Virus record (IMG/VR): IMGVR_UViG_3300034683_000017 | Coordinates: 1 to 46,094 of that record | DNA from: a virus | Reading direction: 5' to 3' (one strand) | DNA: 46,094 bases | Part shown: positions 1 to 46,094 of the stretch, piece by piece | Position numbering within the stretch: the stretch's first letter is position 1 | Layout of the letters: each line of letters starts with the position of its first letter | Position numbers and translations under genes: made by a program | The notes under the pieces: generated by a model | What the model saw: only the letters and a program-made list of their open reading frames with translations | The model's database searches: none | What the model was told of the DNA's origin: nothing

Positions 1-127
1 ACATAGATGGCTATTACTGCAACCAGCTACGGTCTGAATCACGACGCAGCCTTTACCGGGATGGTCGCCGACGGACAAGTAGCAAACATTGTTTCCAAAA
101 TCAACGATGACACCGCAACCGTCGCAT
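1..127 (+). repeat. 127-bp terminal direct repeat (start copy)
   Basis: Same as 45968-46094. The two copies should be merged, which gives a unique length of 45,967 bp. Confidence 0.9.
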
Positions 128-495
128 ACGGCAAAGGTGTTGTGCGTAGCGGTGAGAAAGGTTTTAAGGCAGCGACCTCCGCATCTGAAGCAGCTGACTT
201 CGTGGGCGTGCTGGTTCGTGAACTGAACCGCTCATACGCTGACGGCGCAACTTTCGGTGCCCCGATTGACCGCCCGGCGTCTGTACTCACCGCTGGCGTA
301 ATTTGGGTGACCGTAGCAACCGCCGTTGCCGTTGGTGACGCTGCGTATCTGCGTGTTGGTGCGACTCAGACCGGTGATTTCGCTAACGCAGCGGGTTCTG
401 CCGCAACTCTGTCAGTTGCCATTCCGGGCGCTAAATTCCTCACTGCCGCGGCATCCGGTGGTCTGGCTAAACTGTCTCTGGTTGTTGGGGGTTAA
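7..495 (+). CDS. Capsid decoration (cement) protein
   Basis: This 162-aa protein is rich in Ala, Gly, Val and Thr and looks like a compact beta-rich structural protein. It has no catalytic motif. It sits directly between the protease/scaffold gene and the major capsid gene, which is where myoviruses with DUF2184-type capsids keep a cement protein of the gp24/DUF2190 kind. An SD-like AAGGG lies in the upstream spacer, visible at the other end of the window because the first 127 bases are repeated there. It probably binds and stabilises the expanded capsid. The family call rests on position and composition. Confidence 0.7.
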   Translation: MAITATSYGLNHDAAFTGMVADGQVANIVSKINDDTATVAYGKGVVRSGEKGFKAATSASEAADFVGVLVRELNRSYADGATFGAPIDRPASVLTAGVIWVTVATAVAVGDAAYLRVGATQTGDFANAAGSAATLSVAIPGAKFLTAAASGGLAKLSLVVGG

Positions 496-497
496 TA

Positions 498-1532
498 ATG
501 GATAAGTTAAACAGCGTTGTACTTGACGCACAGACTATCGCGGGCAACCCGTGGGTTAAACAGTATCTGGACGGTCAGAACGCTATCAACGTTCCGGCTG
601 AATTCCGTGATGCTGATGGTGGTATCGCGTTCTATATCTCTCAGCTGGCACAGGTTGAGCAGACCGTTTACGCGACTCCGTATGCGGATATTACCTATCT
701 GCAGGATATTCCGGTTGTGTCCGGCATTCCAGAGTTTGCGAACCATTGGAACTATCGTTCATATGACGGCGTTACGGTTGGGAAATTCATCGGCGCAAAC
801 GCATCCGACCTGCCGCGTGTTGCTCAGTCTGCGAAACTCCACACTGTACCTCTGAACTACGGCGGTATCGAGTGCCACTACAGCATCGACGAGCTGCGCA
901 CCACTGCGTCTCAGAACATGCCGATTGACACCATGCAGCAACAGTTGGCGTATCGTGGCTATGAAGAACACAGTCAGAAAGTGGCTTACTTCGGTGACTC
1001 ACAGCTGGGAATGGGTGGTCTGTTCAACAACAGTAATGTGACCGTTACATCCGCAACTGTTGACTACACCACTGCCACCGGTCAGGAGCTGTTCAACATG
1101 CTCAACGACCCACTGTTCGACGTCATCAAACTGTCCAAAAACTTCCACCTGCCGAATACCATCCGCGTATTCCCGGACCTGTGGAAGCGCATGAACAGCA
1201 CGCTGATGACCGGGTATACTGACCGCACCGTTATGGAGCATTTCAAAATCAATAACTCCTTCACCCTGATGACCGGGCAGGAAATTGATATCCAGGTTCG
1301 TTACCAGCTGACCGCTGCGGAACTGGCTGCGGGTGGTGTGTCAAACAACAACAAAGACCGTGTTCTCATTTACGAGAAAAACGACCGTAACCTGGGTGTT
1401 GCCAAGCCGATCCCGTTCCGTATGCTGGCACCGCAGAACAAAGGCCTGGCCGTAACCGTGCCAGCAGAGTATAAGATTTCAGGCACCGAAATTCGCTATC
1501 CTCTGAGCGCAATCTACCTCGATATGCTGTAA
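498..1532 (+). CDS. Major capsid protein (DUF2184 type)
   Basis: This 344-aa protein resembles the DUF2184 major capsid family, including the central stretch LNYGGIECHYSIDELR and the following segment around YEEHSQKVAYFGD. Length and position (after protease/scaffold and decoration, before head completion genes) fit. It starts two bases after the previous stop, so translation is probably coupled, and an intrinsic terminator follows it, as often seen after the most abundant structural gene. Many copies assemble the icosahedral shell around the scaffold. Confidence 0.88.
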   Translation: MDKLNSVVLDAQTIAGNPWVKQYLDGQNAINVPAEFRDADGGIAFYISQLAQVEQTVYATPYADITYLQDIPVVSGIPEFANHWNYRSYDGVTVGKFIGANASDLPRVAQSAKLHTVPLNYGGIECHYSIDELRTTASQNMPIDTMQQQLAYRGYEEHSQKVAYFGDSQLGMGGLFNNSNVTVTSATVDYTTATGQELFNMLNDPLFDVIKLSKNFHLPNTIRVFPDLWKRMNSTLMTGYTDRTVMEHFKINNSFTLMTGQEIDIQVRYQLTAAELAAGGVSNNNKDRVLIYEKNDRNLGVAKPIPFRMLAPQNKGLAVTVPAEYKISGTEIRYPLSAIYLDML

Positions 1533-1553
1533 TACCTACCCTCAGCAGCACCC

Positions 1554-1579
1554 AAAGCCATCTTCGGATGGCTTTTCTT
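1554..1579 (+). terminator. Intrinsic terminator after the capsid gene
   Basis: A 9-bp perfect stem AAAGCCATC/GATGGCTTT with a TTCG tetraloop is followed by a T-rich stretch. It lies 22 bases after the major capsid stop and probably lowers transcription into the next genes. Confidence 0.85.
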
Positions 1580-1635
1580 TACCCGTTTAAGGATGTAGAA
1601 TAACAACGGGTAAGTATTGCAACTAAAGGTGGTTT

Positions 1636-1953
1636 ATGATTACTGTAAAAAATATTTCCGCTCGTCCGTTCATGATGCCGGGCGAAGAAGATGTGATGAA
1701 ACGTATGCTGGCACCGGGTGATTCGAAAGAATTCGAAGTTACTCCGGCAATTTACAGTCTGGTCAGCGCGTATCAGAACGCAGGTGAACTGGTTGTCATT
1801 TCGGGTGAACTGAAGAACCCTGAATCGGACGTCGAGGATGTGAGTATCGATGGACTTCGTGCAGAAGCCGAAGAACTGGGTATCAAAGTTGACGCACGCT
1901 GGAAGAAGTCACGACTTCAGCAAGAAATTGAGGCAGCAAAAGCCGCCTCTTAA
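1636..1953 (+). CDS. Head-region protein with SAP/HeH-like C-terminus
   Basis: This 105-aa protein has an N-terminal half of unclear fold. Residues 70-98 have the helix-extended-helix look of SAP/HeH/LEM-like domains (SIDGLRAEAEELGIK, then a basic KKSRLQQEI helix), often found in phage head-completion proteins and able to bind DNA. An AAAGGTGG SD lies just upstream of the ATG. Its place between capsid and DUF4054 genes suggests a connector or head-completion role, but function is not proven. Confidence 0.6.
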   Translation: MITVKNISARPFMMPGEEDVMKRMLAPGDSKEFEVTPAIYSLVSAYQNAGELVVISGELKNPESDVEDVSIDGLRAEAEELGIKVDARWKKSRLQQEIEAAKAAS

Positions 1954-2394
<441 letters not shown>

Positions 2395-2403
2395 GGTAAT
2401 TGA

Positions 2404-2604
2404 ATGTCGGTAACAACTTACGAAATTCTTTCTGCTAACACAGTTAGCGAACTCGTTGCGCTCGTCAATGCTGCAACAGGTAAAACGCCGCTCGGTGAGA
2501 TATTCATCCGAGGTGGTGCACCTCGACAGGTGGTTGTCACAGGTGAGCCGGTAAGGGGGTACATCTCCGACGATTATCAGGCTGTTGTTGGTGTAGACCC
2601 CTAG
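2404..2604 (+). CDS. Head fibre protein, N-terminal part up to in-frame amber codon
   Basis: This 66-aa ORF starts with a good SD (GAGG, 7 bases from ATG). It contains a small DUF1737-like repeat (YEILSANTVSELVALVNAA, then GEIFIRGG). It ends at TAG (2602-2604), and the same frame continues open for another 142 codons after that single stop. The residues after the stop resemble a second copy of the same small repeat. It is therefore best read as the first part of one head-fibre gene split by an amber codon, not as an independent gene. Whether the stop is suppressed, mutated or an assembly error cannot be told here. Confidence 0.65.
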   Translation: MSVTTYEILSANTVSELVALVNAATGKTPLGEIFIRGGAPRQVVVTGEPVRGYISDDYQAVVGVDP

Positions 2605-2622
2605 GGTCTGGCTGACGCTGTA

Positions 2623-3033
2623 ATGGCTGTCATGACTGATGAGATTCAGCCATTAGGTGCGCCAATCATCCGTAACAATACAATGATTCAAATGATGGGA
2701 ACCGTGACCCCTTCAAGTATCGGCTCTGTGGCGTGGGGTGATATTACCGGGAAACCCGCTGTTATCGCTGCGGGTGCGGACGCCGCCGAAGCACGTACCG
2801 CAATTGGCGCGGGCACTTCAAGTCTGGTCATTGGCACAACTGCAACAACGGCAATGGCTGGCGATAAGTTCGCGCAAGGCTCAGCGGTATCCGATGTCGA
2901 CTCGCAGACGGTATCGGGAGAGGATGCAGGCTCCGTGGCTACCTCGGCAACCACGGCTGTTAACGTGGTTGCGACAAAATTAAACGATCTGCTCGCCCAG
3001 CTGCGCGCCTCCGGCATTATCGCATCGAGCTAA
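2623..3033 (+). CDS. Head fibre protein, C-terminal part
   Basis: This 136-aa ORF is in the same frame as the ORF before it. It has a repeat-like start (TDEIQPLGAPIIRNNTMIQ), then VAWGDITGKPAVIAAG, the signature of phi29-like head fibre proteins. The end (TKLNDLLAQLRASGII) is a short helical trimerising tail of the same family. The first ATG has no convincing SD nearby, which supports translation as a read-through product from 2404. It would project from the capsid surface. Terminator at 3041. Confidence 0.72.
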   Translation: MAVMTDEIQPLGAPIIRNNTMIQMMGTVTPSSIGSVAWGDITGKPAVIAAGADAAEARTAIGAGTSSLVIGTTATTAMAGDKFAQGSAVSDVDSQTVSGEDAGSVATSATTAVNVVATKLNDLLAQLRASGIIASS

Positions 3034-3040
3034 TCAACAT

Positions 3041-3059
3041 AAGCCCCTTACGGGGCTTT
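3041..3059. terminator. Bidirectional terminator between convergent genes
   Basis: Stem AAGCCCC/GGGGCTT with loop TTAC separates the rightward head genes from the leftward methyltransferase island. The stop codon of the leftward gene lies in the loop (3048-3050). Confidence 0.8.
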
Positions 3060-3851
3060 GCATAACATGAATGCTTTCACGAATTCCGCTGCGACTTGCG
3101 GAACGATGGCATTGCCGTAACCGCGCAGTCGTCCCACTCTGGCGGGAACCCCATTATCTGACGAGCCATAATTGGGTGGAATGATTCGAGTTTTACTATC
3201 TGCTCCTTTGTCGGTTTTCCATTCAGACCAAAAGTGTGTAGCCACATCTGGCGATATAACGTGTCGTTTCTCATCTTCCCATCGTTTCTCATGAATGACC
3301 GACTTAAGTCCCCCGAATCCTTGTGTGACCGTGTTGTCGCGGTAGCCCAGGGTTGCTCCAAAGAACAGTCTGTCTCGCTTGTGCGGTGCGCCGACGCTAC
3401 AAGCTGGGAGTACGGCAAACCCGACGGCGTAGTCTTCTCCTTCCAGGTGAGTTTGTAAATCGCACATCCACGATTTTCTAATTGCTGCCGCAACTTGTTC
3501 CCCAAAGAGGACTGGAGGGCGGCACTTGCTGACGAGATCGAGGAACACCGGGGCAAGGTGTCGCTCATCAAACTGTCCGAGTTGCTTCCCTGCGGTGCTG
3601 AATGGTTGACACGGTGGACTTCCTGTCCACAATCTTGTACTTGCTGGTACTCCTGCGAGTTGCAACGCGAGTGACCATCCTCCGATTCCTGCGAAGAAAT
3701 GGCATTGAGTAAATCCTTGAACATCTGAAGCTGTGACTTCTGTAATTGAGCGCTCATCTACATATCCAAATGGTATCAATTTAGCGTTAATTAACTCACG
3801 CAACCATGCGGCCGCACCTTTGTCGAACTCGTTATAATAGTTTACGTTCAT
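3048..3851 (-). CDS. DNA cytosine-5 methyltransferase
   Basis: This 267-aa enzyme should methylate cytosine C5 in a specific DNA sequence using S-adenosylmethionine. Visible motifs: I (HFFAGIGGWSLAL, near 50), IV with catalytic Cys (GSPPCQPFS, near 83), a degenerate motif VI (GEQV instead of ENV), VIII (HKRDRLFF), a target-recognition region, and IX/X (RVGRLRGYGNAIVPQ). It starts from ATG with SD GAGGG. It is the last gene of a leftward island with dUTPase, inside the structural operon. It probably protects the genome from host restriction. A second ORF covers most of the same DNA in another frame. Confidence 0.88.
   Translation of the reverse strand: MNVNYYNEFDKGAAAWLRELINAKLIPFGYVDERSITEVTASDVQGFTQCHFFAGIGGWSLALQLAGVPASTRLWTGSPPCQPFSTAGKQLGQFDERHLAPVFLDLVSKCRPPVLFGEQVAAAIRKSWMCDLQTHLEGEDYAVGFAVLPACSVGAPHKRDRLFFGATLGYRDNTVTQGFGGLKSVIHEKRWEDEKRHVISPDVATHFWSEWKTDKGADSKTRIIPPNYGSSDNGVPARVGRLRGYGNAIVPQVAAEFVKAFMLCKAP
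3077..3757 (-). CDS. Overlapping-frame ORF inside the cytosine methyltransferase gene
   Basis: This 226-aa ORF is on the same strand as the methyltransferase but in another frame, wholly inside it. It is not a featureless shadow. I recognise segments I recall from phage and prophage proteins annotated as methyltransferase-associated: YKLTWKEKTTPSGLPYSQLV, HRTSETDC and, near the end, RQIMGFPPEWDDCAVTAMPS. The recalled relatives also show the out-of-frame trace of the methyltransferase motifs, so the two-frame arrangement may be conserved. The SD is weak (GGAT). Function is unknown. Expression is not shown by the sequence. Confidence 0.5.
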   Translation of the reverse strand: MSAQLQKSQLQMFKDLLNAISSQESEDGHSRCNSQEYQQVQDCGQEVHRVNHSAPQGSNSDSLMSDTLPRCSSISSASAALQSSLGNKLRQQLENRGCAIYKLTWKEKTTPSGLPYSQLVASAHRTSETDCSLEQPWATATTRSHKDSGDLSRSFMRNDGKMRNDTLYRQMWLHTFGLNGKPTKEQIVKLESFHPIMARQIMGFPPEWDDCAVTAMPSFRKSQRNS

Positions 3852-3871
3852 TTCAACCCTCGTATCGTGAG

Positions 3872-4420
3872 TTAACTTCCGGTACTCCCAAAACCACCCT
3901 GACGTTCAGTTTTCTGTTGGGGTGGTTCATTGATTTGCTTAAATATCACTTGTTCAACTGGAATCAGCATCCCCTGCGCAATCCGGTCACCATGATTAAT
4001 CCAGAACACACCTTCATGATGGTCAACATCCTGCGTCAACTTGACCATCAATTCACCAGTGTAATCACTGTCAATGACACCAGTGCAATTCGATAGACGG
4101 ACATCACTGTTAAATCCGTGACCACTGCGTGAGTAAATCATCAAAGCGTGCCCAACTGGTATATCAAATTTAAGCCCTGTAGGAATGATTACAGGTTCAC
4201 CGTTGCGAACTGGCACTGGTTCATCGAGTACAGCATAAATATCGAAGCACGCGCTTCCTGACGTTGCATACGTTGGAATACGTGCACCAGGGCGTGACAG
4301 GTAAATGTTCATTTCACTCATTTTTTCAACTCTCCAGCCATGTTGTGCGCGGTTAAGCGCGATAAATTTATCTTTCGTTGTGAATAAAACTGTTCCGGAT
4401 TTATGCTTTACTGCCCACAT
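3872..4420 (-). CDS. dut: dUTP diphosphatase (dUTPase)
   Basis: This enzyme hydrolyses dUTP to dUMP, keeping uracil out of phage DNA and feeding dTTP synthesis. All five trimeric dUTPase motifs are visible in order: SACFDIYA, YSRSGHGF, GVIDSDYTGEL, GDRIAQGMLIPV and the C-terminal RQGGFGSTGS. The ORF has about 33 residues before the usual start. An internal ATG at 4321 has a stronger SD (GGAG, 10 bases away) and would give the normal 149-aa length. The ATG at 4420 overlaps the preceding gene and has SD GGTGA. Both starts are plausible. Confidence 0.92.
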   Translation of the reverse strand: MWAVKHKSGTVLFTTKDKFIALNRAQHGWRVEKMSEMNIYLSRPGARIPTYATSGSACFDIYAVLDEPVPVRNGEPVIIPTGLKFDIPVGHALMIYSRSGHGFNSDVRLSNCTGVIDSDYTGELMVKLTQDVDHHEGVFWINHGDRIAQGMLIPVEQVIFKQINEPPQQKTERQGGFGSTGS

Positions 4421-4800
4421 ATTTAATCACCATGTATCCTGGTCTGGCGGAAAGAGAAACCTTATGTCCGTATATCCACGCGGTTTTATATACGTATGTT
4501 AGCTGTGCGGTGCGCAATTTAATGTCCGAATATGTTGATTTCGTTCTCCAGTTCCATGTGAATTCATCGCCTGGCTTTGCTCTTTCAAGGGCGTCAAGGA
4601 GGATGATACGCTCATACGACCTTACCCCACGTGATCTGCGTCTCCGGGTTTTGGGCTTCCCTCGTGCCAGACTTCGACCATCTGGTTTTCCACTTTTTGT
4701 AATTCGTATCAGTCTCTGTGATGGGTGTGCGACATCTTGAGGGACACTCTCTTCTGGAACAGAATTTATTTTTTTTTAAAATATAAGCTGCAAATGACAT
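4401..4800 (-). pseudogene. Small basic protein gene needing a one-base slip at an A9 run
   Basis: The ATG at 4800 has a strong SD (AGAGAGG, 9 bases away). Read straight it gives a 62-aa ORF that leaves a protein-like frame at the nine-A run (4769-4777). Skipping one A joins MSFAAYILKK to a frame that stays open to TAA at 4401 (132 aa in all). That frame contains a basic stretch (KPKTRRRRSRGVRSYER) and an ordered-looking tail (LLDALERAKPGDEFTW, KTAWIYGHKVSLSARPGY). The corrected frame overlaps dUTPase by 20 bases. It is first in the leftward island and unrecognised. The cause may be a sequencing error, a mutation, or slippage on A9. Confidence 0.6.
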
Positions 4801-4832
4801 GGTGTTATTCCTCTCTGTAATTTACAAAATGA

Positions 4833-4860
4833 GTGTATCAGTAGCTGACGCGTTCGTCAA
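4833..4860 (-). promoter_or_regulatory. Leftward promoter with palindromic operator
   Basis: Read leftward: -35 TTGACG, about 17 bases, -10 TACACT. The -35 is half of the palindrome CTGACG-CGTT-CGTCAA. It drives the island 4800 to 3048. Coordinates may be off by one. Confidence 0.7.
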
Positions 4861-5145
4861 TACCTCATTTTACCCCAAAATACCACGGATATCGGGGTGA
4901 CGAATTTACTTTCACAATCAGCAGCTTACGCGCATAACCGAAAACCCCGTACATTTCTGCTATATTCCCTCTTCCCTCTTATTACTGTTTGTATATTGTC
5001 TATATACATTCTTTTACTATCTTACTACCTATATAATTACTATTTATTAAGGGTATAAGGGTAATAAGTAATAAGTAACAGAAAACTAAAGAGTTTTTTA
5101 TACCCCGATGACATACCCCGAATGAGTTTTAACGGGGTATGTGGC
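4855..5145. repeat. 291-bp direct repeat, copy 1 (between divergent promoters)
   Basis: It is about 95% identical and equal in length to 36494-36784. It starts at the -35 of a leftward promoter and ends about 20 bases before the -10 of a rightward promoter. Inside it are a 10-bp inverted repeat ACATACCCCG/CGGGGTATGT (5111-5142, 12-base loop), further CCCCG/CGGGG copies, and an AT-rich middle with TTACTA repeats facing AGTAA repeats. No ORF is evident. It is likely a regulatory region or replication origin. Confidence 0.85.
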
Positions 5146-5170
5146 GCTGCCGCATCCGATGTGTGATAAT
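5141..5170 (+). promoter_or_regulatory. Rightward promoter of neck/tail operon
   Basis: An extended -10 TG-T-GATAAT (5162-5170) lies 22 bases after the inverted repeat CGGGGTATGT. There is no good -35, which suggests activator dependence. The same spacing is found at the second repeat copy, before the terminase genes. Confidence 0.5.
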
Positions 5171-5192
5171 ACTTGACAAACGAGGGTACAGC

Positions 5193-5696
5193 ATGTCAGT
5201 CAACATCAAAGCGCTGCAACAAGCTAAACAAGCAATACGTTCGAAACTGGAGCAATACGCTAAAGCCAGTCAGAAGACCGTGACTGTCGGCATCCATTCG
5301 GACGCAGGTGAACATCCCGATGCTGGTATCACTAACGCGCAGCTCGGCGCATTGCTGAATTACGGTAACCCCGATAACAAGCTATTCGGTAACCCCGCAC
5401 CTATCCCGCCGCGCCCCTGGCTGATACCCGGTGTACAGAGTGGTAAACAGGACATCGTGGACACTATCGCTCACGGCGTGGCTAATGATTTACCGCTTGA
5501 ACAGGTACTGGAGCAAGTAGGTGCATTTGCGGCTGGTGCGGTGCAGCAATACATGACTGATTTACAGCAACCGCCAAACAGCGCGTACACTATTGCTCAA
5601 AAGGGTTCCAGCAATCCGCTTATTGACACGGGTGCTTTACGCGCAAGCGTGACGTATAAGGTCACCAACGAAAAACCTGACGAGGGTATCTTATGA
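5193..5696 (+). CDS. Neck / tail-completion protein
   Basis: This is a 167-aa protein from the ATG at 5193 (SD GAGGG); the longer frame would begin inside the promoter. It contains patterns usual for gp10/tail-completion family proteins: VTVGIHSDAG near 30, LGALLNYGNP and IPPRPWLIPG near 70, and DTGALRASVTY near the end. It is the first gene of the neck/tail operon after the 291-bp repeat and probably joins the head connector to the tail. It overlaps the next gene by 4 bases. Confidence 0.75.
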   Translation: MSVNIKALQQAKQAIRSKLEQYAKASQKTVTVGIHSDAGEHPDAGITNAQLGALLNYGNPDNKLFGNPAPIPPRPWLIPGVQSGKQDIVDTIAHGVANDLPLEQVLEQVGAFAAGAVQQYMTDLQQPPNSAYTIAQKGSSNPLIDTGALRASVTYKVTNEKPDEGIL

Positions 5697-6046
5697 GTCT
5701 GTCAATGCGTGGTCATATTGACAACGTGTTTAAATCTGTACCGGCGACACACGTGGGTAAATCTGGCTCATACGTGGACGGTATCTGGACCCCCGTGACA
5801 TCCGGACCGGTTGCATTCACGGTGAATATTCAACCACTGAGCGACAAGGAAATTGATTTTCTGCGTCAGGGCGGTCAGCGCATAGTTGACCCACGCAAAA
5901 TATACGTCAACAATGGTGACCTTGACTCAATCGCACTTGATGGTGAATGGGTATTCCTGGGTCAGCGCTGGAAAGTCATTCGCACTGACAACCGCCCGTG
6001 GCGTAAATACTGTAAGGTAATTGTGGACCGCTATGACCAACAATGA
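5693..6046 (+). CDS. Head-closure / neck protein
   Basis: This is a 117-aa protein. A short N-terminal strand-rich part is followed by VNIQPLSDKEIDFLRQGGQR and WVFLGQRWKVIRTDNRPW, the layout of small neck or head-closure proteins. It lies between the tail-completion protein and the gp12-like neck gene with overlapping starts at both ends, so it is co-translated with them. No enzymatic motif. Confidence 0.6.
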   Translation: MSLSMRGHIDNVFKSVPATHVGKSGSYVDGIWTPVTSGPVAFTVNIQPLSDKEIDFLRQGGQRIVDPRKIYVNNGDLDSIALDGEWVFLGQRWKVIRTDNRPWRKYCKVIVDRYDQQ

Positions 6047-6557
6047 AATCTTTGCGGCTCTAAGACCGCATATACTCAACGTGACGGGCGTCAGCGAGTG
6101 TATCCTTGCCGACCCCAACGGACCGTCTCCAGACGGCCCATACGCCTCTGTGCGTCCACGTCAGAGCATCCGTGAACGCGGTCAGGCGAATATCATCATG
6201 ACCGACGGTACAAATGACACTATCGTGTACGAAGTCCGCGCGCAGATTGTTGCATCCTGTGAAATTAATTTCTTCCGTGGTGAAGCAATGCGGTACGCTG
6301 AAATGCTGAAGGAATGTCACAAGCGCCCGGATGTGTGTTGGCCCCTGTGGAAAGCTGGTATCGGATGGGGTGGCACTGAACCAGTTAACAACCTGACAGC
6401 GCTGCAGGCAAGCAACTTCGAACAGCGTGCGCAAATCATTGTCAAACTGCTTTACGAAGCGGTGAATACGGTGACAGTGAATAACATCCTACACGTTCCG
6501 GTTAATGTGTGGGATGAGTACGACAGGCTATTACTTTCTGATGAAATTTCGATATAA
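6033..6557 (+). CDS. Neck protein (tail terminator-like)
   Basis: This is a 174-aa protein from the ATG at 6033, which overlaps the previous gene. It resembles phage neck proteins found just before DUF3383 sheath genes: NEIFAALRPHILNVTG at the start, then YASVRPRQSIRERGQ. Likely a tail-terminator ring at the head-tail junction. Family membership is judged by eye. Confidence 0.6.
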   Translation: MTNNEIFAALRPHILNVTGVSECILADPNGPSPDGPYASVRPRQSIRERGQANIIMTDGTNDTIVYEVRAQIVASCEINFFRGEAMRYAEMLKECHKRPDVCWPLWKAGIGWGGTEPVNNLTALQASNFEQRAQIIVKLLYEAVNTVTVNNILHVPVNVWDEYDRLLLSDEISI

Positions 6558-6597
6558 TGGTCAACGTGTGCACACTGTAACTTACGAGGACTCGTAA

Positions 6598-7734
6598 ATG
6601 TCTTTTCCAGTTGAACAAATCATCCCCATCACAACCCGGATTTCTCCGGCGGGATTGGGTACGGCAAACTTCGCTTCCGCGATGTTGTTTGCTAAAAACT
6701 CCGAACTCCCCAGCGGTTTCGCCGAAGACACGGTGCGTACCTACTATTCCACCGCTTCTCTCGCTGCTGACTTTGCCACCACAACCGAGACGTACAAGGC
6801 CGGTGCCAAATTCCTCGGCTCTACTCCGGCAGTACCGAAACTCACTGTGTGGGCTACCAATTACGCTGATGCTACCGTCACCGCGACACTGACCAAAGCA
6901 TTTGACAGGTTTTACTGGTACTGGACGCTTTTCACCAAAGACGTGCTGGTGACAGAGGCAGACGTGCTGGCGATTGCATCCTGGTGTGAAGATAACAGCG
7001 TCATGTTCCCGAACAGTCAGACCGGCACGGCTGCGGCTGAAATTCGTGACCCGAACGTTACTGATGACATCTGTTCGCAGCTGAACACGCTGGGCTATCG
7101 TCACGCGTTTACCGTTGCTCATGCAACCGACCCATACGCGGCCTATGCGCTCATCAAGCATTCTGCTTCGGTCAATTACAGCGCTGATAACAGCACTATT
7201 GACACTGAGTTTAAGAAGTCACCGGGTGTTGCTGCCGAAGACCTGTCCGACACCGAACAGAACGCGATGGTCACCAAACGTTGCGCATTCTACAGCATGT
7301 TGGACTTGCAAGGTAGCACCGACAGCGGTCGCTGGTTACAGACATGGTCACACAGTACCTACGGTGAGTCTATTTCCGATATCGTCGATTTGGACGCATT
7401 TGTGAACTCTCTACGCGTGGAACTGTACAACACCATCGTTAACCAGACTACTAAACTTCCGCAGACTCCTGTCGGTCAGGAAGCACTCATTGGTGCGGCC
7501 AAACGTGTTGGTAAACAGTACATCCGTAACCGTTATCTCGGCCCGCGCAATTACACCAATCCCGATACCGGGTTGGAGGATTACACCGATGGCTTCGAAG
7601 TGTTGACCAAAGCGACGGATATTCTCGACCTGTCCGATTCTGACCGCGCGGCGCGTAAGTCCGCACCGATTAATATGCGTGTGTTCAAAGCCGGTAGTGT
7701 CAGAATTTGTGATGTCACCGTTGATGTTTATTAA
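6598..7734 (+). CDS. Tail sheath protein (DUF3383 type)
   Basis: This 378-aa protein opens with PVEQIIPITTRISPAGLGTA, typical of DUF3383 contractile sheath proteins, and carries TYKAGAKFLGSTPAVPKLTVW near 75. The C-terminal region (APINMRVFKAGSVRICDVTVDV) ends in strands like other sheaths. It is followed at once by the tube gene. This gene marks the phage as a contractile-tailed myovirus. A possible promoter with a TATAAT (6553-6558) lies in the 40-base upstream gap. Confidence 0.88.
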   Translation: MSFPVEQIIPITTRISPAGLGTANFASAMLFAKNSELPSGFAEDTVRTYYSTASLAADFATTTETYKAGAKFLGSTPAVPKLTVWATNYADATVTATLTKAFDRFYWYWTLFTKDVLVTEADVLAIASWCEDNSVMFPNSQTGTAAAEIRDPNVTDDICSQLNTLGYRHAFTVAHATDPYAAYALIKHSASVNYSADNSTIDTEFKKSPGVAAEDLSDTEQNAMVTKRCAFYSMLDLQGSTDSGRWLQTWSHSTYGESISDIVDLDAFVNSLRVELYNTIVNQTTKLPQTPVGQEALIGAAKRVGKQYIRNRYLGPRNYTNPDTGLEDYTDGFEVLTKATDILDLSDSDRAARKSAPINMRVFKAGSVRICDVTVDVY

Positions 7735-7747
7735 TGGAGAATGACCG

Positions 7748-8164
7748 ATGTCATTAGAAAACTTTTCCACAAGTAACACGGTCATCACAATTAATGGCCG
7801 AATCATTTCTGATTTTGGTGAGTCTGACCCGCCGTACACCGACGAGCCGATTGACGCATCCACTGCGTTACGCCGTGGTCTGGGTGGTAACGCTATTCGT
7901 CTGGACCGCATCAACCCGGGTCGTCGTGTCACGCTGAACCTCAACCCCGGCTCGGCTGACTCCGCGTATATCAACGGGCTGTTTCTGAGTAAGGCTAACA
8001 TCGAGTTAACCTATACCCAGATTGGCACGCTTGACGCCGCTGTCGGTGCGGAAGGTGTGATTGTGAACGATGGTCCGCGTGGGCGTGGTGGCCAGACGAT
8101 TACCGATGACCAGTGGATTTTTGAGTTCAATTCATGGACTGCGTCAAAGGGTCCGGCAAGCTAA
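7748..8164 (+). CDS. Tail tube protein
   Basis: This 138-aa protein directly follows the sheath, is Gly- and Ser-rich and beta-like, and ends with DDQWIFEFNSWTASKG as do the tube proteins paired with DUF3383 sheaths. It polymerises to form the inner tube. A terminator follows, and then a reverse-strand gene interrupts the operon. Confidence 0.82.
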   Translation: MSLENFSTSNTVITINGRIISDFGESDPPYTDEPIDASTALRRGLGGNAIRLDRINPGRRVTLNLNPGSADSAYINGLFLSKANIELTYTQIGTLDAAVGAEGVIVNDGPRGRGGQTITDDQWIFEFNSWTASKGPAS

Positions 8165-8168
8165 ACGA

Positions 8169-8200
8169 AAGGGGCCGATTGGCCCCTTAGTTATTTTCTT
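8169..8200. terminator. Bidirectional terminator after tube gene
   Basis: An 8-bp stem AAGGGGCC/GGCCCCTT with loop GATT is followed by a T-rich tract. The hairpin at 17142 is the same except for one loop base. Both sit where a reverse-strand unit meets the rightward operon. Confidence 0.82.
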
Positions 8201-8439
8201 TTACTCCGAATGTGAAAGTCTGCCTTATCCATCATATCTTTACGCCAGCAAACGCCCGTACCCATATACGCCGGGTCGTCACTTTCCGCATAACCAAACT
8301 CATTTTCATGATACGTGCAAATCGTGTCGGTCTGCCCGTCATAAATCTGGAACTGCTCACCCTGTGCGGCGTGGGTACTGTTGCAGTAAATTGTTGCAGC
8401 CATGATGACCGCTAACTGGATTTTAAATTTGTGAATCAT
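8191..8439 (-). CDS. Secreted small protein (moron-like)
   Basis: This 82-aa protein has a clear Sec signal: basic start MIHKFK, hydrophobic core, and likely cleavage after THA at residue 24. The mature 58-residue part has two Cys that could form a disulphide in the periplasm. Start has a strong SD (AGGAG, 8 bases). It stands alone on the reverse strand between tube and tail chaperone genes, with its own palindromic promoter and terminator, the hallmark of a moron. It might alter the cell envelope (for example superinfection exclusion), but that is inference. Confidence 0.75.
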   Translation of the reverse strand: MIHKFKIQLAVIMAATIYCNSTHAAQGEQFQIYDGQTDTICTYHENEFGYAESDDPAYMGTGVCWRKDMMDKADFHIRSKRK

Positions 8440-8469
8440 TTTGTACTCTCCTGTTGTTCTGTTGGGGTG

Positions 8470-8498
8470 ACTATAGCCCGCTTTGACGCCGCCGTCAA
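8470..8498 (-). promoter_or_regulatory. Leftward promoter with perfect palindromic operator
   Basis: -35 TTGACG, 17 bases, -10 TATAGT (leftward). Operator half-sites TTGACG/CGTCAA are perfect (8483-8498). Confidence 0.85.
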
Positions 8499-8505
8499 TA
8501 ATTGA

Positions 8506-8536
8506 TTGATGATTTCGTCAAGTGTACACTGTAACG
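8506..8536 (+). promoter_or_regulatory. Rightward promoter with palindromic operator
   Basis: TTGATG-ATTT-CGTCAA at 8506-8521, with a weak -10 TGTAAC after 18 bases. It would restart the tail operon after the moron. A 13-mer TGTACACTGTAAC (8523-8535) recurs with one change upstream of the sheath gene (6569-6581). Confidence 0.5.
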
Positions 8537-8558
8537 ACTAACAACCGGAGAAATAACA

Positions 8559-8933
8559 ATGTCACTCGTTAAAACTTTTACCGCTGGCGACATCACTGTG
8601 AACGCTGCGATGCCTTCCGCATTTGAGCAGGACGAACTGTTATCCCTGGTGAGCGCACAGTTTATTGCGCACGCTGCCAACGTTTACAAAAACGGCGGTG
8701 AACTCGGTGTCAAAGATGTAACCCTGTTGCTTACCGCTGTACCACATCATATCAAGCAACGTATTGCCGAGGTACTCCTGAGCAAAGCAATGGTGGCGGG
8801 CACCAACACGAAAATCACGGTGAATGATTTCCCCGGTAAAATGATGACGCTGAACACTCTGCTGGCTGAATTATTTCTGTGGATTTACGCTGATTTTTTC
8901 GATTACGTGCAAAACGCAAACAAAGACGAGTAA
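8559..8933 (+). CDS. Tail assembly chaperone, short form (G)
   Basis: This 124-aa protein lies between tail tube and tape measure, the fixed position of tail assembly chaperones. It is predicted mostly helical from about residue 20. Near its end the codons GAT TTT TTC contain the classic slippery heptamer T-TTT-TTC (8894-8900), so a fraction of ribosomes should enter the -1 frame and make the longer form. It probably coats the tape measure during tail assembly. Confidence 0.78.
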   Translation: MSLVKTFTAGDITVNAAMPSAFEQDELLSLVSAQFIAHAANVYKNGGELGVKDVTLLLTAVPHHIKQRIAEVLLSKAMVAGTNTKITVNDFPGKMMTLNTLLAELFLWIYADFFDYVQNANKDE

Positions 8934-9142
8934 AAGACACCGGGCGACGCAGCCCGGTCAACTGGTACTTTATGCGGGTTTGCACGGGTATCGAGGGAGT
9001 GTGCCCACCTCTTTGTACGTGGGCACAGTTAAAAGATGGTACAATATCGCTTGCTGAAGTCGAACAATTTCACTTTGCGATGGATGAATTGCAGGGTAAG
9101 TATATTGAGGCGATAAACAATGCAAGAAATTCCGCTAAATAA
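8559..9142 (+). CDS. Tail assembly chaperone, -1 frameshift product (G-T)
   Basis: After the slippery T-TTT-TTC at 8894-8900, the -1 frame stays open for 80 codons to TAA at 9140-9142, giving 194 aa. The T part starts with a basic segment (LRAKRKQRRVKD) and has an ordered-looking body (SPVNWYFMRVCTGIEG, then ISLAEVEQFHFAMDELQGKY). It fills what would otherwise be an empty gap and overlaps the next gene by 23 bases. This is the well-known G/GT arrangement of phage tails. Confidence 0.8.
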
Positions 9143-9416
9143 CGGTGCGGCCAACTCCCATCAGACCTTCACGGTCAAGCTGGGCGATAACGTTCTCGAC
9201 TTTGCGCTGGATTACATCAGCTATACCGACAAGCCCGCGTGGACAATGACTGTCTCACAGGATGGTGTTAATTACATCACCGGCGCAATGCTTGTTCCAA
9301 ACGCTGAGGTCAGTAAAGCATACCGCGCCGGACTGGGTCGCTTCTTCTTTGTGGGCGATGAGGTAACCATCGACAACCTCGGTGTTGATAATCATCTTCT
9401 GTGGGTGCCCGAATAA
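9120..9416 (+). CDS. Small baseplate/tail protein (plug-like)
   Basis: This 98-aa protein starts MQEIPLNNGAANSHQTFTV, like the short DUF6983-type baseplate plug proteins of myoviruses, and is beta-rich. It overlaps the end of the chaperone frameshift product and shares one base with the tape measure start. In related phages this gene commonly sits near the tape measure and hub. The role is inferred. Confidence 0.6.
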   Translation: MQEIPLNNGAANSHQTFTVKLGDNVLDFALDYISYTDKPAWTMTVSQDGVNYITGAMLVPNAEVSKAYRAGLGRFFFVGDEVTIDNLGVDNHLLWVPE

Positions 9417-10711
9417 TGGCTAACATCATCACGCAGTTCCTCATCGGTCTCGGCATCTCTTACGATGGTAAAGGTGCTGAACAGGCTGAAAAAGATATCG
9501 ACAACCTCGGCAAATCGGCGGAGCAAGCCGGTAGTCGGATGGACGATGTCGGCAAGTCCCTCGACCAGGGTGTTAAAACCGGTGTAGAAAATTCAAAATC
9601 ACGCATCATGAGTCTGGTCGCCACGTTCAAAGGTGCCGGACTTGCGATGTCCGGTGTTGCCGCAGGTGTCGGCGCAGCGTGGGCGTTTGAGTCGAAGAAA
9701 GCGCAACAGGCTTACGACCTGAACAACCAGCTTGCAACCAGTCAGTTCGGACCAACTGAGGTTTACGGACTTGGCGCACTGGCCGAACAGCGCGGTGGCG
9801 ACCGGCAGGCAACGACAAACAGCCTTTTAAATATCGAGCGTGGGATTAACCGCATTCAGACTGGTGACGCCGGGATGATTCAGCAACTGGCGGTTGCGGG
9901 AATCCGTGTCGATAACCCCACAGGGCGTACACGCGAGGATATTTACAGTGACATCGCCGGGCAGTTCCAGCGCCTCGATACGACGCGTCAGAGCAACGTA
10001 GCGGATATTTTAGGCCTCGACCCGGCCACCGTCAGAGTATGGCAGGAGTTCGGCGCTACAACGCTGGAAGTGTCAAAAGCCCGTGCCGCTGAACTGGGTT
10101 ACACTGAGAAACATAATGCAGCGCTGGACGCAATCAATCAGACCATTCTCGACACACAGCAGAAAATGGAAGGACTGGGTAACAGCATTGCCGACATCCT
10201 TGCACCCAGCGTTAAAACCCTGTCTGACAGTTTCCTATCTGCTGCCACGGGTTTTACAAACTGGCTGAAAGCACACCCCGATTTACCGACAGATATCGTA
10301 AGTGGCAACTGGTACGATAAGTATATTGTTGGTAGTGCCAATGATACGGCAGAGTGGATCAAGGAGAAAACAGGCTTCGACACTCGGAACATTGGGAGGT
10401 CTTTTAGCGCTGAGAATAATCCACCAAAACCAGATTACGACTATACCCGGAAGCCGAAAGATAAAAGTATAACCAACGACGGTTCATATGGCGCTGAAGC
10501 GAGTCCGATGACCGATAACTACGCTCAGCAAAGTCGGCAACTGAGTCAGATTATGGAGTCCATAAATCGTCCGATTCAGCTTAACGGTAATTTCACCACA
10601 CAGGGTGACGTAATACTGGACGGTAACGCAATTGGCCGTTACACCGTGAATCATCTTGAGACGCAGGTATATCCACAGGCAATCGACCAGACCCGGCAAA
10701 GGAGTTACTGA
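9416..10711 (+). CDS. Tail tape measure protein
   Basis: This 431-aa protein starts at the ATG sharing a base with the previous stop. It has an N-terminal helical coiled-coil-like part (AEQAEKDIDNLGKSAEQAGS), a hydrophobic Gly/Ala segment near 80 (GAGLAMSGVAAGVGAAWAF), a long helical middle and an acidic low-complexity C-terminal part. This is short for a tape measure, so the tail should be short for a myovirus. It sets tube length and may help DNA cross the membrane. Confidence 0.82.
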   Translation: MANIITQFLIGLGISYDGKGAEQAEKDIDNLGKSAEQAGSRMDDVGKSLDQGVKTGVENSKSRIMSLVATFKGAGLAMSGVAAGVGAAWAFESKKAQQAYDLNNQLATSQFGPTEVYGLGALAEQRGGDRQATTNSLLNIERGINRIQTGDAGMIQQLAVAGIRVDNPTGRTREDIYSDIAGQFQRLDTTRQSNVADILGLDPATVRVWQEFGATTLEVSKARAAELGYTEKHNAALDAINQTILDTQQKMEGLGNSIADILAPSVKTLSDSFLSAATGFTNWLKAHPDLPTDIVSGNWYDKYIVGSANDTAEWIKEKTGFDTRNIGRSFSAENNPPKPDYDYTRKPKDKSITNDGSYGAEASPMTDNYAQQSRQLSQIMESINRPIQLNGNFTTQGDVILDGNAIGRYTVNHLETQVYPQAIDQTRQRSY

Positions 10712-10713
10712 CA

Positions 10714-12138
10714 ATGGATTTGCGCCAGTATGAGATACTCATTGATACAAAGAATTTTATCACTCAGTCTTACCCGATGCTCCGGTGCTCGTTCGATGTA
10801 ACAACGTATACCGGCGACAGCCTGAGTACCTGTGAGTTTCGCTTGTGGAACCTTGCGCCAACAACGAAGATTGAACCGAATCAGACCGTTGTTTTTCGCG
10901 CCGGGTATCAGTCGCGCATCGGTCAGATTTTCACCGGATTTGTCACTAACGTTTTCACTATTCGCGACGGTACTGACATTATCACCCGTGTGACGTGTCG
11001 CAGTGGCAGTAACGTGCTCGACGGCGGGACAACGAGCGCAAGTTTCGGTAAGAGCGTGACATTGTTTGACGTCCTGACCAGTCTCGCGCAGGACTGGTCG
11101 AAGCCGTTATACCTTGTCAATAGTGTGGACAAATTTAACTCTATTGTCATGGCTGGTGGCTACAACGTCAGCTCCGATATCAGTAAGGAACTCGACATCC
11201 TGGCTAAAGCATACGGCTTCGAGTGGCATTTGTACGCCGGACAGGTGTTCGTCGGATTCCCATCTGATGACCGTAAAGCCACGCCCATCAAAATCAGTTC
11301 CGCGACCGGGATGATTGACGCGCCCACGCTTCACGGCGGCATCGACGGTGTATTCTGCGACGTTAAAATGCGTCTTGACCCCCGTATGACACCTGCATCG
11401 GTACTTAATATCGAGTCAAAATGGCCCAAATTTGATTTCGGCGCGGTGGAATTCCAGACAACCGTTGACGCTAAACTGGAAGGTGACTGGAACGTTCAGA
11501 CCATTCAGCACACTGGCGATACACATGGCCCCGACTGGTATACGTTTGTCAAAGCTGTACGTGCCGGGTCAATGGATACCACCACCACATCGAGTGATGT
11601 CGGCAATCGTCTTATTTATGGGCGTGTTGGCGTGCAGGGTGAGGATGCCAGTCAGCAGCAGGACTTCCGTACTGAGGTACGTAAACTTGGACAAAGTCTG
11701 GGTATCAGTCCAAACTGGATTATGGCTGTGATCTCCGCAGAGTCTAACTTCAATCCGCAATCAAAGAACAGTAAATCTGGTGCAGTGGGCCTGATTCAGT
11801 TTACTAATGCTGGCTGGACGAGTGCGTTTCAGAGTAAGTATGGTCGTAATAAAAATATCATCCTGTCAATGACTGCAGCCGAACAGGTCAGAGGTCCTTG
11901 TACTGATTATCTCAATCAGTACAAGGGGCGTTATAAGACAATGGGCGATGTGTACATGGCTATATTTAGTCCGGCATTCATCGGTAAACCTGCCACTACC
12001 GTGATGTACACATCACCGTCCAGAGCGTACAATCAAAACGCAGGGCTTGACACGGACCATAAGGGTTACATTACTGTCGGTGACGTGTGGCGGCGTGTTG
12101 AGGAACGATTCAGACAAGGTAAGGCGTACATGTTATGA
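10714..12138 (+). CDS. Baseplate hub fused to lytic transglycosylase
   Basis: A 474-aa two-part protein. Residues 1-300 look like a gpD/gp27-type hub (LRQYEILIDTKNFITQ, beta-rich). Residues 310-470 are an SLT lytic transglycosylase domain: LGISPNWIMAVISAESNFNP with the catalytic Glu of SAESNF, then GAVGLIQFT. It should cut peptidoglycan locally when the tail contracts. Fusion of hub and wall-degrading domain is known in other phages, but often the enzyme is separate. It overlaps the next gene by 4 bases. Confidence 0.85.
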   Translation: MDLRQYEILIDTKNFITQSYPMLRCSFDVTTYTGDSLSTCEFRLWNLAPTTKIEPNQTVVFRAGYQSRIGQIFTGFVTNVFTIRDGTDIITRVTCRSGSNVLDGGTTSASFGKSVTLFDVLTSLAQDWSKPLYLVNSVDKFNSIVMAGGYNVSSDISKELDILAKAYGFEWHLYAGQVFVGFPSDDRKATPIKISSATGMIDAPTLHGGIDGVFCDVKMRLDPRMTPASVLNIESKWPKFDFGAVEFQTTVDAKLEGDWNVQTIQHTGDTHGPDWYTFVKAVRAGSMDTTTTSSDVGNRLIYGRVGVQGEDASQQQDFRTEVRKLGQSLGISPNWIMAVISAESNFNPQSKNSKSGAVGLIQFTNAGWTSAFQSKYGRNKNIILSMTAAEQVRGPCTDYLNQYKGRYKTMGDVYMAIFSPAFIGKPATTVMYTSPSRAYNQNAGLDTDHKGYITVGDVWRRVEERFRQGKAYML

Positions 12139-12785
12139 GTTTAATTAACCTTCTGGTAAAGCGCGGCCCACAGCTTGGGTCGCTTCAGTTCGATGCCGTC
12201 CTGTCTGATGACCTTGACGCCAGTGTGGATATCGTGCAGTACCCCATTGAGACAGGTACGCCAATCGCAGACCACATTATCTATCAGCCTATTCGTTACA
12301 CGATGACAGGTGCGGTATCGAACAACCCGCTGAAAGTCAGCATTACCGATTTCACCGGGGCATTAACAAATCTCGTCGATGATAATCCGTTCATTGCAGC
12401 AGGTGCTGGTCTGTTCGCGGGGTGGTTGAGTGGTTCAAATGAAACTCGCTCTAGTACAACACTGAACACTTTGCTTGATTTCATGTACTCCGGTCAGGTA
12501 TTCACGGTGGATACGGGCGAAATTACGCTGAACAATATGATCATTCGGCGTATCGGGCGCTCTAAAGACCCGGAGAATGAAAACGGACTAATATTTGTTG
12601 CCGAACTGCAGCAGATTGTCACGCTTGACCGCGTGGCGAACGGTTCACAACCGGCACAGTATCAGCTGAACAGTAACGACGTTTCCAGCACATCCATATC
12701 CGGACTGATTGAGCGCGGTTACATTAATGTGAAGACAGCCGCAACGAATGTTGCCAGCCAGGTTACGACACTTTTGGATTTGTAA
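12135..12785 (+). CDS. Baseplate protein (Dit-like N-terminus)
   Basis: This 216-aa protein starts LINLLVKRGPQLGSLQFDAV and contains DHIIYQPIRYTMTGAVSNN, a pattern of Dit-like baseplate proteins that link tube and hub. It overlaps the hub gene. It is the last gene before a 355-base gap, after which the baseplate genes resume. Confidence 0.68.
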   Translation: MSLINLLVKRGPQLGSLQFDAVLSDDLDASVDIVQYPIETGTPIADHIIYQPIRYTMTGAVSNNPLKVSITDFTGALTNLVDDNPFIAAGAGLFAGWLSGSNETRSSTTLNTLLDFMYSGQVFTVDTGEITLNNMIIRRIGRSKDPENENGLIFVAELQQIVTLDRVANGSQPAQYQLNSNDVSSTSISGLIERGYINVKTAATNVASQVTTLLDL

Positions 12786-12810
12786 AAAAAAGCCCGCCAC
12801 GGAGGGCGGG
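12783..12810 (-). terminator. Leftward intrinsic terminator
   Basis: Stem CCCGCC/GGCGGG (12793-12798 with 12805-12810). The A-run lies on its left, so the T tract follows only when read leftward. This implies a leftward transcript coming from the 12.8-13.1 kb gap. Confidence 0.75.
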
Positions 12811-13086
12811 TGAACGCTACAGAGAGATGATACAGCAGGCTGGGTAGTTCAGGTAAGGGTTGTCCCTTAACTCAACTATCTCGCTATCATTGTCACGTTT
12901 CGCAACTGTTGTTATGTTTCACAACATTACTCCAGTCACTTACGGCTTACCCGTCAGCAAGATTGGACCACCTCGCTCGATGGTTACAACAGGGAATAGC
13001 GCCTAATGGTTAACAATCATCTGGTAGCTTGCCCCGCGAAGAACGGCCACCAGCTATTCGTGCGTTCCTGTGAATGAATAATTACA
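12811..13086 (-). other. Gap with possible small leftward transcript
   Basis: No intact gene was found. The gap is bounded on the right by the palindromic promoter at 13087-13115, which also reads leftward (TTGACA, 16 bases, TAATTA), and on the left by a leftward terminator. It holds an 8-bp hairpin CTGGTAGC/GCCACCAG (13021-13053). A leftward frame without a start codon ends in KRDNDSEIVELRDNPYLNY near the terminator. It could be a structured RNA or a decayed small gene. Confidence 0.45.
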
Positions 13087-13115
13087 TTGTTTGACGTGAG
13101 TGTCAATAGTATACT
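13087..13115 (+). promoter_or_regulatory. Promoter with palindromic operator before spike gene
   Basis: -35 TTGTTT (13087), 17 bases, -10 TATACT (13110). The operator TTGACG-TGAG-TGTCAA lies at 13091-13106, inside the spacer. Leftward, TTGACA can act as -35 for the gap transcript. Confidence 0.7.
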
Positions 13116-13141
13116 TGACATTATTTTCACAGGAGGGTGAC

Positions 13142-13879
13142 ATGACCGACATTAACCAGCGCCGCTCGTTTTTACAGAACGTCACCAATGACACGTTTTT
13201 CGAGAACATGAAGGACGTGTACACGTGTATCCCAGGTTACGTGCTGACGTTCGACCCGGACACACAGCGCGCACAAATCCAACTGGGGATAACCCGGACC
13301 GATGATGTCGCTAAAACCACTTTCGACCCACCGCCCATCGTGGACGTTCCCGTAAGTTTTCCGGGTGACGACTTCGTACTGGAATTTGCTATCAATCCGG
13401 GTTGTGAGGGTATGGTACATTTCAGTCAACGTTGCATTGATGGATGGAAGCAGACTGGCGGCATTGCTGCTAATCCCGTTAAACGCTTTCACCACAAACA
13501 GGACGCAATGTTCGTACCGGGAATCCGTTCACTGACTAATGTCATTGCTAACTTTGCAAATAGCGGTATACGCATTCGTGATGCATTGGGTAACCGTTAC
13601 GTCTGGATTAAAAACGACAACAGTATTGAGATTAAAAACGCGTCCGCAACCACAACATACGCGGGGGATGGAACCATTACCACGCAAAATAACAGCGGAC
13701 ACATGACTCTGATGGCTGATGGCAATGTAGACATTAATGGTGTTATTATTACACCACAGGGTCAGATTACGTTGCCGGGTACTGGTGGTTTGAAACTTGC
13801 GAACGGCATTGATGCTGAAACTCACAGACACACAGGTGTAACAACGGGTTCAGGAACTTCCGGAGGGCCAACAAATTGA
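13142..13879 (+). CDS. Baseplate central spike protein (gp138/gp45-like)
   Basis: This 245-aa protein is read from the ATG at 13142, which has a perfect AGGAGG SD; the longer frame would start before the transcript. The N-terminal part resembles the gp138 OB-fold family (CIPGYVLTFDPDTQRAQIQL). A repetitive beta region follows, then the tip HRHTGVTTGSGTSGGPT, the His-x-His metal-binding apex of membrane-piercing spikes. It punctures the outer membrane on tail contraction. Confidence 0.85.
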   Translation: MTDINQRRSFLQNVTNDTFFENMKDVYTCIPGYVLTFDPDTQRAQIQLGITRTDDVAKTTFDPPPIVDVPVSFPGDDFVLEFAINPGCEGMVHFSQRCIDGWKQTGGIAANPVKRFHHKQDAMFVPGIRSLTNVIANFANSGIRIRDALGNRYVWIKNDNSIEIKNASATTTYAGDGTITTQNNSGHMTLMADGNVDINGVIITPQGQITLPGTGGLKLANGIDAETHRHTGVTTGSGTSGGPTN

Positions 13880-14223
13880 CAGTCCGTAAACTTGATGAAA
13901 ACGGTGATATTGTCACTCGGGGGTCAGTATTTCTCACCGGTCAAACCGAAATTGAGCAGACTATCCGTACCCGCTTGAGATTGTTCCTGGGTGAATATTT
14001 TCGTGATATTACTGATGGTACTCCCTGGTTTCAGGAGATACTTAACAAACAAACTTCTATGGATGTCCGCGAAGCGCGCCTCCGTGAGCGCATCGCTGGT
14101 ACTCCGGGCGTCCAGCAGTTAACCAGTTTTAGTACGAACTTTGACATCGACAACAAAACTTATACGGTCACCGCGAGCGTGTTGACCTCCTACGGATTAT
14201 CAACGGTGACCGAGAATGGCTGA
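13876..14223 (+). CDS. Baseplate wedge protein (gp25/gpW-like)
   Basis: This 115-aa protein starts with TTG overlapping the spike stop (SD GGAGGG, 8 bases away). It contains TEIEQTIRTRLRLFLGEYF followed by a Pro/Trp motif (GTPWF), the core of gp25-like baseplate proteins. Immediately followed by the J-like gene, as in P2-type baseplate operons. Confidence 0.78.
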   Translation: MTVRKLDENGDIVTRGSVFLTGQTEIEQTIRTRLRLFLGEYFRDITDGTPWFQEILNKQTSMDVREARLRERIAGTPGVQQLTSFSTNFDIDNKTYTVTASVLTSYGLSTVTENG

Positions 14224-15418
14224 ATTAACCAGTACCGGCTATAGCGTAAAATCACAGAATGACTGGTTCGATGAAGAAAAACAGTTATATCTGGATATCG
14301 ACAGTAACTGGAATCTCGACCCGTCCACCCCCGATGGGTTGAAGATAGCGCACGATGCTGAAATCTTCTCCGCGCTCGACGAAGTGTTGCAACAGGCGTA
14401 CAACTCCAAAGACCCGAACAAAGCTAGTGGCTACGACCTCGACGTGATTTGCGCGCTGACAGGTACCGTCAGGAGTGAAGGCACTGCGTCCACTGTTACC
14501 GGGTTCGTATTAACGGGCACCCCTGGTACTCAGGTTCCCGCAGGTACACGCTTTGAATCATCTGTCACAGGTTATCGATTCACTCTTGACCAGACGTGGA
14601 CGCTGGATAATTCAGGCACCGCAACGGTCGATATCACCTGTACCACGGTTGGTGAAATCGAAGCGGATGCCAACACCATTACAACAATCGTGGACACAGT
14701 TGCAGGTCTGGTGTCAGTTAACAACCCTACTCCCGCAACACCCGGCACAGCTGCCGAATCGGATGGGTCACTACGCGTAAAACGCGCGACAGCAGTGGGT
14801 CGCCCGGGTAACAACCAAATCGATTCGATGCTGGGCGAATTGTACGCCGTAGATGGTACGCGTCGGGTAAGTGTGTATGAGAATGACACCAATACTACCG
14901 ACTCTAACGGCTTACCTCCACACAGTATCGCGCCGATTATCGATGGTGGTACTGATGCGGATGTGGCGATGGCTATCTACACCAAGAAAACCCCCGGTGT
15001 GGCACTTTATCAGGCTGGAACACCCGTTAGCGTGGATGTGGCCAGTCCGACATATCCTGACAATGTGAAGACTATTAAGTTCAGTCGTCCAGAATATGTA
15101 GATATGGTGATTGCGGTCACAATTAAAAATGATGGGTCACTACCGAGTAATACTGAGGATTTAATCCGGGACGCATTTATTGAGTTTGCTGCGGGTGGAT
15201 TGGTACCGGCTGAGTTCGGGTTCAAAGTGGACGGGTTCGACATTGGCGAAACAGTGCCGTACAGCACGCTTTACACACCGATTAACAAAGTCATTGGACA
15301 ATATGGTAACAGCTATGTACAGACGTTGACGGTGAACGGTGGAACGAGCAACGTTACAATCGCGTTCAATGAACTGTCACGCTGGACAAGATCTAACATC
15401 ACGGTGACGCTGGTATGA
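14216..15418 (+). CDS. Baseplate J-like protein
   Basis: This 400-aa protein has features of the baseplate J family: GLKIAHDAEIFSALDEVLQQ near 42, DLDVICALTGTVRSEGTAS near 75, the TGTPGTQVPAGTRFES turn near 100 and the VKRATAVGRPGNNQIDSM helix. Length is usual for the family. It forms wedges with the gp25-like and DUF2612-like proteins, whose genes overlap it on either side. Confidence 0.88.
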   Translation: MAELTSTGYSVKSQNDWFDEEKQLYLDIDSNWNLDPSTPDGLKIAHDAEIFSALDEVLQQAYNSKDPNKASGYDLDVICALTGTVRSEGTASTVTGFVLTGTPGTQVPAGTRFESSVTGYRFTLDQTWTLDNSGTATVDITCTTVGEIEADANTITTIVDTVAGLVSVNNPTPATPGTAAESDGSLRVKRATAVGRPGNNQIDSMLGELYAVDGTRRVSVYENDTNTTDSNGLPPHSIAPIIDGGTDADVAMAIYTKKTPGVALYQAGTPVSVDVASPTYPDNVKTIKFSRPEYVDMVIAVTIKNDGSLPSNTEDLIRDAFIEFAAGGLVPAEFGFKVDGFDIGETVPYSTLYTPINKVIGQYGNSYVQTLTVNGGTSNVTIAFNELSRWTRSNITVTLV

Positions 15419-16056
15419 ATATTCCTGACCGTATTTACGCCCAATACCGTACTAAGCCGAAAGCGGTTGCATGGTATCAAATCACACGTAAACTTGCGGC
15501 GGAACTGGAAGACCCCGCAACCGCAGTTCGCGTGATGTACAACATTGACACAGCGGTCGGCGAACAGCTAAACATTATCGGTCGTATCGTGGTTGTTGAC
15601 CGTACTTTCACGGGGGAAGTCGCACTTAATCCCGGATTATTTGCCGATCCAGATGGTGCAGAATTTGGTGATGAAGAAGCCGTATTTGCTGCGCCATATA
15701 TTGACCAGGACGGCCAGATGTCAGATGACTTGTATCGTCTGGTTATCAAGTCGAAAATCATTAAAAATAACTCAGATGCAACCATTGATTCCATTCTTTA
15801 CGGTATGAATTTTCTTCTTCCTCACGCGGAAGTATTACGTGTTACGGATGGGGAAGACATGTCGTTTAGCGTGGAATTCTATGGTCGAATTACCAATCTT
15901 GAAAGATGGGCGTTATTGAACGCCAAATTAGTACCAAAGCCACAGGGGGTTCGTTTTAACGGTTTCCTTGAGGGGTTGGATTATGTACAATTCGGTGATG
16001 ATACTGAGGAATTTGGTGACACCTCTGCCGAGTTTGTCGGACTAACTGGAGTCTAA
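15415..16056 (+). CDS. Baseplate wedge protein (DUF2612 type)
   Basis: This 213-aa protein matches the DUF2612 pattern: AVRVMYNIDTAVGEQLNIIG near 40, DDLYRLVIKSKIIKNNSDA near 105, and a C-terminal FGDDTEEFGDTSAEFVG segment. In place after a J-like gene it is the equivalent of gpI, the outer wedge to which fibres attach. Confidence 0.8.
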   Translation: MNIPDRIYAQYRTKPKAVAWYQITRKLAAELEDPATAVRVMYNIDTAVGEQLNIIGRIVVVDRTFTGEVALNPGLFADPDGAEFGDEEAVFAAPYIDQDGQMSDDLYRLVIKSKIIKNNSDATIDSILYGMNFLLPHAEVLRVTDGEDMSFSVEFYGRITNLERWALLNAKLVPKPQGVRFNGFLEGLDYVQFGDDTEEFGDTSAEFVGLTGV

Positions 16057-16059
16057 ATA

Positions 16060-16725
16060 ATGGCTTTAAAACGTAACGAAACCTATCCGGGTCGCTTCAG
16101 CAACCCAACAGACGACCATCCTCAAGGTGCGTTTAAAAATCGAAGCGCACCGGGAGCGCAAGATGGTTCGTATCTGGAACAGCAATGGGCCAATGACTGG
16201 GATGGTTTTTTCGGGCGGTTACTAACCCTCGCAGAGATTAGCCCCAATGGTAACGTGGACACAGCTTCATCCAGTCAATACTATGACGCACTGAAATCTC
16301 TGTTTCTTCAACGTACAGATCCATTCGGGGACATCAAAGCAGATGGTGCGGCGGCAATCGCGACAGCTCTCTCAAATCTTGGTTTGGGGGAGGCAGCAAA
16401 ACGAGGCGTGGGAACCGACGCAAACCAGATACCAGATATGTCGAGTTTTGCAGCAACAAGTACGAGCCAATTGCTTCCGGGTGGGAAAAAACTGTTATGG
16501 GGCGATGGCTATTATCAGCTTTCTACCGGTTCAGCGGGTACTGTTGTCTCGTTCCCGACAGCATTCCCTTCCACTTGTTACATCGTTCTTATTATTGATG
16601 ACGGTGTTGGTGTTAACCGTGTGGCCGCAAAACCGGAAAGCAGAGATCAGTTCAGATGCTGGGGCAAAGGCGACAGTGGTGCATACAGCAACACCAACTT
16701 TAGATATCTTGCAATCGGGGAGTAG
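16060..16725 (+). CDS. Short tail fibre protein
   Basis: This 221-aa protein begins with a baseplate-attaching segment (ETYPGRFSNPTDDHPQG), then a helical stretch with FGDIKADGAAAIATALSNLG, then a beta-rich C-terminal domain ending NTNFRYLAIGE, as in P2/T4-like fibre tips. It is short, so receptor recognition may use only this compact fibre. The fibre chaperone follows two bases later. Confidence 0.75.
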   Translation: MALKRNETYPGRFSNPTDDHPQGAFKNRSAPGAQDGSYLEQQWANDWDGFFGRLLTLAEISPNGNVDTASSSQYYDALKSLFLQRTDPFGDIKADGAAAIATALSNLGLGEAAKRGVGTDANQIPDMSSFAATSTSQLLPGGKKLLWGDGYYQLSTGSAGTVVSFPTAFPSTCYIVLIIDDGVGVNRVAAKPESRDQFRCWGKGDSGAYSNTNFRYLAIGE

Positions 16726-16727
16726 TC

Positions 16728-17138
16728 ATGCTTTTTAGTCCATCGTTAAACAGATTTTACCAGCCCGCATGGGAAAAAGATTATGTTCTGGCAGGTGACT
16801 GGCCGGACGACCTGATAGAAGTGTCGGGCGATGTATTTGCTGAGTTCACATCACCGAAAGCAGGGTTCGTTCGAACGGTCGTCAATGATTTGCCTGCATG
16901 GAAGGAGGCTCCGCCTCTCACACGTGAAGAGCAGGCAAACATTGCAGAGAATACGAAACAGCAATTGCTCTATGCCGCAAAGCAAAAAATCACTGGCTGG
17001 CAAACTGATTTACTGCTCGGTGATATCAGTGATGAAGAAAGGGAAAAATTAATTCTCTGGCGGGATTACATCAGAAAACTGGAGGCGATTGACACATCAA
17101 AAGCGCCGGATATTGAGTGGCCTTTACCTCCGCAATAA
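16728..17138 (+). CDS. Tail fibre assembly chaperone
   Basis: This 136-aa protein has the layout of tail fibre assembly proteins: F-x-x-x-x-N-x-FY near the start, DDLIEVSGDVFAEF, then helical KQQLLYAAKQKITGWQTDLL and RDYIRKLEAIDTSKAPDIEW. It follows the fibre gene and should help fold the fibre tip. A terminator follows. Confidence 0.85.
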   Translation: MLFSPSLNRFYQPAWEKDYVLAGDWPDDLIEVSGDVFAEFTSPKAGFVRTVVNDLPAWKEAPPLTREEQANIAENTKQQLLYAAKQKITGWQTDLLLGDISDEEREKLILWRDYIRKLEAIDTSKAPDIEWPLPPQ

Positions 17139-17141
17139 AAT

Positions 17142-17164
17142 AAGGGGCCGACTGGCCCCTTTCT
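17142..17164. terminator. Bidirectional terminator at end of tail operon
   Basis: Stem AAGGGGCC/GGCCCCTT, loop GACT, nearly identical to 8169. It separates the rightward tail operon from the leftward lysis unit. Confidence 0.85.
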
Positions 17165-17505
17165 CATGCTTTGAATTGCTCGCCGAACCTGAAGCCAAGC
17201 CGTTCCAGTTTGGCGTCCATCTCCATGATGAATTGCGGGATGGCGTCGTCGAACCTCTTCATGAACACGTCTGAGCGTTCGACTGTCGTCATAAAGAAGT
17301 TATGCTTCAACATTCGCGGGTCATGGCTATGGAAATCTACTTTATTCGTGCCGATAACCCACATCTGGAATTGCGTCTGCGCCATGTAGTCTTTGTCCAT
17401 ACGGCCATCAACGATTAGCTCTATGTGCCTACGGCTCATGTATGGACATTTTATCTCCAGCGTGAAATCATCCATCACTCCATCCGGTGAGCAACCGCAG
17501 CACAC
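17164..17505 (-). pseudogene. Truncated YqaJ/lambda-exonuclease-like nuclease
   Basis: This ORF of up to 113 aa holds only the C-terminal half of a YqaJ-type recombinase exonuclease: GCSPDGVM and LEIKCP carry the Asp and Glu-x-Lys active-site residues, then QTQFQMWVIGTNKVDF. About 100 N-terminal residues usual for the family are missing, and a stop lies just upstream in frame. It sits after the spanin genes, an odd place. It is probably a remnant, although the catalytic core residues survive. Confidence 0.62.
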
Positions 17506-17536
17506 CAGACATCACCTGGCCGACCCCCACCAGTAA

Positions 17537-17800
17537 TTAACGAAAAACCTGACACCCTTTCCACCATTGTTGCCACCGGGACACTCTGTCCCGGTCGTAC
17601 ATTAACACCTTCCCGTTATCACGCATGACATCGGCTGCAATGTTTGGGTCACCACCCGTGGTTTTCAGTTCCCCACTCACTGTCATTAAATCATTCGCCG
17701 GGGGTGGACACAGTTGCGTCGTAGACGTCGAGCAACCCACTGTTACGCACACACTCAGCAATACCAGGGTCTTTGATACGGTCGCGATAAACTGTGACAT
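17537..17800 (-). CDS. Outer-membrane spanin (Rz1-like lipoprotein)
   Basis: This is an 87-aa protein from the ATG at 17800 (SD AGAGG, 9 bases). A hydrophobic signal is followed by a lipobox-like TVGC and a mature part starting CSTSTTQLCPPP, the Pro-rich start typical of Rz1. The start lies within the Rz-like gene in another frame, as in lambda Rz/Rz1, but it extends beyond. It pairs with the inner spanin to fuse the membranes in the last step of lysis. Confidence 0.8.
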   Translation of the reverse strand: MSQFIATVSKTLVLLSVCVTVGCSTSTTQLCPPPANDLMTVSGELKTTGGDPNIAADVMRDNGKVLMYDRDRVSRWQQWWKGCQVFR

Positions 17801-18014
17801 ATTTAACAACCTCTTTGTCTCGTAATTCATTACGTTCCTGTTGCGCTTCCAGCAGTGCCGTATCTTTGTCGTTCAGTTCACTCTGGAGACTGTCACGCTT
17901 TTCGACGAGGGTTTTATACTCTTTGAAATCGTCCAGCTTGACCGCATTTTTACCCGAAAAATAACCCATAGCGTACACTATAACCATTACCCCGGCGAGT
18001 ATCACGTTACGCAT
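17691..18014 (-). CDS. Inner-membrane spanin (Rz-like)
   Basis: This is a 107-aa protein from the ATG at 18014 (an alternative ATG lies one codon earlier), SD GGGAGAG. An N-terminal membrane segment (ILAGVMVIVYAMGYFSG) is followed by a long coiled coil rich in Glu/Lys/Arg (KRDSLQSELNDKDTALLEAQ). This is the Rz layout. It directly follows the endolysin and overlaps the o-spanin gene. Confidence 0.85.
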   Translation of the reverse strand: MRNVILAGVMVIVYAMGYFSGKNAVKLDDFKEYKTLVEKRDSLQSELNDKDTALLEAQQERNELRDKEVVKYVTVYRDRIKDPGIAECVRNSGLLDVYDATVSTPGE

Positions 18015-18556
18015 CATTTCTCTCCCAGTGTATACAGGCACAAATACTCTTCCTGCTCGCGGCGAATCGGCTGTCCGGAACAATTGTTACTTTTGATGCG
18101 ACAGTCTTTACCGCCATCAAAAACCCAACGTGGAATTTGTTTACAGGCATTTTTCCAGTCACCCTGTTGTAACAATTTGAAGAATGTTGACCCTTTACAT
18201 TTGGTAGGTCCAATGTTGTATGGGCAGAACGATGCGATACCGACCTGTTGCACCGGGTTCAGTTTTACCGGGATATTCTCACGTACCCACTGTAACGACT
18301 TCTGTGCTTCCTTATCGTTCAGAAGGTCACATTGCTTTTCAGTAAGCCGCATACCCTTTGTCACTGACTTACCATCGATGCGCGTCACACCCCGGCAGAT
18401 TGTCCAGATACCTTTACCGTCCTGGTACGCAGTGGTGCGATTGCCTTCTTTCTCGTTCAGAAACTGATTGAACAGGTCCGTTTGCGTGACTACCCCACCT
18501 CCCAGTGCAAATACCGCCAGGAGTGCCGTCATTTGCTTACTTAAAGGATTTTTCAT
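18014..18556 (-). CDS. SAR endolysin, GH24 lysozyme
   Basis: This is a 180-aa muramidase. The start is taken at ATG 18556 (the longer frame needs TTG). The N-terminal weakly hydrophobic segment (MTALLAVFALGGGVV) is a signal-anchor-release domain, so export by Sec and later release from the membrane are expected. The catalytic triad E-8-D-5-T is visible in KEGNRTTAYQDGKGIWT. It overlaps the Rz start and is transcribed leftward, divergent from the putative holin genes. Confidence 0.88.
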   Translation of the reverse strand: MKNPLSKQMTALLAVFALGGGVVTQTDLFNQFLNEKEGNRTTAYQDGKGIWTICRGVTRIDGKSVTKGMRLTEKQCDLLNDKEAQKSLQWVRENIPVKLNPVQQVGIASFCPYNIGPTKCKGSTFFKLLQQGDWKNACKQIPRWVFDGGKDCRIKSNNCSGQPIRREQEEYLCLYTLGEK

Positions 18557-18616
18557 TTTGTTACACCCGTTGTACAATTAAGACTATTCTATCACGCGAG
18601 TTTGAAAGATGACCAA

Positions 18617-19030
18617 ATGATTTACGCATTCCTCATTGCTGCACTTATTGTCAGACCCTCATACCCCACTTTCCTGTTTGTGGTGTCTGCGACTCTGTTT
18701 CAGTTGGTACTCGGTGATGCGGACGGTTCGGTTTACTTCTTACTGGCAGCATTTTGTGACTACATGGTTGCCGGTCTTCTTTATCGCTTCGGACAATCCC
18801 GAAAATCTCTCGATATGATGCTGATAAGCGTCGTTTCCATTACACTGAACCTGACAGGATGGTCACTGTGGTACTTCCACCTGCCGCCGGACGTGTACGT
18901 GGGATTACTCGGGGTTCTTTACACCGTCGCAATCATCACGATACTGAGAAAGGATGGTGAGGATGTGGGAGGTACTGAAATTCATATCGACTACGCTGGT
19001 CATCATTCTAATGCTGATTCAGGTCGTTGA
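18617..19030 (+). CDS. Multi-span membrane protein, putative holin or lysis regulator
   Basis: This is a 137-aa protein from ATG 18617. About four membrane segments are visible (near 1-12, 18-32, 42-57, 70-90, with another hydrophobic run near 97-112) and the C-terminus is polar. It begins the rightward half of the lysis region. It could be a holin or accessory membrane protein. I do not recognise a precise family. Confidence 0.55.
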   Translation: MIYAFLIAALIVRPSYPTFLFVVSATLFQLVLGDADGSVYFLLAAFCDYMVAGLLYRFGQSRKSLDMMLISVVSITLNLTGWSLWYFHLPPDVYVGLLGVLYTVAIITILRKDGEDVGGTEIHIDYAGHHSNADSGR

Positions 19031-19130
19031 GTGGTATTTTAAGGCGAGGAAATGGTATGAGTTTAACAGGAAACACACAGGTCGGAACAGCAGTGGCAAG
19101 CGGGACGACTGTGACGGGTCTAATGACTAA
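18963..19130 (+). CDS. Small single-span membrane protein nested across two lysis genes
   Basis: A 55-aa ORF in a third frame, overlapping the gene before it by 68 bases and the one after it by 74. One membrane segment (STTLVIILMLIQVVEW) is followed by a strongly polar, basic tail. An SD-like AAGG lies 9 bases before the ATG. Such nested membrane peptides occur in phage lysis cassettes as holins or antiholins, but expression is not certain. Confidence 0.5.
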   Translation: MWEVLKFISTTLVIILMLIQVVEWYFKARKWYEFNRKHTGRNSSGKRDDCDGSND

Positions 19131-19338
19131 GTACGGCATCACCCCGGAAACCATCGGTATCATTGCAACATTGGTAGGTATCGTGCTTTCGCTGGTAATG
19201 ATTTACGGTCATATCAAGCGCATTAGAAATGAATCGGCGGAACGCAAGGAAAAGGAAGCCATTGCAAGAATTGAAAAGGAAAAGGCAGAGATTGAACTTG
19301 CTGAAATGCGCCGAAAGATGAACAACCCGGCGCAGTGA
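19057..19338 (+). CDS. Putative holin (one membrane span, charged helical tail)
   Basis: This is a 93-aa protein from ATG 19057 (SD GAGG, 7 bases). One strong membrane segment near 35-55 (IGIIATLVGIVLSLVMIYG) is followed by a long, highly charged helix (RNESAERKEKEAIARIEKEK). The layout fits small phage holins or related lysis membrane proteins. It is last in the rightward lysis unit and converges on the early leftward operon. Confidence 0.6.
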   Translation: MSLTGNTQVGTAVASGTTVTGLMTKYGITPETIGIIATLVGIVLSLVMIYGHIKRIRNESAERKEKEAIARIEKEKAEIELAEMRRKMNNPAQ

Positions 19339-19351
19339 CGCGCCGGTATTC

Positions 19352-19939
19352 TTACTTGTTTAACAACGGTAAAACTAACTTTTCCGCTTCCTGAATGTAC
19401 CAGTCGTAATTCAGTGCACCCCAGTCAAAGTCCTTAGCGTCGGCACATTCTGTCACCTTCCATCCTGCACACATACTTGTTTCGCGCACTGCATCGTGCT
19501 TGCTGCGACTCTTCGTGTGGATACGCTCATCCCACGGTGTACCAATGCTGTCGAGGTCTCCCGGTTGGCCGGTAATCTCACGCATTACTGCATTGTACAC
19601 GTCGTCTTTGACACCATTCTTGCGCTTCCATGTACCGGGTGTACCGGTTGGTGGTAACAGCTTAACCAGTGACCCACCATTACGTGAGATAAACACACGT
19701 GTGGTATTCTGCATCTCCTGTTCAGCGCCCCACTCAGGCCAACGCATGACCAGACGTGCCGAACGTGGTACTTTAGCGCGCAGCATAAAGTCAAACGGGT
19801 CACGGTGCTGAGTGATGAATGTGCGGATGTCCTCACCGTGTACGAGTGCTGCTTCGGCTGCTTTAGGTACTACCATCGCACTAGGGTCTTGGTGAAATTG
19901 ATAGTTGTATTCGTATGCTCCTTTGCGCTTAATTTTCAT
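19352..19939 (-). CDS. DNA polymerase, C-terminal fragment (thumb)
   Basis: This 195-aa ORF continues the polymerase gene beyond the HNH insertion. Its start, KIKRKGAYEYNYQFHQDPSA, followed by VVPKAAEAAL and DPFDFMLRAKVPRS, is what normally follows the motif C region in this family B group. It has its own SD (GGGAG, about 10 bases before ATG 19939), so it can be made as a separate polypeptide. The segment GTPWDERIH also occurs in the 25101-25940 protein. Needed for a full-length polymerase in trans or after splicing. Confidence 0.75.
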   Translation of the reverse strand: MKIKRKGAYEYNYQFHQDPSAMVVPKAAEAALVHGEDIRTFITQHRDPFDFMLRAKVPRSARLVMRWPEWGAEQEMQNTTRVFISRNGGSLVKLLPPTGTPGTWKRKNGVKDDVYNAVMREITGQPGDLDSIGTPWDERIHTKSRSKHDAVRETSMCAGWKVTECADAKDFDWGALNYDWYIQEAEKLVLPLLNK

Positions 19940-20474
19940 ATTTCCATGACTCCCGCTTTGCGTGATTGGGGTGATAATTTAAATCGCGCTCAGCTTGCTT
20001 GCGAACGGCGATTGCCTCATTCTTATCTCTGAATGTGCCCAAGTGATAACGAACCCCTTCATGCGATATACGTACTAACCATCCCGCACCATTTCTTGTA
20101 ACACCTCTGCACCCGGAGGTGTTATCTTTGCGTTCACCCTGATTTCTAGCATTCTCAAAAGCCGTAACAAGACGTAAATTTTCCCAGCGGTTATCCTTTC
20201 GATTACCATTGATATGGTCAATTTCACCATTCGGATGTTCACCTGTCATATATAACCACACGAGGCGATGTACGAGAAACATCAACCCAAAACAATTCGT
20301 CCAGTAATAGCCCCTATTATTACAGTCCCTTATTGGCGAATATATTGATTTGGGTTTACCATAACTATCGTATCTCTTTATTCTTGCGAATTCCCCAGTC
20401 GTGGAATTATAAGTGAAATGTTCTTTTAATAACTCCAGAGACATTTCTTCTCTGCATTTCAATTTCCACATCAT
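19929..20474 (-). CDS. HNH homing endonuclease with AP2-like domain
   Basis: This 181-aa protein has an HNH core (VHRLVWLYMTGEHPNG, EIDHINGNRKDNRWENLR), then an AP2-like DNA-binding domain (SGCRGVTRNGAGWLVRI, HLGTFRDKNEAI). This pair is typical of self-spreading phage endonucleases. It lies exactly between the two polymerase pieces, and its last codons overlap the start of the second. It should cut polymerase genes that lack the insertion. Confidence 0.88.
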   Translation of the reverse strand: MMWKLKCREEMSLELLKEHFTYNSTTGEFARIKRYDSYGKPKSIYSPIRDCNNRGYYWTNCFGLMFLVHRLVWLYMTGEHPNGEIDHINGNRKDNRWENLRLVTAFENARNQGERKDNTSGCRGVTRNGAGWLVRISHEGVRYHLGTFRDKNEAIAVRKQAERDLNYHPNHAKRESWKYEN

Positions 20475-20529
20475 TGTCTCATACCGTTGCGATTTGTTTA
20501 TACCATCCTAAATTTTCTTTTGTCCGATG

Positions 20530-22053
20530 TCAACCAATGGTCATTATGTAATTGTTCACATCACGCTGATAAAGAGATTTTACTTCGTCCGTCTCAAGTC
20601 CCAACATTGTGTCTTTCTCCCATTCCGCACAAATAGATTCAACTAACGAATCATATTGTTCGGGGTAGTACATGACAGCCCCGTCAGTATTCGATTGCGG
20701 AATAATCATGTCTGGAACTCGCGTTATCAATCTATCAATCAACATTGCTAAACAAAGTTGTCCCGTAATAGTGATACTCAGAAGACACCTGTGGTCGCAG
20801 AATGGGCTGAATTTACTCCCCATGTTTCCGAAGGTGCCGTTGAGGGCGAGTTTCAATGCAGCATCAACTGTTTTATCTCCCGCTCGCTTAGCATCACGGC
20901 GACGAATGAACAGTTGTTCATATACATCACAAAAAGTTTCACTAAGGTGTTCCGGATAGTACCTGTTCTTTATACTAATGGACGGGTACATGCTTGTAAC
21001 ATCTTTATTTTTCAATAACTTACCATTGCCGGAATGCACAATGTAGTTCGGAATACTACTGTGAATACCTCCCAATCCGAACGAATATTCGACACCATCG
21101 ACCATGACGGTCATATCACTAAACACACCTTTTGTGGTCAGTAATTCGTCCTGCTGTTTCTTCGTGAGTACAACCCCACGAATGCGTTCCAGAATTTGAT
21201 TGAACTCCGGTCGTTCGAATTTGATATAGGGAGGTATGCAATCCGCGAGAGCGATACGTTCGCGAATGGTTACTCCCGAGCAATCCACTCCGGCCTTTTC
21301 CAGTTCGTGAACAAATATGTCTTTACCAATTTTAGTGTCGGCATGGTTCATAAAGTTACGACCGTATTGCTTTGTCAGTTCCTCACGGAAATGAATTTTG
21401 TCGAGTGAACGCACAAAGAATTTCAGCGTCTCTCGCACGTCGTGTTTGTTATAATCGATGAGAATGTCTTTCTGCTGGTCGTTTAGCACCATTCCGACCG
21501 GGAATGGCAGGTCTTTTACGTTAGGGGACTGCATACCCACTTCTAACGCCTTCAGACTGGTACGTCGGGCTTTATTATCGAAGTGATGAATTTTGTACAG
21601 GTCAATCTGCTCGAAAATCTGGTCGCGGTCCCATATAATTTCCGGCCACTGACCTTCGGGTTTAATCTGCGATTGTGCTTTTGTGTAAATCTGCTCCAGT
21701 GTACAACCCGGCGCGTTAACCACGTAGTGCAACACCGGATAGTCAAACGCCAGGTTATTAAATCCGATGCCACGGGCTTTACTGCGTCCCAGGTTGAATA
21801 CGAAGTCAATCAGTTGAGACTGTTCGTTTTTGCGGTCACTGATTTCGAAGACTAACTCTATACCAGTCGCAGCGTGAATAAATGAGGCGGTGAAGATGTT
21901 CTTGTACGTCTCTAAATCGTATCCCCAGTCACGCGGGTCCAGTGGTGCAATGCTGGAGAACGCCGAATCAGCCCCACAGTGGGGGCAATTGTGGAGGTCA
22001 GCGGGATATGTTTTACCGCAAGTTGCATCCTCGCATTTTGATAAATAGTGCAT
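20530..22053 (-). CDS. DNA polymerase family B, N-terminal fragment
   Basis: This 507-aa protein has an N-terminal Zn-finger-like pair (CEDATCGK, CPHCG), 3'-5' exonuclease motifs (YDLETY, GFNNLAFDYP, YNKHD) and polymerase motifs A (DVTSMYPS), B (KLALNGTFGNMGSKFS) and C (SNTDG). It stops soon after RDVNNYIM, where the chain normally goes on into the thumb. The missing end is encoded at 19352-19939 after an HNH gene. SD GAGG is 7 bases before ATG. It replicates the phage genome with the primase-helicase. Confidence 0.9.
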   Translation of the reverse strand: MHYLSKCEDATCGKTYPADLHNCPHCGADSAFSSIAPLDPRDWGYDLETYKNIFTASFIHAATGIELVFEISDRKNEQSQLIDFVFNLGRSKARGIGFNNLAFDYPVLHYVVNAPGCTLEQIYTKAQSQIKPEGQWPEIIWDRDQIFEQIDLYKIHHFDNKARRTSLKALEVGMQSPNVKDLPFPVGMVLNDQQKDILIDYNKHDVRETLKFFVRSLDKIHFREELTKQYGRNFMNHADTKIGKDIFVHELEKAGVDCSGVTIRERIALADCIPPYIKFERPEFNQILERIRGVVLTKKQQDELLTTKGVFSDMTVMVDGVEYSFGLGGIHSSIPNYIVHSGNGKLLKNKDVTSMYPSISIKNRYYPEHLSETFCDVYEQLFIRRRDAKRAGDKTVDAALKLALNGTFGNMGSKFSPFCDHRCLLSITITGQLCLAMLIDRLITRVPDMIIPQSNTDGAVMYYPEQYDSLVESICAEWEKDTMLGLETDEVKSLYQRDVNNYIMTIG

Positions 22054-22072
22054 CTCTGTTCCTCTCTGTAAG

Positions 22073-22093
22073 AAAAGCCCCGGTTAAGGGGCT
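22073..22093 (-). terminator. Leftward terminator before polymerase
   Basis: Stem AGCCCC/GGGGCT with a 6-base loop, followed (leftward) by TTTT. It lies between the small genes and the polymerase. Confidence 0.7.
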
Positions 22094-22244
22094 AAACGAT
22101 AATAGTGTCACCTACTTTTAAAGCGAAGGCTTCGTTTCGGTCTTTGAACCATTTTTCTGTATTTGAGACACTCCCCCAGTAGTTGTATTCAATCTTGACG
22201 TGGTATGTTTGGTATTTTTCATCCCCGTGTATACCCCGCATCAT
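22092..22244 (-). CDS. Small hypothetical early protein
   Basis: A 50-aa ORF starting ATG-ATG inside the end of the preceding gene (26-base overlap). It has an ordered look: HVKIEYNYWGSVSNTEKWF, then NEAFALKVGDTIIV. No SD stands out, so coupling is likely. No family recognised. Its stop lies within the terminator stem. Confidence 0.5.
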   Translation of the reverse strand: MMRGIHGDEKYQTYHVKIEYNYWGSVSNTEKWFKDRNEAFALKVGDTIIV

Positions 22245-22368
22245 TTGTTTTGTTTAAACCATTCTGGTTAATGTATTCCCGGCGTTGCTCCAGCACCTGT
22301 CTGACAGCCTTCTCCAGTTCGTCTAACTTTTCATCAAACTGTTTCAGTCGTTGGTCGTGTTCGGTCAT
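22219..22368 (-). CDS. Small coiled-coil early protein
   Basis: A 49-aa ORF with an SD in GAGAGGTGCGGT before the ATG. The first 35 residues form a heptad-like charged helix (QRLKQFDEKLDELEKAVRQV) and the end is polar. It lies between ssDNA-binding protein and polymerase. Function unknown. Confidence 0.6.
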   Translation of the reverse strand: MTEHDQRLKQFDEKLDELEKAVRQVLEQRREYINQNGLNKTNDAGYTRG

Positions 22369-22390
22369 ACCGCACCTCTCTGTTAAATTA

Positions 22391-22408
22391 CCCCGGTTTG
22401 CACCGGGG
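22391..22408 (-). terminator. Possible leftward terminator after ssDNA-binding gene
   Basis: Perfect 6-bp stem CCCCGG/CCGGGG, 6-base loop, followed leftward by a weak T-rich tract. Confidence 0.5.
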
Positions 22409-22416
22409 ATTTGTGG

Positions 22417-23229
22417 TTATGCTACTTTCTGACAGTGTTGTGCAATTAACTCTTCGCTCCAGCCGGGCATACTGAGCAACTGTGCTTTGGTATACACCGC
22501 GCTGTTGTAGCTGTACTTCTCTTCGACAACCGGCGGCGGTGTTACCAGCAGGTCAGTTGCTGGCGGCGGTGTTGCAGGTGCCGGAGCAGCCGGGGCTGGG
22601 GTTGATGCTACCTGAGCGGGTGCACTACCACCGAACACGCTTGCTGCATCCGGACCGCTGCCTTCACGGACAATCGCTTCACCAGGACGTGACAGTTCGA
22701 GCAGGTTCGGGTTCAGATATACACCCGGAGTTTTGGACGGTTTATTACCTTTCGCCACGATATTCACACGGACATAATCACCGAGTTTAATAGCGTTTAC
22801 GTCCTGAATCGCATCGAGCGGATTGTATTTACCAACATGGTAGCAGTTGTACGGAATGCGGGTATTCAGGTGCAAGACCCAGTGACCGCGTTTGTGTGGG
22901 TCGCTGTTCGGCGCGTGACCGGCTTTGTTCGGGATGTCGCTATCACCATCAACCACCTTCCATGAGAAGTCAGCGCGGCGAGTGGTAGCAACATCGTAAC
23001 CGTTCTCAGCGTCCACCGCCGCCATTGCGATTTGTTTACCCCATTCGGTATCTTTCCAGTCTGCTTCGCCAGTTTTAGGAATTGCGATACCGATATAAAT
23101 TTCTTTAACTGGCTGACCATCTTTACCGATAACCGGTTGCTTTGTGACGTCATCAGTGCGTACATTTTGTTTCAGCGGGTGACCGTGAATCAGGCGAGCA
23201 ACAGGGGTAACGAAAGTAAATTGAGCCAT
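22417..23229 (-). CDS. ssDNA-binding protein (DUF2815-like)
   Basis: This 270-aa protein begins with an OB-fold-like region (FTFVTPVARLIHGHPL, then EIYIGIAIPK) and has NAIKLGDYVRVNIVAKGN. A Pro/Ala-rich linker follows (near 205-235), then a short C-terminal domain (SMPGWSEELIAQH). It resembles DUF2815/gp2.5-like proteins that coat single-stranded DNA during replication and recombination. It has its own palindromic promoter and a GAGAGG SD. Confidence 0.75.
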   Translation of the reverse strand: MAQFTFVTPVARLIHGHPLKQNVRTDDVTKQPVIGKDGQPVKEIYIGIAIPKTGEADWKDTEWGKQIAMAAVDAENGYDVATTRRADFSWKVVDGDSDIPNKAGHAPNSDPHKRGHWVLHLNTRIPYNCYHVGKYNPLDAIQDVNAIKLGDYVRVNIVAKGNKPSKTPGVYLNPNLLELSRPGEAIVREGSGPDAASVFGGSAPAQVASTPAPAAPAPATPPPATDLLVTPPPVVEEKYSYNSAVYTKAQLLSMPGWSEELIAQHCQKVA

Positions 23230-23283
23230 CTTGTAAATCCTCTCTGCTAAGTGTGGGAGACCCTCTGTCTCCCGGTGATTTGA

Positions 23284-23312
23284 ATACTACGTTAGTTTGA
23301 CGGGTACGTCAA
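23284..23312 (-). promoter_or_regulatory. Leftward promoter with perfect palindromic operator
   Basis: -35 TTGACG, 17 bases, -10 TAGTAT (leftward). Operator TTGACG-GGTA-CGTCAA at 23297-23312. Drives the ssDNA-binding protein and polymerase. Confidence 0.82.
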
Positions 23313-23315
23313 CAG

Positions 23316-24605
23316 TTATTTTCGGGAAAATACATTTTTAATTGCACGTTCATCAACCTGTTCCAGCTTGACACCCGTGACAGGTGTTTCGGCGTACTGC
23401 TCAATAACGGACGGGTCGATACCTTTTTTGATACACTGTGTAGGCGTGTCCAGTTCCTGCGGCTTACGCACATCGACGCCCTGCAACTCCGCCATAAATA
23501 TCACCTGGTCCGTCGGAACGTCTTTCTTCCAGCGCTTGCGACCATACGTGGTTTTAGCGCTGTAGAATGTCACGTGTTGCCCCTGCTTAATCTCGTGCAG
23601 TGCCTGTTCCTCCAGACCACTGAGACGCATTTTAATCATCTCCTGTGCCCGTTGCAGAAGTCGCAACTCAACACCCAGCGCATGACCGGACAGATTGTGT
23701 GTCTGCAGCGACGTCACGTGGTCAATACCGGCGTAACTCTGTTGCTTCAGCGTGTCACAATGTGCGCGTGCGCTACAGTCGAGACAATGCGGTCCTGGTG
23801 TGCACAGTGGGGCGACGTCCAGTACGCGGGGCATCGTCTCGTTCACCTGCTGCCGGTATGCGCATAATTCATCGTATGTGAGCGCCCATTTACGCACTGT
23901 TCCCTCACTGGTAAATCCACGGGGTTGCACGATGACCAGTTCGATAATGTCCGGCGGTGTCTGGAATTGTTCACAGATGCTGAATGCTTCAATCAACAGC
24001 TGCCAGTTCTCGAACGGGTCAACGATTCTATGACCGAATTTAGCATCATAGACGCGTAACACATTCACTTCCGGTACATACACCCACGCATCGGGGATGC
24101 AGTACCAGTCGCCGTAACCCGGTACAGGACACACTTCTTCAACGTGAAGGTCGTGCACTCGTCCGTGACTGTTACAGTAACCCCACACCTCGTTAAAATA
24201 CTCACGGGCAGCGTCAAACAGTTCATCTGTGATAACAATTCCATCTTTTGACAGACTGCCCACCAGGTCACTGAATGGCTCATTTTTGAATAACTTCTGA
24301 GCCACCTCGTGACATGCCCGGCCCTCAAGCCGGGATTGTGACGGTTCGACGTCCAGTGGCGGATAAGCCTGTTGCGCCCGGAATGACCCGTTACAGGCCA
24401 TCCACTGATTCGCGTCGGACACTTTGGGTAGTTGTGCGGTCATAGGTGAATACCAATCATATTGTGAAAAATCAACGCGACCTTCGTACTGACTCATGGT
24501 CTTCCGTGCCGCGTTGAGGTCTAAGGAAACGGAAACTTCATGTGAGTGGTTTCCGTGATATTTTTTAAAATGCTCTATTGCTTGCTCTCTTATCCGTCCG
24601 TCCAT
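23316..24605 (-). CDS. Cas4/RecB-like PD-(D/E)XK nuclease (DUF2800-like)
   Basis: This 429-aa protein has nuclease motifs EGRACHEVA (near 93), CIPDAWVY (near 168) and LRVYDAKFGH (near 182), and Cys residues able to hold an Fe-S cluster (CTPGPHCLDCSARAHC near 265). It is probably a replication/recombination exonuclease or host DNA degrader. In a leftward operon upstream of the ssDNA-binding gene. It overlaps the small gene before it. Confidence 0.78.
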   Translation of the reverse strand: MDGRIREQAIEHFKKYHGNHSHEVSVSLDLNAARKTMSQYEGRVDFSQYDWYSPMTAQLPKVSDANQWMACNGSFRAQQAYPPLDVEPSQSRLEGRACHEVAQKLFKNEPFSDLVGSLSKDGIVITDELFDAAREYFNEVWGYCNSHGRVHDLHVEEVCPVPGYGDWYCIPDAWVYVPEVNVLRVYDAKFGHRIVDPFENWQLLIEAFSICEQFQTPPDIIELVIVQPRGFTSEGTVRKWALTYDELCAYRQQVNETMPRVLDVAPLCTPGPHCLDCSARAHCDTLKQQSYAGIDHVTSLQTHNLSGHALGVELRLLQRAQEMIKMRLSGLEEQALHEIKQGQHVTFYSAKTTYGRKRWKKDVPTDQVIFMAELQGVDVRKPQELDTPTQCIKKGIDPSVIEQYAETPVTGVKLEQVDERAIKNVFSRK

Positions 24606-24760
24606 CCTAACCTCTCAAAAGGCCAATGGTTTAAACACGATGGCTTATGATTGTTATCGATGACCCATTGCCCGTCGTATGTGAATCTTTCGACAATTCC
24701 CTTAACTTTTCTAAAGTAAACACCGGTATCCCGGTGTTGATACAGAATAAAACCACTCAT
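24590..24760 (-). CDS. Small hypothetical early protein
   Basis: A 56-aa protein from the ATG at 24760, which overlaps the previous stop as ATGA and has SD GGAG 8 bases away. It is aromatic-rich with GFILYQHRDTGVYFRKVKG and ends NHWPFERLGWTDG. The last 16 bases overlap the nuclease gene. No known family. Confidence 0.65.
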   Translation of the reverse strand: MSGFILYQHRDTGVYFRKVKGIVERFTYDGQWVIDNNHKPSCLNHWPFERLGWTDG

Positions 24761-24996
24761 GCTTTTAACTCCAGTTCCCATGAACGTTCGATACATTGAC
24801 GAATCGCTGTTTTGATATGAAGTACGGCAGCCGTCGCATACATGAACTTGCACACGGTGAGATATGTCATATCACCCGCGTGAACAACTTCACACTCGTG
24901 ATGGATGCCAGCGAGCACTTCGTCGCGTGAAGCAAAATCCGCCATCATTTCAGCAGATTCAAGCATGTTAATGATGTTTTGAATTTTAGTTTTCAT
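24757..24996 (-). CDS. Hypothetical early protein
   Basis: This 79-aa mostly helical protein has three Cys and a His pair (AGIHHECEVVHAGDM). It is first in the leftward operon from the palindromic promoter at 25031-25059. It uses the same 5' leader (hairpin AGTTC/GAACT and AAGGAAATAC) as three rightward small-gene units. Unrecognised. Confidence 0.65.
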   Translation of the reverse strand: MKTKIQNIINMLESAEMMADFASRDEVLAGIHHECEVVHAGDMTYLTVCKFMYATAAVLHIKTAIRQCIERSWELELKA

Positions 24997-25030
24997 TCTG
25001 TATTTCCTTCAGTTCGTTGTCTATGAACTA

Positions 25031-25059
25031 ACTATACTCCTCATTGACGAGTCCGTCAA
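25031..25059 (-). promoter_or_regulatory. Leftward promoter with perfect palindromic operator
   Basis: -35 TTGACG, 17 bases, -10 TATAGT (leftward); operator TTGACG-AGTC-CGTCAA at 25044-25059. The surrounding stretch of about 110 bases is an inverted near-copy of 32960-33080. Confidence 0.88.
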
Positions 25060-25068
25060 CATTAAATT

Positions 25069-25093
25069 AAAAAAATCCCGACTTCCGCCGGGA
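25069..25093 (-). terminator. Leftward terminator
   Basis: Stem TCCCG/CGGGA followed leftward by a T7 tract, just after the 25101-25940 gene. Its near-copy lies at 32983-33010. Confidence 0.8.
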
Positions 25094-25100
25094 CATGTGG

Positions 25101-25940
25101 TTACTCACCTAAATGCGCTTTAACACGTGCCACGAACGGACCGATTTTATCCGGGTGGGCGTTCAGTTCCTGCACCGACGACATACCGTCCTGCGCCAGC
25201 AGTGTGTTCACAGTTGCCACATCAATCTTACCGTGACGCTCGGTCAGGAAGGTCATGAGGCGCGGGAAGTCCCACTCGGTTACAGGCGGTGCAACAACTA
25301 CCGGTGGCGGTACAGGAATCGGTGGAATACCCGCAACGGTTTGCTCGGTTACCACATCGGTATCAGTGTGGAAATCATCACCTGGTGGTGTTACAGGTGG
25401 TTCACCAATTTCCACGGGTTCCAGGGCTTCAACTTCTTCGTCTGTCATCACTGGTGTTTGAGTATGTAATTCGCCCTTAACAGACTCAACCAGTGCCGCC
25501 CACTCCTCCTCATTCATATCCTTCGGCTTACGACGCAGACGCCACGTACCGTCCGCATTGAGCGCTTTACTGGTGGAGTGGATACGCTCGTCCCACGGTG
25601 TGCCGGTTGAGTCGGTGGTGGGCGGTGTTTGCTCTTCATTGTCACCCATTGGTACAGCCAACGACTCAACCTGTTGAGCGGTCGTGTCGATTTCCGGCTC
25701 TGTCATCAATAGCTCTTCTGTGGCGGCGCGCAAGCGCTCCAGCGCTTCGGTCGCGTCAATGTGGGACAGCAGAGTATCGCGGTCACGCTCGGCGGGTAAA
25801 AGTTTGGTCAGATGAGTGATGAAAGGTGTCACATCGACCGGGTAACCGTCTTTTTCGCTGGCAATTTCGATAAGTGCTTTACCAAATGCACGCAGCGCAA
25901 TGTGGTCGTCGTTCGGGATGGTTAAGGTAATACTGCTCAT
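25101..25940 (-). CDS. Early protein of unknown function with Pro-rich middle
   Basis: A 279-aa protein. Residues 40-66 (VTPFITHLTKLLPAERDRD) nearly repeat residues of the phage primase-helicase, and the DNA is also similar, so this is a copied patch. Next comes GTPWDERIHSTSK with ADGTWRLRRKP, a motif common in phage proteins and also in the polymerase tail here. After an acidic, Pro-rich linker, a small helical domain closes the protein (WDFPRLMTFLTERHGKIDV). Role unknown; perhaps part of the replication complex. Confidence 0.65.
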   Translation of the reverse strand: MSSITLTIPNDDHIALRAFGKALIEIASEKDGYPVDVTPFITHLTKLLPAERDRDTLLSHIDATEALERLRAATEELLMTEPEIDTTAQQVESLAVPMGDNEEQTPPTTDSTGTPWDERIHSTSKALNADGTWRLRRKPKDMNEEEWAALVESVKGELHTQTPVMTDEEVEALEPVEIGEPPVTPPGDDFHTDTDVVTEQTVAGIPPIPVPPPVVVAPPVTEWDFPRLMTFLTERHGKIDVATVNTLLAQDGMSSVQELNAHPDKIGPFVARVKAHLGE

Positions 25941-25974
25941 GTCTCTCTGTCCTCCGTTGTTGTCGATGCGGTGA

Positions 25975-26003
25975 ACTTTATATCACCATGACGCATTCGT
26001 CAA
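25975..26003 (-). promoter_or_regulatory. Leftward promoter with palindromic operator
   Basis: -35 TTGACG, 17 bases, -10 TAAAGT (or TATAAA at 15). Operator ATGACG-CATT-CGTCAA at 25988-26003. Serves the 25940 gene. Confidence 0.7.
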
Positions 26004-26017
26004 CAATATTTTAAAAT

Positions 26018-26060
26018 TTGACACGGGGTGGGTGGTGCGACATAATGACGCCATCGTCAA
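26018..26060 (+). promoter_or_regulatory. Rightward early promoter with operator at the start site
   Basis: -35 TTGACA, 17 bases, -10 CATAAT. The operator ATGACG-CCAT-CGTCAA (26045-26060) overlaps the -10 and start site, unlike the other sites where it covers the -35. Confidence 0.82.
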
Positions 26061-26080
26061 TGATAATGGAGAACAGAGAG

Positions 26081-26407
26081 ATGGCATATGATATAGACAA
26101 GCTGATTGAATTTTATAACTTTCCACTTTTACAGCATCCCCATTACCACGGAGATGTTACGCGGGACACGATCGACGCACTGGAAGATGCGCGAACGAAC
26201 GAAGCAAATCTGTCCATGCTGCCCGAAATTCTCGCTCAGTTACCGGAAGAAGATGAACTTTGTGAAATCATCGATACGTTAACGGACGCTTTGAGCATGA
26301 AGAAAGACGACATGAAAGAGCAGATTAAAAAGGTCATAGAAATGCTGGAACAAAAACAACACGAATTAACGCAACGAGCGGAGTACGCGGTGGAGTGTGC
26401 GAAATAA
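26081..26407 (+). CDS. Hypothetical early protein, helical
   Basis: This is a 108-aa acidic protein from the ATG at 26081 (the longer frame begins in the promoter). It is Glu/Asp-rich with a coiled-coil-like C-terminal half (MKEQIKKVIEMLEQKQHEL). First gene of the rightward early operon, before the helicase. No known domain. Confidence 0.65.
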   Translation: MAYDIDKLIEFYNFPLLQHPHYHGDVTRDTIDALEDARTNEANLSMLPEILAQLPEEDELCEIIDTLTDALSMKKDDMKEQIKKVIEMLEQKQHELTQRAEYAVECAK

Positions 26408-26408
26408 T

Positions 26409-26468
26409 ATGGCACGTAAACTAATCAGAAAAGCACGCGTGGTCGTGCGTAAAGTGTGGGAGATGTGA
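26409..26468 (+). CDS. Very short basic peptide before helicase
   Basis: A 19-codon ORF, MARKLIRKARVVVRKVWEM, whose TGA shares a base with the helicase ATG. It is strongly basic and amphipathic. There is no good SD for it, so it may only couple translation to the helicase. Confidence 0.3.
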   Translation: MARKLIRKARVVVRKVWEM

Positions 26469-28144
26469 TGCAACTGCGCCCCTATCAGTCCAGTCTTGTG
26501 ACTGGCATTAATAATTACTGGTCAACACATCCACGGGGTAAGGTACTGGCAGTGCTTGCGACAGGTGGTGGGAAGACTGTTATTTTCTCGTCTATCATCG
26601 CTGCCGAACAAGGTGCGACATGTGCCATTGCACACCGCCAGGAACTCGTCAGTCAGATGAGTCTCACGCTTGCCAAAAACGGTATCTATCACCGCATTGT
26701 CGGTTCGAATAAAACCGTGAAAAACTGCGTGAAGATTCACATGGATGAACTGGGTAAGACATTTTACGACGCCGGAAGTAAACACGCGGTTGCCAGTGTG
26801 GACACAATTATCCGGCGCGGCGAGCAACTTGCTAACTGGTTACCGTCTGTTCGTCTGTGGGTTATCGATGAGGCGCACCATGTACTTAAAGATAACAAAT
26901 GGGGTAAAGCTGTGCAGATGTTCCCCAATGCTCGCGGACTGGGGGTTACAGCTATACCGTGTCGTGCGGATGGTAACGGTCTGGGAAGTCATGCAGATGG
27001 CGTGTTCGATACCATGTTCGAAGGTGTGGCAATGGGGGAACTCATACGAGATGGGTATCTGACCGATTACAAAATATTCGCACCTCCCAGTAGTTTCTCA
27101 CGTGAACAAATTAAGGTGAGCGAGTCCACGGGGGACTTTAACCTGAACCAGATGAGGGAAGTCGTTAACGGCTCATCACTGGTGGCACATGATGAGAAAA
27201 CCATCACTGGTGATGTTGTTGCTCAATATCTGAAAATTGCCCGTGGTAAATCAGGCGTGACATTCACTGTTGATGTGGCGAGCGCTGAGGAAATCGCGGA
27301 ACAGTATAATAAAGCAGGTGTCCCGGCGGCGGCAATAAGCTGTAATACTCCCGACCTTGAACGATTCGCAGCGGTGCGAAAATTTAAAAATAAAGAGATA
27401 TTACAGTTAGTTAACTCGGAAATTCTGACTGAGGGTTTTGATTGTCCTGGTATTGAGGTTGTTTCATTTGGCCGCCCAACCGAATCATACAGTATGTATG
27501 GTCAAATGTTTGGACGCGCCCTCAGACCGTTACCAGGTAAAACCCACGCGATTATTATTGACCATGTGGGCAACGTCATGCGCCACGGTTTACCAGACGC
27601 ACCGCGTGAGTGGAGTCTTGACCGCCGGGAGCGTCGCACAGGTAAAAGTGAACCATCGACGGTGCGTGTGTGCGTCGCATGTGCAGCAGTGTATGAGCGG
27701 TTCCGTGACGCGTGTCCTGACTGTGGCGAACCTGTACCAAAACCGGCAGACCGCTCCGGACCTGTGCAAGTGGACGGCGACCTGTACGAGCTTGACCCGG
27801 ATGTACTGGCACAGATGCGTAATGAAGTTGTGGGAGCACGTGAGACGCCCGAGGCAATGCGTGACAGACTGACCGCACAACATGTACCAATGCCAGGAGT
27901 GATGAGCAATGTCAAACGTCAACGCGAGCGCCTGGAAGTATTGGAAAAACTGGACGGACTGATGGCGACTATTGCCGGTTACTGGCGACACGATGGTATG
28001 AGCGACAGTGAGATATTTCGCAAATTTTTCCTGACTTATCGTACCGACTGGTTGAGCGCACAAAGCCTGAAAAAAGATGATGCAGCAGCACTCATGGAAA
28101 AAATACAAAATGATGTTGACGGACTCGTCAAAGGTGGGTTATAG
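26468..28144 (+). CDS. SF2 DEAH-type helicase
   Basis: This 558-aa ATPase has Walker A (ATGGGKT), DEAH (VIDEAHH), motif III-like GVTAIP, and motif VI (QMFGRALRP), followed by a Zn finger (CVACAAVYERFRDACPDCG). It resembles the phage DEAD/DEAH helicases that unwind replicating or recombining DNA. SD GGGAG, 5 bases before ATG 26468. The last codons contain the palindromic promoter of the next unit. The stop is TAG, showing that TAG is a true stop in this phage. Confidence 0.88.
   Translation: MQLRPYQSSLVTGINNYWSTHPRGKVLAVLATGGGKTVIFSSIIAAEQGATCAIAHRQELVSQMSLTLAKNGIYHRIVGSNKTVKNCVKIHMDELGKTFYDAGSKHAVASVDTIIRRGEQLANWLPSVRLWVIDEAHHVLKDNKWGKAVQMFPNARGLGVTAIPCRADGNGLGSHADGVFDTMFEGVAMGELIRDGYLTDYKIFAPPSSFSREQIKVSESTGDFNLNQMREVVNGSSLVAHDEKTITGDVVAQYLKIARGKSGVTFTVDVASAEEIAEQYNKAGVPAAAISCNTPDLERFAAVRKFKNKEILQLVNSEILTEGFDCPGIEVVSFGRPTESYSMYGQMFGRALRPLPGKTHAIIIDHVGNVMRHGLPDAPREWSLDRRERRTGKSEPSTVRVCVACAAVYERFRDACPDCGEPVPKPADRSGPVQVDGDLYELDPDVLAQMRNEVVGARETPEAMRDRLTAQHVPMPGVMSNVKRQRERLEVLEKLDGLMATIAGYWRHDGMSDSEIFRKFFLTYRTDWLSAQSLKKDDAAALMEKIQNDVDGLVKGGL
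28116..28144 (+). promoter_or_regulatory. Palindromic promoter inside helicase end
   Basis: -35 TTGACG, 17 bases, -10 TTATAG. Operator TTGACG-GACT-CGTCAA (28116-28131) lies within the helicase codons. Followed by a leader with an AGTTC/GAACT hairpin. Confidence 0.82.
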
Positions 28145-28178
28145 TTAGTTCATCGAAACGAACTGAAGGAAATACGAA

Positions 28179-28331
28179 ATGTACACTCTGATGACTCTGG
28201 AAACTGAAACAAGCACCGCAGAATACCGCGAAATGACTATGGAACAAGCCTACAAACTGGCATCCCGCGGTGGATTCTATAAGGCTCAAATCATCAGTGA
28301 AGAAGGAGTAGTTGAATATGAATTTCACTAA
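28179..28331 (+). CDS. Small hypothetical early protein
   Basis: A 50-aa acidic protein after the GAAGGAAATACGAA leader (AAGGA SD). It starts MYTLMTLETETSTAEYREM and ends with a strand-like EGVVEYEFH. It overlaps the next gene by 14 bases. Not recognised. Confidence 0.65.
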   Translation: MYTLMTLETETSTAEYREMTMEQAYKLASRGGFYKAQIISEEGVVEYEFH

Positions 28332-28599
28332 ATACAGCACAACGGTTGATTTTGAAGGGGTAAAAATCGACCTACCTCCGGGATACAAATACATCTGTCG
28401 AGACAAATTCGGGTTTGTGTATGCGTGGAGAAAACGCCCTGTTCACAATGAGTTTGGTGCGGGAGATGGTTCGGAGATGCCCCTGCGATTGGGACACCAG
28501 TCGAGCCTGTGTGAACTGGAACCAATTTTACGACAGTATCGAATGAAATCGAACGGCGGAGTAACATATCAGACAGGTGCAGTGAGGGAGTTTAAATGA
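28318..28599 (+). CDS. Hypothetical early protein
   Basis: This is a 93-aa protein from the ATG at 28318 (SD AAGGAG, 9 bases; a TTG two codons earlier is possible). It contains KIDLPPGYKYICRDKFGFVY and a C-terminal polar tail. It overlaps the VRR-NUC gene by 4 bases. No known family. Confidence 0.65.
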   Translation: MNFTKYSTTVDFEGVKIDLPPGYKYICRDKFGFVYAWRKRPVHNEFGAGDGSEMPLRLGHQSSLCELEPILRQYRMKSNGGVTYQTGAVREFK

Positions 28600-29069
28600 C
28601 CCCAACACTTCTCGAATGGCAACGTAAGCACGGTATCACGGCTGAGGCGCTGGCTGACCTTGTGACAATGGTGGGACTGGATGCCCCACGCTCAACCAAA
28701 GGTACGCCCGAAGCACGCGTGCAGGATGAAGCGCGACTACTGGCCAGTAAAAAGGGCTGGCGACTGTTTCGCAATAATGTGGGTGTCCTGAAAGATGAGC
28801 GCGGTGTACCGGTGCGGTACGGTATCGCAAACGACTCCCCGGCGATGAACAAACGTATCAAGTCGAGCGACCTCATCGGTATCCGCCCCGTGGTTATCAC
28901 GCAAGATATGGTCGGGTCAACCATTGGACAGTTTGTGGCGCGTGAGGTAAAGAAAGCTGGATGGAAATATAAAGGTACGGAACACGAGCAGGCACAGCTT
29001 GCATTTGGGACACTCATTATCGGGCTGGGCGGTGACTTTAAATTTTGGTCAGGGGAGGGGGAGTTGTAG
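28596..29069 (+). CDS. VRR-NUC nuclease
   Basis: This 157-aa protein carries the VRR-NUC pattern: TPEARVQDEARLLASKKGWR, then SSDLIGIRPVVI (catalytic Asp), and GQFVAREVKKAGWKYKG with the E-x-K. Such small nucleases resolve branched DNA or process recombination intermediates. It follows the small early genes and overlaps the methyltransferase start. Confidence 0.85.
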   Translation: MTPTLLEWQRKHGITAEALADLVTMVGLDAPRSTKGTPEARVQDEARLLASKKGWRLFRNNVGVLKDERGVPVRYGIANDSPAMNKRIKSSDLIGIRPVVITQDMVGSTIGQFVAREVKKAGWKYKGTEHEQAQLAFGTLIIGLGGDFKFWSGEGEL

Positions 29070-29857
29070 TGGATATTAAAACAGAGAGTACATGGTTAAT
29101 GTTTGGCGATTGTCTGGAGCGTATGAAAGAGATCCCGGATGGTAGCGTGGATATGGTGTTAACATCCCCGCCTTATGACGATTTAAGAACTTATAATCAG
29201 TCATCTTCGTGGAAACAAAACACATGGGAGAGCACGCTGTGTGAAATAAAGCGCTTATTGAAAGTCGGAGGTGTATGTGTATGGGTAGTTAACGATGCCA
29301 CAAAAAACGGTAGCGAAACGGGTACATCTTTCAGACAAGCACTCTTTGCAATGTCTATAGGTTTAAAACTACACGATACAATGATATATCAGAAATCTGA
29401 CTACATGCCCTTGACGCATAGCAGGTATGAACAATCTTTTGAGTATATGTTCGTATTTGTTAAAGGTAAATTAACAACTTTCAACGGTCTGAAAGATAAA
29501 AAGAACGTTGGTTTTGGACGTAAAATAACAGGAACATGGAGAAGTAGAAATGGTGAAACAATATCAAAAAGCGGTGCAAACATTAAAGAAGTCAGTGAAT
29601 TTGGTTTAAGACCCAACATATGGGAATATTGTACAGCTAAAGGAAAAAAAGAACATTCACATCCAGCTGTTTTTCCTTTGGATCTAGCACGCGACCACAT
29701 CATATCATGGTCGAATGAAGGAGAGACAGTTTTAGATATGTTTATGGGCAGTGGTACCACCGGTGTAGCGTGTAAGAACACGAATCGCAAATTCATTGGT
29801 ATTGAAATGGACCCGACTTACTACGGTATCGCATGTGGGAGAATTTTAGCTAGTTGA
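29069..29857 (+). CDS. DNA methyltransferase, SPPY (N4/N6) type
   Basis: This is a 262-aa protein from the GTG at 29069, which overlaps the previous TAG and has a GGGGGAG SD. Motif IV is TSPPYDD and motif I DMFMGSGTTG, in the beta-class order (IV before I). It should add a methyl group to adenine N6 or cytosine N4. The gene is visibly richer in A/T than its neighbours, a sign of separate origin. With two other methyltransferases it may protect phage DNA from restriction. Confidence 0.88.
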   Translation: MDIKTESTWLMFGDCLERMKEIPDGSVDMVLTSPPYDDLRTYNQSSSWKQNTWESTLCEIKRLLKVGGVCVWVVNDATKNGSETGTSFRQALFAMSIGLKLHDTMIYQKSDYMPLTHSRYEQSFEYMFVFVKGKLTTFNGLKDKKNVGFGRKITGTWRSRNGETISKSGANIKEVSEFGLRPNIWEYCTAKGKKEHSHPAVFPLDLARDHIISWSNEGETVLDMFMGSGTTGVACKNTNRKFIGIEMDPTYYGIACGRILAS

Positions 29858-29882
29858 CCACTCCGTCAACCTGTGCCATACT
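29854..29882 (+). promoter_or_regulatory. Palindromic promoter of TetR-like regulator
   Basis: -35 TTGACC, 17 bases, -10 CATACT. Operator TTGACC-ACTC-CGTCAA (29854-29869). Suggests autoregulation of the TetR-like protein. Confidence 0.75.
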
Positions 29883-29911
29883 GCAACAAATTACCTAATG
29901 GAACTGAATTT

Positions 29912-30190
29912 ATGAGCAAAGAACATATTTTAGAAGTAGCTTACACGATGGCGCAGCGCGACGGCTTTGGTGCTCTTACCCGCGATGGTGTTGCGGCTGA
30001 AGCTGGCGTGGCGATGGGTTCGGTCAACCATCACTGGGTCAGGATGTCCGCACTTCGTGAAGCAGTGATGCAACGGGCAGTCGAAGAAGAAAACCTTGAA
30101 TTAATCGGACAAGGTATCGCGCTGGGTGACACTATCGCTAACTCTGCACCACTGGAGCTACGCACTCGCGCGCTGACCACCCTGCTTTAA
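29912..30190 (+). CDS. Short TetR-like DNA-binding protein
   Basis: This is a 92-aa protein from the ATG at 29912 (the longer frame starts inside the promoter). Residues 5-50 have the TetR helix-turn-helix look: ILEVAYTMAQRDGFGALTRD, then VAAEAGVAMGSVNHHW and a following helix. The remaining 40 residues are far too short for the usual ligand-binding domain, so it is a minimal TetR-type regulator. Its own promoter carries the palindrome found genome-wide, so it is the best candidate for binding it. That link is inference. Confidence 0.72.
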   Translation: MSKEHILEVAYTMAQRDGFGALTRDGVAAEAGVAMGSVNHHWVRMSALREAVMQRAVEEENLELIGQGIALGDTIANSAPLELRTRALTTLL

Positions 30191-30212
30191 CAACTAAAAC
30201 AGAGAGACAGAT

Positions 30213-32570
30213 ATGACACATGCTAATCCCCCTGCACAGGGGGCTGATTCCCTGCACTTTATCGTCTGCAAAACAGTACCTTCACAGAAGAAACCCGGAC
30301 GCACGGAGAAGATGCCGTGTAACGCTGCTGGCGAAGTGGTCAGTCTGCACGTCGCGGACCGGATGTCACATGCTCAGGCGGTTGCGGCGGCTTCCGCACT
30401 GGGTGAGTCATATCGTCCTGCGGTTATTCTTACGGGTGACGGACGTTTCTGCGTGGATATCGACGGGGCACTACAGGATGATAACACCTGGTCGCCGCTC
30501 GCGCTGGAGTTATGCACCACTTTCGCCGGTTGTTACGTGGAAGTGAGCAACAGCGGTAAAGGCTTACACATTTTTGGTTACAGTCCGTCCATCCCTGAGC
30601 ATAGCTGTAAAAATATTCCGCTGCACATCGAGCTGTACACCTCTGACCGTTTTATCTGTCTGGGAAGTGGTGCACGGGGTGACATGATGTTTAACGCGTC
30701 TGTGCCGCTCAATACCACGGTTGCCCGGTATTTCCCGCAGACCGAGCAAGTTACGGCGACGGAATGGACCACAACTCACGCTGAAGGCTCATGTCCAATT
30801 GAGGACGATGCGAAACTCATCGAAAAAGCCTGTTCCAGTAAAGGCGGTGTCGCGGCTGTTTTCGGTGGCAAAGCGACATTTAAAGACCTGTGGACGCGCA
30901 ATATTGAGGTACTGAGTGATGCGTATCCGGATGAGGACCGCGAGTATGACGGGTCGAGCGCCGATGCCGCGTTAGCCCAGCATCTGGCGTTCTGGACCGG
31001 TGGTAACTGTGAACGTATTGAACGCCTGATGCGTCTGTCTGCCCTGGTACGTCCTAAATGGGACAGTCACAAATCGTACATGCGACGTACCATTCTGGGC
31101 GCTTGCGCACGTCAGACAACTTATTACAGTGTCGGCGCACCGATTGAACTGGTGACTCCTGCTCAGGTCATTGAGACGGGTGCGCCGGTTATCCGCAGTG
31201 GGTATCAGTTTATTGGTGGCTCACAACTTGTTGACCACTTCAAAGGCTGCGTATATGTGGCAGACAGCCACCGTATTCTCACGCCCAACGGTCAGATGCT
31301 GAAGTCTGAGCAATTTAATGCGATGTACGGTGGTTACGTGTTCGCGCTGGATGACGGTAATGAGAAGACCACCAAAAAGGCTTTTGAAGCGTTCACCGAG
31401 AACCAGTGTATCATGTTCCCGAAAGTTGACCGCTCGACATTCCGCCCGGACCTGTCACAGGGTGCCATTATCGAAGAGGATGGTCTGCGTCATGTTAACG
31501 TATATGTGCCGGTAACAGTGGCGAGTTTTCCGGGCGATGTGACACCTTTCCTCACTCATCTGACCAAACTGTTACCCGTTGAGCGTGACCGTGAGATTCT
31601 GTTGTCCTACATGGCGGCGTGTGTACAGTACAAGGGTGTAAAATTTAAATGGGCACCGTTGCTGCAGGGTGTTGAAGGTAACGGTAAAACACTGTTCACA
31701 CTGTGCGTAATGGAAGCGGTCGGTTCACGTTACAGTCACATGCCGCCAGCGCAGGAGATTGGCGAGAAGTTCAACGCCTGGCTGTTCGATAAAATATTTA
31801 TCGGCGTGGAGGATATTTACGTTCCGGAGCAGAAACTTGAACTGATTGAAACACTCAAGCCGATGATTACCGGTGAGTACCTCGCTAAACGTGCGATGCA
31901 GCAGGACCAGGTGATGCACCGCCTGTGTGCTAACTTCATGTTTAACAGTAACCACAAGAACGCCGTGCGTAAGACCGCTAATGACCGCCGGTTCGCCATT
32001 TTCTACACCGCGCAGCAGGAGCATATGGATATTGTGCGCGACGGCATGGGCGGCGACTACTTCCCTAACCTGTATGACTGGCTCAAACGTGGCGGTGGAT
32101 TTGCAGCCGTAACGCATTATCTGGAGAACTACGATATTCCCGCGCAGTTTAACCCGGCAACACATTGTCAGCGTGCTCCGGAAACAAGTAGTACCCACGA
32201 GGCTGTGACAGCATCGCTCGGCAGTGTCGAGCAGGAAATTATGGAAGCAATCGACGAGGGTCGCCAGGGCTTTGCGGGTGGTTGGGTGAGCAGTAAGGCA
32301 CTGGACAACCTGTTACGCCAGATGCGCGCTGACCGCGCTGTACCGGTGGGTAAACGTCGTGACATGATGCGTCAACTGGGTTACGACTGGCATCCAGCGC
32401 TTAAAGACGGGCGTGTGAACAACGTGATAATGATTGATGGTGGTAAACCACGGTTATACATCAAGATTGGGCATATTCACGCTAACCTCACAAATGCGGC
32501 GGACGTGGCACGCCATTACGCAGCGGCACAGGGTGATACAAGTGCGTTAGCCTTTGCGGAAACTAAATAA
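30213..32570 (+). CDS. Primase-helicase (AEP primase plus SF3 helicase)
   Basis: A 785-aa two-domain enzyme. The N-terminal third resembles phage prim-pol/AEP proteins (VILTGDGRFCVDIDGAL and SGKGLHIFGY). The C-terminal part is a D5-like SF3 helicase with Walker A (GVEGNGKTLF) and a Walker B-like IFIGVEDIY. It primes and unwinds DNA for the family B polymerase. SD ACAGAGAGACAG. The stretch VTPFLTHLTKLLPVERDRE is nearly duplicated in the 25101-25940 protein. Confidence 0.87.
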   Translation: MTHANPPAQGADSLHFIVCKTVPSQKKPGRTEKMPCNAAGEVVSLHVADRMSHAQAVAAASALGESYRPAVILTGDGRFCVDIDGALQDDNTWSPLALELCTTFAGCYVEVSNSGKGLHIFGYSPSIPEHSCKNIPLHIELYTSDRFICLGSGARGDMMFNASVPLNTTVARYFPQTEQVTATEWTTTHAEGSCPIEDDAKLIEKACSSKGGVAAVFGGKATFKDLWTRNIEVLSDAYPDEDREYDGSSADAALAQHLAFWTGGNCERIERLMRLSALVRPKWDSHKSYMRRTILGACARQTTYYSVGAPIELVTPAQVIETGAPVIRSGYQFIGGSQLVDHFKGCVYVADSHRILTPNGQMLKSEQFNAMYGGYVFALDDGNEKTTKKAFEAFTENQCIMFPKVDRSTFRPDLSQGAIIEEDGLRHVNVYVPVTVASFPGDVTPFLTHLTKLLPVERDREILLSYMAACVQYKGVKFKWAPLLQGVEGNGKTLFTLCVMEAVGSRYSHMPPAQEIGEKFNAWLFDKIFIGVEDIYVPEQKLELIETLKPMITGEYLAKRAMQQDQVMHRLCANFMFNSNHKNAVRKTANDRRFAIFYTAQQEHMDIVRDGMGGDYFPNLYDWLKRGGGFAAVTHYLENYDIPAQFNPATHCQRAPETSSTHEAVTASLGSVEQEIMEAIDEGRQGFAGGWVSSKALDNLLRQMRADRAVPVGKRRDMMRQLGYDWHPALKDGRVNNVIMIDGGKPRLYIKIGHIHANLTNAADVARHYAAAQGDTSALAFAETK

Positions 32571-32590
32571 GCCCTTCGGGGCTTTTTTTT
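32570..32590 (+). terminator. Intrinsic terminator after primase-helicase
   Basis: Stem AGCCC/GGGCT with TTCG loop and a T8 tract. Confidence 0.88.
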
Positions 32591-32600
32591 GCAATTAGTA

Positions 32601-32629
32601 TTGACGAACCCGTCAATGGGGAGTATAGT
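32601..32629 (+). promoter_or_regulatory. Rightward promoter with perfect palindromic operator
   Basis: -35 TTGACG, 17 bases, -10 TATAGT; operator TTGACG-AACC-CGTCAA (32601-32616). Followed by the shared leader with AGTTC/GAACT hairpin and GAGGAAATACAAA. Confidence 0.88.
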
Positions 32630-32662
32630 TAGTTCATAGACAACGAACTGAGGAAATACAAA

Positions 32663-32905
32663 ATGAAAGCAATTTGCACACTGGTAAAGTCAAACATGAT
32701 GCGTGGTGGTTTTCTGGCTAAAGACTCTAACATGGAAACTTTTGCGACTTGTGCAAAAGTGTTGAAAACAGAAGAAGATACAAGTAAAGGTCAATATCGG
32801 ATTTGTTTCACACGTGGGCTTTTGCAAGGAAAAACAGCATATGCCCGTGATTTCGATGAATTAAATGATAAGTGTGCGTGTATTGCCAGAGATTTTTTCA
32901 ATTGA
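32663..32905 (+). CDS. Hypothetical early protein
   Basis: This 80-aa basic protein with five Cys starts MKAICTLVKSNMMRGGFLAK. It sits alone between a terminator/promoter on the left and another terminator/promoter cassette on the right, so it is a self-contained moron-like unit. Not recognised. Confidence 0.65.
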   Translation: MKAICTLVKSNMMRGGFLAKDSNMETFATCAKVLKTEEDTSKGQYRICFTRGLLQGKTAYARDFDELNDKCACIARDFFN

Positions 32906-32982
32906 TTTACTGAAGAGAGCAAAATGACCACTCGACTACCCAAAGTATCCGATTAAAGCGGATTTGGGGGAGTAACCACATA

Positions 32983-33010
32983 TCCCGGCGGAAGTCGGGA
33001 TTTTTTTTAA
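32983..33010 (+). terminator. Rightward terminator (copy of 25069 element)
   Basis: Stem TCCCG/CGGGA and T8. The preceding bases also copy the last codons of the 25101-25940 gene (K-A-x-L-G-E-stop). Confidence 0.85.
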
Positions 33011-33017
33011 TTTAATG

Positions 33018-33046
33018 TTGACGGACTCGTCAATGATGAGTATAGT
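33018..33046 (+). promoter_or_regulatory. Rightward promoter with perfect palindromic operator
   Basis: -35 TTGACG, 17 bases, -10 TATAGT; operator TTGACG-GACT-CGTCAA (33018-33033). Starts the small-gene operon 33081-35592. Confidence 0.88.
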
Positions 33047-33080
33047 TAGTTCATAGACAACGAACTGAAGGAAATACAAA

Positions 33081-33254
33081 ATGACTAAATCATACATGAA
33101 GAAAGTTCTGAAACACTGGGTGAAAGAGTACAAGATTACGCTTGAAGACGCTGTTACCATCGCATGTAAAAGTCACCCACAGCACGCGTCATTAATCATC
33201 GACGCTCAAACAGCGATCATGACTGAGAATATTTTACGTGATGCTGGACTCTGA
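33081..33254 (+). CDS. Small hypothetical early protein
   Basis: A 57-aa helical basic protein (MTKSYMKKVLKHWVKEYKIT then LEDAVTIACKSHPQHASLII). SD AAGGA in the shared leader. Overlaps the next gene by 14 bases. Unknown function. Confidence 0.7.
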   Translation: MTKSYMKKVLKHWVKEYKITLEDAVTIACKSHPQHASLIIDAQTAIMTENILRDAGL

Positions 33255-33516
33255 GAAAAAAGCAATCGCCCTGTTTGAAAGAATGGGGCGAGACGAAGTG
33301 GAGCGACGCCTGGATGAGCTATCTGGCGCGGCAGAGGAGCGGTATCGGGTCGCCGACCATATCCCGAATGAGTGGACTGTTATTGATTTCATGACATCTG
33401 ATGAACGTGAAGAACGCTACTTGTTGGTTATGTCACTTACTTTGTGCACAAATCCACGGGGAGAAGCACGCAAACGAATAGAAAATCGTTTAAAACAAAG
33501 AAGAGGTAACAAATGA
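33241..33516 (+). CDS. Hypothetical early protein
   Basis: This 91-aa charged, helical protein starts at ATG 33241 (a GTG one codon earlier is possible). It has RMGRDEVERRLDELSGAAEE and a basic C-terminal tail (RKRIENRLKQRRG), which could bind nucleic acid. Overlaps the next gene by ATGA. No known domain. Confidence 0.65.
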   Translation: MLDSEKKAIALFERMGRDEVERRLDELSGAAEERYRVADHIPNEWTVIDFMTSDEREERYLLVMSLTLCTNPRGEARKRIENRLKQRRGNK

Positions 33517-33686
33517 AAAACATTATTAGCCATCACAAACTGTCTGACCTGCTGTGTGATATGACCGAGGTTCAGGCGTTGACTATGCTGTCACGTATGC
33601 GTGCGCAGGCTGACCGGGAAGGACTGTGTGTCACTCGTCTCATTGTTGGAGGCAAAGTGTGGGAGATGTGGATATGGAAACACTAA
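33513..33686 (+). CDS. Small hypothetical early protein
   Basis: A 57-aa protein starting on the ATGA overlap. Helical first part (MTEVQALTMLSRMRAQADRE), then strands with Val, Trp and a basic end. It overlaps the following gene by 13 bases. The compact overlaps support co-translation. Confidence 0.65.
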   Translation: MKNIISHHKLSDLLCDMTEVQALTMLSRMRAQADREGLCVTRLIVGGKVWEMWIWKH

Positions 33687-33871
33687 GTTACTGTCAATTG
33701 ATGGAGCGCTGTTTAGCAGCTGAGGCGCGTGTTGCTGAACTGGAGTCCCGCAGGGTGAAACTTCCGAAAATACGCAGTGCAACCGAATTCCTTTTCCCGG
33801 TAGCTGTTTACTCCGCACAGGAATTGACAGCAGCACTCACCAGGTGTGACATCAAGTGGGAGGCTGAGTGA
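33674..33871 (+). CDS. Small coiled-coil early protein
   Basis: This is a 65-aa protein from ATG 33674 (SD GGGAG). The start METLSYCQLMERCLAAEARV forms a zipper-like helix, as in many short phage proteins of this kind. The end is less ordered. Unknown function. Confidence 0.65.
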   Translation: METLSYCQLMERCLAAEARVAELESRRVKLPKIRSATEFLFPVAVYSAQELTAALTRCDIKWEAE

Positions 33872-34167
33872 AGTCTGTGTTGTTCGCCCTGGACGGTGTA
33901 CTGCGGGATGCGCAGGGCGAACCCATTAAGGATAATATTGCGCTCGCAAGGGCGCTGTACTGTGCGGGTCATGATGTACTGGTGACCGGTCCACGTGATG
34001 CGTATGAATGGTTACACAAACACGATGTGACATATGATGACCTGTTAGCCGGTCGTCACATTACGCTTGACGCCACGAAACTGATGTTTGCGGTTGTCAA
34101 TGATGAAGCAATGGCGCACGCGCTCAAATGCGCAGGTGTGCATACCTGGAGATATGAAAATGCGTAA
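33868..34167 (+). CDS. HAD-like protein lacking the usual nucleophile
   Basis: This 99-aa protein starts with GTG overlapping the previous stop. It opens SVLFALDGVLRDAQ, the HAD motif I strand, but with Ala where the nucleophilic Asp (D-x-D) is expected. Motif II seems present (LVTGPRDAYEW). It is much shorter than usual phosphatases. Probably a binding-only or degenerate HAD protein. Confidence 0.55.
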   Translation: MKSVLFALDGVLRDAQGEPIKDNIALARALYCAGHDVLVTGPRDAYEWLHKHDVTYDDLLAGRHITLDATKLMFAVVNDEAMAHALKCAGVHTWRYENA

Positions 34168-34450
34168 ATTGCTGTTCTGTTTGATGCTGTGCGGTACTGC
34201 TAATGCAGCTGTTACTGCTGAGACAAATGAATCACGGGTTGCTAACCTGCTCTTTAACGGCTGTAGCGCTCAACGTGCGCAAATGGGTGTGCAGGAAATT
34301 ATTAAACGGGCTAACCCGGATGGTAACCCCGCAGCGACCGACCTCATCATTAAAGGTTACAAGTTCGGTATTGATTACCCGAATGTCGGATGCAACCAGT
34401 TCTTCACTGTTGTTATTGACCAGTTAGTTAACGCCCGGAGCAAAGCGTAA
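34160..34450 (+). CDS. Exported protein of unknown function
   Basis: This is a 96-aa protein from ATG 34160 (SD GGAG, 8 bases; another ATG lies two codons earlier). A Sec signal (MRKLLFCLMLCGTANA) is followed by a soluble domain with two Cys in FNGCSAQRA and NVGCNQFF that could pair in the periplasm. It is part of the small-gene operon. Could modify the envelope or lysis timing; not recognised. Confidence 0.65.
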   Translation: MRKLLFCLMLCGTANAAVTAETNESRVANLLFNGCSAQRAQMGVQEIIKRANPDGNPAATDLIIKGYKFGIDYPNVGCNQFFTVVIDQLVNARSKA

Positions 34451-35592
34451 TGACTATTCTGACGGAAGAGAAATTACTGGCCGACGTGGCTGCAGGAATG
34501 AGTGGTTGCGCTATTGCGAAAAAGTACGGTATGACCCCTGGCAACATTAACCGCCGCATCAAACGTCTCGGTGCGCGCGGTTTGGGTCACGGTGGTAATG
34601 TATCCCGCTTTGTACCGGACGGTTACAAGGTGAAAGGTACATCGTCACTGGTGAAGGAGGACGGGACTGTAGCGCTACAATGGGTTAAAACCGATGTGGA
34701 CGCCGAGCGTCAGTTGAAAATGATGCAGGAAGCGATTGCGGCGCTCACAGAGTGTTTATCCCCGCTAGAGGAAATTAATTTAATATCCCGTGATGAGGAT
34801 AGCACTCTCTTGAACATGTACACAGTAACAGATGCGCACATTGGCATGTTGGCATGTGAAGAAGAGGGTGGAGACGATTATGATACCAAAATTGCGGAGC
34901 GGATTATATCGTCGTGGTTCAAATCAGCGACAATATTGGCACCCAACGCAACAGAGTGTCTCATTAACCTTCAGGGGGATTTCCTGCACTTCGACGGCCT
35001 GAAGGCGGTTACACCAACATCCGGACATATCCTCGACTCTGATACACGTTTCTTCAAAGTGGTCCAGACCGCTATCCGTGTAATTAAGCGAGCCGTGAAT
35101 ATGTGTCTGGAGAAGCATCGGAAAGTGACGCTACTAATCGCCACGGGCAACCACGACCTCGCGTCCGCCGTATGGTTGCGAGAGATGTTTAAAGAGGTGT
35201 ATAGCAATAATCCCCGCGTGGCCATTGTAGACGAACAGAGTCCCTACTATGCAATCGAATTCGGTAAAGTAATGATTGGCGTACATCACGGGCACTGTTC
35301 CAGGATGGAAAAGCTGGACGCAGTATTTGCCAGTAAGTTCCGGGAGATTTACGGTCGTACTAAGTTTGGCTACCTGCACATGGGGCATTATCATCATCGG
35401 AAGGTAGCAGAGAGCAACATGTTCATTACTGAGATGCACCAAACTCTGGCAGCCAAAGACGAGTATTCAAGTAACGGAGGTTATGACTCAGGAAGAAGTG
35501 CCACAGTCATAACATATCATCGAGACTACGGCGAGATTGGTAGAATATCAATCCCCGTAGAGATGATTAAGGACCAGTACGGACTGGAATAG
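34450..35592 (+). CDS. Metallophosphoesterase with N-terminal helix-turn-helix
   Basis: A 380-aa protein. Residues 1-45 are a resolvase-like HTH (GCAIAKKYGMTPGNINRRIK). The rest is a calcineurin-like phosphoesterase: TDAHIG, LINLQGDFLH, IATGNHD, VHHGHC and HMGHYHH hold the metal ligands. DNA binding plus a phosphoesterase suggests a nuclease or DNA-end processing role. The terminator follows immediately. Confidence 0.82.
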   Translation: MTILTEEKLLADVAAGMSGCAIAKKYGMTPGNINRRIKRLGARGLGHGGNVSRFVPDGYKVKGTSSLVKEDGTVALQWVKTDVDAERQLKMMQEAIAALTECLSPLEEINLISRDEDSTLLNMYTVTDAHIGMLACEEEGGDDYDTKIAERIISSWFKSATILAPNATECLINLQGDFLHFDGLKAVTPTSGHILDSDTRFFKVVQTAIRVIKRAVNMCLEKHRKVTLLIATGNHDLASAVWLREMFKEVYSNNPRVAIVDEQSPYYAIEFGKVMIGVHHGHCSRMEKLDAVFASKFREIYGRTKFGYLHMGHYHHRKVAESNMFITEMHQTLAAKDEYSSNGGYDSGRSATVITYHRDYGEIGRISIPVEMIKDQYGLE

Positions 35593-35606
35593 TATCAGGT
35601 AAATAA

Positions 35607-35633
35607 AAAGCCCGCATTTAGCGGGCTTTGTTT
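35607..35633. terminator. Bidirectional terminator
   Basis: A 9-bp perfect stem AAAGCCCGC/GCGGGCTTT with loop ATTTA, T-rich on both sides. It separates convergent units. Confidence 0.88.
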
Positions 35634-35635
35634 TG

Positions 35636-35842
35636 CTACTGTATAGTACTAACCCATGTATCATTATTAAACGTAACATTTACTACAGCCACTGTTTGGG
35701 ATGGGTTAATAACTGTTCTGATATTTTCAAAAGTAAAATGAATCATATTGTCAATGTGTCGGATGTTTTTGACAAACATTTCCATACCCATAATATTAAA
35801 CTTATCGCCAGGTTTAATATCACTTGTTTTAACCAGTCCCAT
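35636..35842 (-). CDS. Small beta-rich hypothetical protein
   Basis: This 68-aa protein looks like an SH3-like barrel: IKPGDKFNIMGMEMFVKNI then MIHFTFENIRTVINPSQTV. The same pattern occurs in the 43349-43546 protein. Second gene of the leftward unit after the zinc-ribbon gene. Unknown function. Confidence 0.6.
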   Translation of the reverse strand: MGLVKTSDIKPGDKFNIMGMEMFVKNIRHIDNMIHFTFENIRTVINPSQTVAVVNVTFNNDTWVSTIQ

Positions 35843-35845
35843 ATC

Positions 35846-36433
35846 TCATTTACCTCCACAATTACGGCAGCGACCATTCGCTACATAACGCTCAGATATT
35901 GTATTGCAGTTTTTACAGGGTTCATAAGGCATGTACCACTTCTGACCCGCCTCAATAGCTATTTGACGTGGTGTTTTCATCTTGACAGTGGTCAAAGTGA
36001 TGTTGCCGATATTCAATCCCATCTCAGCCAACTGTATGGCCTGTTCCAGTGTTTTCCGTTGGCGCTTCATTTCCTCAATAGTTGCGTTTAATTGTTCAAG
36101 AGTGAAACGCATTGTGTCTACATGGTTAGTGCTTTTTTGAAGCGACTGAGAGACTTTAGCGTCTTTACTAATCTTAGAACATATCGCGCATTTACTACCA
36201 CGGTAGACACCAGGATGACCGCATTTTGACATGCGTTTGGTGCCGATTCTGAGGCCGTTATTAGGGTTGTTCCATAACTGGTCCAGTAACCATTGCTCGT
36301 GCTCATCGTCAGAATTAGTTCTGTTTTTGAAACGTCTCACGAAGTCTTCATGATTGTGTCGGGCGCAAAGTGTACAAAGTCCCGTGTCTTCATGAAACGT
36401 TTTACAATCACAATTCTCTTTAAGATGGTACAT
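35846..36433 (-). CDS. Zinc-ribbon protein
   Basis: This is a 195-aa protein from ATG 36433 (upstream ATGs overlap the promoter or lack an SD; GGGG lies 9 bases before). Three Cys pairs or groups look like zinc ribbons: CDCKTF with CTLCARH, CGHPGVYRGSKCAICSK, and CKNCNTI with CRNCGG, flanking a coiled-coil middle (LEQLNATIEEMKRQRKTLEQ). It lies right beside the second 291-bp repeat and could be a regulator, but that is inference. Confidence 0.7.
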   Translation of the reverse strand: MYHLKENCDCKTFHEDTGLCTLCARHNHEDFVRRFKNRTNSDDEHEQWLLDQLWNNPNNGLRIGTKRMSKCGHPGVYRGSKCAICSKISKDAKVSQSLQKSTNHVDTMRFTLEQLNATIEEMKRQRKTLEQAIQLAEMGLNIGNITLTTVKMKTPRQIAIEAGQKWYMPYEPCKNCNTISERYVANGRCRNCGGK

Positions 36434-36470
36434 TTGTATAAGCCCCATATACTGTATATTTGGTTTATAC

Positions 36471-36499
36471 ATTATCACAGGGGTTATTTGCCGCGTCAA
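36471..36499 (-). promoter_or_regulatory. Leftward promoter with operator half-site
   Basis: -35 TTGACG, 17 bases, -10 GATAAT (leftward). Only the -35 half of the palindrome is kept (TTATTT-GCCG-CGTCAA), so it may escape the shared control. Confidence 0.75.
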
Positions 36500-36784
36500 T
36501 ACCTCATTTTACCCCAAAATACCACGGATATCGGGGTGACGAATTTACTTTCACAATCAGCAGCTTACGCGCATAACCGAAAACCCCGTACATTTTCACT
36601 ATATTCTCCCTTCCCTCTTATTACCGTTTGTATGTTGTATATATACATCCTTTTACTATCTTACTACCTATATAATTACTATTTTATAAGGGTATTAAGG
36701 GTATAAGTAATAAGTAACAGAAAACTAAATAGTTTTTTATACCCCGATGACATACCCCGAACGAGTTTTAACGGGGTATGTGGC
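36494..36784. repeat. 291-bp direct repeat, copy 2
   Basis: Near-copy of 4855-5145, same length and orientation, between the leftward zinc-ribbon promoter and the rightward terminase promoter. Inverted repeat ACATACCCCG/CGGGGTATGT at 36750-36781. Confidence 0.87.
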
Positions 36785-36809
36785 AATGACGGGGCAGTCA
36801 TGGTAGAAT
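36781..36809 (+). promoter_or_regulatory. Rightward promoter of packaging operon
   Basis: Extended -10 TG-G-TAGAAT (36801-36809), 22 bases after the inverted repeat, as at copy 1. No clear -35. Confidence 0.5.
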
Positions 36810-36842
36810 CGTGGCATTAGAGACAATAGCGTGGGGGCTATC

Positions 36843-37283
36843 ATGACAAGACCTCTGACTGAGAAACAGGAAGCATTCTGCCGCGCGTTTGTGGAAACGG
36901 GTAACGCAAGCGAGGCATATCGTCGCGCGTATGATGCGAAGAACATGGGGCAGAACACCATCGCCGTGAAAGCATCTGAAATGCTCAACAAGGATAATAT
37001 TTCGGTAAGACTGCAACAGTTGCGCGAGGTTCACCAGAAGCGCCACAACGTGACAGTCGATTCACTCGTTGCGGAACTGGAAGAAATTAAAAACGTTGCG
37101 CTGTCAGCCGAGACGCCGCAATCATCCGCAGCTGTGGCGGCAGTGCTCGGTAAAGCGAAACTGATGGGACTGGATAAGCAACTTGTTCAGTTGTCCGGTG
37201 GTCTGGATAATACGAATACAAATATCAACATTACCGCCGAAGACGTGAAAGTATTTAAAAAGGCGTTCAACGATGAATTTTAA
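36843..37283 (+). CDS. Terminase small subunit
   Basis: This is a 146-aa protein from ATG 36843 (SD GGGGG). TRPLTEKQEAFCRAFVETGN, SEAYRRAYDAKNM and VKASEMLNKDNISVRL are hallmarks of the Terminase_2 family. It recognises phage DNA to start packaging. First gene of the packaging operon, just after the repeat, and it overlaps the large subunit by 11 bases. Confidence 0.9.
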   Translation: MTRPLTEKQEAFCRAFVETGNASEAYRRAYDAKNMGQNTIAVKASEMLNKDNISVRLQQLREVHQKRHNVTVDSLVAELEEIKNVALSAETPQSSAAVAAVLGKAKLMGLDKQLVQLSGGLDNTNTNINITAEDVKVFKKAFNDEF

Positions 37284-38721
37284 TTCTCCAAAAGAATTAA
37301 AAATACTGCGCCTCGCACTTGAGGAAGATTTCACTTTATTTGCCCGTTTCTTCTTCAAAGTTTTAAAAGGGACTAAGTTTGTATTCAGTGACCATCATCA
37401 TGTGATTTGTGATGCGTTGATGGATGTATTTTACGGTCGCACCACTCATTTAATAATTAACATGCCGCCCCGTTATTCAAAAACCGAACTGGCTGTTAAA
37501 TTATTTTCCGCGTGGTGCTACGTTAAAAACCCAAAGTGTGAATTTATTCACCTGTCGTATGCTGATATTCTCGCACTGGATAACTCCGAATCAATCAAAT
37601 CAGTTTTGAAGTGCGAAGAGTTTCAAAAACTGTGGCCACACGTGACCATCAAGGCGAACAAGGACTCAAAGAAAGCGTGGGGTACTGAGCAGGGTGGGGT
37701 ATTTTACGCGACGGCTGCTGGTGGTCCTATCACGGGCTTTGGTGCCGGTAAACTGGACGACTTTGAGAACGGTAACGGATTTGGCGGTGCGATCATCATC
37801 GATGACCCGTTGAAGCCGGATGACGCGTATTCTGACCCGAAACGTAACGGTGTTAACCGTCGCTGGGATGAAACCATCAAATCACGTTTTAACTCCACAA
37901 AGACACCCTGCATTGTCATCATGCAGCGTCTCCACGAAGAGGACTTCTGCGGCACGCTGTTGAAGGACGAGGAATATAATTTCCGTCACCTGATACTCCC
38001 CGCCATTGTCGATGAAGGTTTACCGACAGAGCGCGCATTGTGGCCCCAGAAACACTCTCTGGACGCTCTCAAAGCGATGCAGAAGAAAAACTCGTACATG
38101 TTCTCCGGTCAGATGCAGCAACGTCCCTCACCGCTCGGAGGCGGTATTCTGAAGGGGTCATGGTTCGGACGCTACACCGTTGTACCAAAGCTGAAATACA
38201 GAGCGATATTCATCGATACGGCACAGAAAGCTAAAGAGCATAACGACTATCAGGTTGCCGAACTGTGGGGACTCGGCGAAGATGGATACCTGTACCTCCT
38301 CGACATCATGCGTGACAAATTCGAAGCGTATGAGCTTGAGGTAAAAATCCCTGACTTCTGGAACAAACACCGCAATGACAAAAACGGTCGTTTGCGTTAT
38401 ATGGCTGTCGAAGATAAATCATCCGGTACAGAACTTATCCAGAAGATTCGCCGCAAAATTAAACCCGTGATACCCGTGCGGGAGATACCACGTGGGCCGG
38501 CGGCAAATAAATTAACCCGTGTGATGGACGTACAGGGTTACATTGAGTCAGGATATGTTAAGATACCCGAAGATGCCCCGTGGGTTCATGACTTCGTTAC
38601 GGAGTGTGAAGCGTTTACCGCTGATGACACACACGCTCACGATGACCAGATTGACCCGATGTGTGACGCAATTAGTCAAATGCTCCACAATGGCAAAGCA
38701 ACCGTTTCGGAGATTTTATAA
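37273..38721 (+). CDS. Terminase large subunit
   Basis: This 482-aa packaging ATPase-nuclease has Walker A (MPPRYSKTE), Walker B (AIIIDDPLKPDD), and an RNase H-like nuclease with FIDTAQK (near 310), AVEDKSSG and HAHDDQIDPMCDA. It drives DNA into the prohead through the portal and cuts it. Confidence 0.93.
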   Translation: MNFNSPKELKILRLALEEDFTLFARFFFKVLKGTKFVFSDHHHVICDALMDVFYGRTTHLIINMPPRYSKTELAVKLFSAWCYVKNPKCEFIHLSYADILALDNSESIKSVLKCEEFQKLWPHVTIKANKDSKKAWGTEQGGVFYATAAGGPITGFGAGKLDDFENGNGFGGAIIIDDPLKPDDAYSDPKRNGVNRRWDETIKSRFNSTKTPCIVIMQRLHEEDFCGTLLKDEEYNFRHLILPAIVDEGLPTERALWPQKHSLDALKAMQKKNSYMFSGQMQQRPSPLGGGILKGSWFGRYTVVPKLKYRAIFIDTAQKAKEHNDYQVAELWGLGEDGYLYLLDIMRDKFEAYELEVKIPDFWNKHRNDKNGRLRYMAVEDKSSGTELIQKIRRKIKPVIPVREIPRGPAANKLTRVMDVQGYIESGYVKIPEDAPWVHDFVTECEAFTADDTHAHDDQIDPMCDAISQMLHNGKATVSEIL

Positions 38722-38723
38722 AC

Positions 38724-40118
38724 ATGGGTAAGGCTGCTAAAACAAACCTTCACACCACCGACGGGCTGGTAAACGTCGTGTCCGGCCTCGGAACATGGAA
38801 AGCAAAACGCTCTCACAACGCGTTCCAGTATGCTGCGCTGTCCAACTGGCAACAACTTGATGCAGCTTATCAGACGAACTGGCTCGCCCGTCAAATTGTG
38901 GAAATACCCGCCGAAGATATGTGCCGTGAGTGGCGCACTATCAAGTGCAAGGAAGCCGATGACATCCGCATCGAAGAAGACCGTCTGATGATACCTGTCA
39001 GCGTGCAGGAGGCTGTCACATGGGCGCGTCTGTACGGTGGCGGTGGTATTCTCATGCTGACTGGTCAGGACTTGTCAAAGCCGCTCGACGTGCGCCGTAT
39101 TCGTAAGGGTGATTTGAAGCGTTGCATCGTGTTTGACCGTCACGACATGTCACCGCTCACTATGAACACCTGGGACATTCTCGCACCAAACTACATGATG
39201 CCGGAGTATTACACCATTACCGGCGGTGGGCAGCAAATTCACTGGACCCATTTCGCGCGCTTTAATGGTAAGCGTTTGCCGCGTCGCCAGATGATTCAGA
39301 CTCAGGGATGGGGTGACAGTGAGTTACGTGTATGCCTCGACGACATCATGGACATGGTTGCGTCGAAGGACGGTATCGCAGAACTGATGCAGGAAGCTAA
39401 CGTTGACGTGGTCAAACGTGAAGGACTGTCCGATGAGTTAGCCAGCGACCAGGACGAAGCAATTGTGTCGCGTTACACACTGTTCAGTCAGATGAAATCA
39501 CTGGTGCAGATGGCCCTGCTGGACGGTGATGAATCGTATGAACGTAAGACGCTCGACCTGGGCGGCGTTGCACCAGTGCTTGAGACGTTCATGACGTGGA
39601 TTAGTGGCGCAGCTGACATTCCTGTTACGCGCCTGTTCGGTACTTCAGCCAAAGGTTTAAACGCCACGGGTGAAGGGGACATGAACAACTACAATAACTC
39701 TATCCGCGCCAAACAGTTGACACAGATTGATCCGGGATTGCGCCAGCTTGATGAGGTGCTGGTGCGTAGCGCACTGGGTTACTGGCCTGACGACTTTAAC
39801 TATGTGTGGAATCCACTTGCGCAGCCTAACGAACTACAGATTGCCCAGGCTGCCAAAATCCGCGCAGATAAGGACATGGTGTATCTTGCCGAAGGTGTTA
39901 TTACCGTGTCACAGGTGCAACGTAATCTGGAATCCGCCGAAGAATATCAGTTTGAAGACGGTCAGATTGAAGAGCAGTCAGAAACTGAAAAAGAGATGTC
40001 CACTGTGCAACGCCCGGAGCCTGACGGGCAGACCACGGACGCATTCTGGATACGCTACAATGGATACGCAGCTGACGGACTGTCGCACGATGAGATAATG
40101 GCAAAACTGGCCCAGTAA
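38724..40118 (+). CDS. Portal protein (DUF1073 type)
   Basis: This 464-aa protein follows the terminase and matches DUF1073 portals: TNWLARQIVEIPAEDMCREW near 50, WARLYGGGGILML near 93, and ADIPVTRLFGTSAKGLNATG near 295. It forms the 12-mer gate for DNA. A perfect 10-bp terminator stem overlaps its end. Confidence 0.9.
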   Translation: MGKAAKTNLHTTDGLVNVVSGLGTWKAKRSHNAFQYAALSNWQQLDAAYQTNWLARQIVEIPAEDMCREWRTIKCKEADDIRIEEDRLMIPVSVQEAVTWARLYGGGGILMLTGQDLSKPLDVRRIRKGDLKRCIVFDRHDMSPLTMNTWDILAPNYMMPEYYTITGGGQQIHWTHFARFNGKRLPRRQMIQTQGWGDSELRVCLDDIMDMVASKDGIAELMQEANVDVVKREGLSDELASDQDEAIVSRYTLFSQMKSLVQMALLDGDESYERKTLDLGGVAPVLETFMTWISGAADIPVTRLFGTSAKGLNATGEGDMNNYNNSIRAKQLTQIDPGLRQLDEVLVRSALGYWPDDFNYVWNPLAQPNELQIAQAAKIRADKDMVYLAEGVITVSQVQRNLESAEEYQFEDGQIEEQSETEKEMSTVQRPEPDGQTTDAFWIRYNGYAADGLSHDEIMAKLAQ

Positions 40119-40133
40119 CGGGCCAGTTTGGTT
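40104..40133. terminator. Strong hairpin terminator after portal
   Basis: A 10-bp perfect stem AAACTGGCCC/GGGCCAGTTT with loop AGTAAC, lying between convergent portal and methyltransferase genes. Confidence 0.8.
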
Positions 40134-40835
40134 TATTTCCTCAGTTTAAAAAGTTTTTCAATCGATGGTTTCGAACCGCCTGACACACCGTTTGCACTCA
40201 GGCTACTTTTAGTGTGAACCTCCAGAATGCACTCAAAATCAGAAGGTGCGGTATATTCACTAACAAAAACATCGCTGCTTTTCGATATTTGTCGCGCCCA
40301 TTCCCAGAATTTATCATTGTCAAAACCATCTTTGTACCCTGTTGTTCCCGCGTAGGGTGGGTCGCAATATACGACTGAGCCTTCCGGGATGGCTAACTCA
40401 TCATATCTCAAACTAGTAAACACCACCCCGTGTAGATTTTTTTGCCTGCTTAACCGCACTCCGTATGGATTCGGACTGGTAGTCTCTGATGGTCCCATTC
40501 TTTGTTTCAACCACGTCCGCGAAGCCGCCGAACCACTTGCCGGAGTATGAACATGCAATTCCGGCCCACCCTATCAGGTAATCCGGACCGTTGAGTGACT
40601 TCAATTCGAGATATTGTTGCTTGTTTATCTTTTCAGGTACCCAACCCAATGTCAGTGCCTTAAACATTTCAATTACATATTTATTGGAATCATTGGCAAG
40701 CCTATAACGAGCATCTCGAACACCGTCTATCATGTTCATCCCGCCCGCGAAAGGTTCTATGTATATACTATCTGTAGTGGGTATCTTATTTAAAATATCA
40801 AATTTAAATCTCGATTTACTCCCCATGTATTTCAT
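40133..40835 (-). pseudogene. Dam-like adenine methyltransferase split at an A7 run
   Basis: Two frames together make one adenine methyltransferase. The first (40835 to 40413) starts MKYMGSKSRFKFDILNKIP and has EPFAGGMNM. The second continues from KNLHGVVFTSLRYDELAIPE to the catalytic VVYCDPPYAGTTGY and ends at 40133. They join if one base is dropped in the seven-A run at 40437-40443, giving about 233 aa. Methylation of adenine would protect against restriction. The slip may be an assembly error, a mutation or recoding. Confidence 0.75.
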
Positions 40836-41347
40836 TTCCGATACCCCGCATCATACAGAATCTTAGCCGCACCGATTGACACACCGGACAGCCGAACCAT
40901 CTCATCAATCGCACGTTCCGCTTCGGTGCGGAGTGGGCGGAAACAACGCGACCCAAAACATGCAGACAGTCCAGCACCTTTATCGTCCCAGTAAACGACC
41001 GCCACATTATTTCCGTCGCTTGTGGTTTTATGTGCGATAACCTCAACAATTTCGCCTTCTGCCGGAAGGATACCATAGAAGTCAGTCTCTATGTCGTATG
41101 TACCAATGGTGAATTCCACATCGATACCAACCGGCGGCAAACCTGTACCATCCCAGCTGTATTGTTCGCGCGTGACGATTGCTTCCCCTAACTCACGAGT
41201 GGTTAAGTCACTGTAATCCACCCTGAACCCATTATCATCCCAAAAGTGAACGCCAGGGATGAAGCAGTAAGAGGTAGCTTTTGATGCACCATCCGGCCAA
41301 CCGCCACGCTTTGGTAATTCCTGACGTAATAGTTCAAGTAATGTCAT
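40832..41347 (-). CDS. Conserved phage hypothetical protein
   Basis: This is a 171-aa protein. It carries the pattern of a common enterophage protein of unknown role: PPVGIDVEFTIGTYD, EGEIVEVIAHKTTSDG, then SRCFRPLRTEAERAIDEM, ending ILYDAGYRK. First gene of the leftward island with the Dam-like gene, overlapping it by ATGA. Confidence 0.7.
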   Translation of the reverse strand: MTLLELLRQELPKRGGWPDGASKATSYCFIPGVHFWDDNGFRVDYSDLTTRELGEAIVTREQYSWDGTGLPPVGIDVEFTIGTYDIETDFYGILPAEGEIVEVIAHKTTSDGNNVAVVYWDDKGAGLSACFGSRCFRPLRTEAERAIDEMVRLSGVSIGAAKILYDAGYRK

Positions 41348-41384
41348 CTCTCTTCTCCTGTGATATTATTTAACTAACACATAC

Positions 41385-41413
41385 ACTCTATACCATACCG
41401 ACGGAGCCGTCAA
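41385..41413 (-). promoter_or_regulatory. Leftward promoter; operator doubles as SD of the rightward gene
   Basis: -35 TTGACG, 17 bases, -10 TAGAGT (leftward). Operator CCGACG-GAGC-CGTCAA (41398-41413). On the other strand the GGAG in its centre lies 9 bases before ATG 41416 and is that gene's SD. Confidence 0.75.
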
Positions 41414-41415
41414 AC

Positions 41416-43152
41416 ATGTCACGACAAACAGAGCTGAATTACTATCGCCAGCTGAAACAGATTGCCCGGCTTGTTCGTGAGGATGTGGACGCCAACATCG
41501 TTCCGCTGGTGAAACAGCTTGCGCCGGAGTACACCGCCGACGGCTGGAGTGATACCATCACCTCGGCGATTAACCAGTTGCTCACACGGTGGCTAGGTGC
41601 GTTTGCCCGTCGTCAGGCTGAAACCATCGCGTCACAGTTTGTACAGACTGCTGCAAAGGATAACGCCCGTACATTCGCCATCAATCTGTACGGCGGTGAT
41701 ACGCAGTTGCAGGAATATCTCAGCGCTGCATCGTATCAGAATGCTAAACTAATTCAGTCCATTCCGGCTCAGTATCTGGAGCAGGTGCAGAACATTGTCA
41801 TGAGCAACATGCGTAACGGTATGCGCCCCAGTTACATTGAGGAGGCACTCGTTAAGCAGTTTGGCATCACGGAACGTCGCGCTAAATTAATTGCCAGGGA
41901 TCAAACCAGTAAGATACAGGGTGATATGAACCGTATCCGCCAGACGAACAGCGGTATTGAGTATTTCAAATGGGTAACATCACAGGATGAGCGGGTACGT
42001 CACAGTCACGTTGAAGTTGCGAAGCGCGATGTGGGATTCGGTGAAGGCGTATTCCGCTGGGATGATTTGCCGGTTGTCGATGGTGTTCCTACTTTTCCCG
42101 GTCAGCCGATAAATTGTTTCCCGGGCACCTCACCATTGAACGTCTTCTACGGTGCTGAAAAAGCGTTTAGGCATTGGTTTAGCGGCGAACTTACCGTTCT
42201 GGTCACGGAATCTGGTGAACGCATCGAATGTACACCTAATCACCCGGTGCTTACCGATAAAGGTTTCGTCGCTGCTCACTTGTTGAATGTTGGTGATAAT
42301 ATCGTCTACGTTCCGCAACAGACTTTCAACATCTCTGAAAAAGACGCCCACAGTTCGAATATTGTATTCAGCGAGTTTTTTAATGCGGCTCAGTTGATAG
42401 GGGTCAGTGGTAAACCTGTTCGGGCACTTGGTGGTGAGTTCCACGGCGACATTTCCGCAAACGAGGAAATCGAGGTTATAGACTTCAACTGGGTGTTGCC
42501 CAATGAATTCTATTCCACGCTGGGTAAGAATTTCTTTGAACTCTTTTTCACCAGGGCCGAAGAAGTGTTCAGTTTGGTTGATGCACCGTGTGACAGCAAT
42601 CTTACATCTGTGGTCAAAGGTTTGACTTTTGCCCCTGACAGCGTCGTGAGCAGCGCGTGTAAGTTGTTGTCGTTCGTGAGCGCTGGTTTTACTCATCCGA
42701 ATGAACATCGCCTCACTGTGGTTGGCTTGCTTTATTCCAGACTCGTTGAGAATGCGAGTGATGACGTTGCGAGAAGTGTTCAATTCTTCAGCAATTGCTT
42801 TGACACTCATGCCAGCGTCGATGCGCGTCACAATCTGTTCAAGCGGTATATTTTGGCGATTGTGCGCAGTGCGTTTGGTTTTGGGGATTTCCAGACCCCG
42901 GGCGCGAATTCGTTTACTGAGTGCATCGGCACCAACGCCGAGAATTTCACCAACGGCTTTGACACTGTGACCATCAAGCATCAATTGGTACGCATTATCG
43001 ATAAGACTTTCAGGGAATTTAGCGGCCATGTGCATAATCTCCAAATGGAAAGAGGTTTATTTGTATCGCATAATTTTGCCGTAAGTAATTGCCGCTGTGT
43101 GGCGAGACCAGTTACAGCGGCAGCAGTGGAGCGGTATAAGGCTAAGAATTAG
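41416..43152 (+). CDS. Minor head (morphogenesis) protein with intein
   Basis: This is a 578-aa precursor. The exteins (residues 1-233 and the last 20) give a 253-aa SPP1 gp7/Mu F-like head protein: ERRAKLIARDQTSKIQGDMN, RVRHSHVEV and the junction PGQPIN+CRCVARPV. The intein spans 42115-43089. The protein links portal and capsid or scaffold. The insertion lies at the most conserved point of the family, as usual for inteins. SD GGAG is within the operator just upstream. Confidence 0.9.
   Translation: MSRQTELNYYRQLKQIARLVREDVDANIVPLVKQLAPEYTADGWSDTITSAINQLLTRWLGAFARRQAETIASQFVQTAAKDNARTFAINLYGGDTQLQEYLSAASYQNAKLIQSIPAQYLEQVQNIVMSNMRNGMRPSYIEEALVKQFGITERRAKLIARDQTSKIQGDMNRIRQTNSGIEYFKWVTSQDERVRHSHVEVAKRDVGFGEGVFRWDDLPVVDGVPTFPGQPINCFPGTSPLNVFYGAEKAFRHWFSGELTVLVTESGERIECTPNHPVLTDKGFVAAHLLNVGDNIVYVPQQTFNISEKDAHSSNIVFSEFFNAAQLIGVSGKPVRALGGEFHGDISANEEIEVIDFNWVLPNEFYSTLGKNFFELFFTRAEEVFSLVDAPCDSNLTSVVKGLTFAPDSVVSSACKLLSFVSAGFTHPNEHRLTVVGLLYSRLVENASDDVARSVQFFSNCFDTHASVDARHNLFKRYILAIVRSAFGFGDFQTPGANSFTECIGTNAENFTNGFDTVTIKHQLVRIIDKTFREFSGHVHNLQMERGLFVSHNFAVSNCRCVARPVTAAAVERYKAKN
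42115..43089 (+). mobile_element. Intein (325 aa), protein-splicing element
   Basis: It starts with Cys1 (CFPGTSPLNVFYGAEKAFRH) and has block B ECTPNHPVLTDKGF. The end is block F/G: HVHNLQMERGLFVSHNFAVSN, followed by Cys of the C-extein. The penultimate residue is Ser, not the usual His. Where inteins normally carry a same-strand endonuclease domain, this one has about 200 residues without recognisable motifs. Those codons are the reverse complement of an endonuclease-like gene on the other strand. Confidence 0.85.
42130..43029 (-). CDS. Antisense homing-endonuclease-like gene nested in intein
   Basis: This is a 299-aa protein from ATG 43029 (SD GGAG, 9 bases). Two HTH repeats lie near the start (SVKAVGEILGVGADALSKRI and SVKAIAEELNTSRNVITRIL). 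A PD-(D/E)XK/Vsr-like core follows: EFKEILTQRGIEFIGQHPV, YNLDFLV, NVAVELTT, KLAEYNIRTVGVFF. Layout resembles HTH-Vsr-type phage homing endonucleases. Codons are in exact register with the intein on the other strand, so TTA, CTA and TCA are never used in its 18 Leu and 15 Ser codons. The last 60 residues lie opposite the intein splicing domain. Confidence 0.75.
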   Translation of the reverse strand: MAAKFPESLIDNAYQLMLDGHSVKAVGEILGVGADALSKRIRARGLEIPKTKRTAHNRQNIPLEQIVTRIDAGMSVKAIAEELNTSRNVITRILNESGIKQANHSEAMFIRMSKTSAHERQQLTRAAHDAVRGKSQTFDHRCKIAVTRCINQTEHFFGPGEKEFKEILTQRGIEFIGQHPVEVYNLDFLVCGNVAVELTTKCPNRFTTDPYQLSRIKKLAEYNIRTVGVFFRDVESLLRNVDDIITNIQQVSSDETFIGKHRVIRCTFDAFTRFRDQNGKFAAKPMPKRFFSTVEDVQW

Positions 43153-43160
43153 TCATCCGT

Positions 43161-43349
43161 TCATTTCCCACGTCCTCTGAACACCCGATTTAACACCTCC
43201 CACAGTCCGGCAAATACAGCAACCGGGCCAAATGCAACAATTGCCCATGCCTGCCACTTGTACTCCATTTCCAGAGGCAGCGTGGCGATTGTTGATATAA
43301 TTACCCACCCCGCAAGCAGGATAATCAGTACACCTTTAATAATACCCAT
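43161..43349 (-). CDS. Small membrane protein (two spans)
   Basis: This 62-aa protein has membrane segments near 5-22 (KGVLIILLAGWVIISTIA) and 33-50 (AWAIVAFGPVAVFAGLW) and a basic end. It is last in a leftward island of small genes and overlaps the gene before it by one base. Function unknown. Confidence 0.68.
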   Translation of the reverse strand: MGIIKGVLIILLAGWVIISTIATLPLEMEYKWQAWAIVAFGPVAVFAGLWEVLNRVFRGRGK

Positions 43350-43546
43350 TAGCCCACCACCTTATTAACAAGTTGATTCATCTCGACCCACCGTTGAGAT
43401 ACCGAGCCATCCTCTTTGGTTGCGGTGAAGGTCACAATATCCTTGAGGAAGTTCATTTTGAAGTTTGTCACGGTGATAACACCGTCCACATCGATAAATT
43501 TGTCATTGTTGCGGAGCATTACCGCTTTGATAGGTTTACAATTCAT
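43349..43546 (-). CDS. Small beta-rich hypothetical protein
   Basis: This 65-aa protein has LRNNDKFIDVDGVITVTNF and DIVTFTATKEDGSVSQRW. It resembles the 35636-35842 protein in pattern (DKF, gap, V-x-N, gap, FT), so the two may be distant paralogues. Starts on ATGA overlap. Confidence 0.62.
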   Translation of the reverse strand: MNCKPIKAVMLRNNDKFIDVDGVITVTNFKMNFLKDIVTFTATKEDGSVSQRWVEMNQLVNKVVG

Positions 43547-43695
43547 TTTCCATACGCCTCACGTAATGCAGCGTTAGCGAGCGCCCAATCTTCATGCTTG
43601 CGTGCAAGCTGTTGTGCGACCTTTAACAGTTCACGGTCAATGATGCGTGCTTGTGACACGGGACGGTCGTAACCTGGAAGTAATGTGTTATTCAT
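43543..43695 (-). CDS. Small hypothetical protein
   Basis: A 50-aa ORF, MNNTLLPGYDRPVSQARIID then helical, ending ANAALREAYGK. SD is in the AGAGAGGGT leader. It is the first gene after the palindromic promoter 43725-43754 and overlaps the next by ATGA. Unrecognised. Confidence 0.65.
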   Translation of the reverse strand: MNNTLLPGYDRPVSQARIIDRELLKVAQQLARKHEDWALANAALREAYGK

Positions 43696-43724
43696 GGTCT
43701 ACCCTCTCTGTTGTTGATAAACTG

Positions 43725-43754
43725 AGTATACGTCATCCCTGACGAACTCGTCAA
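43725..43754 (-). promoter_or_regulatory. Leftward promoter with palindromic operator
   Basis: -35 TTGACG, 18 bases, -10 TATACT (leftward); operator CTGACG-AACT-CGTCAA (43739-43754). It overlaps the stop of the 18-aa peptide upstream. Confidence 0.75.
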
Positions 43755-43807
43755 CATAAATATTTGACCCAAATCACAACACCGACACAAAGCAGGATGT
43801 ACTCCAT
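43751..43807 (-). CDS. Very small membrane peptide (18 aa)
   Basis: MEYILLCVGVVIWVKYLC is almost wholly hydrophobic. It has a strong SD (AGGAG, 7 bases from ATG) overlapping the previous gene's stop, so it is a believable translated peptide. It would sit in the inner membrane. Function unknown. Confidence 0.5.
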   Translation of the reverse strand: MEYILLCVGVVIWVKYLC

Positions 43808-43811
43808 AGTG

Positions 43812-44018
43812 TCACTCCTGCGGCGGTTCGGGTAATGGTTGCCAGTGTGTGACTTCTTCACTCGTGAAAGAGTGTTCCCCGTAGAAATTACAATAGGAAA
43901 ACGTTTCGTCATCCACATCGAAATGAAATTCCCCTGGCTTTTCCCATCCAGCACCGTAACCAATGACGCACCCATCTTCCGTCGGCATCCGCTCACTACA
44001 CTTAATCCAGTCTGCCAT
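43812..44018 (-). CDS. DUF551-like small protein
   Basis: This 68-aa protein starts MADWIKCSERMPTEDGCVIG and ends THWQPLPEPP, the hallmarks of the DUF551 family common in enterobacterial phages and prophages. Role unknown. It overlaps the preceding gene. Confidence 0.85.
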   Translation of the reverse strand: MADWIKCSERMPTEDGCVIGYGAGWEKPGEFHFDVDDETFSYCNFYGEHSFTSEEVTHWQPLPEPPQE

Positions 44019-44196
44019 ACAATGTCCCCACTCGTTTCAAATCGCGCTGTGCGTGGCAGCTGTAAGTACCATCGTCCCACTGTACATAGTAGCGCGGTGG
44101 CTCATCGGTCATTACGTTTGCGACAACACCCGTAACGACACCATTGGGGAACAACTTCACAAGTGTCCCAGTTGGGTAGCGTGGGATAGTTGTCAT
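44002..44196 (-). CDS. Small SH3-like hypothetical protein
   Basis: A 64-aa protein from ATG 44196 (SD within GAGGGTGAG). Sequence YPTGTLVKLFPNGVVTGVV then PRYYVQWDDGTYSCHAQRDL resembles small beta-barrel proteins of phages. It overlaps the DUF551 gene by 17 bases. Confidence 0.6.
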   Translation of the reverse strand: MTTIPRYPTGTLVKLFPNGVVTGVVANVMTDEPPRYYVQWDDGTYSCHAQRDLKRVGTLYGRLD

Positions 44197-44198
44197 AA

Positions 44199-44327
44199 TC
44201 ACTCACCCTCGTACAACGGTTTCAGTTGATACCCGAACATAACGGCGTTGCTATGTGCCACACTGCCCGCGCGGACCAGATATGTCGTACCGCGGTTAGT
44301 TGTTACTTCATATGCGTATGGTTTCAT
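44199..44327 (-). CDS. Small hypothetical protein (KPYAYEV type)
   Basis: A 42-aa ORF starting MKPYAYEVTTNRGTTYLVRA, a start often seen in tiny enterophage proteins. SD GGAGGGT 5 bases before ATG. It overlaps the previous gene's end. Function unknown. Confidence 0.65.
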   Translation of the reverse strand: MKPYAYEVTTNRGTTYLVRAGSVAHSNAVMFGYQLKPLYEGE

Positions 44328-44791
44328 TTGTCACCCTCCGACAGTTCAATTGCACGTTTGGCGCTCGCCAGGATGTCTTTTAAATCTTCACTTGCGTCCT
44401 TGTGTCCACGCTGGCCGACCGCTAAAGCCTTTTTAATCAGGTGTTGAAGTGCAGGACATGTGACATTGAACGCTTTGAGAACGTCATAAACGTCAATGGT
44501 GATACCCTTGCAAGGGCGATTGTATTTGCTGTCATTAATTGGTACAGGTTCACGTTGGGCGATAATTGCTATGTTGGAAGTACCGTTGACATCTCTTTCA
44601 TCAAGCGTATTGCAATTATCAAGACTTGACACACTGGGCCACCAGATTCTGTCCCCCACACTTTGTGAACCATTACAGTTTTCCTCATATCCGATGTTGC
44701 CGGTTCCCAACTGTCTTATCACTTGCTTACACCAATCCGGCGCACCTTCGAAGTCCTTTTCACTACCGATAATGTAGTTCCACGTGGTCAT
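44324..44791 (-). CDS. Conserved phage hypothetical protein
   Basis: A 155-aa protein with two parts: an N-terminal Gly/Asn-rich region and a C-terminal conserved helical domain (GITIDVYDVLKAFNVTCPA, LAVGQRGHKDASEDLKDI). I recall this C-terminal pattern from many enterobacterial phage proteins of unknown role. First gene of the leftward island, SD AAGGAG. Confidence 0.72.
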   Translation of the reverse strand: MTTWNYIIGSEKDFEGAPDWCKQVIRQLGTGNIGYEENCNGSQSVGDRIWWPSVSSLDNCNTLDERDVNGTSNIAIIAQREPVPINDSKYNRPCKGITIDVYDVLKAFNVTCPALQHLIKKALAVGQRGHKDASEDLKDILASAKRAIELSEGDK

Positions 44792-44837
44792 GTTGTATCT
44801 CCTTTAAAATATATGTATTATGTGTTTAACGATTATC

Positions 44838-44866
44838 ACTATGGCATACTCTGACGGACTCGTCAA
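44838..44866 (-). promoter_or_regulatory. Leftward promoter; operator abuts ATG of protease gene
   Basis: -35 TTGACG, 17 bases, -10 CATAGT (leftward). Operator CTGACG-GACT-CGTCAA (44851-44866) ends one base before ATG 44868 on the other strand. Confidence 0.75.
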
Positions 44867-44867
44867 C

Positions 44868-45962
44868 ATGCAAATCACCGTAACACACAATGACCGTAAA
44901 AGTTTCGCACTGAATTCTCAACGTGTTTACACGGATGAGGGATTTTTGCGTGTGCCGGGTAAAGCCGCTCGTACTGGTATCCAGGAATATCTCGCTTCGG
45001 AACTGGGACTGAAAGACCGCGCACCGAACGACATTATCCGTGTGTACCGTCCCGCCGAAGAAGTGTTTAACGATGCGTCACTTCAGAGCTATCTCGGTGC
45101 GGATGTCACGAATAACCATCCTCCCACACTCGTTAATGCTTCCACGTACCGTAATACTTCCGTTGGCGTTGTAACGAGTATCGGTCGTCAGGACGGCGAT
45201 TTTGTCATTGTGGATATGGTTATTAAGGATAAAGACGCGATTAAGGCTGTTGAAACCGGCAAGTGTGAGTTGTCAGCCGGTTACACGGCGGTGTATGATG
45301 ACACACCAGGGACAACGCCGGAAGGTGAACTGTATGACTTCCGACAGACCCAGATTAAAATTAACCACGTTGCAATTGTTGACCGTGCTCGTGCGGGTGC
45401 AATGGCGCGTATCTTCGATAATATGGAGAAAAAACCCATGTATCAAATCACCACTGACACCGGGGTAAAAGTCGATGTGGCGGATGCTGCGGTGGTAGAC
45501 GCGTTCAAACGCTTGGAACAGCGTGTCAGTGACGCCGAAGCCGCCAAAGAAACCGTACAGGCTCAACTCGACGCAGCAATGGAACAGGTTGCTGACCTGA
45601 CCACCAAATGCAGCGACGAAGCCCTGAAAGCACGCGTAGAAGCAATTGCACGTGTTACCACTTCAGCGCGTAAAGTTGCTGGCGATGAATTCACCTGTGA
45701 CAGCGTGGACCCGGTTGCAATCAAACGTGCCGCCCTTGCTGTTAAACGTCCATCTGTTGACTGGGCTGAAAAATCTGCCGCCTATGTCGAAGCCGCTTTC
45801 GATATGGCCGTGGAAGAACCGGTGAAACCTGTGGTAGACTCACAGCTTGAGCAACTGGCTAAAGATGGCGCTAAAGACATCAAACAGTCGGTAGCCGACG
45901 CAAAACCTGTACTGTCCCGCGCACAAGAAGCACTGCTGCGTCAGACTGGCAAACTTAAATAA
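44868..45962 (+). CDS. Prohead protease / scaffold fusion (DUF2213 type)
   Basis: This is a 364-aa protein from ATG 44868, the usual family start (MQITVTHNDRKSFALNSQRV). The N-terminal half is DUF2213-like protease: TNNHPPTLV, GKCELSAGYTAVYD and NHVAIVDRARAG. The C-terminal half is a charged helical scaffold (FKRLEQRVSDAEAAKETVQA). An internal ATG at 45438 with its own SD probably gives scaffold alone. Followed by decoration and capsid genes. Confidence 0.82.
   Translation: MQITVTHNDRKSFALNSQRVYTDEGFLRVPGKAARTGIQEYLASELGLKDRAPNDIIRVYRPAEEVFNDASLQSYLGADVTNNHPPTLVNASTYRNTSVGVVTSIGRQDGDFVIVDMVIKDKDAIKAVETGKCELSAGYTAVYDDTPGTTPEGELYDFRQTQIKINHVAIVDRARAGAMARIFDNMEKKPMYQITTDTGVKVDVADAAVVDAFKRLEQRVSDAEAAKETVQAQLDAAMEQVADLTTKCSDEALKARVEAIARVTTSARKVAGDEFTCDSVDPVAIKRAALAVKRPSVDWAEKSAAYVEAAFDMAVEEPVKPVVDSQLEQLAKDGAKDIKQSVADAKPVLSRAQEALLRQTGKLK
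45438..45962 (+). CDS. Probable internal-start scaffold protein
   Basis: In-frame ATG 45438 with GGAG 9 bases upstream, at the protease/scaffold boundary. It would give 174 aa (MYQITTDTGVKVDVADAA at the start), a lambda C/Nu3-type arrangement. Expression is inferred. Confidence 0.5.
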   Translation: MYQITTDTGVKVDVADAAVVDAFKRLEQRVSDAEAAKETVQAQLDAAMEQVADLTTKCSDEALKARVEAIARVTTSARKVAGDEFTCDSVDPVAIKRAALAVKRPSVDWAEKSAAYVEAAFDMAVEEPVKPVVDSQLEQLAKDGAKDIKQSVADAKPVLSRAQEALLRQTGKLK

Positions 45963-45967
45963 GGGTG

Positions 45968-46094
45968 ACATAGATGGCTATTACTGCAACCAGCTACGGT
46001 CTGAATCACGACGCAGCCTTTACCGGGATGGTCGCCGACGGACAAGTAGCAAACATTGTTTCCAAAATCAACGATGACACCGCAACCGTCGCAT
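45968..46094 (+). repeat. 127-bp terminal direct repeat (end copy)
   Basis: Identical to bases 1-127. This is the usual overlap left when a circular contig is assembled with k-mer 127, so it is probably not a biological end. The first codons of the decoration gene are repeated here. Confidence 0.9.

Follow-up and report, generated by a model that had tools for sequence, protein, structure and literature searches.

Does a family B DNA polymerase gene whose reading frame is broken by an HNH endonuclease gene still specify one working polymerase and, if so, are its two parts rejoined by splicing or used as separate polypeptides? This question was addressed in the 46,094 bases of an IMG/VR virus record that make up the whole stretch analysed, hereafter the window. 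The reading argued for below, which is considered highly probable from comparison of sequences, is that a free-standing homing endonuclease gene took up a recurrent docking site and left a functional polymerase encoded by genes in pieces.

Organization of the split polymerase locus

Genes for a major head protein, tail sheath, terminase, portal, primase, helicase and a gp2.5-like protein were found in the window and, together with the best DNA matches, lead to its placement in Jedunavirus; judged from this gene content, it is a Jedunavirus-like phage. Hosts of Jedunavirus are mostly Klebsiella, and no match to the window was found in E. coli genomes. The features of the locus were as follows:

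20530..22053, minus strand: PolN, the N-terminal part of a family B DNA polymerase, with zinc ribbon, 3'-5' exonuclease, palm, fingers, motifs A-C and hairpin strand 1 (phrog_1252; unsplit relatives)
20475..20529, minus strand: non-coding leader of 55 nt from the PolN stop to the HNH start, the sole non-coding part of the insert, unstructured
19929..20474, minus strand: HNH endonuclease gene, 181 aa, a probable free-standing homing endonuclease with an AP2-like C-terminal half (PF13392, phrog_99; AP2 by way of a homologue)
19929..19939, minus strand: overlap of 11 nt between the HNH stop and the PolC start, ATGAAAATTAA, the stop lying within the first PolC codons
19950..19954, minus strand: GGGAG, Shine-Dalgarno-like sequence for PolC within the HNH gene (predicted pairing -6.9 kcal/mol)
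19352..19939, minus strand: PolC, the C-terminal part of the polymerase, 195 aa, with hairpin strand 2 and the thumb (phrog_15833, phrog_1252)
19940..21240, approximate boundaries, minus strand: putative co-conversion tract comprising the 3' end of PolN and the HNH gene, delimited by identity to KpVB3

This layout agrees with a first-pass annotation made from the sequence alone, which had described the same three ORFs, with the first ending just past RDVNNYIM, about 55 bases on one side of the nuclease gene, none on the other, and a Shine-Dalgarno sequence belonging to the second part. PolN (507 aa) was found to end in RDVNNYIMTIG, the 55 nt lay on the PolN side, and PolC began with MKIKRKGAYEY. 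The overlap of the HNH gene with the PolC start was the same or similar in most other split loci, and the order PolN, HNH or other nuclease, PolC recurred in 20 or more isolate phages, indicating that the split in the window is no chance effect.

The two ORFs are the front and back of one polymerase

PolN matched positions 24-505 of the phrog_1252 profile (E 3e-163) and PolC matched positions 512-651 of the same profile (E 9.6e-35) as well as phrog_15833 (E 1.7e-88); together they cover the N-terminal and C-terminal portions of a single polymerase family. In unsplit relatives, the two matched parts were 18-27 nt apart and were read continuously, and a single polymerase ORF was present in phages KpV52, ZCEC13, C1, AAM22, VLCpiM12a, PEAT2 and SBP, the junction reading RDVNNYI-QVGTDGK-IKRKGAYEY or similar. 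The majority of 80 IMG/VR relatives were also unsplit, with a loop of variable length at the junction. With exonuclease and polymerase motifs present and a matching fold (see below), the proposal of a family B DNA polymerase in two ORFs was borne out, and what is a single gene in unsplit phages is divided in the window into two ORFs that flank an ORF for a homing-type nuclease.

An alignment to uninterrupted polymerases, suggested earlier as a check for lost residues, showed that essential residues were not lost. Of 76 positions at which 44 unsplit polymerases are invariant, PolN and PolC together retained 75. The remaining one, E441, is D in the window, a replacement common to related split alleles; several distant split alleles retained all 76. 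About one residue of the turn or loop was missing at the break.

Three further observations were made in these comparisons. PolC (19352-19939) was about 87-93% identical to its counterpart in the unsplit KpV52-like phages L003, L019, L024 and L025, their PolN about 57%, and identity to these phages rose abruptly at the junction, from about 42% to 90%, which makes it a boundary between mosaic segments in comparisons with unsplit alleles as well. A phrog_11133 protein (E 8e-99) was encoded at 25101-25940 on the minus strand, and residues 123-148 of PolC weakly matched the same family (E 0.002). The record PQ569648.1 (Klebsiella phage P12620-1), with 106,503 bases, is about twice the size of a Jedunavirus genome and had two matching places; it may be a double assembly.

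The break lies in the turn of a beta-hairpin

An AlphaFold2 model of the unsplit relative L033 (714 aa, 44 sequences; pLDDT 90, pTM 0.84) located the break in the turn at residues 507-510 of a beta-hairpin, between strands 501-506 and 511-514. The break region was aligned by profile search to KOD polymerase at KKKYAVIDEEGKITTRG and KKKYAVIDEEGKITTRGLE, and the fold of the model matched that of family B polymerases, with Z 16.0 and an rmsd of 6.3 A across 475 residues for KOD 8s84. In family B enzymes this hairpin is at the palm/thumb border, which assigns the thumb to PolC and the exonuclease, palm and fingers to PolN. When PolC was folded alone, its first 18 residues were disordered and the remainder was predicted with confidence, as expected if the first strand of PolC needs PolN as its partner. 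From these models we infer that PolN and PolC assemble with one hairpin strand contributed by each.

Unrelated nucleases occupy the same turn

The protein encoded between the two parts possessed a known nuclease domain, HNH_3 (PF13392; E 1.5e-18), and matched phrog_99 (E 8.5e-53). Its earlier label, HNH-AP2, stood for the HNH half; the AP2 half is reasonable on indirect grounds, the Pfam AP2 domain being not scored in the window protein and seen only in the 33%-identical HNH homologue that occupies the same site in BUCT_49532.

Some 30 further phages or contigs had a split in the same turn, the most distant with about 43% identity in PolN. It was occupied in at least 22 non-redundant isolate records among the best matches, in Edwardsiella phage PVN06, and in 10 IMG/VR contigs (L030, L034, L036, L050, L059, L072, L073, L083, L092 and L131). 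HNH genes of type A were found in the window, KpVB3, L030, L083 and PVN06, and the second HNH with AP2 in BUCT_49532. GIY-YIG/T5orf172 occupants with zinc-finger repeats were of three kinds (15-38, KpV79 and JD001 groups), and Seg/I-TevI-like GIY-YIG occupants were present in KpTRp1, L050, L059, L072, L092 and L131. HNH and GIY-YIG are unrelated folds. On a PolN tree built without the junction residues, parsimony required at least 8 changes between split and unsplit states and at least 15 changes of occupant type, counts that serve only as a guide to the number of events because the tree was built rapidly and contains some long branches, and because parsimony is blind to gain versus loss. As related phages are split at exactly the same loop, repeatedly and by unrelated nucleases, the polymerase appears able to work in two pieces.

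Variation was also observed within the occupants. The zinc-finger GIY-YIG nuclease contained one, two or three NTEEWIEKARAVHGDKYDYS repeats (L006, L008, L009, L011, L012, L022, L023), and in L007, L008, L014 and L015 two different zinc-finger GIY-YIG nucleases had nearly the same last 35 or so residues, FVNAGLSGFDGCTEWLKWDNRILEMLEATREN, as if recombination had occurred inside the nuclease gene.

A more speculative proposal, put forward tentatively, is that this one beta-turn is a convergent docking site for which unrelated nucleases compete, and that the split, once made, is locked. The nuclease might then not be simply lost, because PolC needs translation through the nuclease ORF. No split allele lacking a nuclease ORF was seen, which counts in favour of such locking, as does phage RCIP0033 (L013, 3521-4673), in which a frameshift breaks the nuclease into two overlapping ORFs while the run of overlapping ORFs from PolN to PolC is unbroken.

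A tract of apparently exchanged sequence ends at the junction

Relative to unsplit ZCEC13, the window shared 90.6% identity over PolN residues 1-265, 65.5% over residues 270-505 and 86.5% over PolC, with synonymous differences of 0.36, 0.79 and 0.43 before, in and after the tract, respectively. Relative to KpVB3, which carries the same HNH gene, identities before, in and after the tract were 89.4%, 97.9% and 83.9%, and synonymous differences were 0.43, 0.08 and 0.47. The block of high identity to KpVB3 began near 21240, took in the HNH gene and ended abruptly at the junction, near 19940; identity was 93-100%, mostly 97-100%, in the tract versus about 82-90% in the upstream and 68-95% in the downstream flank. 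Only over aa 270-508 did the window resemble split L030 over unsplit ZCEC13, and this resemblance ended at the junction (507; permutation p 0.0005). On these sequence comparisons the tract looks like co-conversion left by homing, the footprint of a free-standing homing endonuclease, although the footprint is no proof that the HNH gene of the window caused it. Compensatory adaptation of split alleles was considered as the source of the divergent aa 270-507 and is unlikely, because synonymous divergence jumps as well. The window and BUCT_49532 shared a polN flank of 95-100% identity and carried different HNH genes, suggesting that the occupant was exchanged on one background, although the shared flank could also have moved by other recombination.

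The polymerase could be split as proposed and the tract moved by ordinary homologous recombination, with the HNH gene an inert passenger. These phages are mosaic, and the polN tract is common to alleles with different nucleases, as such an origin would predict; it is nevertheless rather unlikely, given that the tract boundary coincides with the junction, that occupants turn over at one exact site, and that purifying selection acts on the nuclease genes (in type C, for example, dN is about 0.02 and dS 0.2-0.4).

Selection on both parts and a predicted ribosome-binding site for PolC

Median omega in split Jedunavirus was 0.090 for PolN and 0.098 for PolC. The corresponding parts gave 0.050 and 0.090 in the KpV52 group, which is unsplit, and 0.171 and 0.125 in a further group of unsplit alleles. 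As estimated from these genes, both PolN and PolC are under purifying selection, with omega within the range of unsplit alleles.

The predicted pairing of the PolC Shine-Dalgarno sequence in the window may be set against a background with a median of -2.8 and a tenth percentile of -6.3 kcal/mol; pairing reached -9.3 in several relatives and was weaker (-3.5 to -4.4) in distant contigs. Aeh1 mobE is reported to have a regulatory hairpin over its start; a counterpart at the HNH gene of the window was rejected, the leader being less structured than shuffled sequence (z +1.5).

It is very improbable that the insertion broke the polymerase and left a decaying pseudogene, with replication done by something else. 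Stops do interrupt the reading frame, and the phage has genes for a primase and a helicase as well, but selection on both parts is strong (omega about 0.09), the invariant residues are retained at 75 of 76 positions, the splits extend across many lineages, and the PolC start codon is kept in every split locus.

The interruption contains neither intron nor intein

A search of Rfam, which had been among the checks proposed in the first-pass annotation, covered 25 split loci, the window and 24 others, and found no intron; the single match, to Arrc14 (E 1), was discarded because it scored well under its cut-off and lay elsewhere than in the insert. The inserts were almost wholly coding. Most split relatives had zero non-coding bases at the insert, with an ATGA overlap of PolN stop and nuclease start and a further overlap of nuclease stop and PolC start; the earlier remark that little room was left for a group I intron core holds both for them and for the 55 nt of the window. 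HNH and GIY-YIG genes are often borne by introns, including those of phage polymerase genes (I-HmuI, I-BasI; cited in PMC2988022, PMC10580990). A group I or other self-splicing intron that carries the HNH ORF and is spliced out to restore one polymerase is nonetheless scarcely probable here, in view of the missing Rfam matches and non-coding sequence, the unrelated ORFs found at one site without a common non-coding core, and the start codon and Shine-Dalgarno sequence that PolC has of its own.

As for intein blocks at the end of PolN and the start of PolC, no extra residues were present at either terminus: PolN ended 5 residues past NNY, and PolC started 2-3 residues before KRKGAY. Joining of the parts during or after translation, by a split intein as in a phage polymerase with split inteins flanking a nuclease (MIJ3, PMC6892783) or by programmed frameshifts across the HNH gene, for which overlapping ORFs can provide sites, can hardly be credited, as the termini have no residues to house intein blocks and the nuclease and PolC are in different frames, requiring more than one frame change. 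As far as the sequences show, the polymerase is interrupted without an intron or intein.

Proposed origin and working of the split

The reading that we favour, a homing endonuclease gene within a polymerase working in pieces, would run as follows. The nuclease gene lies in the tip of the beta-hairpin at the palm/thumb border and would have turned one gene into two; as the sequence shows, the insert supplies the PolN stop as well as the start and ribosome-binding site of PolC. PolN and PolC would be translated from one message, partly by coupling across the overlapping stop and start codons, and would assemble without a covalent link, each giving one strand of the hairpin, into a working replicative polymerase. 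In mixed infections, the HNH protein would cut or nick unsplit or differently occupied alleles near the turn, and repair would copy the nuclease gene and its flank into the alleles that had been cut.

Comparison with known systems

A split PolB is known in archaeal Methanothermobacter. Among phages, the first-pass annotation had likened the locus to nrdA of Aeromonas phage Aeh1, which is split by mobE into two polypeptides that work together (PMC2988022). The likeness is apt in the mode of working, both being cases of a free-standing HNH homing gene in an essential gene of nucleotide metabolism without an intron (PMC2988022); however, the host gene is another one and a single insertion was reported, whereas the Jedunavirus turn has been used repeatedly by several nuclease families.

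A closer parallel is gene 43 of Aeromonas phage 25 (43A/43B; NC_008208), also a polymerase gene, in which the halves of a family B enzyme flank a homing nuclease, seg-like in that phage, and whose two products, 43A and 43B, reportedly purify together with polymerase activity (PMC2988022). In phage 44RR, an untranslated spacer stands in place of the nuclease (PMC2988022). An identical split site was ruled out, the phage 25 break being at the position of RB69 residue 511 and that of the window in the hairpin at the thumb start; phage 25 43B also has an annotated intron.

T4 topoisomerase gene 60 with mobA likewise combines a homing nuclease with an essential gene encoded in parts (PMC2988022), but at another site in another gene. 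Pseudomonas phage MIJ3 encodes PolB as two ORFs with an HNH gene between them, and intein sequences are reported to rejoin the protein (PMC6892783), whereas none were found in the window. The OM43 phages MEP401/402, with several relatives, have the DNA polymerase as two genes with a small ORF between, of unknown kind and by a mechanism that the authors left open (PMC10580990); likened by description alone, this split polymerase may be related in kind to that of the window.

Significance

The principle is already known from Aeh1 nrdA and phage 25 gene 43, and homing-nuclease genes in pieces have previously been a few single cases. No paper naming the Jedunavirus polymerase split, a hot spot or the turnover of nucleases was found in a literature search that covered few subscription journals. 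In dozens of phages, a replicative polymerase bears the same cut in one structural turn, a cut that unrelated nucleases have made or occupy, and unsplit close relatives provide natural controls. The split also carries a warning for annotation, since each half is often entered as a separate or hypothetical protein. With a recurrent split and unsplit controls, three questions become testable: whether a replicative polymerase can work as two unlinked parts, why some protein turns suffer repeated invasion, and whether a selfish gene becomes locked into an essential one through translational coupling.

Follow-up and report, generated by a model that had tools for sequence, protein, structure and literature searches.

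Reverse-strand islands in the structural operon of a Klebsiella-type myovirus as a probable outlying portion of an early regulon under a small TetR-type protein

Introduction

How are genes that read leftward accommodated, and controlled, within a structural operon that reads rightward? The question is raised by a 46,094-base virus record (hereafter the window, meaning the whole stretch of DNA analysed) of a Klebsiella-type myovirus near Jedunavirus. An initial annotation had described leftward units at five places in the structural operon and interpreted them as an ordered system of morons, controlled like early genes while embedded among late ones. Three elements of the account given below go beyond that description: a likely repressor gene (29912-30190), the apparent replacement of this regulator by CRP in Vibrio relatives, and the probable RNA-gene nature of the unit at 12.8-13.1 kb.

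The closest relatives of the window are RCIP0054 and SBP (~93% DNA identity). Its two ends have 127 identical bases in common, as expected of a complete, circularly assembled genome, and no tRNA genes were found in the 46,094 bases. For the comparison of relatives, 80 viral contigs and 21 named phages were anchored on their portal homologues. Note that, in all comparisons, these relatives are related by descent and do not constitute independent samples.

Results and Discussion

Leftward units in the structural operon

All five leftward units are present (3048-4800, 8191-8439, 12.8-13.1 kb, 40133-41347 and 43161-44791), and each has its own promoter. Island A, delimited from the ORF list, occupies 40133-41347 on the reverse strand between the portal and head-morphogenesis genes. 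It encodes a 171-aa protein (40832-41347) and a D12-type DNA methylase (Pfam MethyltransfD12, PHROG 56), the latter split over two overlapping frames (40133-40558 and 40413-40835) and hence broken, frameshifted or misassembled. Island B (43161-44791, reverse strand), between the head and protease genes, holds seven small proteins of 42 to 155 aa. Island C (3048-4800, reverse strand) comprises a C5 DNA methylase (3048-3851), a dUTPase (3872-4420) and a 62-aa protein (4612-4800), and island D (8191-8439, reverse strand) encodes an 82-aa protein with a signal-peptide-like N-terminus. Taken over all islands, C5 and D12 methyltransferases, the dUTPase, the signal-peptide-like protein and many proteins of 42-70 aa match the contents listed by the initial annotation. 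The fifth unit, previously given as possible, is likewise leftward and has both promoter and terminator, with no ORF; we return to it below. Antisense effects between the strands, which that annotation had raised, may occur on grounds of geometry.

Four of the five units have a terminator-like hairpin at the 3' end (40104-40129, 3041-3058, 8169-8188 and 12793-12810), in line with the earlier statement that a terminator is usually present; none was found at the 3' end of the 43.2-44.8 kb island. The hairpin at 40104-40129, situated at the convergent junction of the portal gene and island A, is conserved in relatives. A terminator at every island end can nevertheless be rejected as a general rule, strong hairpins being found at 19/56 portal/head and 2/47 head/protease junctions (random windows: 2.4%).

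Island genes are patchy and structural genes conserved. The D12 methylase is found in none of 19 relatives and the C5 methylase in one of 19, most structural genes being near universal. The islands as such are not invariant either: in island-free relatives the structural genes are almost contiguous. Variable gene content among relatives is what the moron interpretation had anticipated, and this part of it stands. However, some island genes are core (a 65-aa and a 50-aa gene are present in 14/14 members of the closest group), and, in contrast to independent morons, the slots pass down as one package with the operator and the probable repressor.

A palindrome shared by island and early promoters

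The promoter palindrome is TTGACG-N4-CGTCAA, located in sigma-70 promoters. Exact 5-bp half sites occur 11 times in the window against an expectation of 0.11, and matches with up to three mismatches 52 times against 27.8 expected, a number reached in none of 100 shuffles. Of 172 exact sites in 18 genomes, 151 (88%) supply a -35 hexamer that has a -10 element at 16-18 nt, as compared to 9.3% of random positions, and the spacing profile peaks sharply at 17 nt. Another 14 sites (8%) have their centre at +1 of a promoter of the type TTGACA-17-CATAAT or CACAAT, which makes up the rightward side of a divergent early switch; the remaining six are without a recognised promoter. Such placement, over the -35 element and spacer or over the start point, befits a repressor and not an activator.

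As the initial annotation had proposed, a palindromic promoter stands upstream of each leftward unit, amounting to six reverse-strand sites (4860, 8498, 13106, 41413, 43754 and 44866). At 4.9 kb, the operator of island C (4845-4860, reverse strand) forms part of a TTGACG-17-TACACT promoter. Two palindromes lie at 8.5 kb: the first (8483-8498, reverse strand) is the -35 element of the leftward island D promoter, and the second (8506-8521) lies in the spacer between the -35 and -10 elements of what may be a rightward promoter, TTGATT-17-TACACT. The site at 13.1 kb (13091-13106) is common to the leftward promoter of the fifth unit (TTGACA-17-AATTAT) and to what may be the promoter of the baseplate spike gene, which reads rightward (TTGTTT-17-TATACT). 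The island A operator at 41.4 kb (41398-41413, reverse strand) has two mismatches and a -10 element, TAGAGT, at 17 nt. Island B has two palindromic promoters, one internal at 43.7 kb (43739-43754, reverse strand; TTGACG-18-TATACT) and one upstream at 44.9 kb (44851-44866, reverse strand; TTGACG-17-CATAGT), the latter 2 nt from the next rightward ATG.

At two of these places (41398-41418 and 44851-44870) the island operator stops 2-3 nt short of the start codon at which the following rightward structural gene begins, and the palindrome thus covers the ribosome-binding region of that gene. In most Jedunavirus slots the palindrome lies 13-23 nt ahead of the next rightward start codon.

The same palindrome recurs among the early genes, at 23.3, 25.1, 26.0 (twice), 28.1, 29.9, 32.6 and 33.0 kb. 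Leftward early genes, including that for the ssDNA-binding protein, have palindromic operator/promoters at 23297-23312 and 25044-25059 (both reverse strand), and rightward early genes at 28116-28131, 32601-32616 and 33018-33033 (all forward strand). The pair at 26.0 kb belongs to the divergent early switch, with a palindromic promoter on its leftward side (25988-26003, reverse strand) and, on its rightward side, a site centred at +1 of TTGACA-17-CATAAT (26045-26060, forward strand). Because early promoters bear the same palindrome, the islands can be placed in the early regulon, and the earlier suggestion that they are controlled like early genes fits this promoter and operator type, common to islands and early replication genes. 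The palindrome is found in 54 of 120 island slots but at only 3 of 154 of the same junctions where these are island-free, and in none of 291 portal interiors. Among other divergent lineages, a search for alternative over-represented palindromes gave nothing clear.

A candidate repressor

Which protein might read this palindrome? The one protein found that fits the role of regulator is a 92-aa, single-domain TetR-type protein encoded on the forward strand at 29912-30190 (Pfam TetR_N, 30.5 bits against a cut-off of 24). It has PDB profile matches, and its predicted model (pLDDT 94.6) has structural matches across the TetR family, with VIA Z scores of 11.4 to AmvR and 9.1 to the TetR-operator complex 1qpi. 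The model consists of the DNA-binding helices plus short extra helices and is without the C-terminal ligand-binding and dimerisation domain of TetR. Its promoter carries a conserved variant of the operator, TTGACC-N4-CGTCAA (29854-29869, forward strand), with a -10 element, CATACT, at 17 nt. A palindrome is present in the gene's own promoter in 18/18 genomes and for 13/13 further homologues; the half site is usually TTGACC, with TTGACA in Edwardsiella phages and TTGACG in the genome L165. Even the homologue in Iodobacter phage PhiPLPE, which is 31% identical, has an altered site, ATGACGCATACGGCAA, directly upstream. A scan of PhiPLPE for exact halves revealed no over-represented palindrome; its promoters carry the variant TTGACG-N4-CGGCAA.

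Protein, palindrome and islands also travel together. The 92-aa protein is present in all 13 island-bearing viral records and in none of 16 island-free relatives, and exact palindromes number 9-15 in 10 of the 13 island-bearing records as opposed to 0-1 in island-free ones. Three divergent island-bearing records that have the repressor contain just 4, 1 and 0 exact palindromes. We conclude that the 92-aa protein is likely a repressor that binds the palindrome, including the one in its own promoter. The literature found on two Jedunavirus phages mentions no TetR protein, promoter or operator, and another Jedunavirus description gives the 92-aa ORF merely as a 'transcriptional regulator'.

Promoter geometry, palindrome recurrence, the own-promoter site, the patchiness of island content and the way in which protein, palindrome and islands are distributed together can all be read directly from sequence; from them we infer palindrome binding, repression, its timing and a late switch. 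We consider it probable that the reverse-strand islands constitute an outlying portion of the early regulon, shut together with the early genes by the 92-aa protein acting at the palindrome. Soon after infection, host RNA polymerase with sigma-70 would transcribe islands and early genes alike, from promoters whose -35 hexamer is one half of TTGACG-N4-CGTCAA. The 92-aa protein, itself an early product, would then bind the palindrome at ~14 promoters and block polymerase. Its own site, slightly mismatched, is perhaps weaker, which would delay self-shut-off. Islands and early genes would be silenced together, and head-on leftward transcription would be cleared from the rightward structural operon ahead of late expression. 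If so, the shared operator suggests how opposite-strand accessory genes persist in a structural operon: they could be silenced before late transcription. It would also provide a testable rule of gene control for widely isolated Klebsiella phages, a group for which the papers found describe neither promoter nor repressor.

Alternative regulators and the Vibrio relatives

In a different scenario, a host regulator would bind the palindrome, and the TetR-like protein of the phage would have another job. In its favour, relatives in Vibrio seem to rely on a host factor at the equivalent positions. The portal of two Vibrio phages is ~57% identical to that of the window, and reverse-strand islands occupy their terL/portal, portal/head, head/protease, tail-tube and other junctions. 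A search for repressor homologues in these two genomes found none. Over-represented instead is TGTGA-N6-TCACA, the CRP consensus, and 13/17 and 13/16 of the sites, respectively, sit at -41.5 relative to the start defined by the -10 element (background 4%), which is the class II activator position; no phage-encoded Crp domain was found in these relatives. Vibrio islands appear to be under activation by host CRP, and Klebsiella-group islands probably under phage repression. With the repressor absent and CRP sites at the corresponding junctions, the island architecture seems to have swapped its regulator. The two Vibrio genomes are related and amount to roughly one observation. The comparison looks like a natural experiment, pitting phage repressor against host CRP activation on one architecture. 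For the Klebsiella group itself, however, we regard a host regulator as unlikely: from record to record the palindrome goes with the phage protein, in whose own promoter it is present every time, and hosts extend across those of Klebsiella, Pantoea, Edwardsiella and Iodobacter phages.

Could the 92-aa protein be an activator, or a regulator of the lysis or immunity type, that holds island promoters on or off depending on the multiplicity of infection, instead of an early-to-late switch? Dispersed operators do resemble the immunity systems of temperate phages, and a site in the protein's own promoter permits feedback. Yet sites on the -35 element or at +1 are ill-suited to activation, and a search for an integrase (PF00589) gave no match in the six island-bearing phages tested. 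It is among the island-free relatives that PF00589 is matched, in 11 of 15, and our labelling of these relatives as temperate is based on those matches. We therefore hold this possibility to be quite improbable. Least credible is a view of the palindrome as no more than a conserved promoter box, multiplied by copying, whose second half is a leftover and which no regulator reads. The copies at 32.6 and 33.0 kb among the early genes are indeed alike over 73 nt. Yet a promoter can do without a second half site, a site centred at +1 is no promoter element, and other copies differ in both flanks and N4.

Comparison with known systems

The proposed repression by the 92-aa protein would place it close to the TetR family, with which it shares the TetR_N helix-turn-helix and would share a palindromic operator over promoters that include its own. 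It differs in being just 92 aa long, with no ligand-binding or dimerisation domain, and in coming from a virulent phage with ~14 operators over the genome. Mycobacteriophage L5 stoperators and the repressor sites of SPbeta are short operators, repeated and bound by one phage repressor, and the window seems to follow the same plan of one short operator repeated genome-wide. Here, however, no integrase or lysogeny was found (in the six island-bearing phages), the sites lie within promoters, and the proposed role is shut-off in one infection. Lambdoid morons are extra genes with their own promoter, and often a terminator, that lie between structural genes and vary among relatives. The islands resemble them in all these respects but share an operator with early genes, occupy fixed slots and include some core genes. 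Finally, phage T1 encodes Pir, a regulator of several phage promoters and of its own, and cAMP-CRP acts on the T1 dam, recE and pir promoters as a repressor (PMC6737242). The candidate repressor of the window would likewise act on several phage promoters and its own; in contrast to the repression exerted by CRP in T1, the CRP sites of the Vibrio relatives occupy the class II activator position.

The unit at 12.8-13.1 kb

The fifth unit (12793-13079, reverse strand) appears to be a leftward gene of another kind. Protein coding can be ruled out, there being stops in all three sense frames. It runs from a promoter at 13106-13078 to a perfect intrinsic terminator at 12810-12793, is conserved in position in Jedunavirus with a length of ~290-585 nt, and folds better than shuffled sequence (z -3.1 in the window, -4.1 in SBP). 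An Rfam 15 covariance search of the 12.8-13.1 kb RNA gave no match at E up to 1.

Individual modules can be followed beyond this locus. At least 119 stretches of viral contigs contain module M3 (~75 nt). Of its 14 pairs, 8 display compensatory change on both sides, helices 2 and 3 being the informative ones; helix 1 gives no evidence because the set was gathered via an exact, and hence invariant, 23-nt core. An Rfam search of M3 in seven other loci yielded no match. Module M2 is a constant frame, ACAACAGGTAAG...CTTTCCGTTGT, around differing cargo. It was seen in 62 distinct contexts, 40 of them with a recognised closing half, and in 36 of these 40 all five stem positions are paired. Its cargo includes hairpins that resemble the tRNA T-arm and, in one case (L356, 7921-7986), begins with a hammerhead-like core (Rfam 24.7 bits, E 7e-4, curated cut-off 34). 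Among Jedunavirus genomes, the arms M2 and M4 come in two states, short or cargo-filled, and some of this cargo is common to unrelated phages such as phiKDA1, EC1-UPM and SopranoGao.

The unit appears to be a structured non-coding RNA that ends in a terminator and is assembled from exchangeable modules, some of which also occur in unrelated phages and prophages. More tentatively, and somewhat less likely than not, it may be an early-expressed modular RNA gene whose arms exchange such folded modules, one of them hammerhead-like, and which is under the repressor of the protein islands; that its modules act as decoys against host RNA-targeting defences is speculation. If true, this would be the RNA counterpart of an accessory gene cassette and, were the modular RNA confirmed, a new class of mobile phage RNA. 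A literature search, which covered few subscription papers, found nothing that matches it. ROOL and GOLLD, which phages and prophages encode, are large, structured, non-coding RNAs of unknown function (PMC12286853); the RNA of the window would fall into the same broad class but has no Rfam match, consists of exchangeable modules and lies between baseplate genes, not near tRNAs.

Additional observations

In Escherichia phage EC1-UPM (L183, 126-2089), ~2 kb without annotated genes contain an M2 module, several tRNA T-arm-like segments and a sub-threshold match to permuted tmRNA. Within the window, sub-threshold Rfam Trp_leader matches on both strands at 35532-35696 are probably due to chance at a hairpin region. 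The head-morphogenesis protein carries an in-frame insert of ~320 aa (42118-43086) that is absent from SBP, ends SHNFAVSNC and has a weak Pfam Intein_splicing match (E 5e-5, below cut-off); it is probably an intein. Finally, a 298-nt AT-rich segment occurs in two copies (4855-5152 and 36494-36791, 93% alike) that lie upstream of the modules for tail (neck) and terminase. The pair is present in all Jedunavirus genomes checked and is a candidate late promoter/leader or replication element.

Follow-up and report, generated by a model that had tools for sequence, protein, structure and literature searches.

An intein in a phage minor head gene with a homing-endonuclease-like gene on its opposite strand

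The head gene, its intein and the antisense reading frame

The window analysed here, a stretch of 46,094 nucleotides (IMG/VR virus record IMGVR_UViG_3300034683_000017), resembles Klebsiella phages; its intein-less near-relative, Klebsiella phage phiYH65, is classed as Jedunavirus. A MuF-type minor head ORF of 578 aa runs uninterrupted from 41416 to 43152 (+). Pfam matched Phage_Mu_F at aa 123-234 of this ORF (1.5e-11) and gave a weak, sub-threshold match to Intein_splicing. On the opposite strand of the intein lies a second ORF, 42130-43044 (-), which reads as 304 aa from the TTG at 43044 or 299 aa from the ATG at 43029. ATG 43035 is another possible upstream start. The features of the locus are as follows.

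41416-42114, + strand: N-extein of the MuF-type minor head gene, 233 aa (Phage_Mu_F; intein-less homologues align across the junction)
42115-43089, + strand: intein, 325 aa, Cys1 to Asn and then Cys+1 (phiYH65 empty site, conserved splice motifs, Foldseek)
42115-42330, + strand: intein N-terminal splicing region with block A, CFPG.. (AlphaFold pLDDT 69-90)
about 42232-42255, + strand: intein block B, TPNHPVLT, within the N-terminal splicing region
42490-42975, + strand: intein linker, residues 126-287, low-confidence or disordered on the sense strand (AlphaFold pLDDT about 22-44)
42976-43089, + strand: intein C-terminal splicing region with block G, ..VSN (AlphaFold pLDDT 68-93)
about 43024-43041, + strand: intein block F, GHVHNL, within the C-terminal splicing region
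43090-43149, + strand: C-extein, starting with the conserved MuF CRC motif
42130-43029, - strand: homing-endonuclease-like gene, 299 aa, coding 43029-42133, with the stop extending to 42130
43039-43042, - strand: Shine-Dalgarno GGAG of the antisense gene, the complement of block F codons, 9 nt before ATG 43029
42901-43011, - strand: first helix-turn-helix unit, residues 7-43 (AlphaFold helices; 2lvs profile match)
42742-42843, - strand: second helix-turn-helix unit, residues 63-96 (Pfam HTH_7 8.9e-8, HTH_23 6.3e-7; AlphaFold)
42271-42549, - strand: Vsr-like PD-(D/E)XK core, residues 161-253, with E161, YNLD187 and E197 (conservation; 3r3p)
42439-42480, - strand: catalytic motif YNLDFLVCGNVAVE, whose complement reads as the sense motif FHGDISANEEIEVI
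42136-42252, - strand: C-terminal beta hairpin of the endonuclease, facing the N-terminal splicing domain of the intein (AlphaFold; both strands conserved)

The intein begins with the nucleophile Cys1 at 42115, which is kept in most relatives, carries the block B motif TxxH as TPNH, and ends in SN|C at 43089/43090, with Asn followed by Cys, where inteins have Cys, Ser or Thr. The penultimate residue of inteins is usually His; it is Ser in the window and many relatives and His in others. The best Foldseek matches of the intein model were inteins, and the model was confident only in the splicing parts. The linker between them had a mean pLDDT of about 26, and no recognisable domain was found in it on the sense strand. 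In a DNA alignment, window positions 41342-42116 and 43087-43148 matched one continuous stretch of the phiYH65 gene, which puts the empty site, give or take a few shared bases, at 42114/42115 and 43089/43090, and the joined exteins matched that gene at 98.8% in a single piece. Uninterrupted alleles also occur in relatives from Salmonella (FSL SP-101) and Gordonia (YorkOnyx).

The two frames lie in exact antisense codon register, with sense position 1 paired with antisense position 3, and none of the 33 Leu and Ser codons of the antisense gene is TTA, CTA or TCA. A first-pass annotation made from the letters alone had proposed the intein at 42115-43089, the good Shine-Dalgarno sequence, the register and the codon avoidance. 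The boundaries agree with the empty site of phiYH65 and the comparison of intein-plus and intein-minus head genes, a ribosome-binding motif precedes the ATG, and a recount gave the same codon numbers with both frames open.

Signals are also shared between the strands across the family. In most loci the start codon of the endonuclease gene is formed by the strand opposite the CAT (His) of block F, and its Shine-Dalgarno sequence (GAGG or GGAG) by the strand opposite the Asn-Leu codons after that His. CTC is used at the Leu facing the Shine-Dalgarno sequence in most loci, compared with 10-45% of Leu codons elsewhere. Similarly, the sense motif FHGD..DGE(I/V)E(I/V) corresponds exactly, on the opposite strand, to the endonuclease motif YN(L/I)DFAVGNVAVE, and its conservation in these inteins is explained by the putative active site that it complements.

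The rightward head gene is flanked on both sides by leftward cassettes of small genes (window 40133-41347 and 43161-44791, both -), as it is in the intein-less phiYH65, and the antisense gene thus lies within a leftward stretch. A promoter scan of the window for leftward promoters gave consensus matches near chance level and was uninformative.

The antisense protein and its relatives

A profile of 33 family members matched 3r3p (I-Bth0305I) over the nuclease core (E=4.8e-6); its N-terminal part matched several helix-turn-helix proteins. The AlphaFold model of the antisense protein, for which the alignment rows comprised only the window and IMG/VR loci, had a mean pLDDT of 88 and high confidence over almost its whole length, also in the C-terminal hairpin that faces the splicing domain. 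Its top Foldseek match in the PDB was again 3r3p (probability 1.00, TM 0.65 on the target, with a modest E=3.2e-3). Among the 33 sequences, Y184, D187 and E197 are invariant and E161 is nearly so; the later His and Asp positions of the EDxHD signature are not clearly conserved. As judged from these residues, the E-D-E arrangement is the pattern of a PD-(D/E)XK nuclease. Pfam MTES_1575, Vsr and DUF559 matched some relatives weakly, below curated cut-offs. The prediction of a 299-aa protein with two helix-turn-helix repeats and a Vsr/PD-(D/E)XK-like core is therefore supported by profile searches, Pfam, AlphaFold and Foldseek; the lack of any structural match to nucleases, which would have spoken against it, did not occur.

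The arrangement is far more general than the window alone could reveal. A tblastn search with the antisense protein found 125 phage records, and later searches added IMG/VR contigs, bacterial assemblies and two phage-like plasmids; a search of viral contigs with the window protein alone found no contigs. Every one of the 66 intein loci examined (55 after removal of redundancy at 90% aa) has both frames open along the entire endonuclease gene, and the codon register is the same in each. No stops in relatives that keep the intein, which would have refuted the proposal, were encountered. Most relatives were found through endonuclease similarity, so that inteins that had lost the endonuclease would be under-sampled; a search driven by the intein recovered nearly the same organisms and about as many records (106 vs 107). 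Hosts or sources include Klebsiella, Edwardsiella, Aggregatibacter, Vibrio, Salmonella, Escherichia, Pantoea, Pseudomonas, Idiomarinaceae, Helicobacter, Gordonia, Mycobacterium, Rhodococcus and Streptomyces, together with a Chloroflexota plasmid and a Zixiibacteriota assembly. Occurrence of the same arrangement in about 55 distinct relatives from several bacterial phyla implies that the two proteins have long been encoded together by the same DNA.

Almost all elements share the insertion site N|C[RK][CS] of MuF proteins. The element of E. coli phage KMB36 lies at another site, before CRARDGM, and that of Rhodococcus phage REQ3 has Ala as the first intein residue, is followed by CGH and has a shortened endonuclease. 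The two plasmids are phage-like replicons of Candidatus Promineifilum breve (Chloroflexota) and Streptomyces platensis (L056 2333-4030 and L057 2102-3931).

Homologues of the endonuclease also occur as free-standing genes in two Acinetobacter Obolenskvirus phages (L006 and L021) and an IMG/VR relative (L054). In L006 and L021 the free-standing gene is convergent with an intein-less head gene. A split intein was considered for L006, and reading of all frames resolved the locus into an intein-less head gene (..MCKCRAKLI..) and the convergent endonuclease gene. The three free-standing copies contain 12-13 TTA, CTA or TCA codons among 39-42 Leu and Ser codons, whereas the embedded copies contain none; in the latter such codons would be stops in the sense intein frame. 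The free-standing copies are under purifying selection (6/6/27 changes by codon position), including their last 50 codons (0/1/6), so that the C-terminal part of the endonuclease is functional without an intein opposite. In a midpoint-rooted tree they fall among the embedded copies, in a supported group of 14 sequences that includes the window. This suggests that the free-standing copies may have escaped from an intein, though midpoint rooting is no proof.

Selection on the two strands and horizontal movement

In the exteins the excess of changes falls on sense position 3, in 21 of 21 comparisons of N-exteins. In the linker the bias is reversed: sense position 1, the wobble position of the antisense frame, changed more often than position 3 in 22 of 23 locus pairs (sign P=6e-6), or about 21 of 22 if one near-duplicate pair is set aside. 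Across an earlier set of 13 pairs, not all of them independent, linker identity was 68% for the antisense protein vs 55% for the sense protein. These substitution patterns show that, across the linker, it is the antisense protein that selection maintains. Where the final 50 antisense codons face the N-terminal splicing domain, rates of change were 0.25 at position 1 and 0.30 at position 3, vs 0.58 at extein position 3, and identity was 72% for the sense and 66% for the antisense protein. Since the rates at both positions are similarly reduced and both proteins are conserved, a dual constraint is indicated there, with both strands constrained where the antisense C-terminus faces the splicing domain. 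The earlier annotation had anticipated such a constraint over the last 60 or so codons and had called for a test of selection on both strands; counted by codon position, substitutions bear out the former over the last 50 codons and place selection on the antisense strand in the linker.

The distribution of the element implies horizontal movement. Between E. coli phage Snoke and Salmonella phage jersey, position-3 divergence is 0.04-0.06 in the intein vs 0.59 in the head gene, and Gordonia phages Vivi2 and Kewpiedoll have near-identical exteins and distantly related inteins at the same site. In the Gordonia flanks, divergence is 0.07-0.11 within about 360 nt of the insertion vs 0.01-0.07 further out. 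This slightly raised divergence may reflect co-conversion, for which it is suggestive only.

Interpretation and comparison with known systems

With both frames, the empty site, the family, antisense selection, C-terminal dual constraint and horizontal transfer established computationally, the element is very probably a mobile intein with its homing endonuclease encoded separately, by a gene on the opposite strand in exact codon register; its splicing, expression, cleavage and homing are inferred. The sense strand would encode a Hint splicing domain and a poorly conserved linker that are spliced out of the minor head protein, keeping that protein intact. From the antisense strand, a Vsr-like endonuclease related to I-Bth0305I, with helix-turn-helix DNA binding, would be translated from a leftward transcript, with its ribosome-binding site and start codon within the complement of block F. 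In a mixed infection the enzyme may then cut intein-less head genes of the other phages at their conserved NCRC-coding site, and the element would be copied into the cut gene during repair.

If the antisense ORF were a non-functional shadow, its openness and similarity would only mirror sense conservation. From the rate of TTA, CTA and TCA in exteins, same-register frames would indeed open easily in several GC-rich Gordonia, Mycobacterium, Rhodococcus and Pseudomonas loci (chance 0.07-0.28), but the chance is about 1.4e-4 in the window alone and falls to 1e-11 in AT-rich loci. A mere shadow should not surpass the sense linker in identity, reverse its wobble bias, be modelled so much more confidently than that linker, resemble a known homing endonuclease fold or have free-standing homologues with no intein frame opposite; this reading can hardly be maintained. 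Codon-position patterns, predicted structures and the free-standing homologues instead support an independently selected antisense gene. Such a gene might still be expressed and selected as a DNA-binding regulator, or as a nuclease against competitor phages, that is merely sheltered in the intein. The strong matches of its two helix-turn-helix units to regulator-like proteins and the free-standing copies adjoining an intein-less head gene leave some room for this, but the catalytic residues are invariant, the nearest fold is that of a homing endonuclease, and the element occupies one precise insertion site in most phages and is transferred horizontally, so that we regard this role as improbable.

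Homing endonucleases commonly degenerate once fixed, and the window copy could by that general rule have died recently, leaving the element to be kept only by its intein. Its frame, start, Shine-Dalgarno sequence and catalytic residues are nevertheless all intact, few antisense changes separate it from RCIP0054 (98% identity over the linker), and intein-less Klebsiella alleles still circulate; a recent death therefore appears even less plausible than a sheltered regulator. Returning to the mobile intein with its opposite-strand endonuclease, we also lean, with much reserve, towards an ancient dual-strand element, in which the splicing domain and the C-terminal beta domain of the endonuclease, in perfect register on opposite strands and with the ribosome-binding site and start within the complement of an essential splicing motif, have been locked together across phages of several phyla.

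Several known systems share parts of this arrangement. I-Bth0305I and the Vsr-like (EDxHD) family have the same nuclease core (3r3p), the E...D...E active-site pattern and a homing role; the PDB describes I-Bth0305I as a mobile intron protein, whereas the window gene is antisense within an intein and has two N-terminal helix-turn-helix units. Canonical mobile inteins share with the element their Hint splicing blocks, a precise insertion point in a conserved motif and a sporadic distribution, but carry an in-frame LAGLIDADG or HNH endonuclease instead of a separate opposite-strand one facing a sense linker without recognisable domain. Dassa and colleagues reportedly described in 2009 "fractured genes" with split inteins, in which a Vsr-like endonuclease gene splits the host gene. 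The same endonuclease family is thus tied to phage inteins in both cases, but in the window a fractured gene or split intein can be rejected, as the head ORF is continuous (41416-43152) and the overlap is antisense. In phage ShiLan, an out-of-frame insertion without splicing blocks hides an HNH endonuclease in a methylase gene (PMC11855218). That insertion is also open in the frame of the host gene with the endonuclease in another frame, but the HNH gene starts with the insertion and uses its third forward frame, with no splicing domain (PMC11855218); the element in the window, where the endonuclease is Vsr-like and on the opposite strand and splicing blocks are present, is not of this type. 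The group I introns of Porphyra spiralis carry antisense His-Cys-box endonuclease genes (PMC2585584), and so, like the element, combine self-splicing and mobility with an endonuclease gene on the complementary strand. They are RNA elements, however, in which nothing requires the host strand to stay open as a protein frame, and many of their antisense endonuclease copies are degenerate (PMC2585584).

No literature report of an antisense endonuclease within an intein was found in a search that did not cover the 2025 preprint of Gosselin et al. on the "non-canonical architecture" of actinobacteriophage inteins. Novelty is provisional because that preprint may overlap the Gordonia and Mycobacterium cases. 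The mobility gene of an intein need not, on our reading, be an in-frame domain, and purifying selection may act for long evolutionary periods on two proteins that one stretch of DNA encodes in exact antisense register. If the dual-strand reading is true, the element is a natural, testable case of Rodin-Ohno sense/antisense coding. Because part of the overlap is predicted to be folded on both strands, the element is a tractable natural system in which to study antisense coding. It may also be useful for studying endonuclease expression apart from the host gene, and as a source of new splicing domains and nucleases.

The antisense endonuclease is carried by more than 100 deposited phage records and is almost always unannotated, so that surveys for in-frame domains would class these inteins as endonuclease-free. 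Several of the intein-containing minor head genes (e.g. NBSal007, ZCSE7) are deposited as "NAD+--asparagine ADP-ribosyltransferase", possibly a misannotation. In the leftward cassette upstream of the window head gene, a D12-class adenine methyltransferase (40133-40835, -) apparently occupies two overlapping ORFs in different frames, with the N-terminal match in 40413-40835 and the DPPY motif in 40133-40558, which suggests a frameshift.
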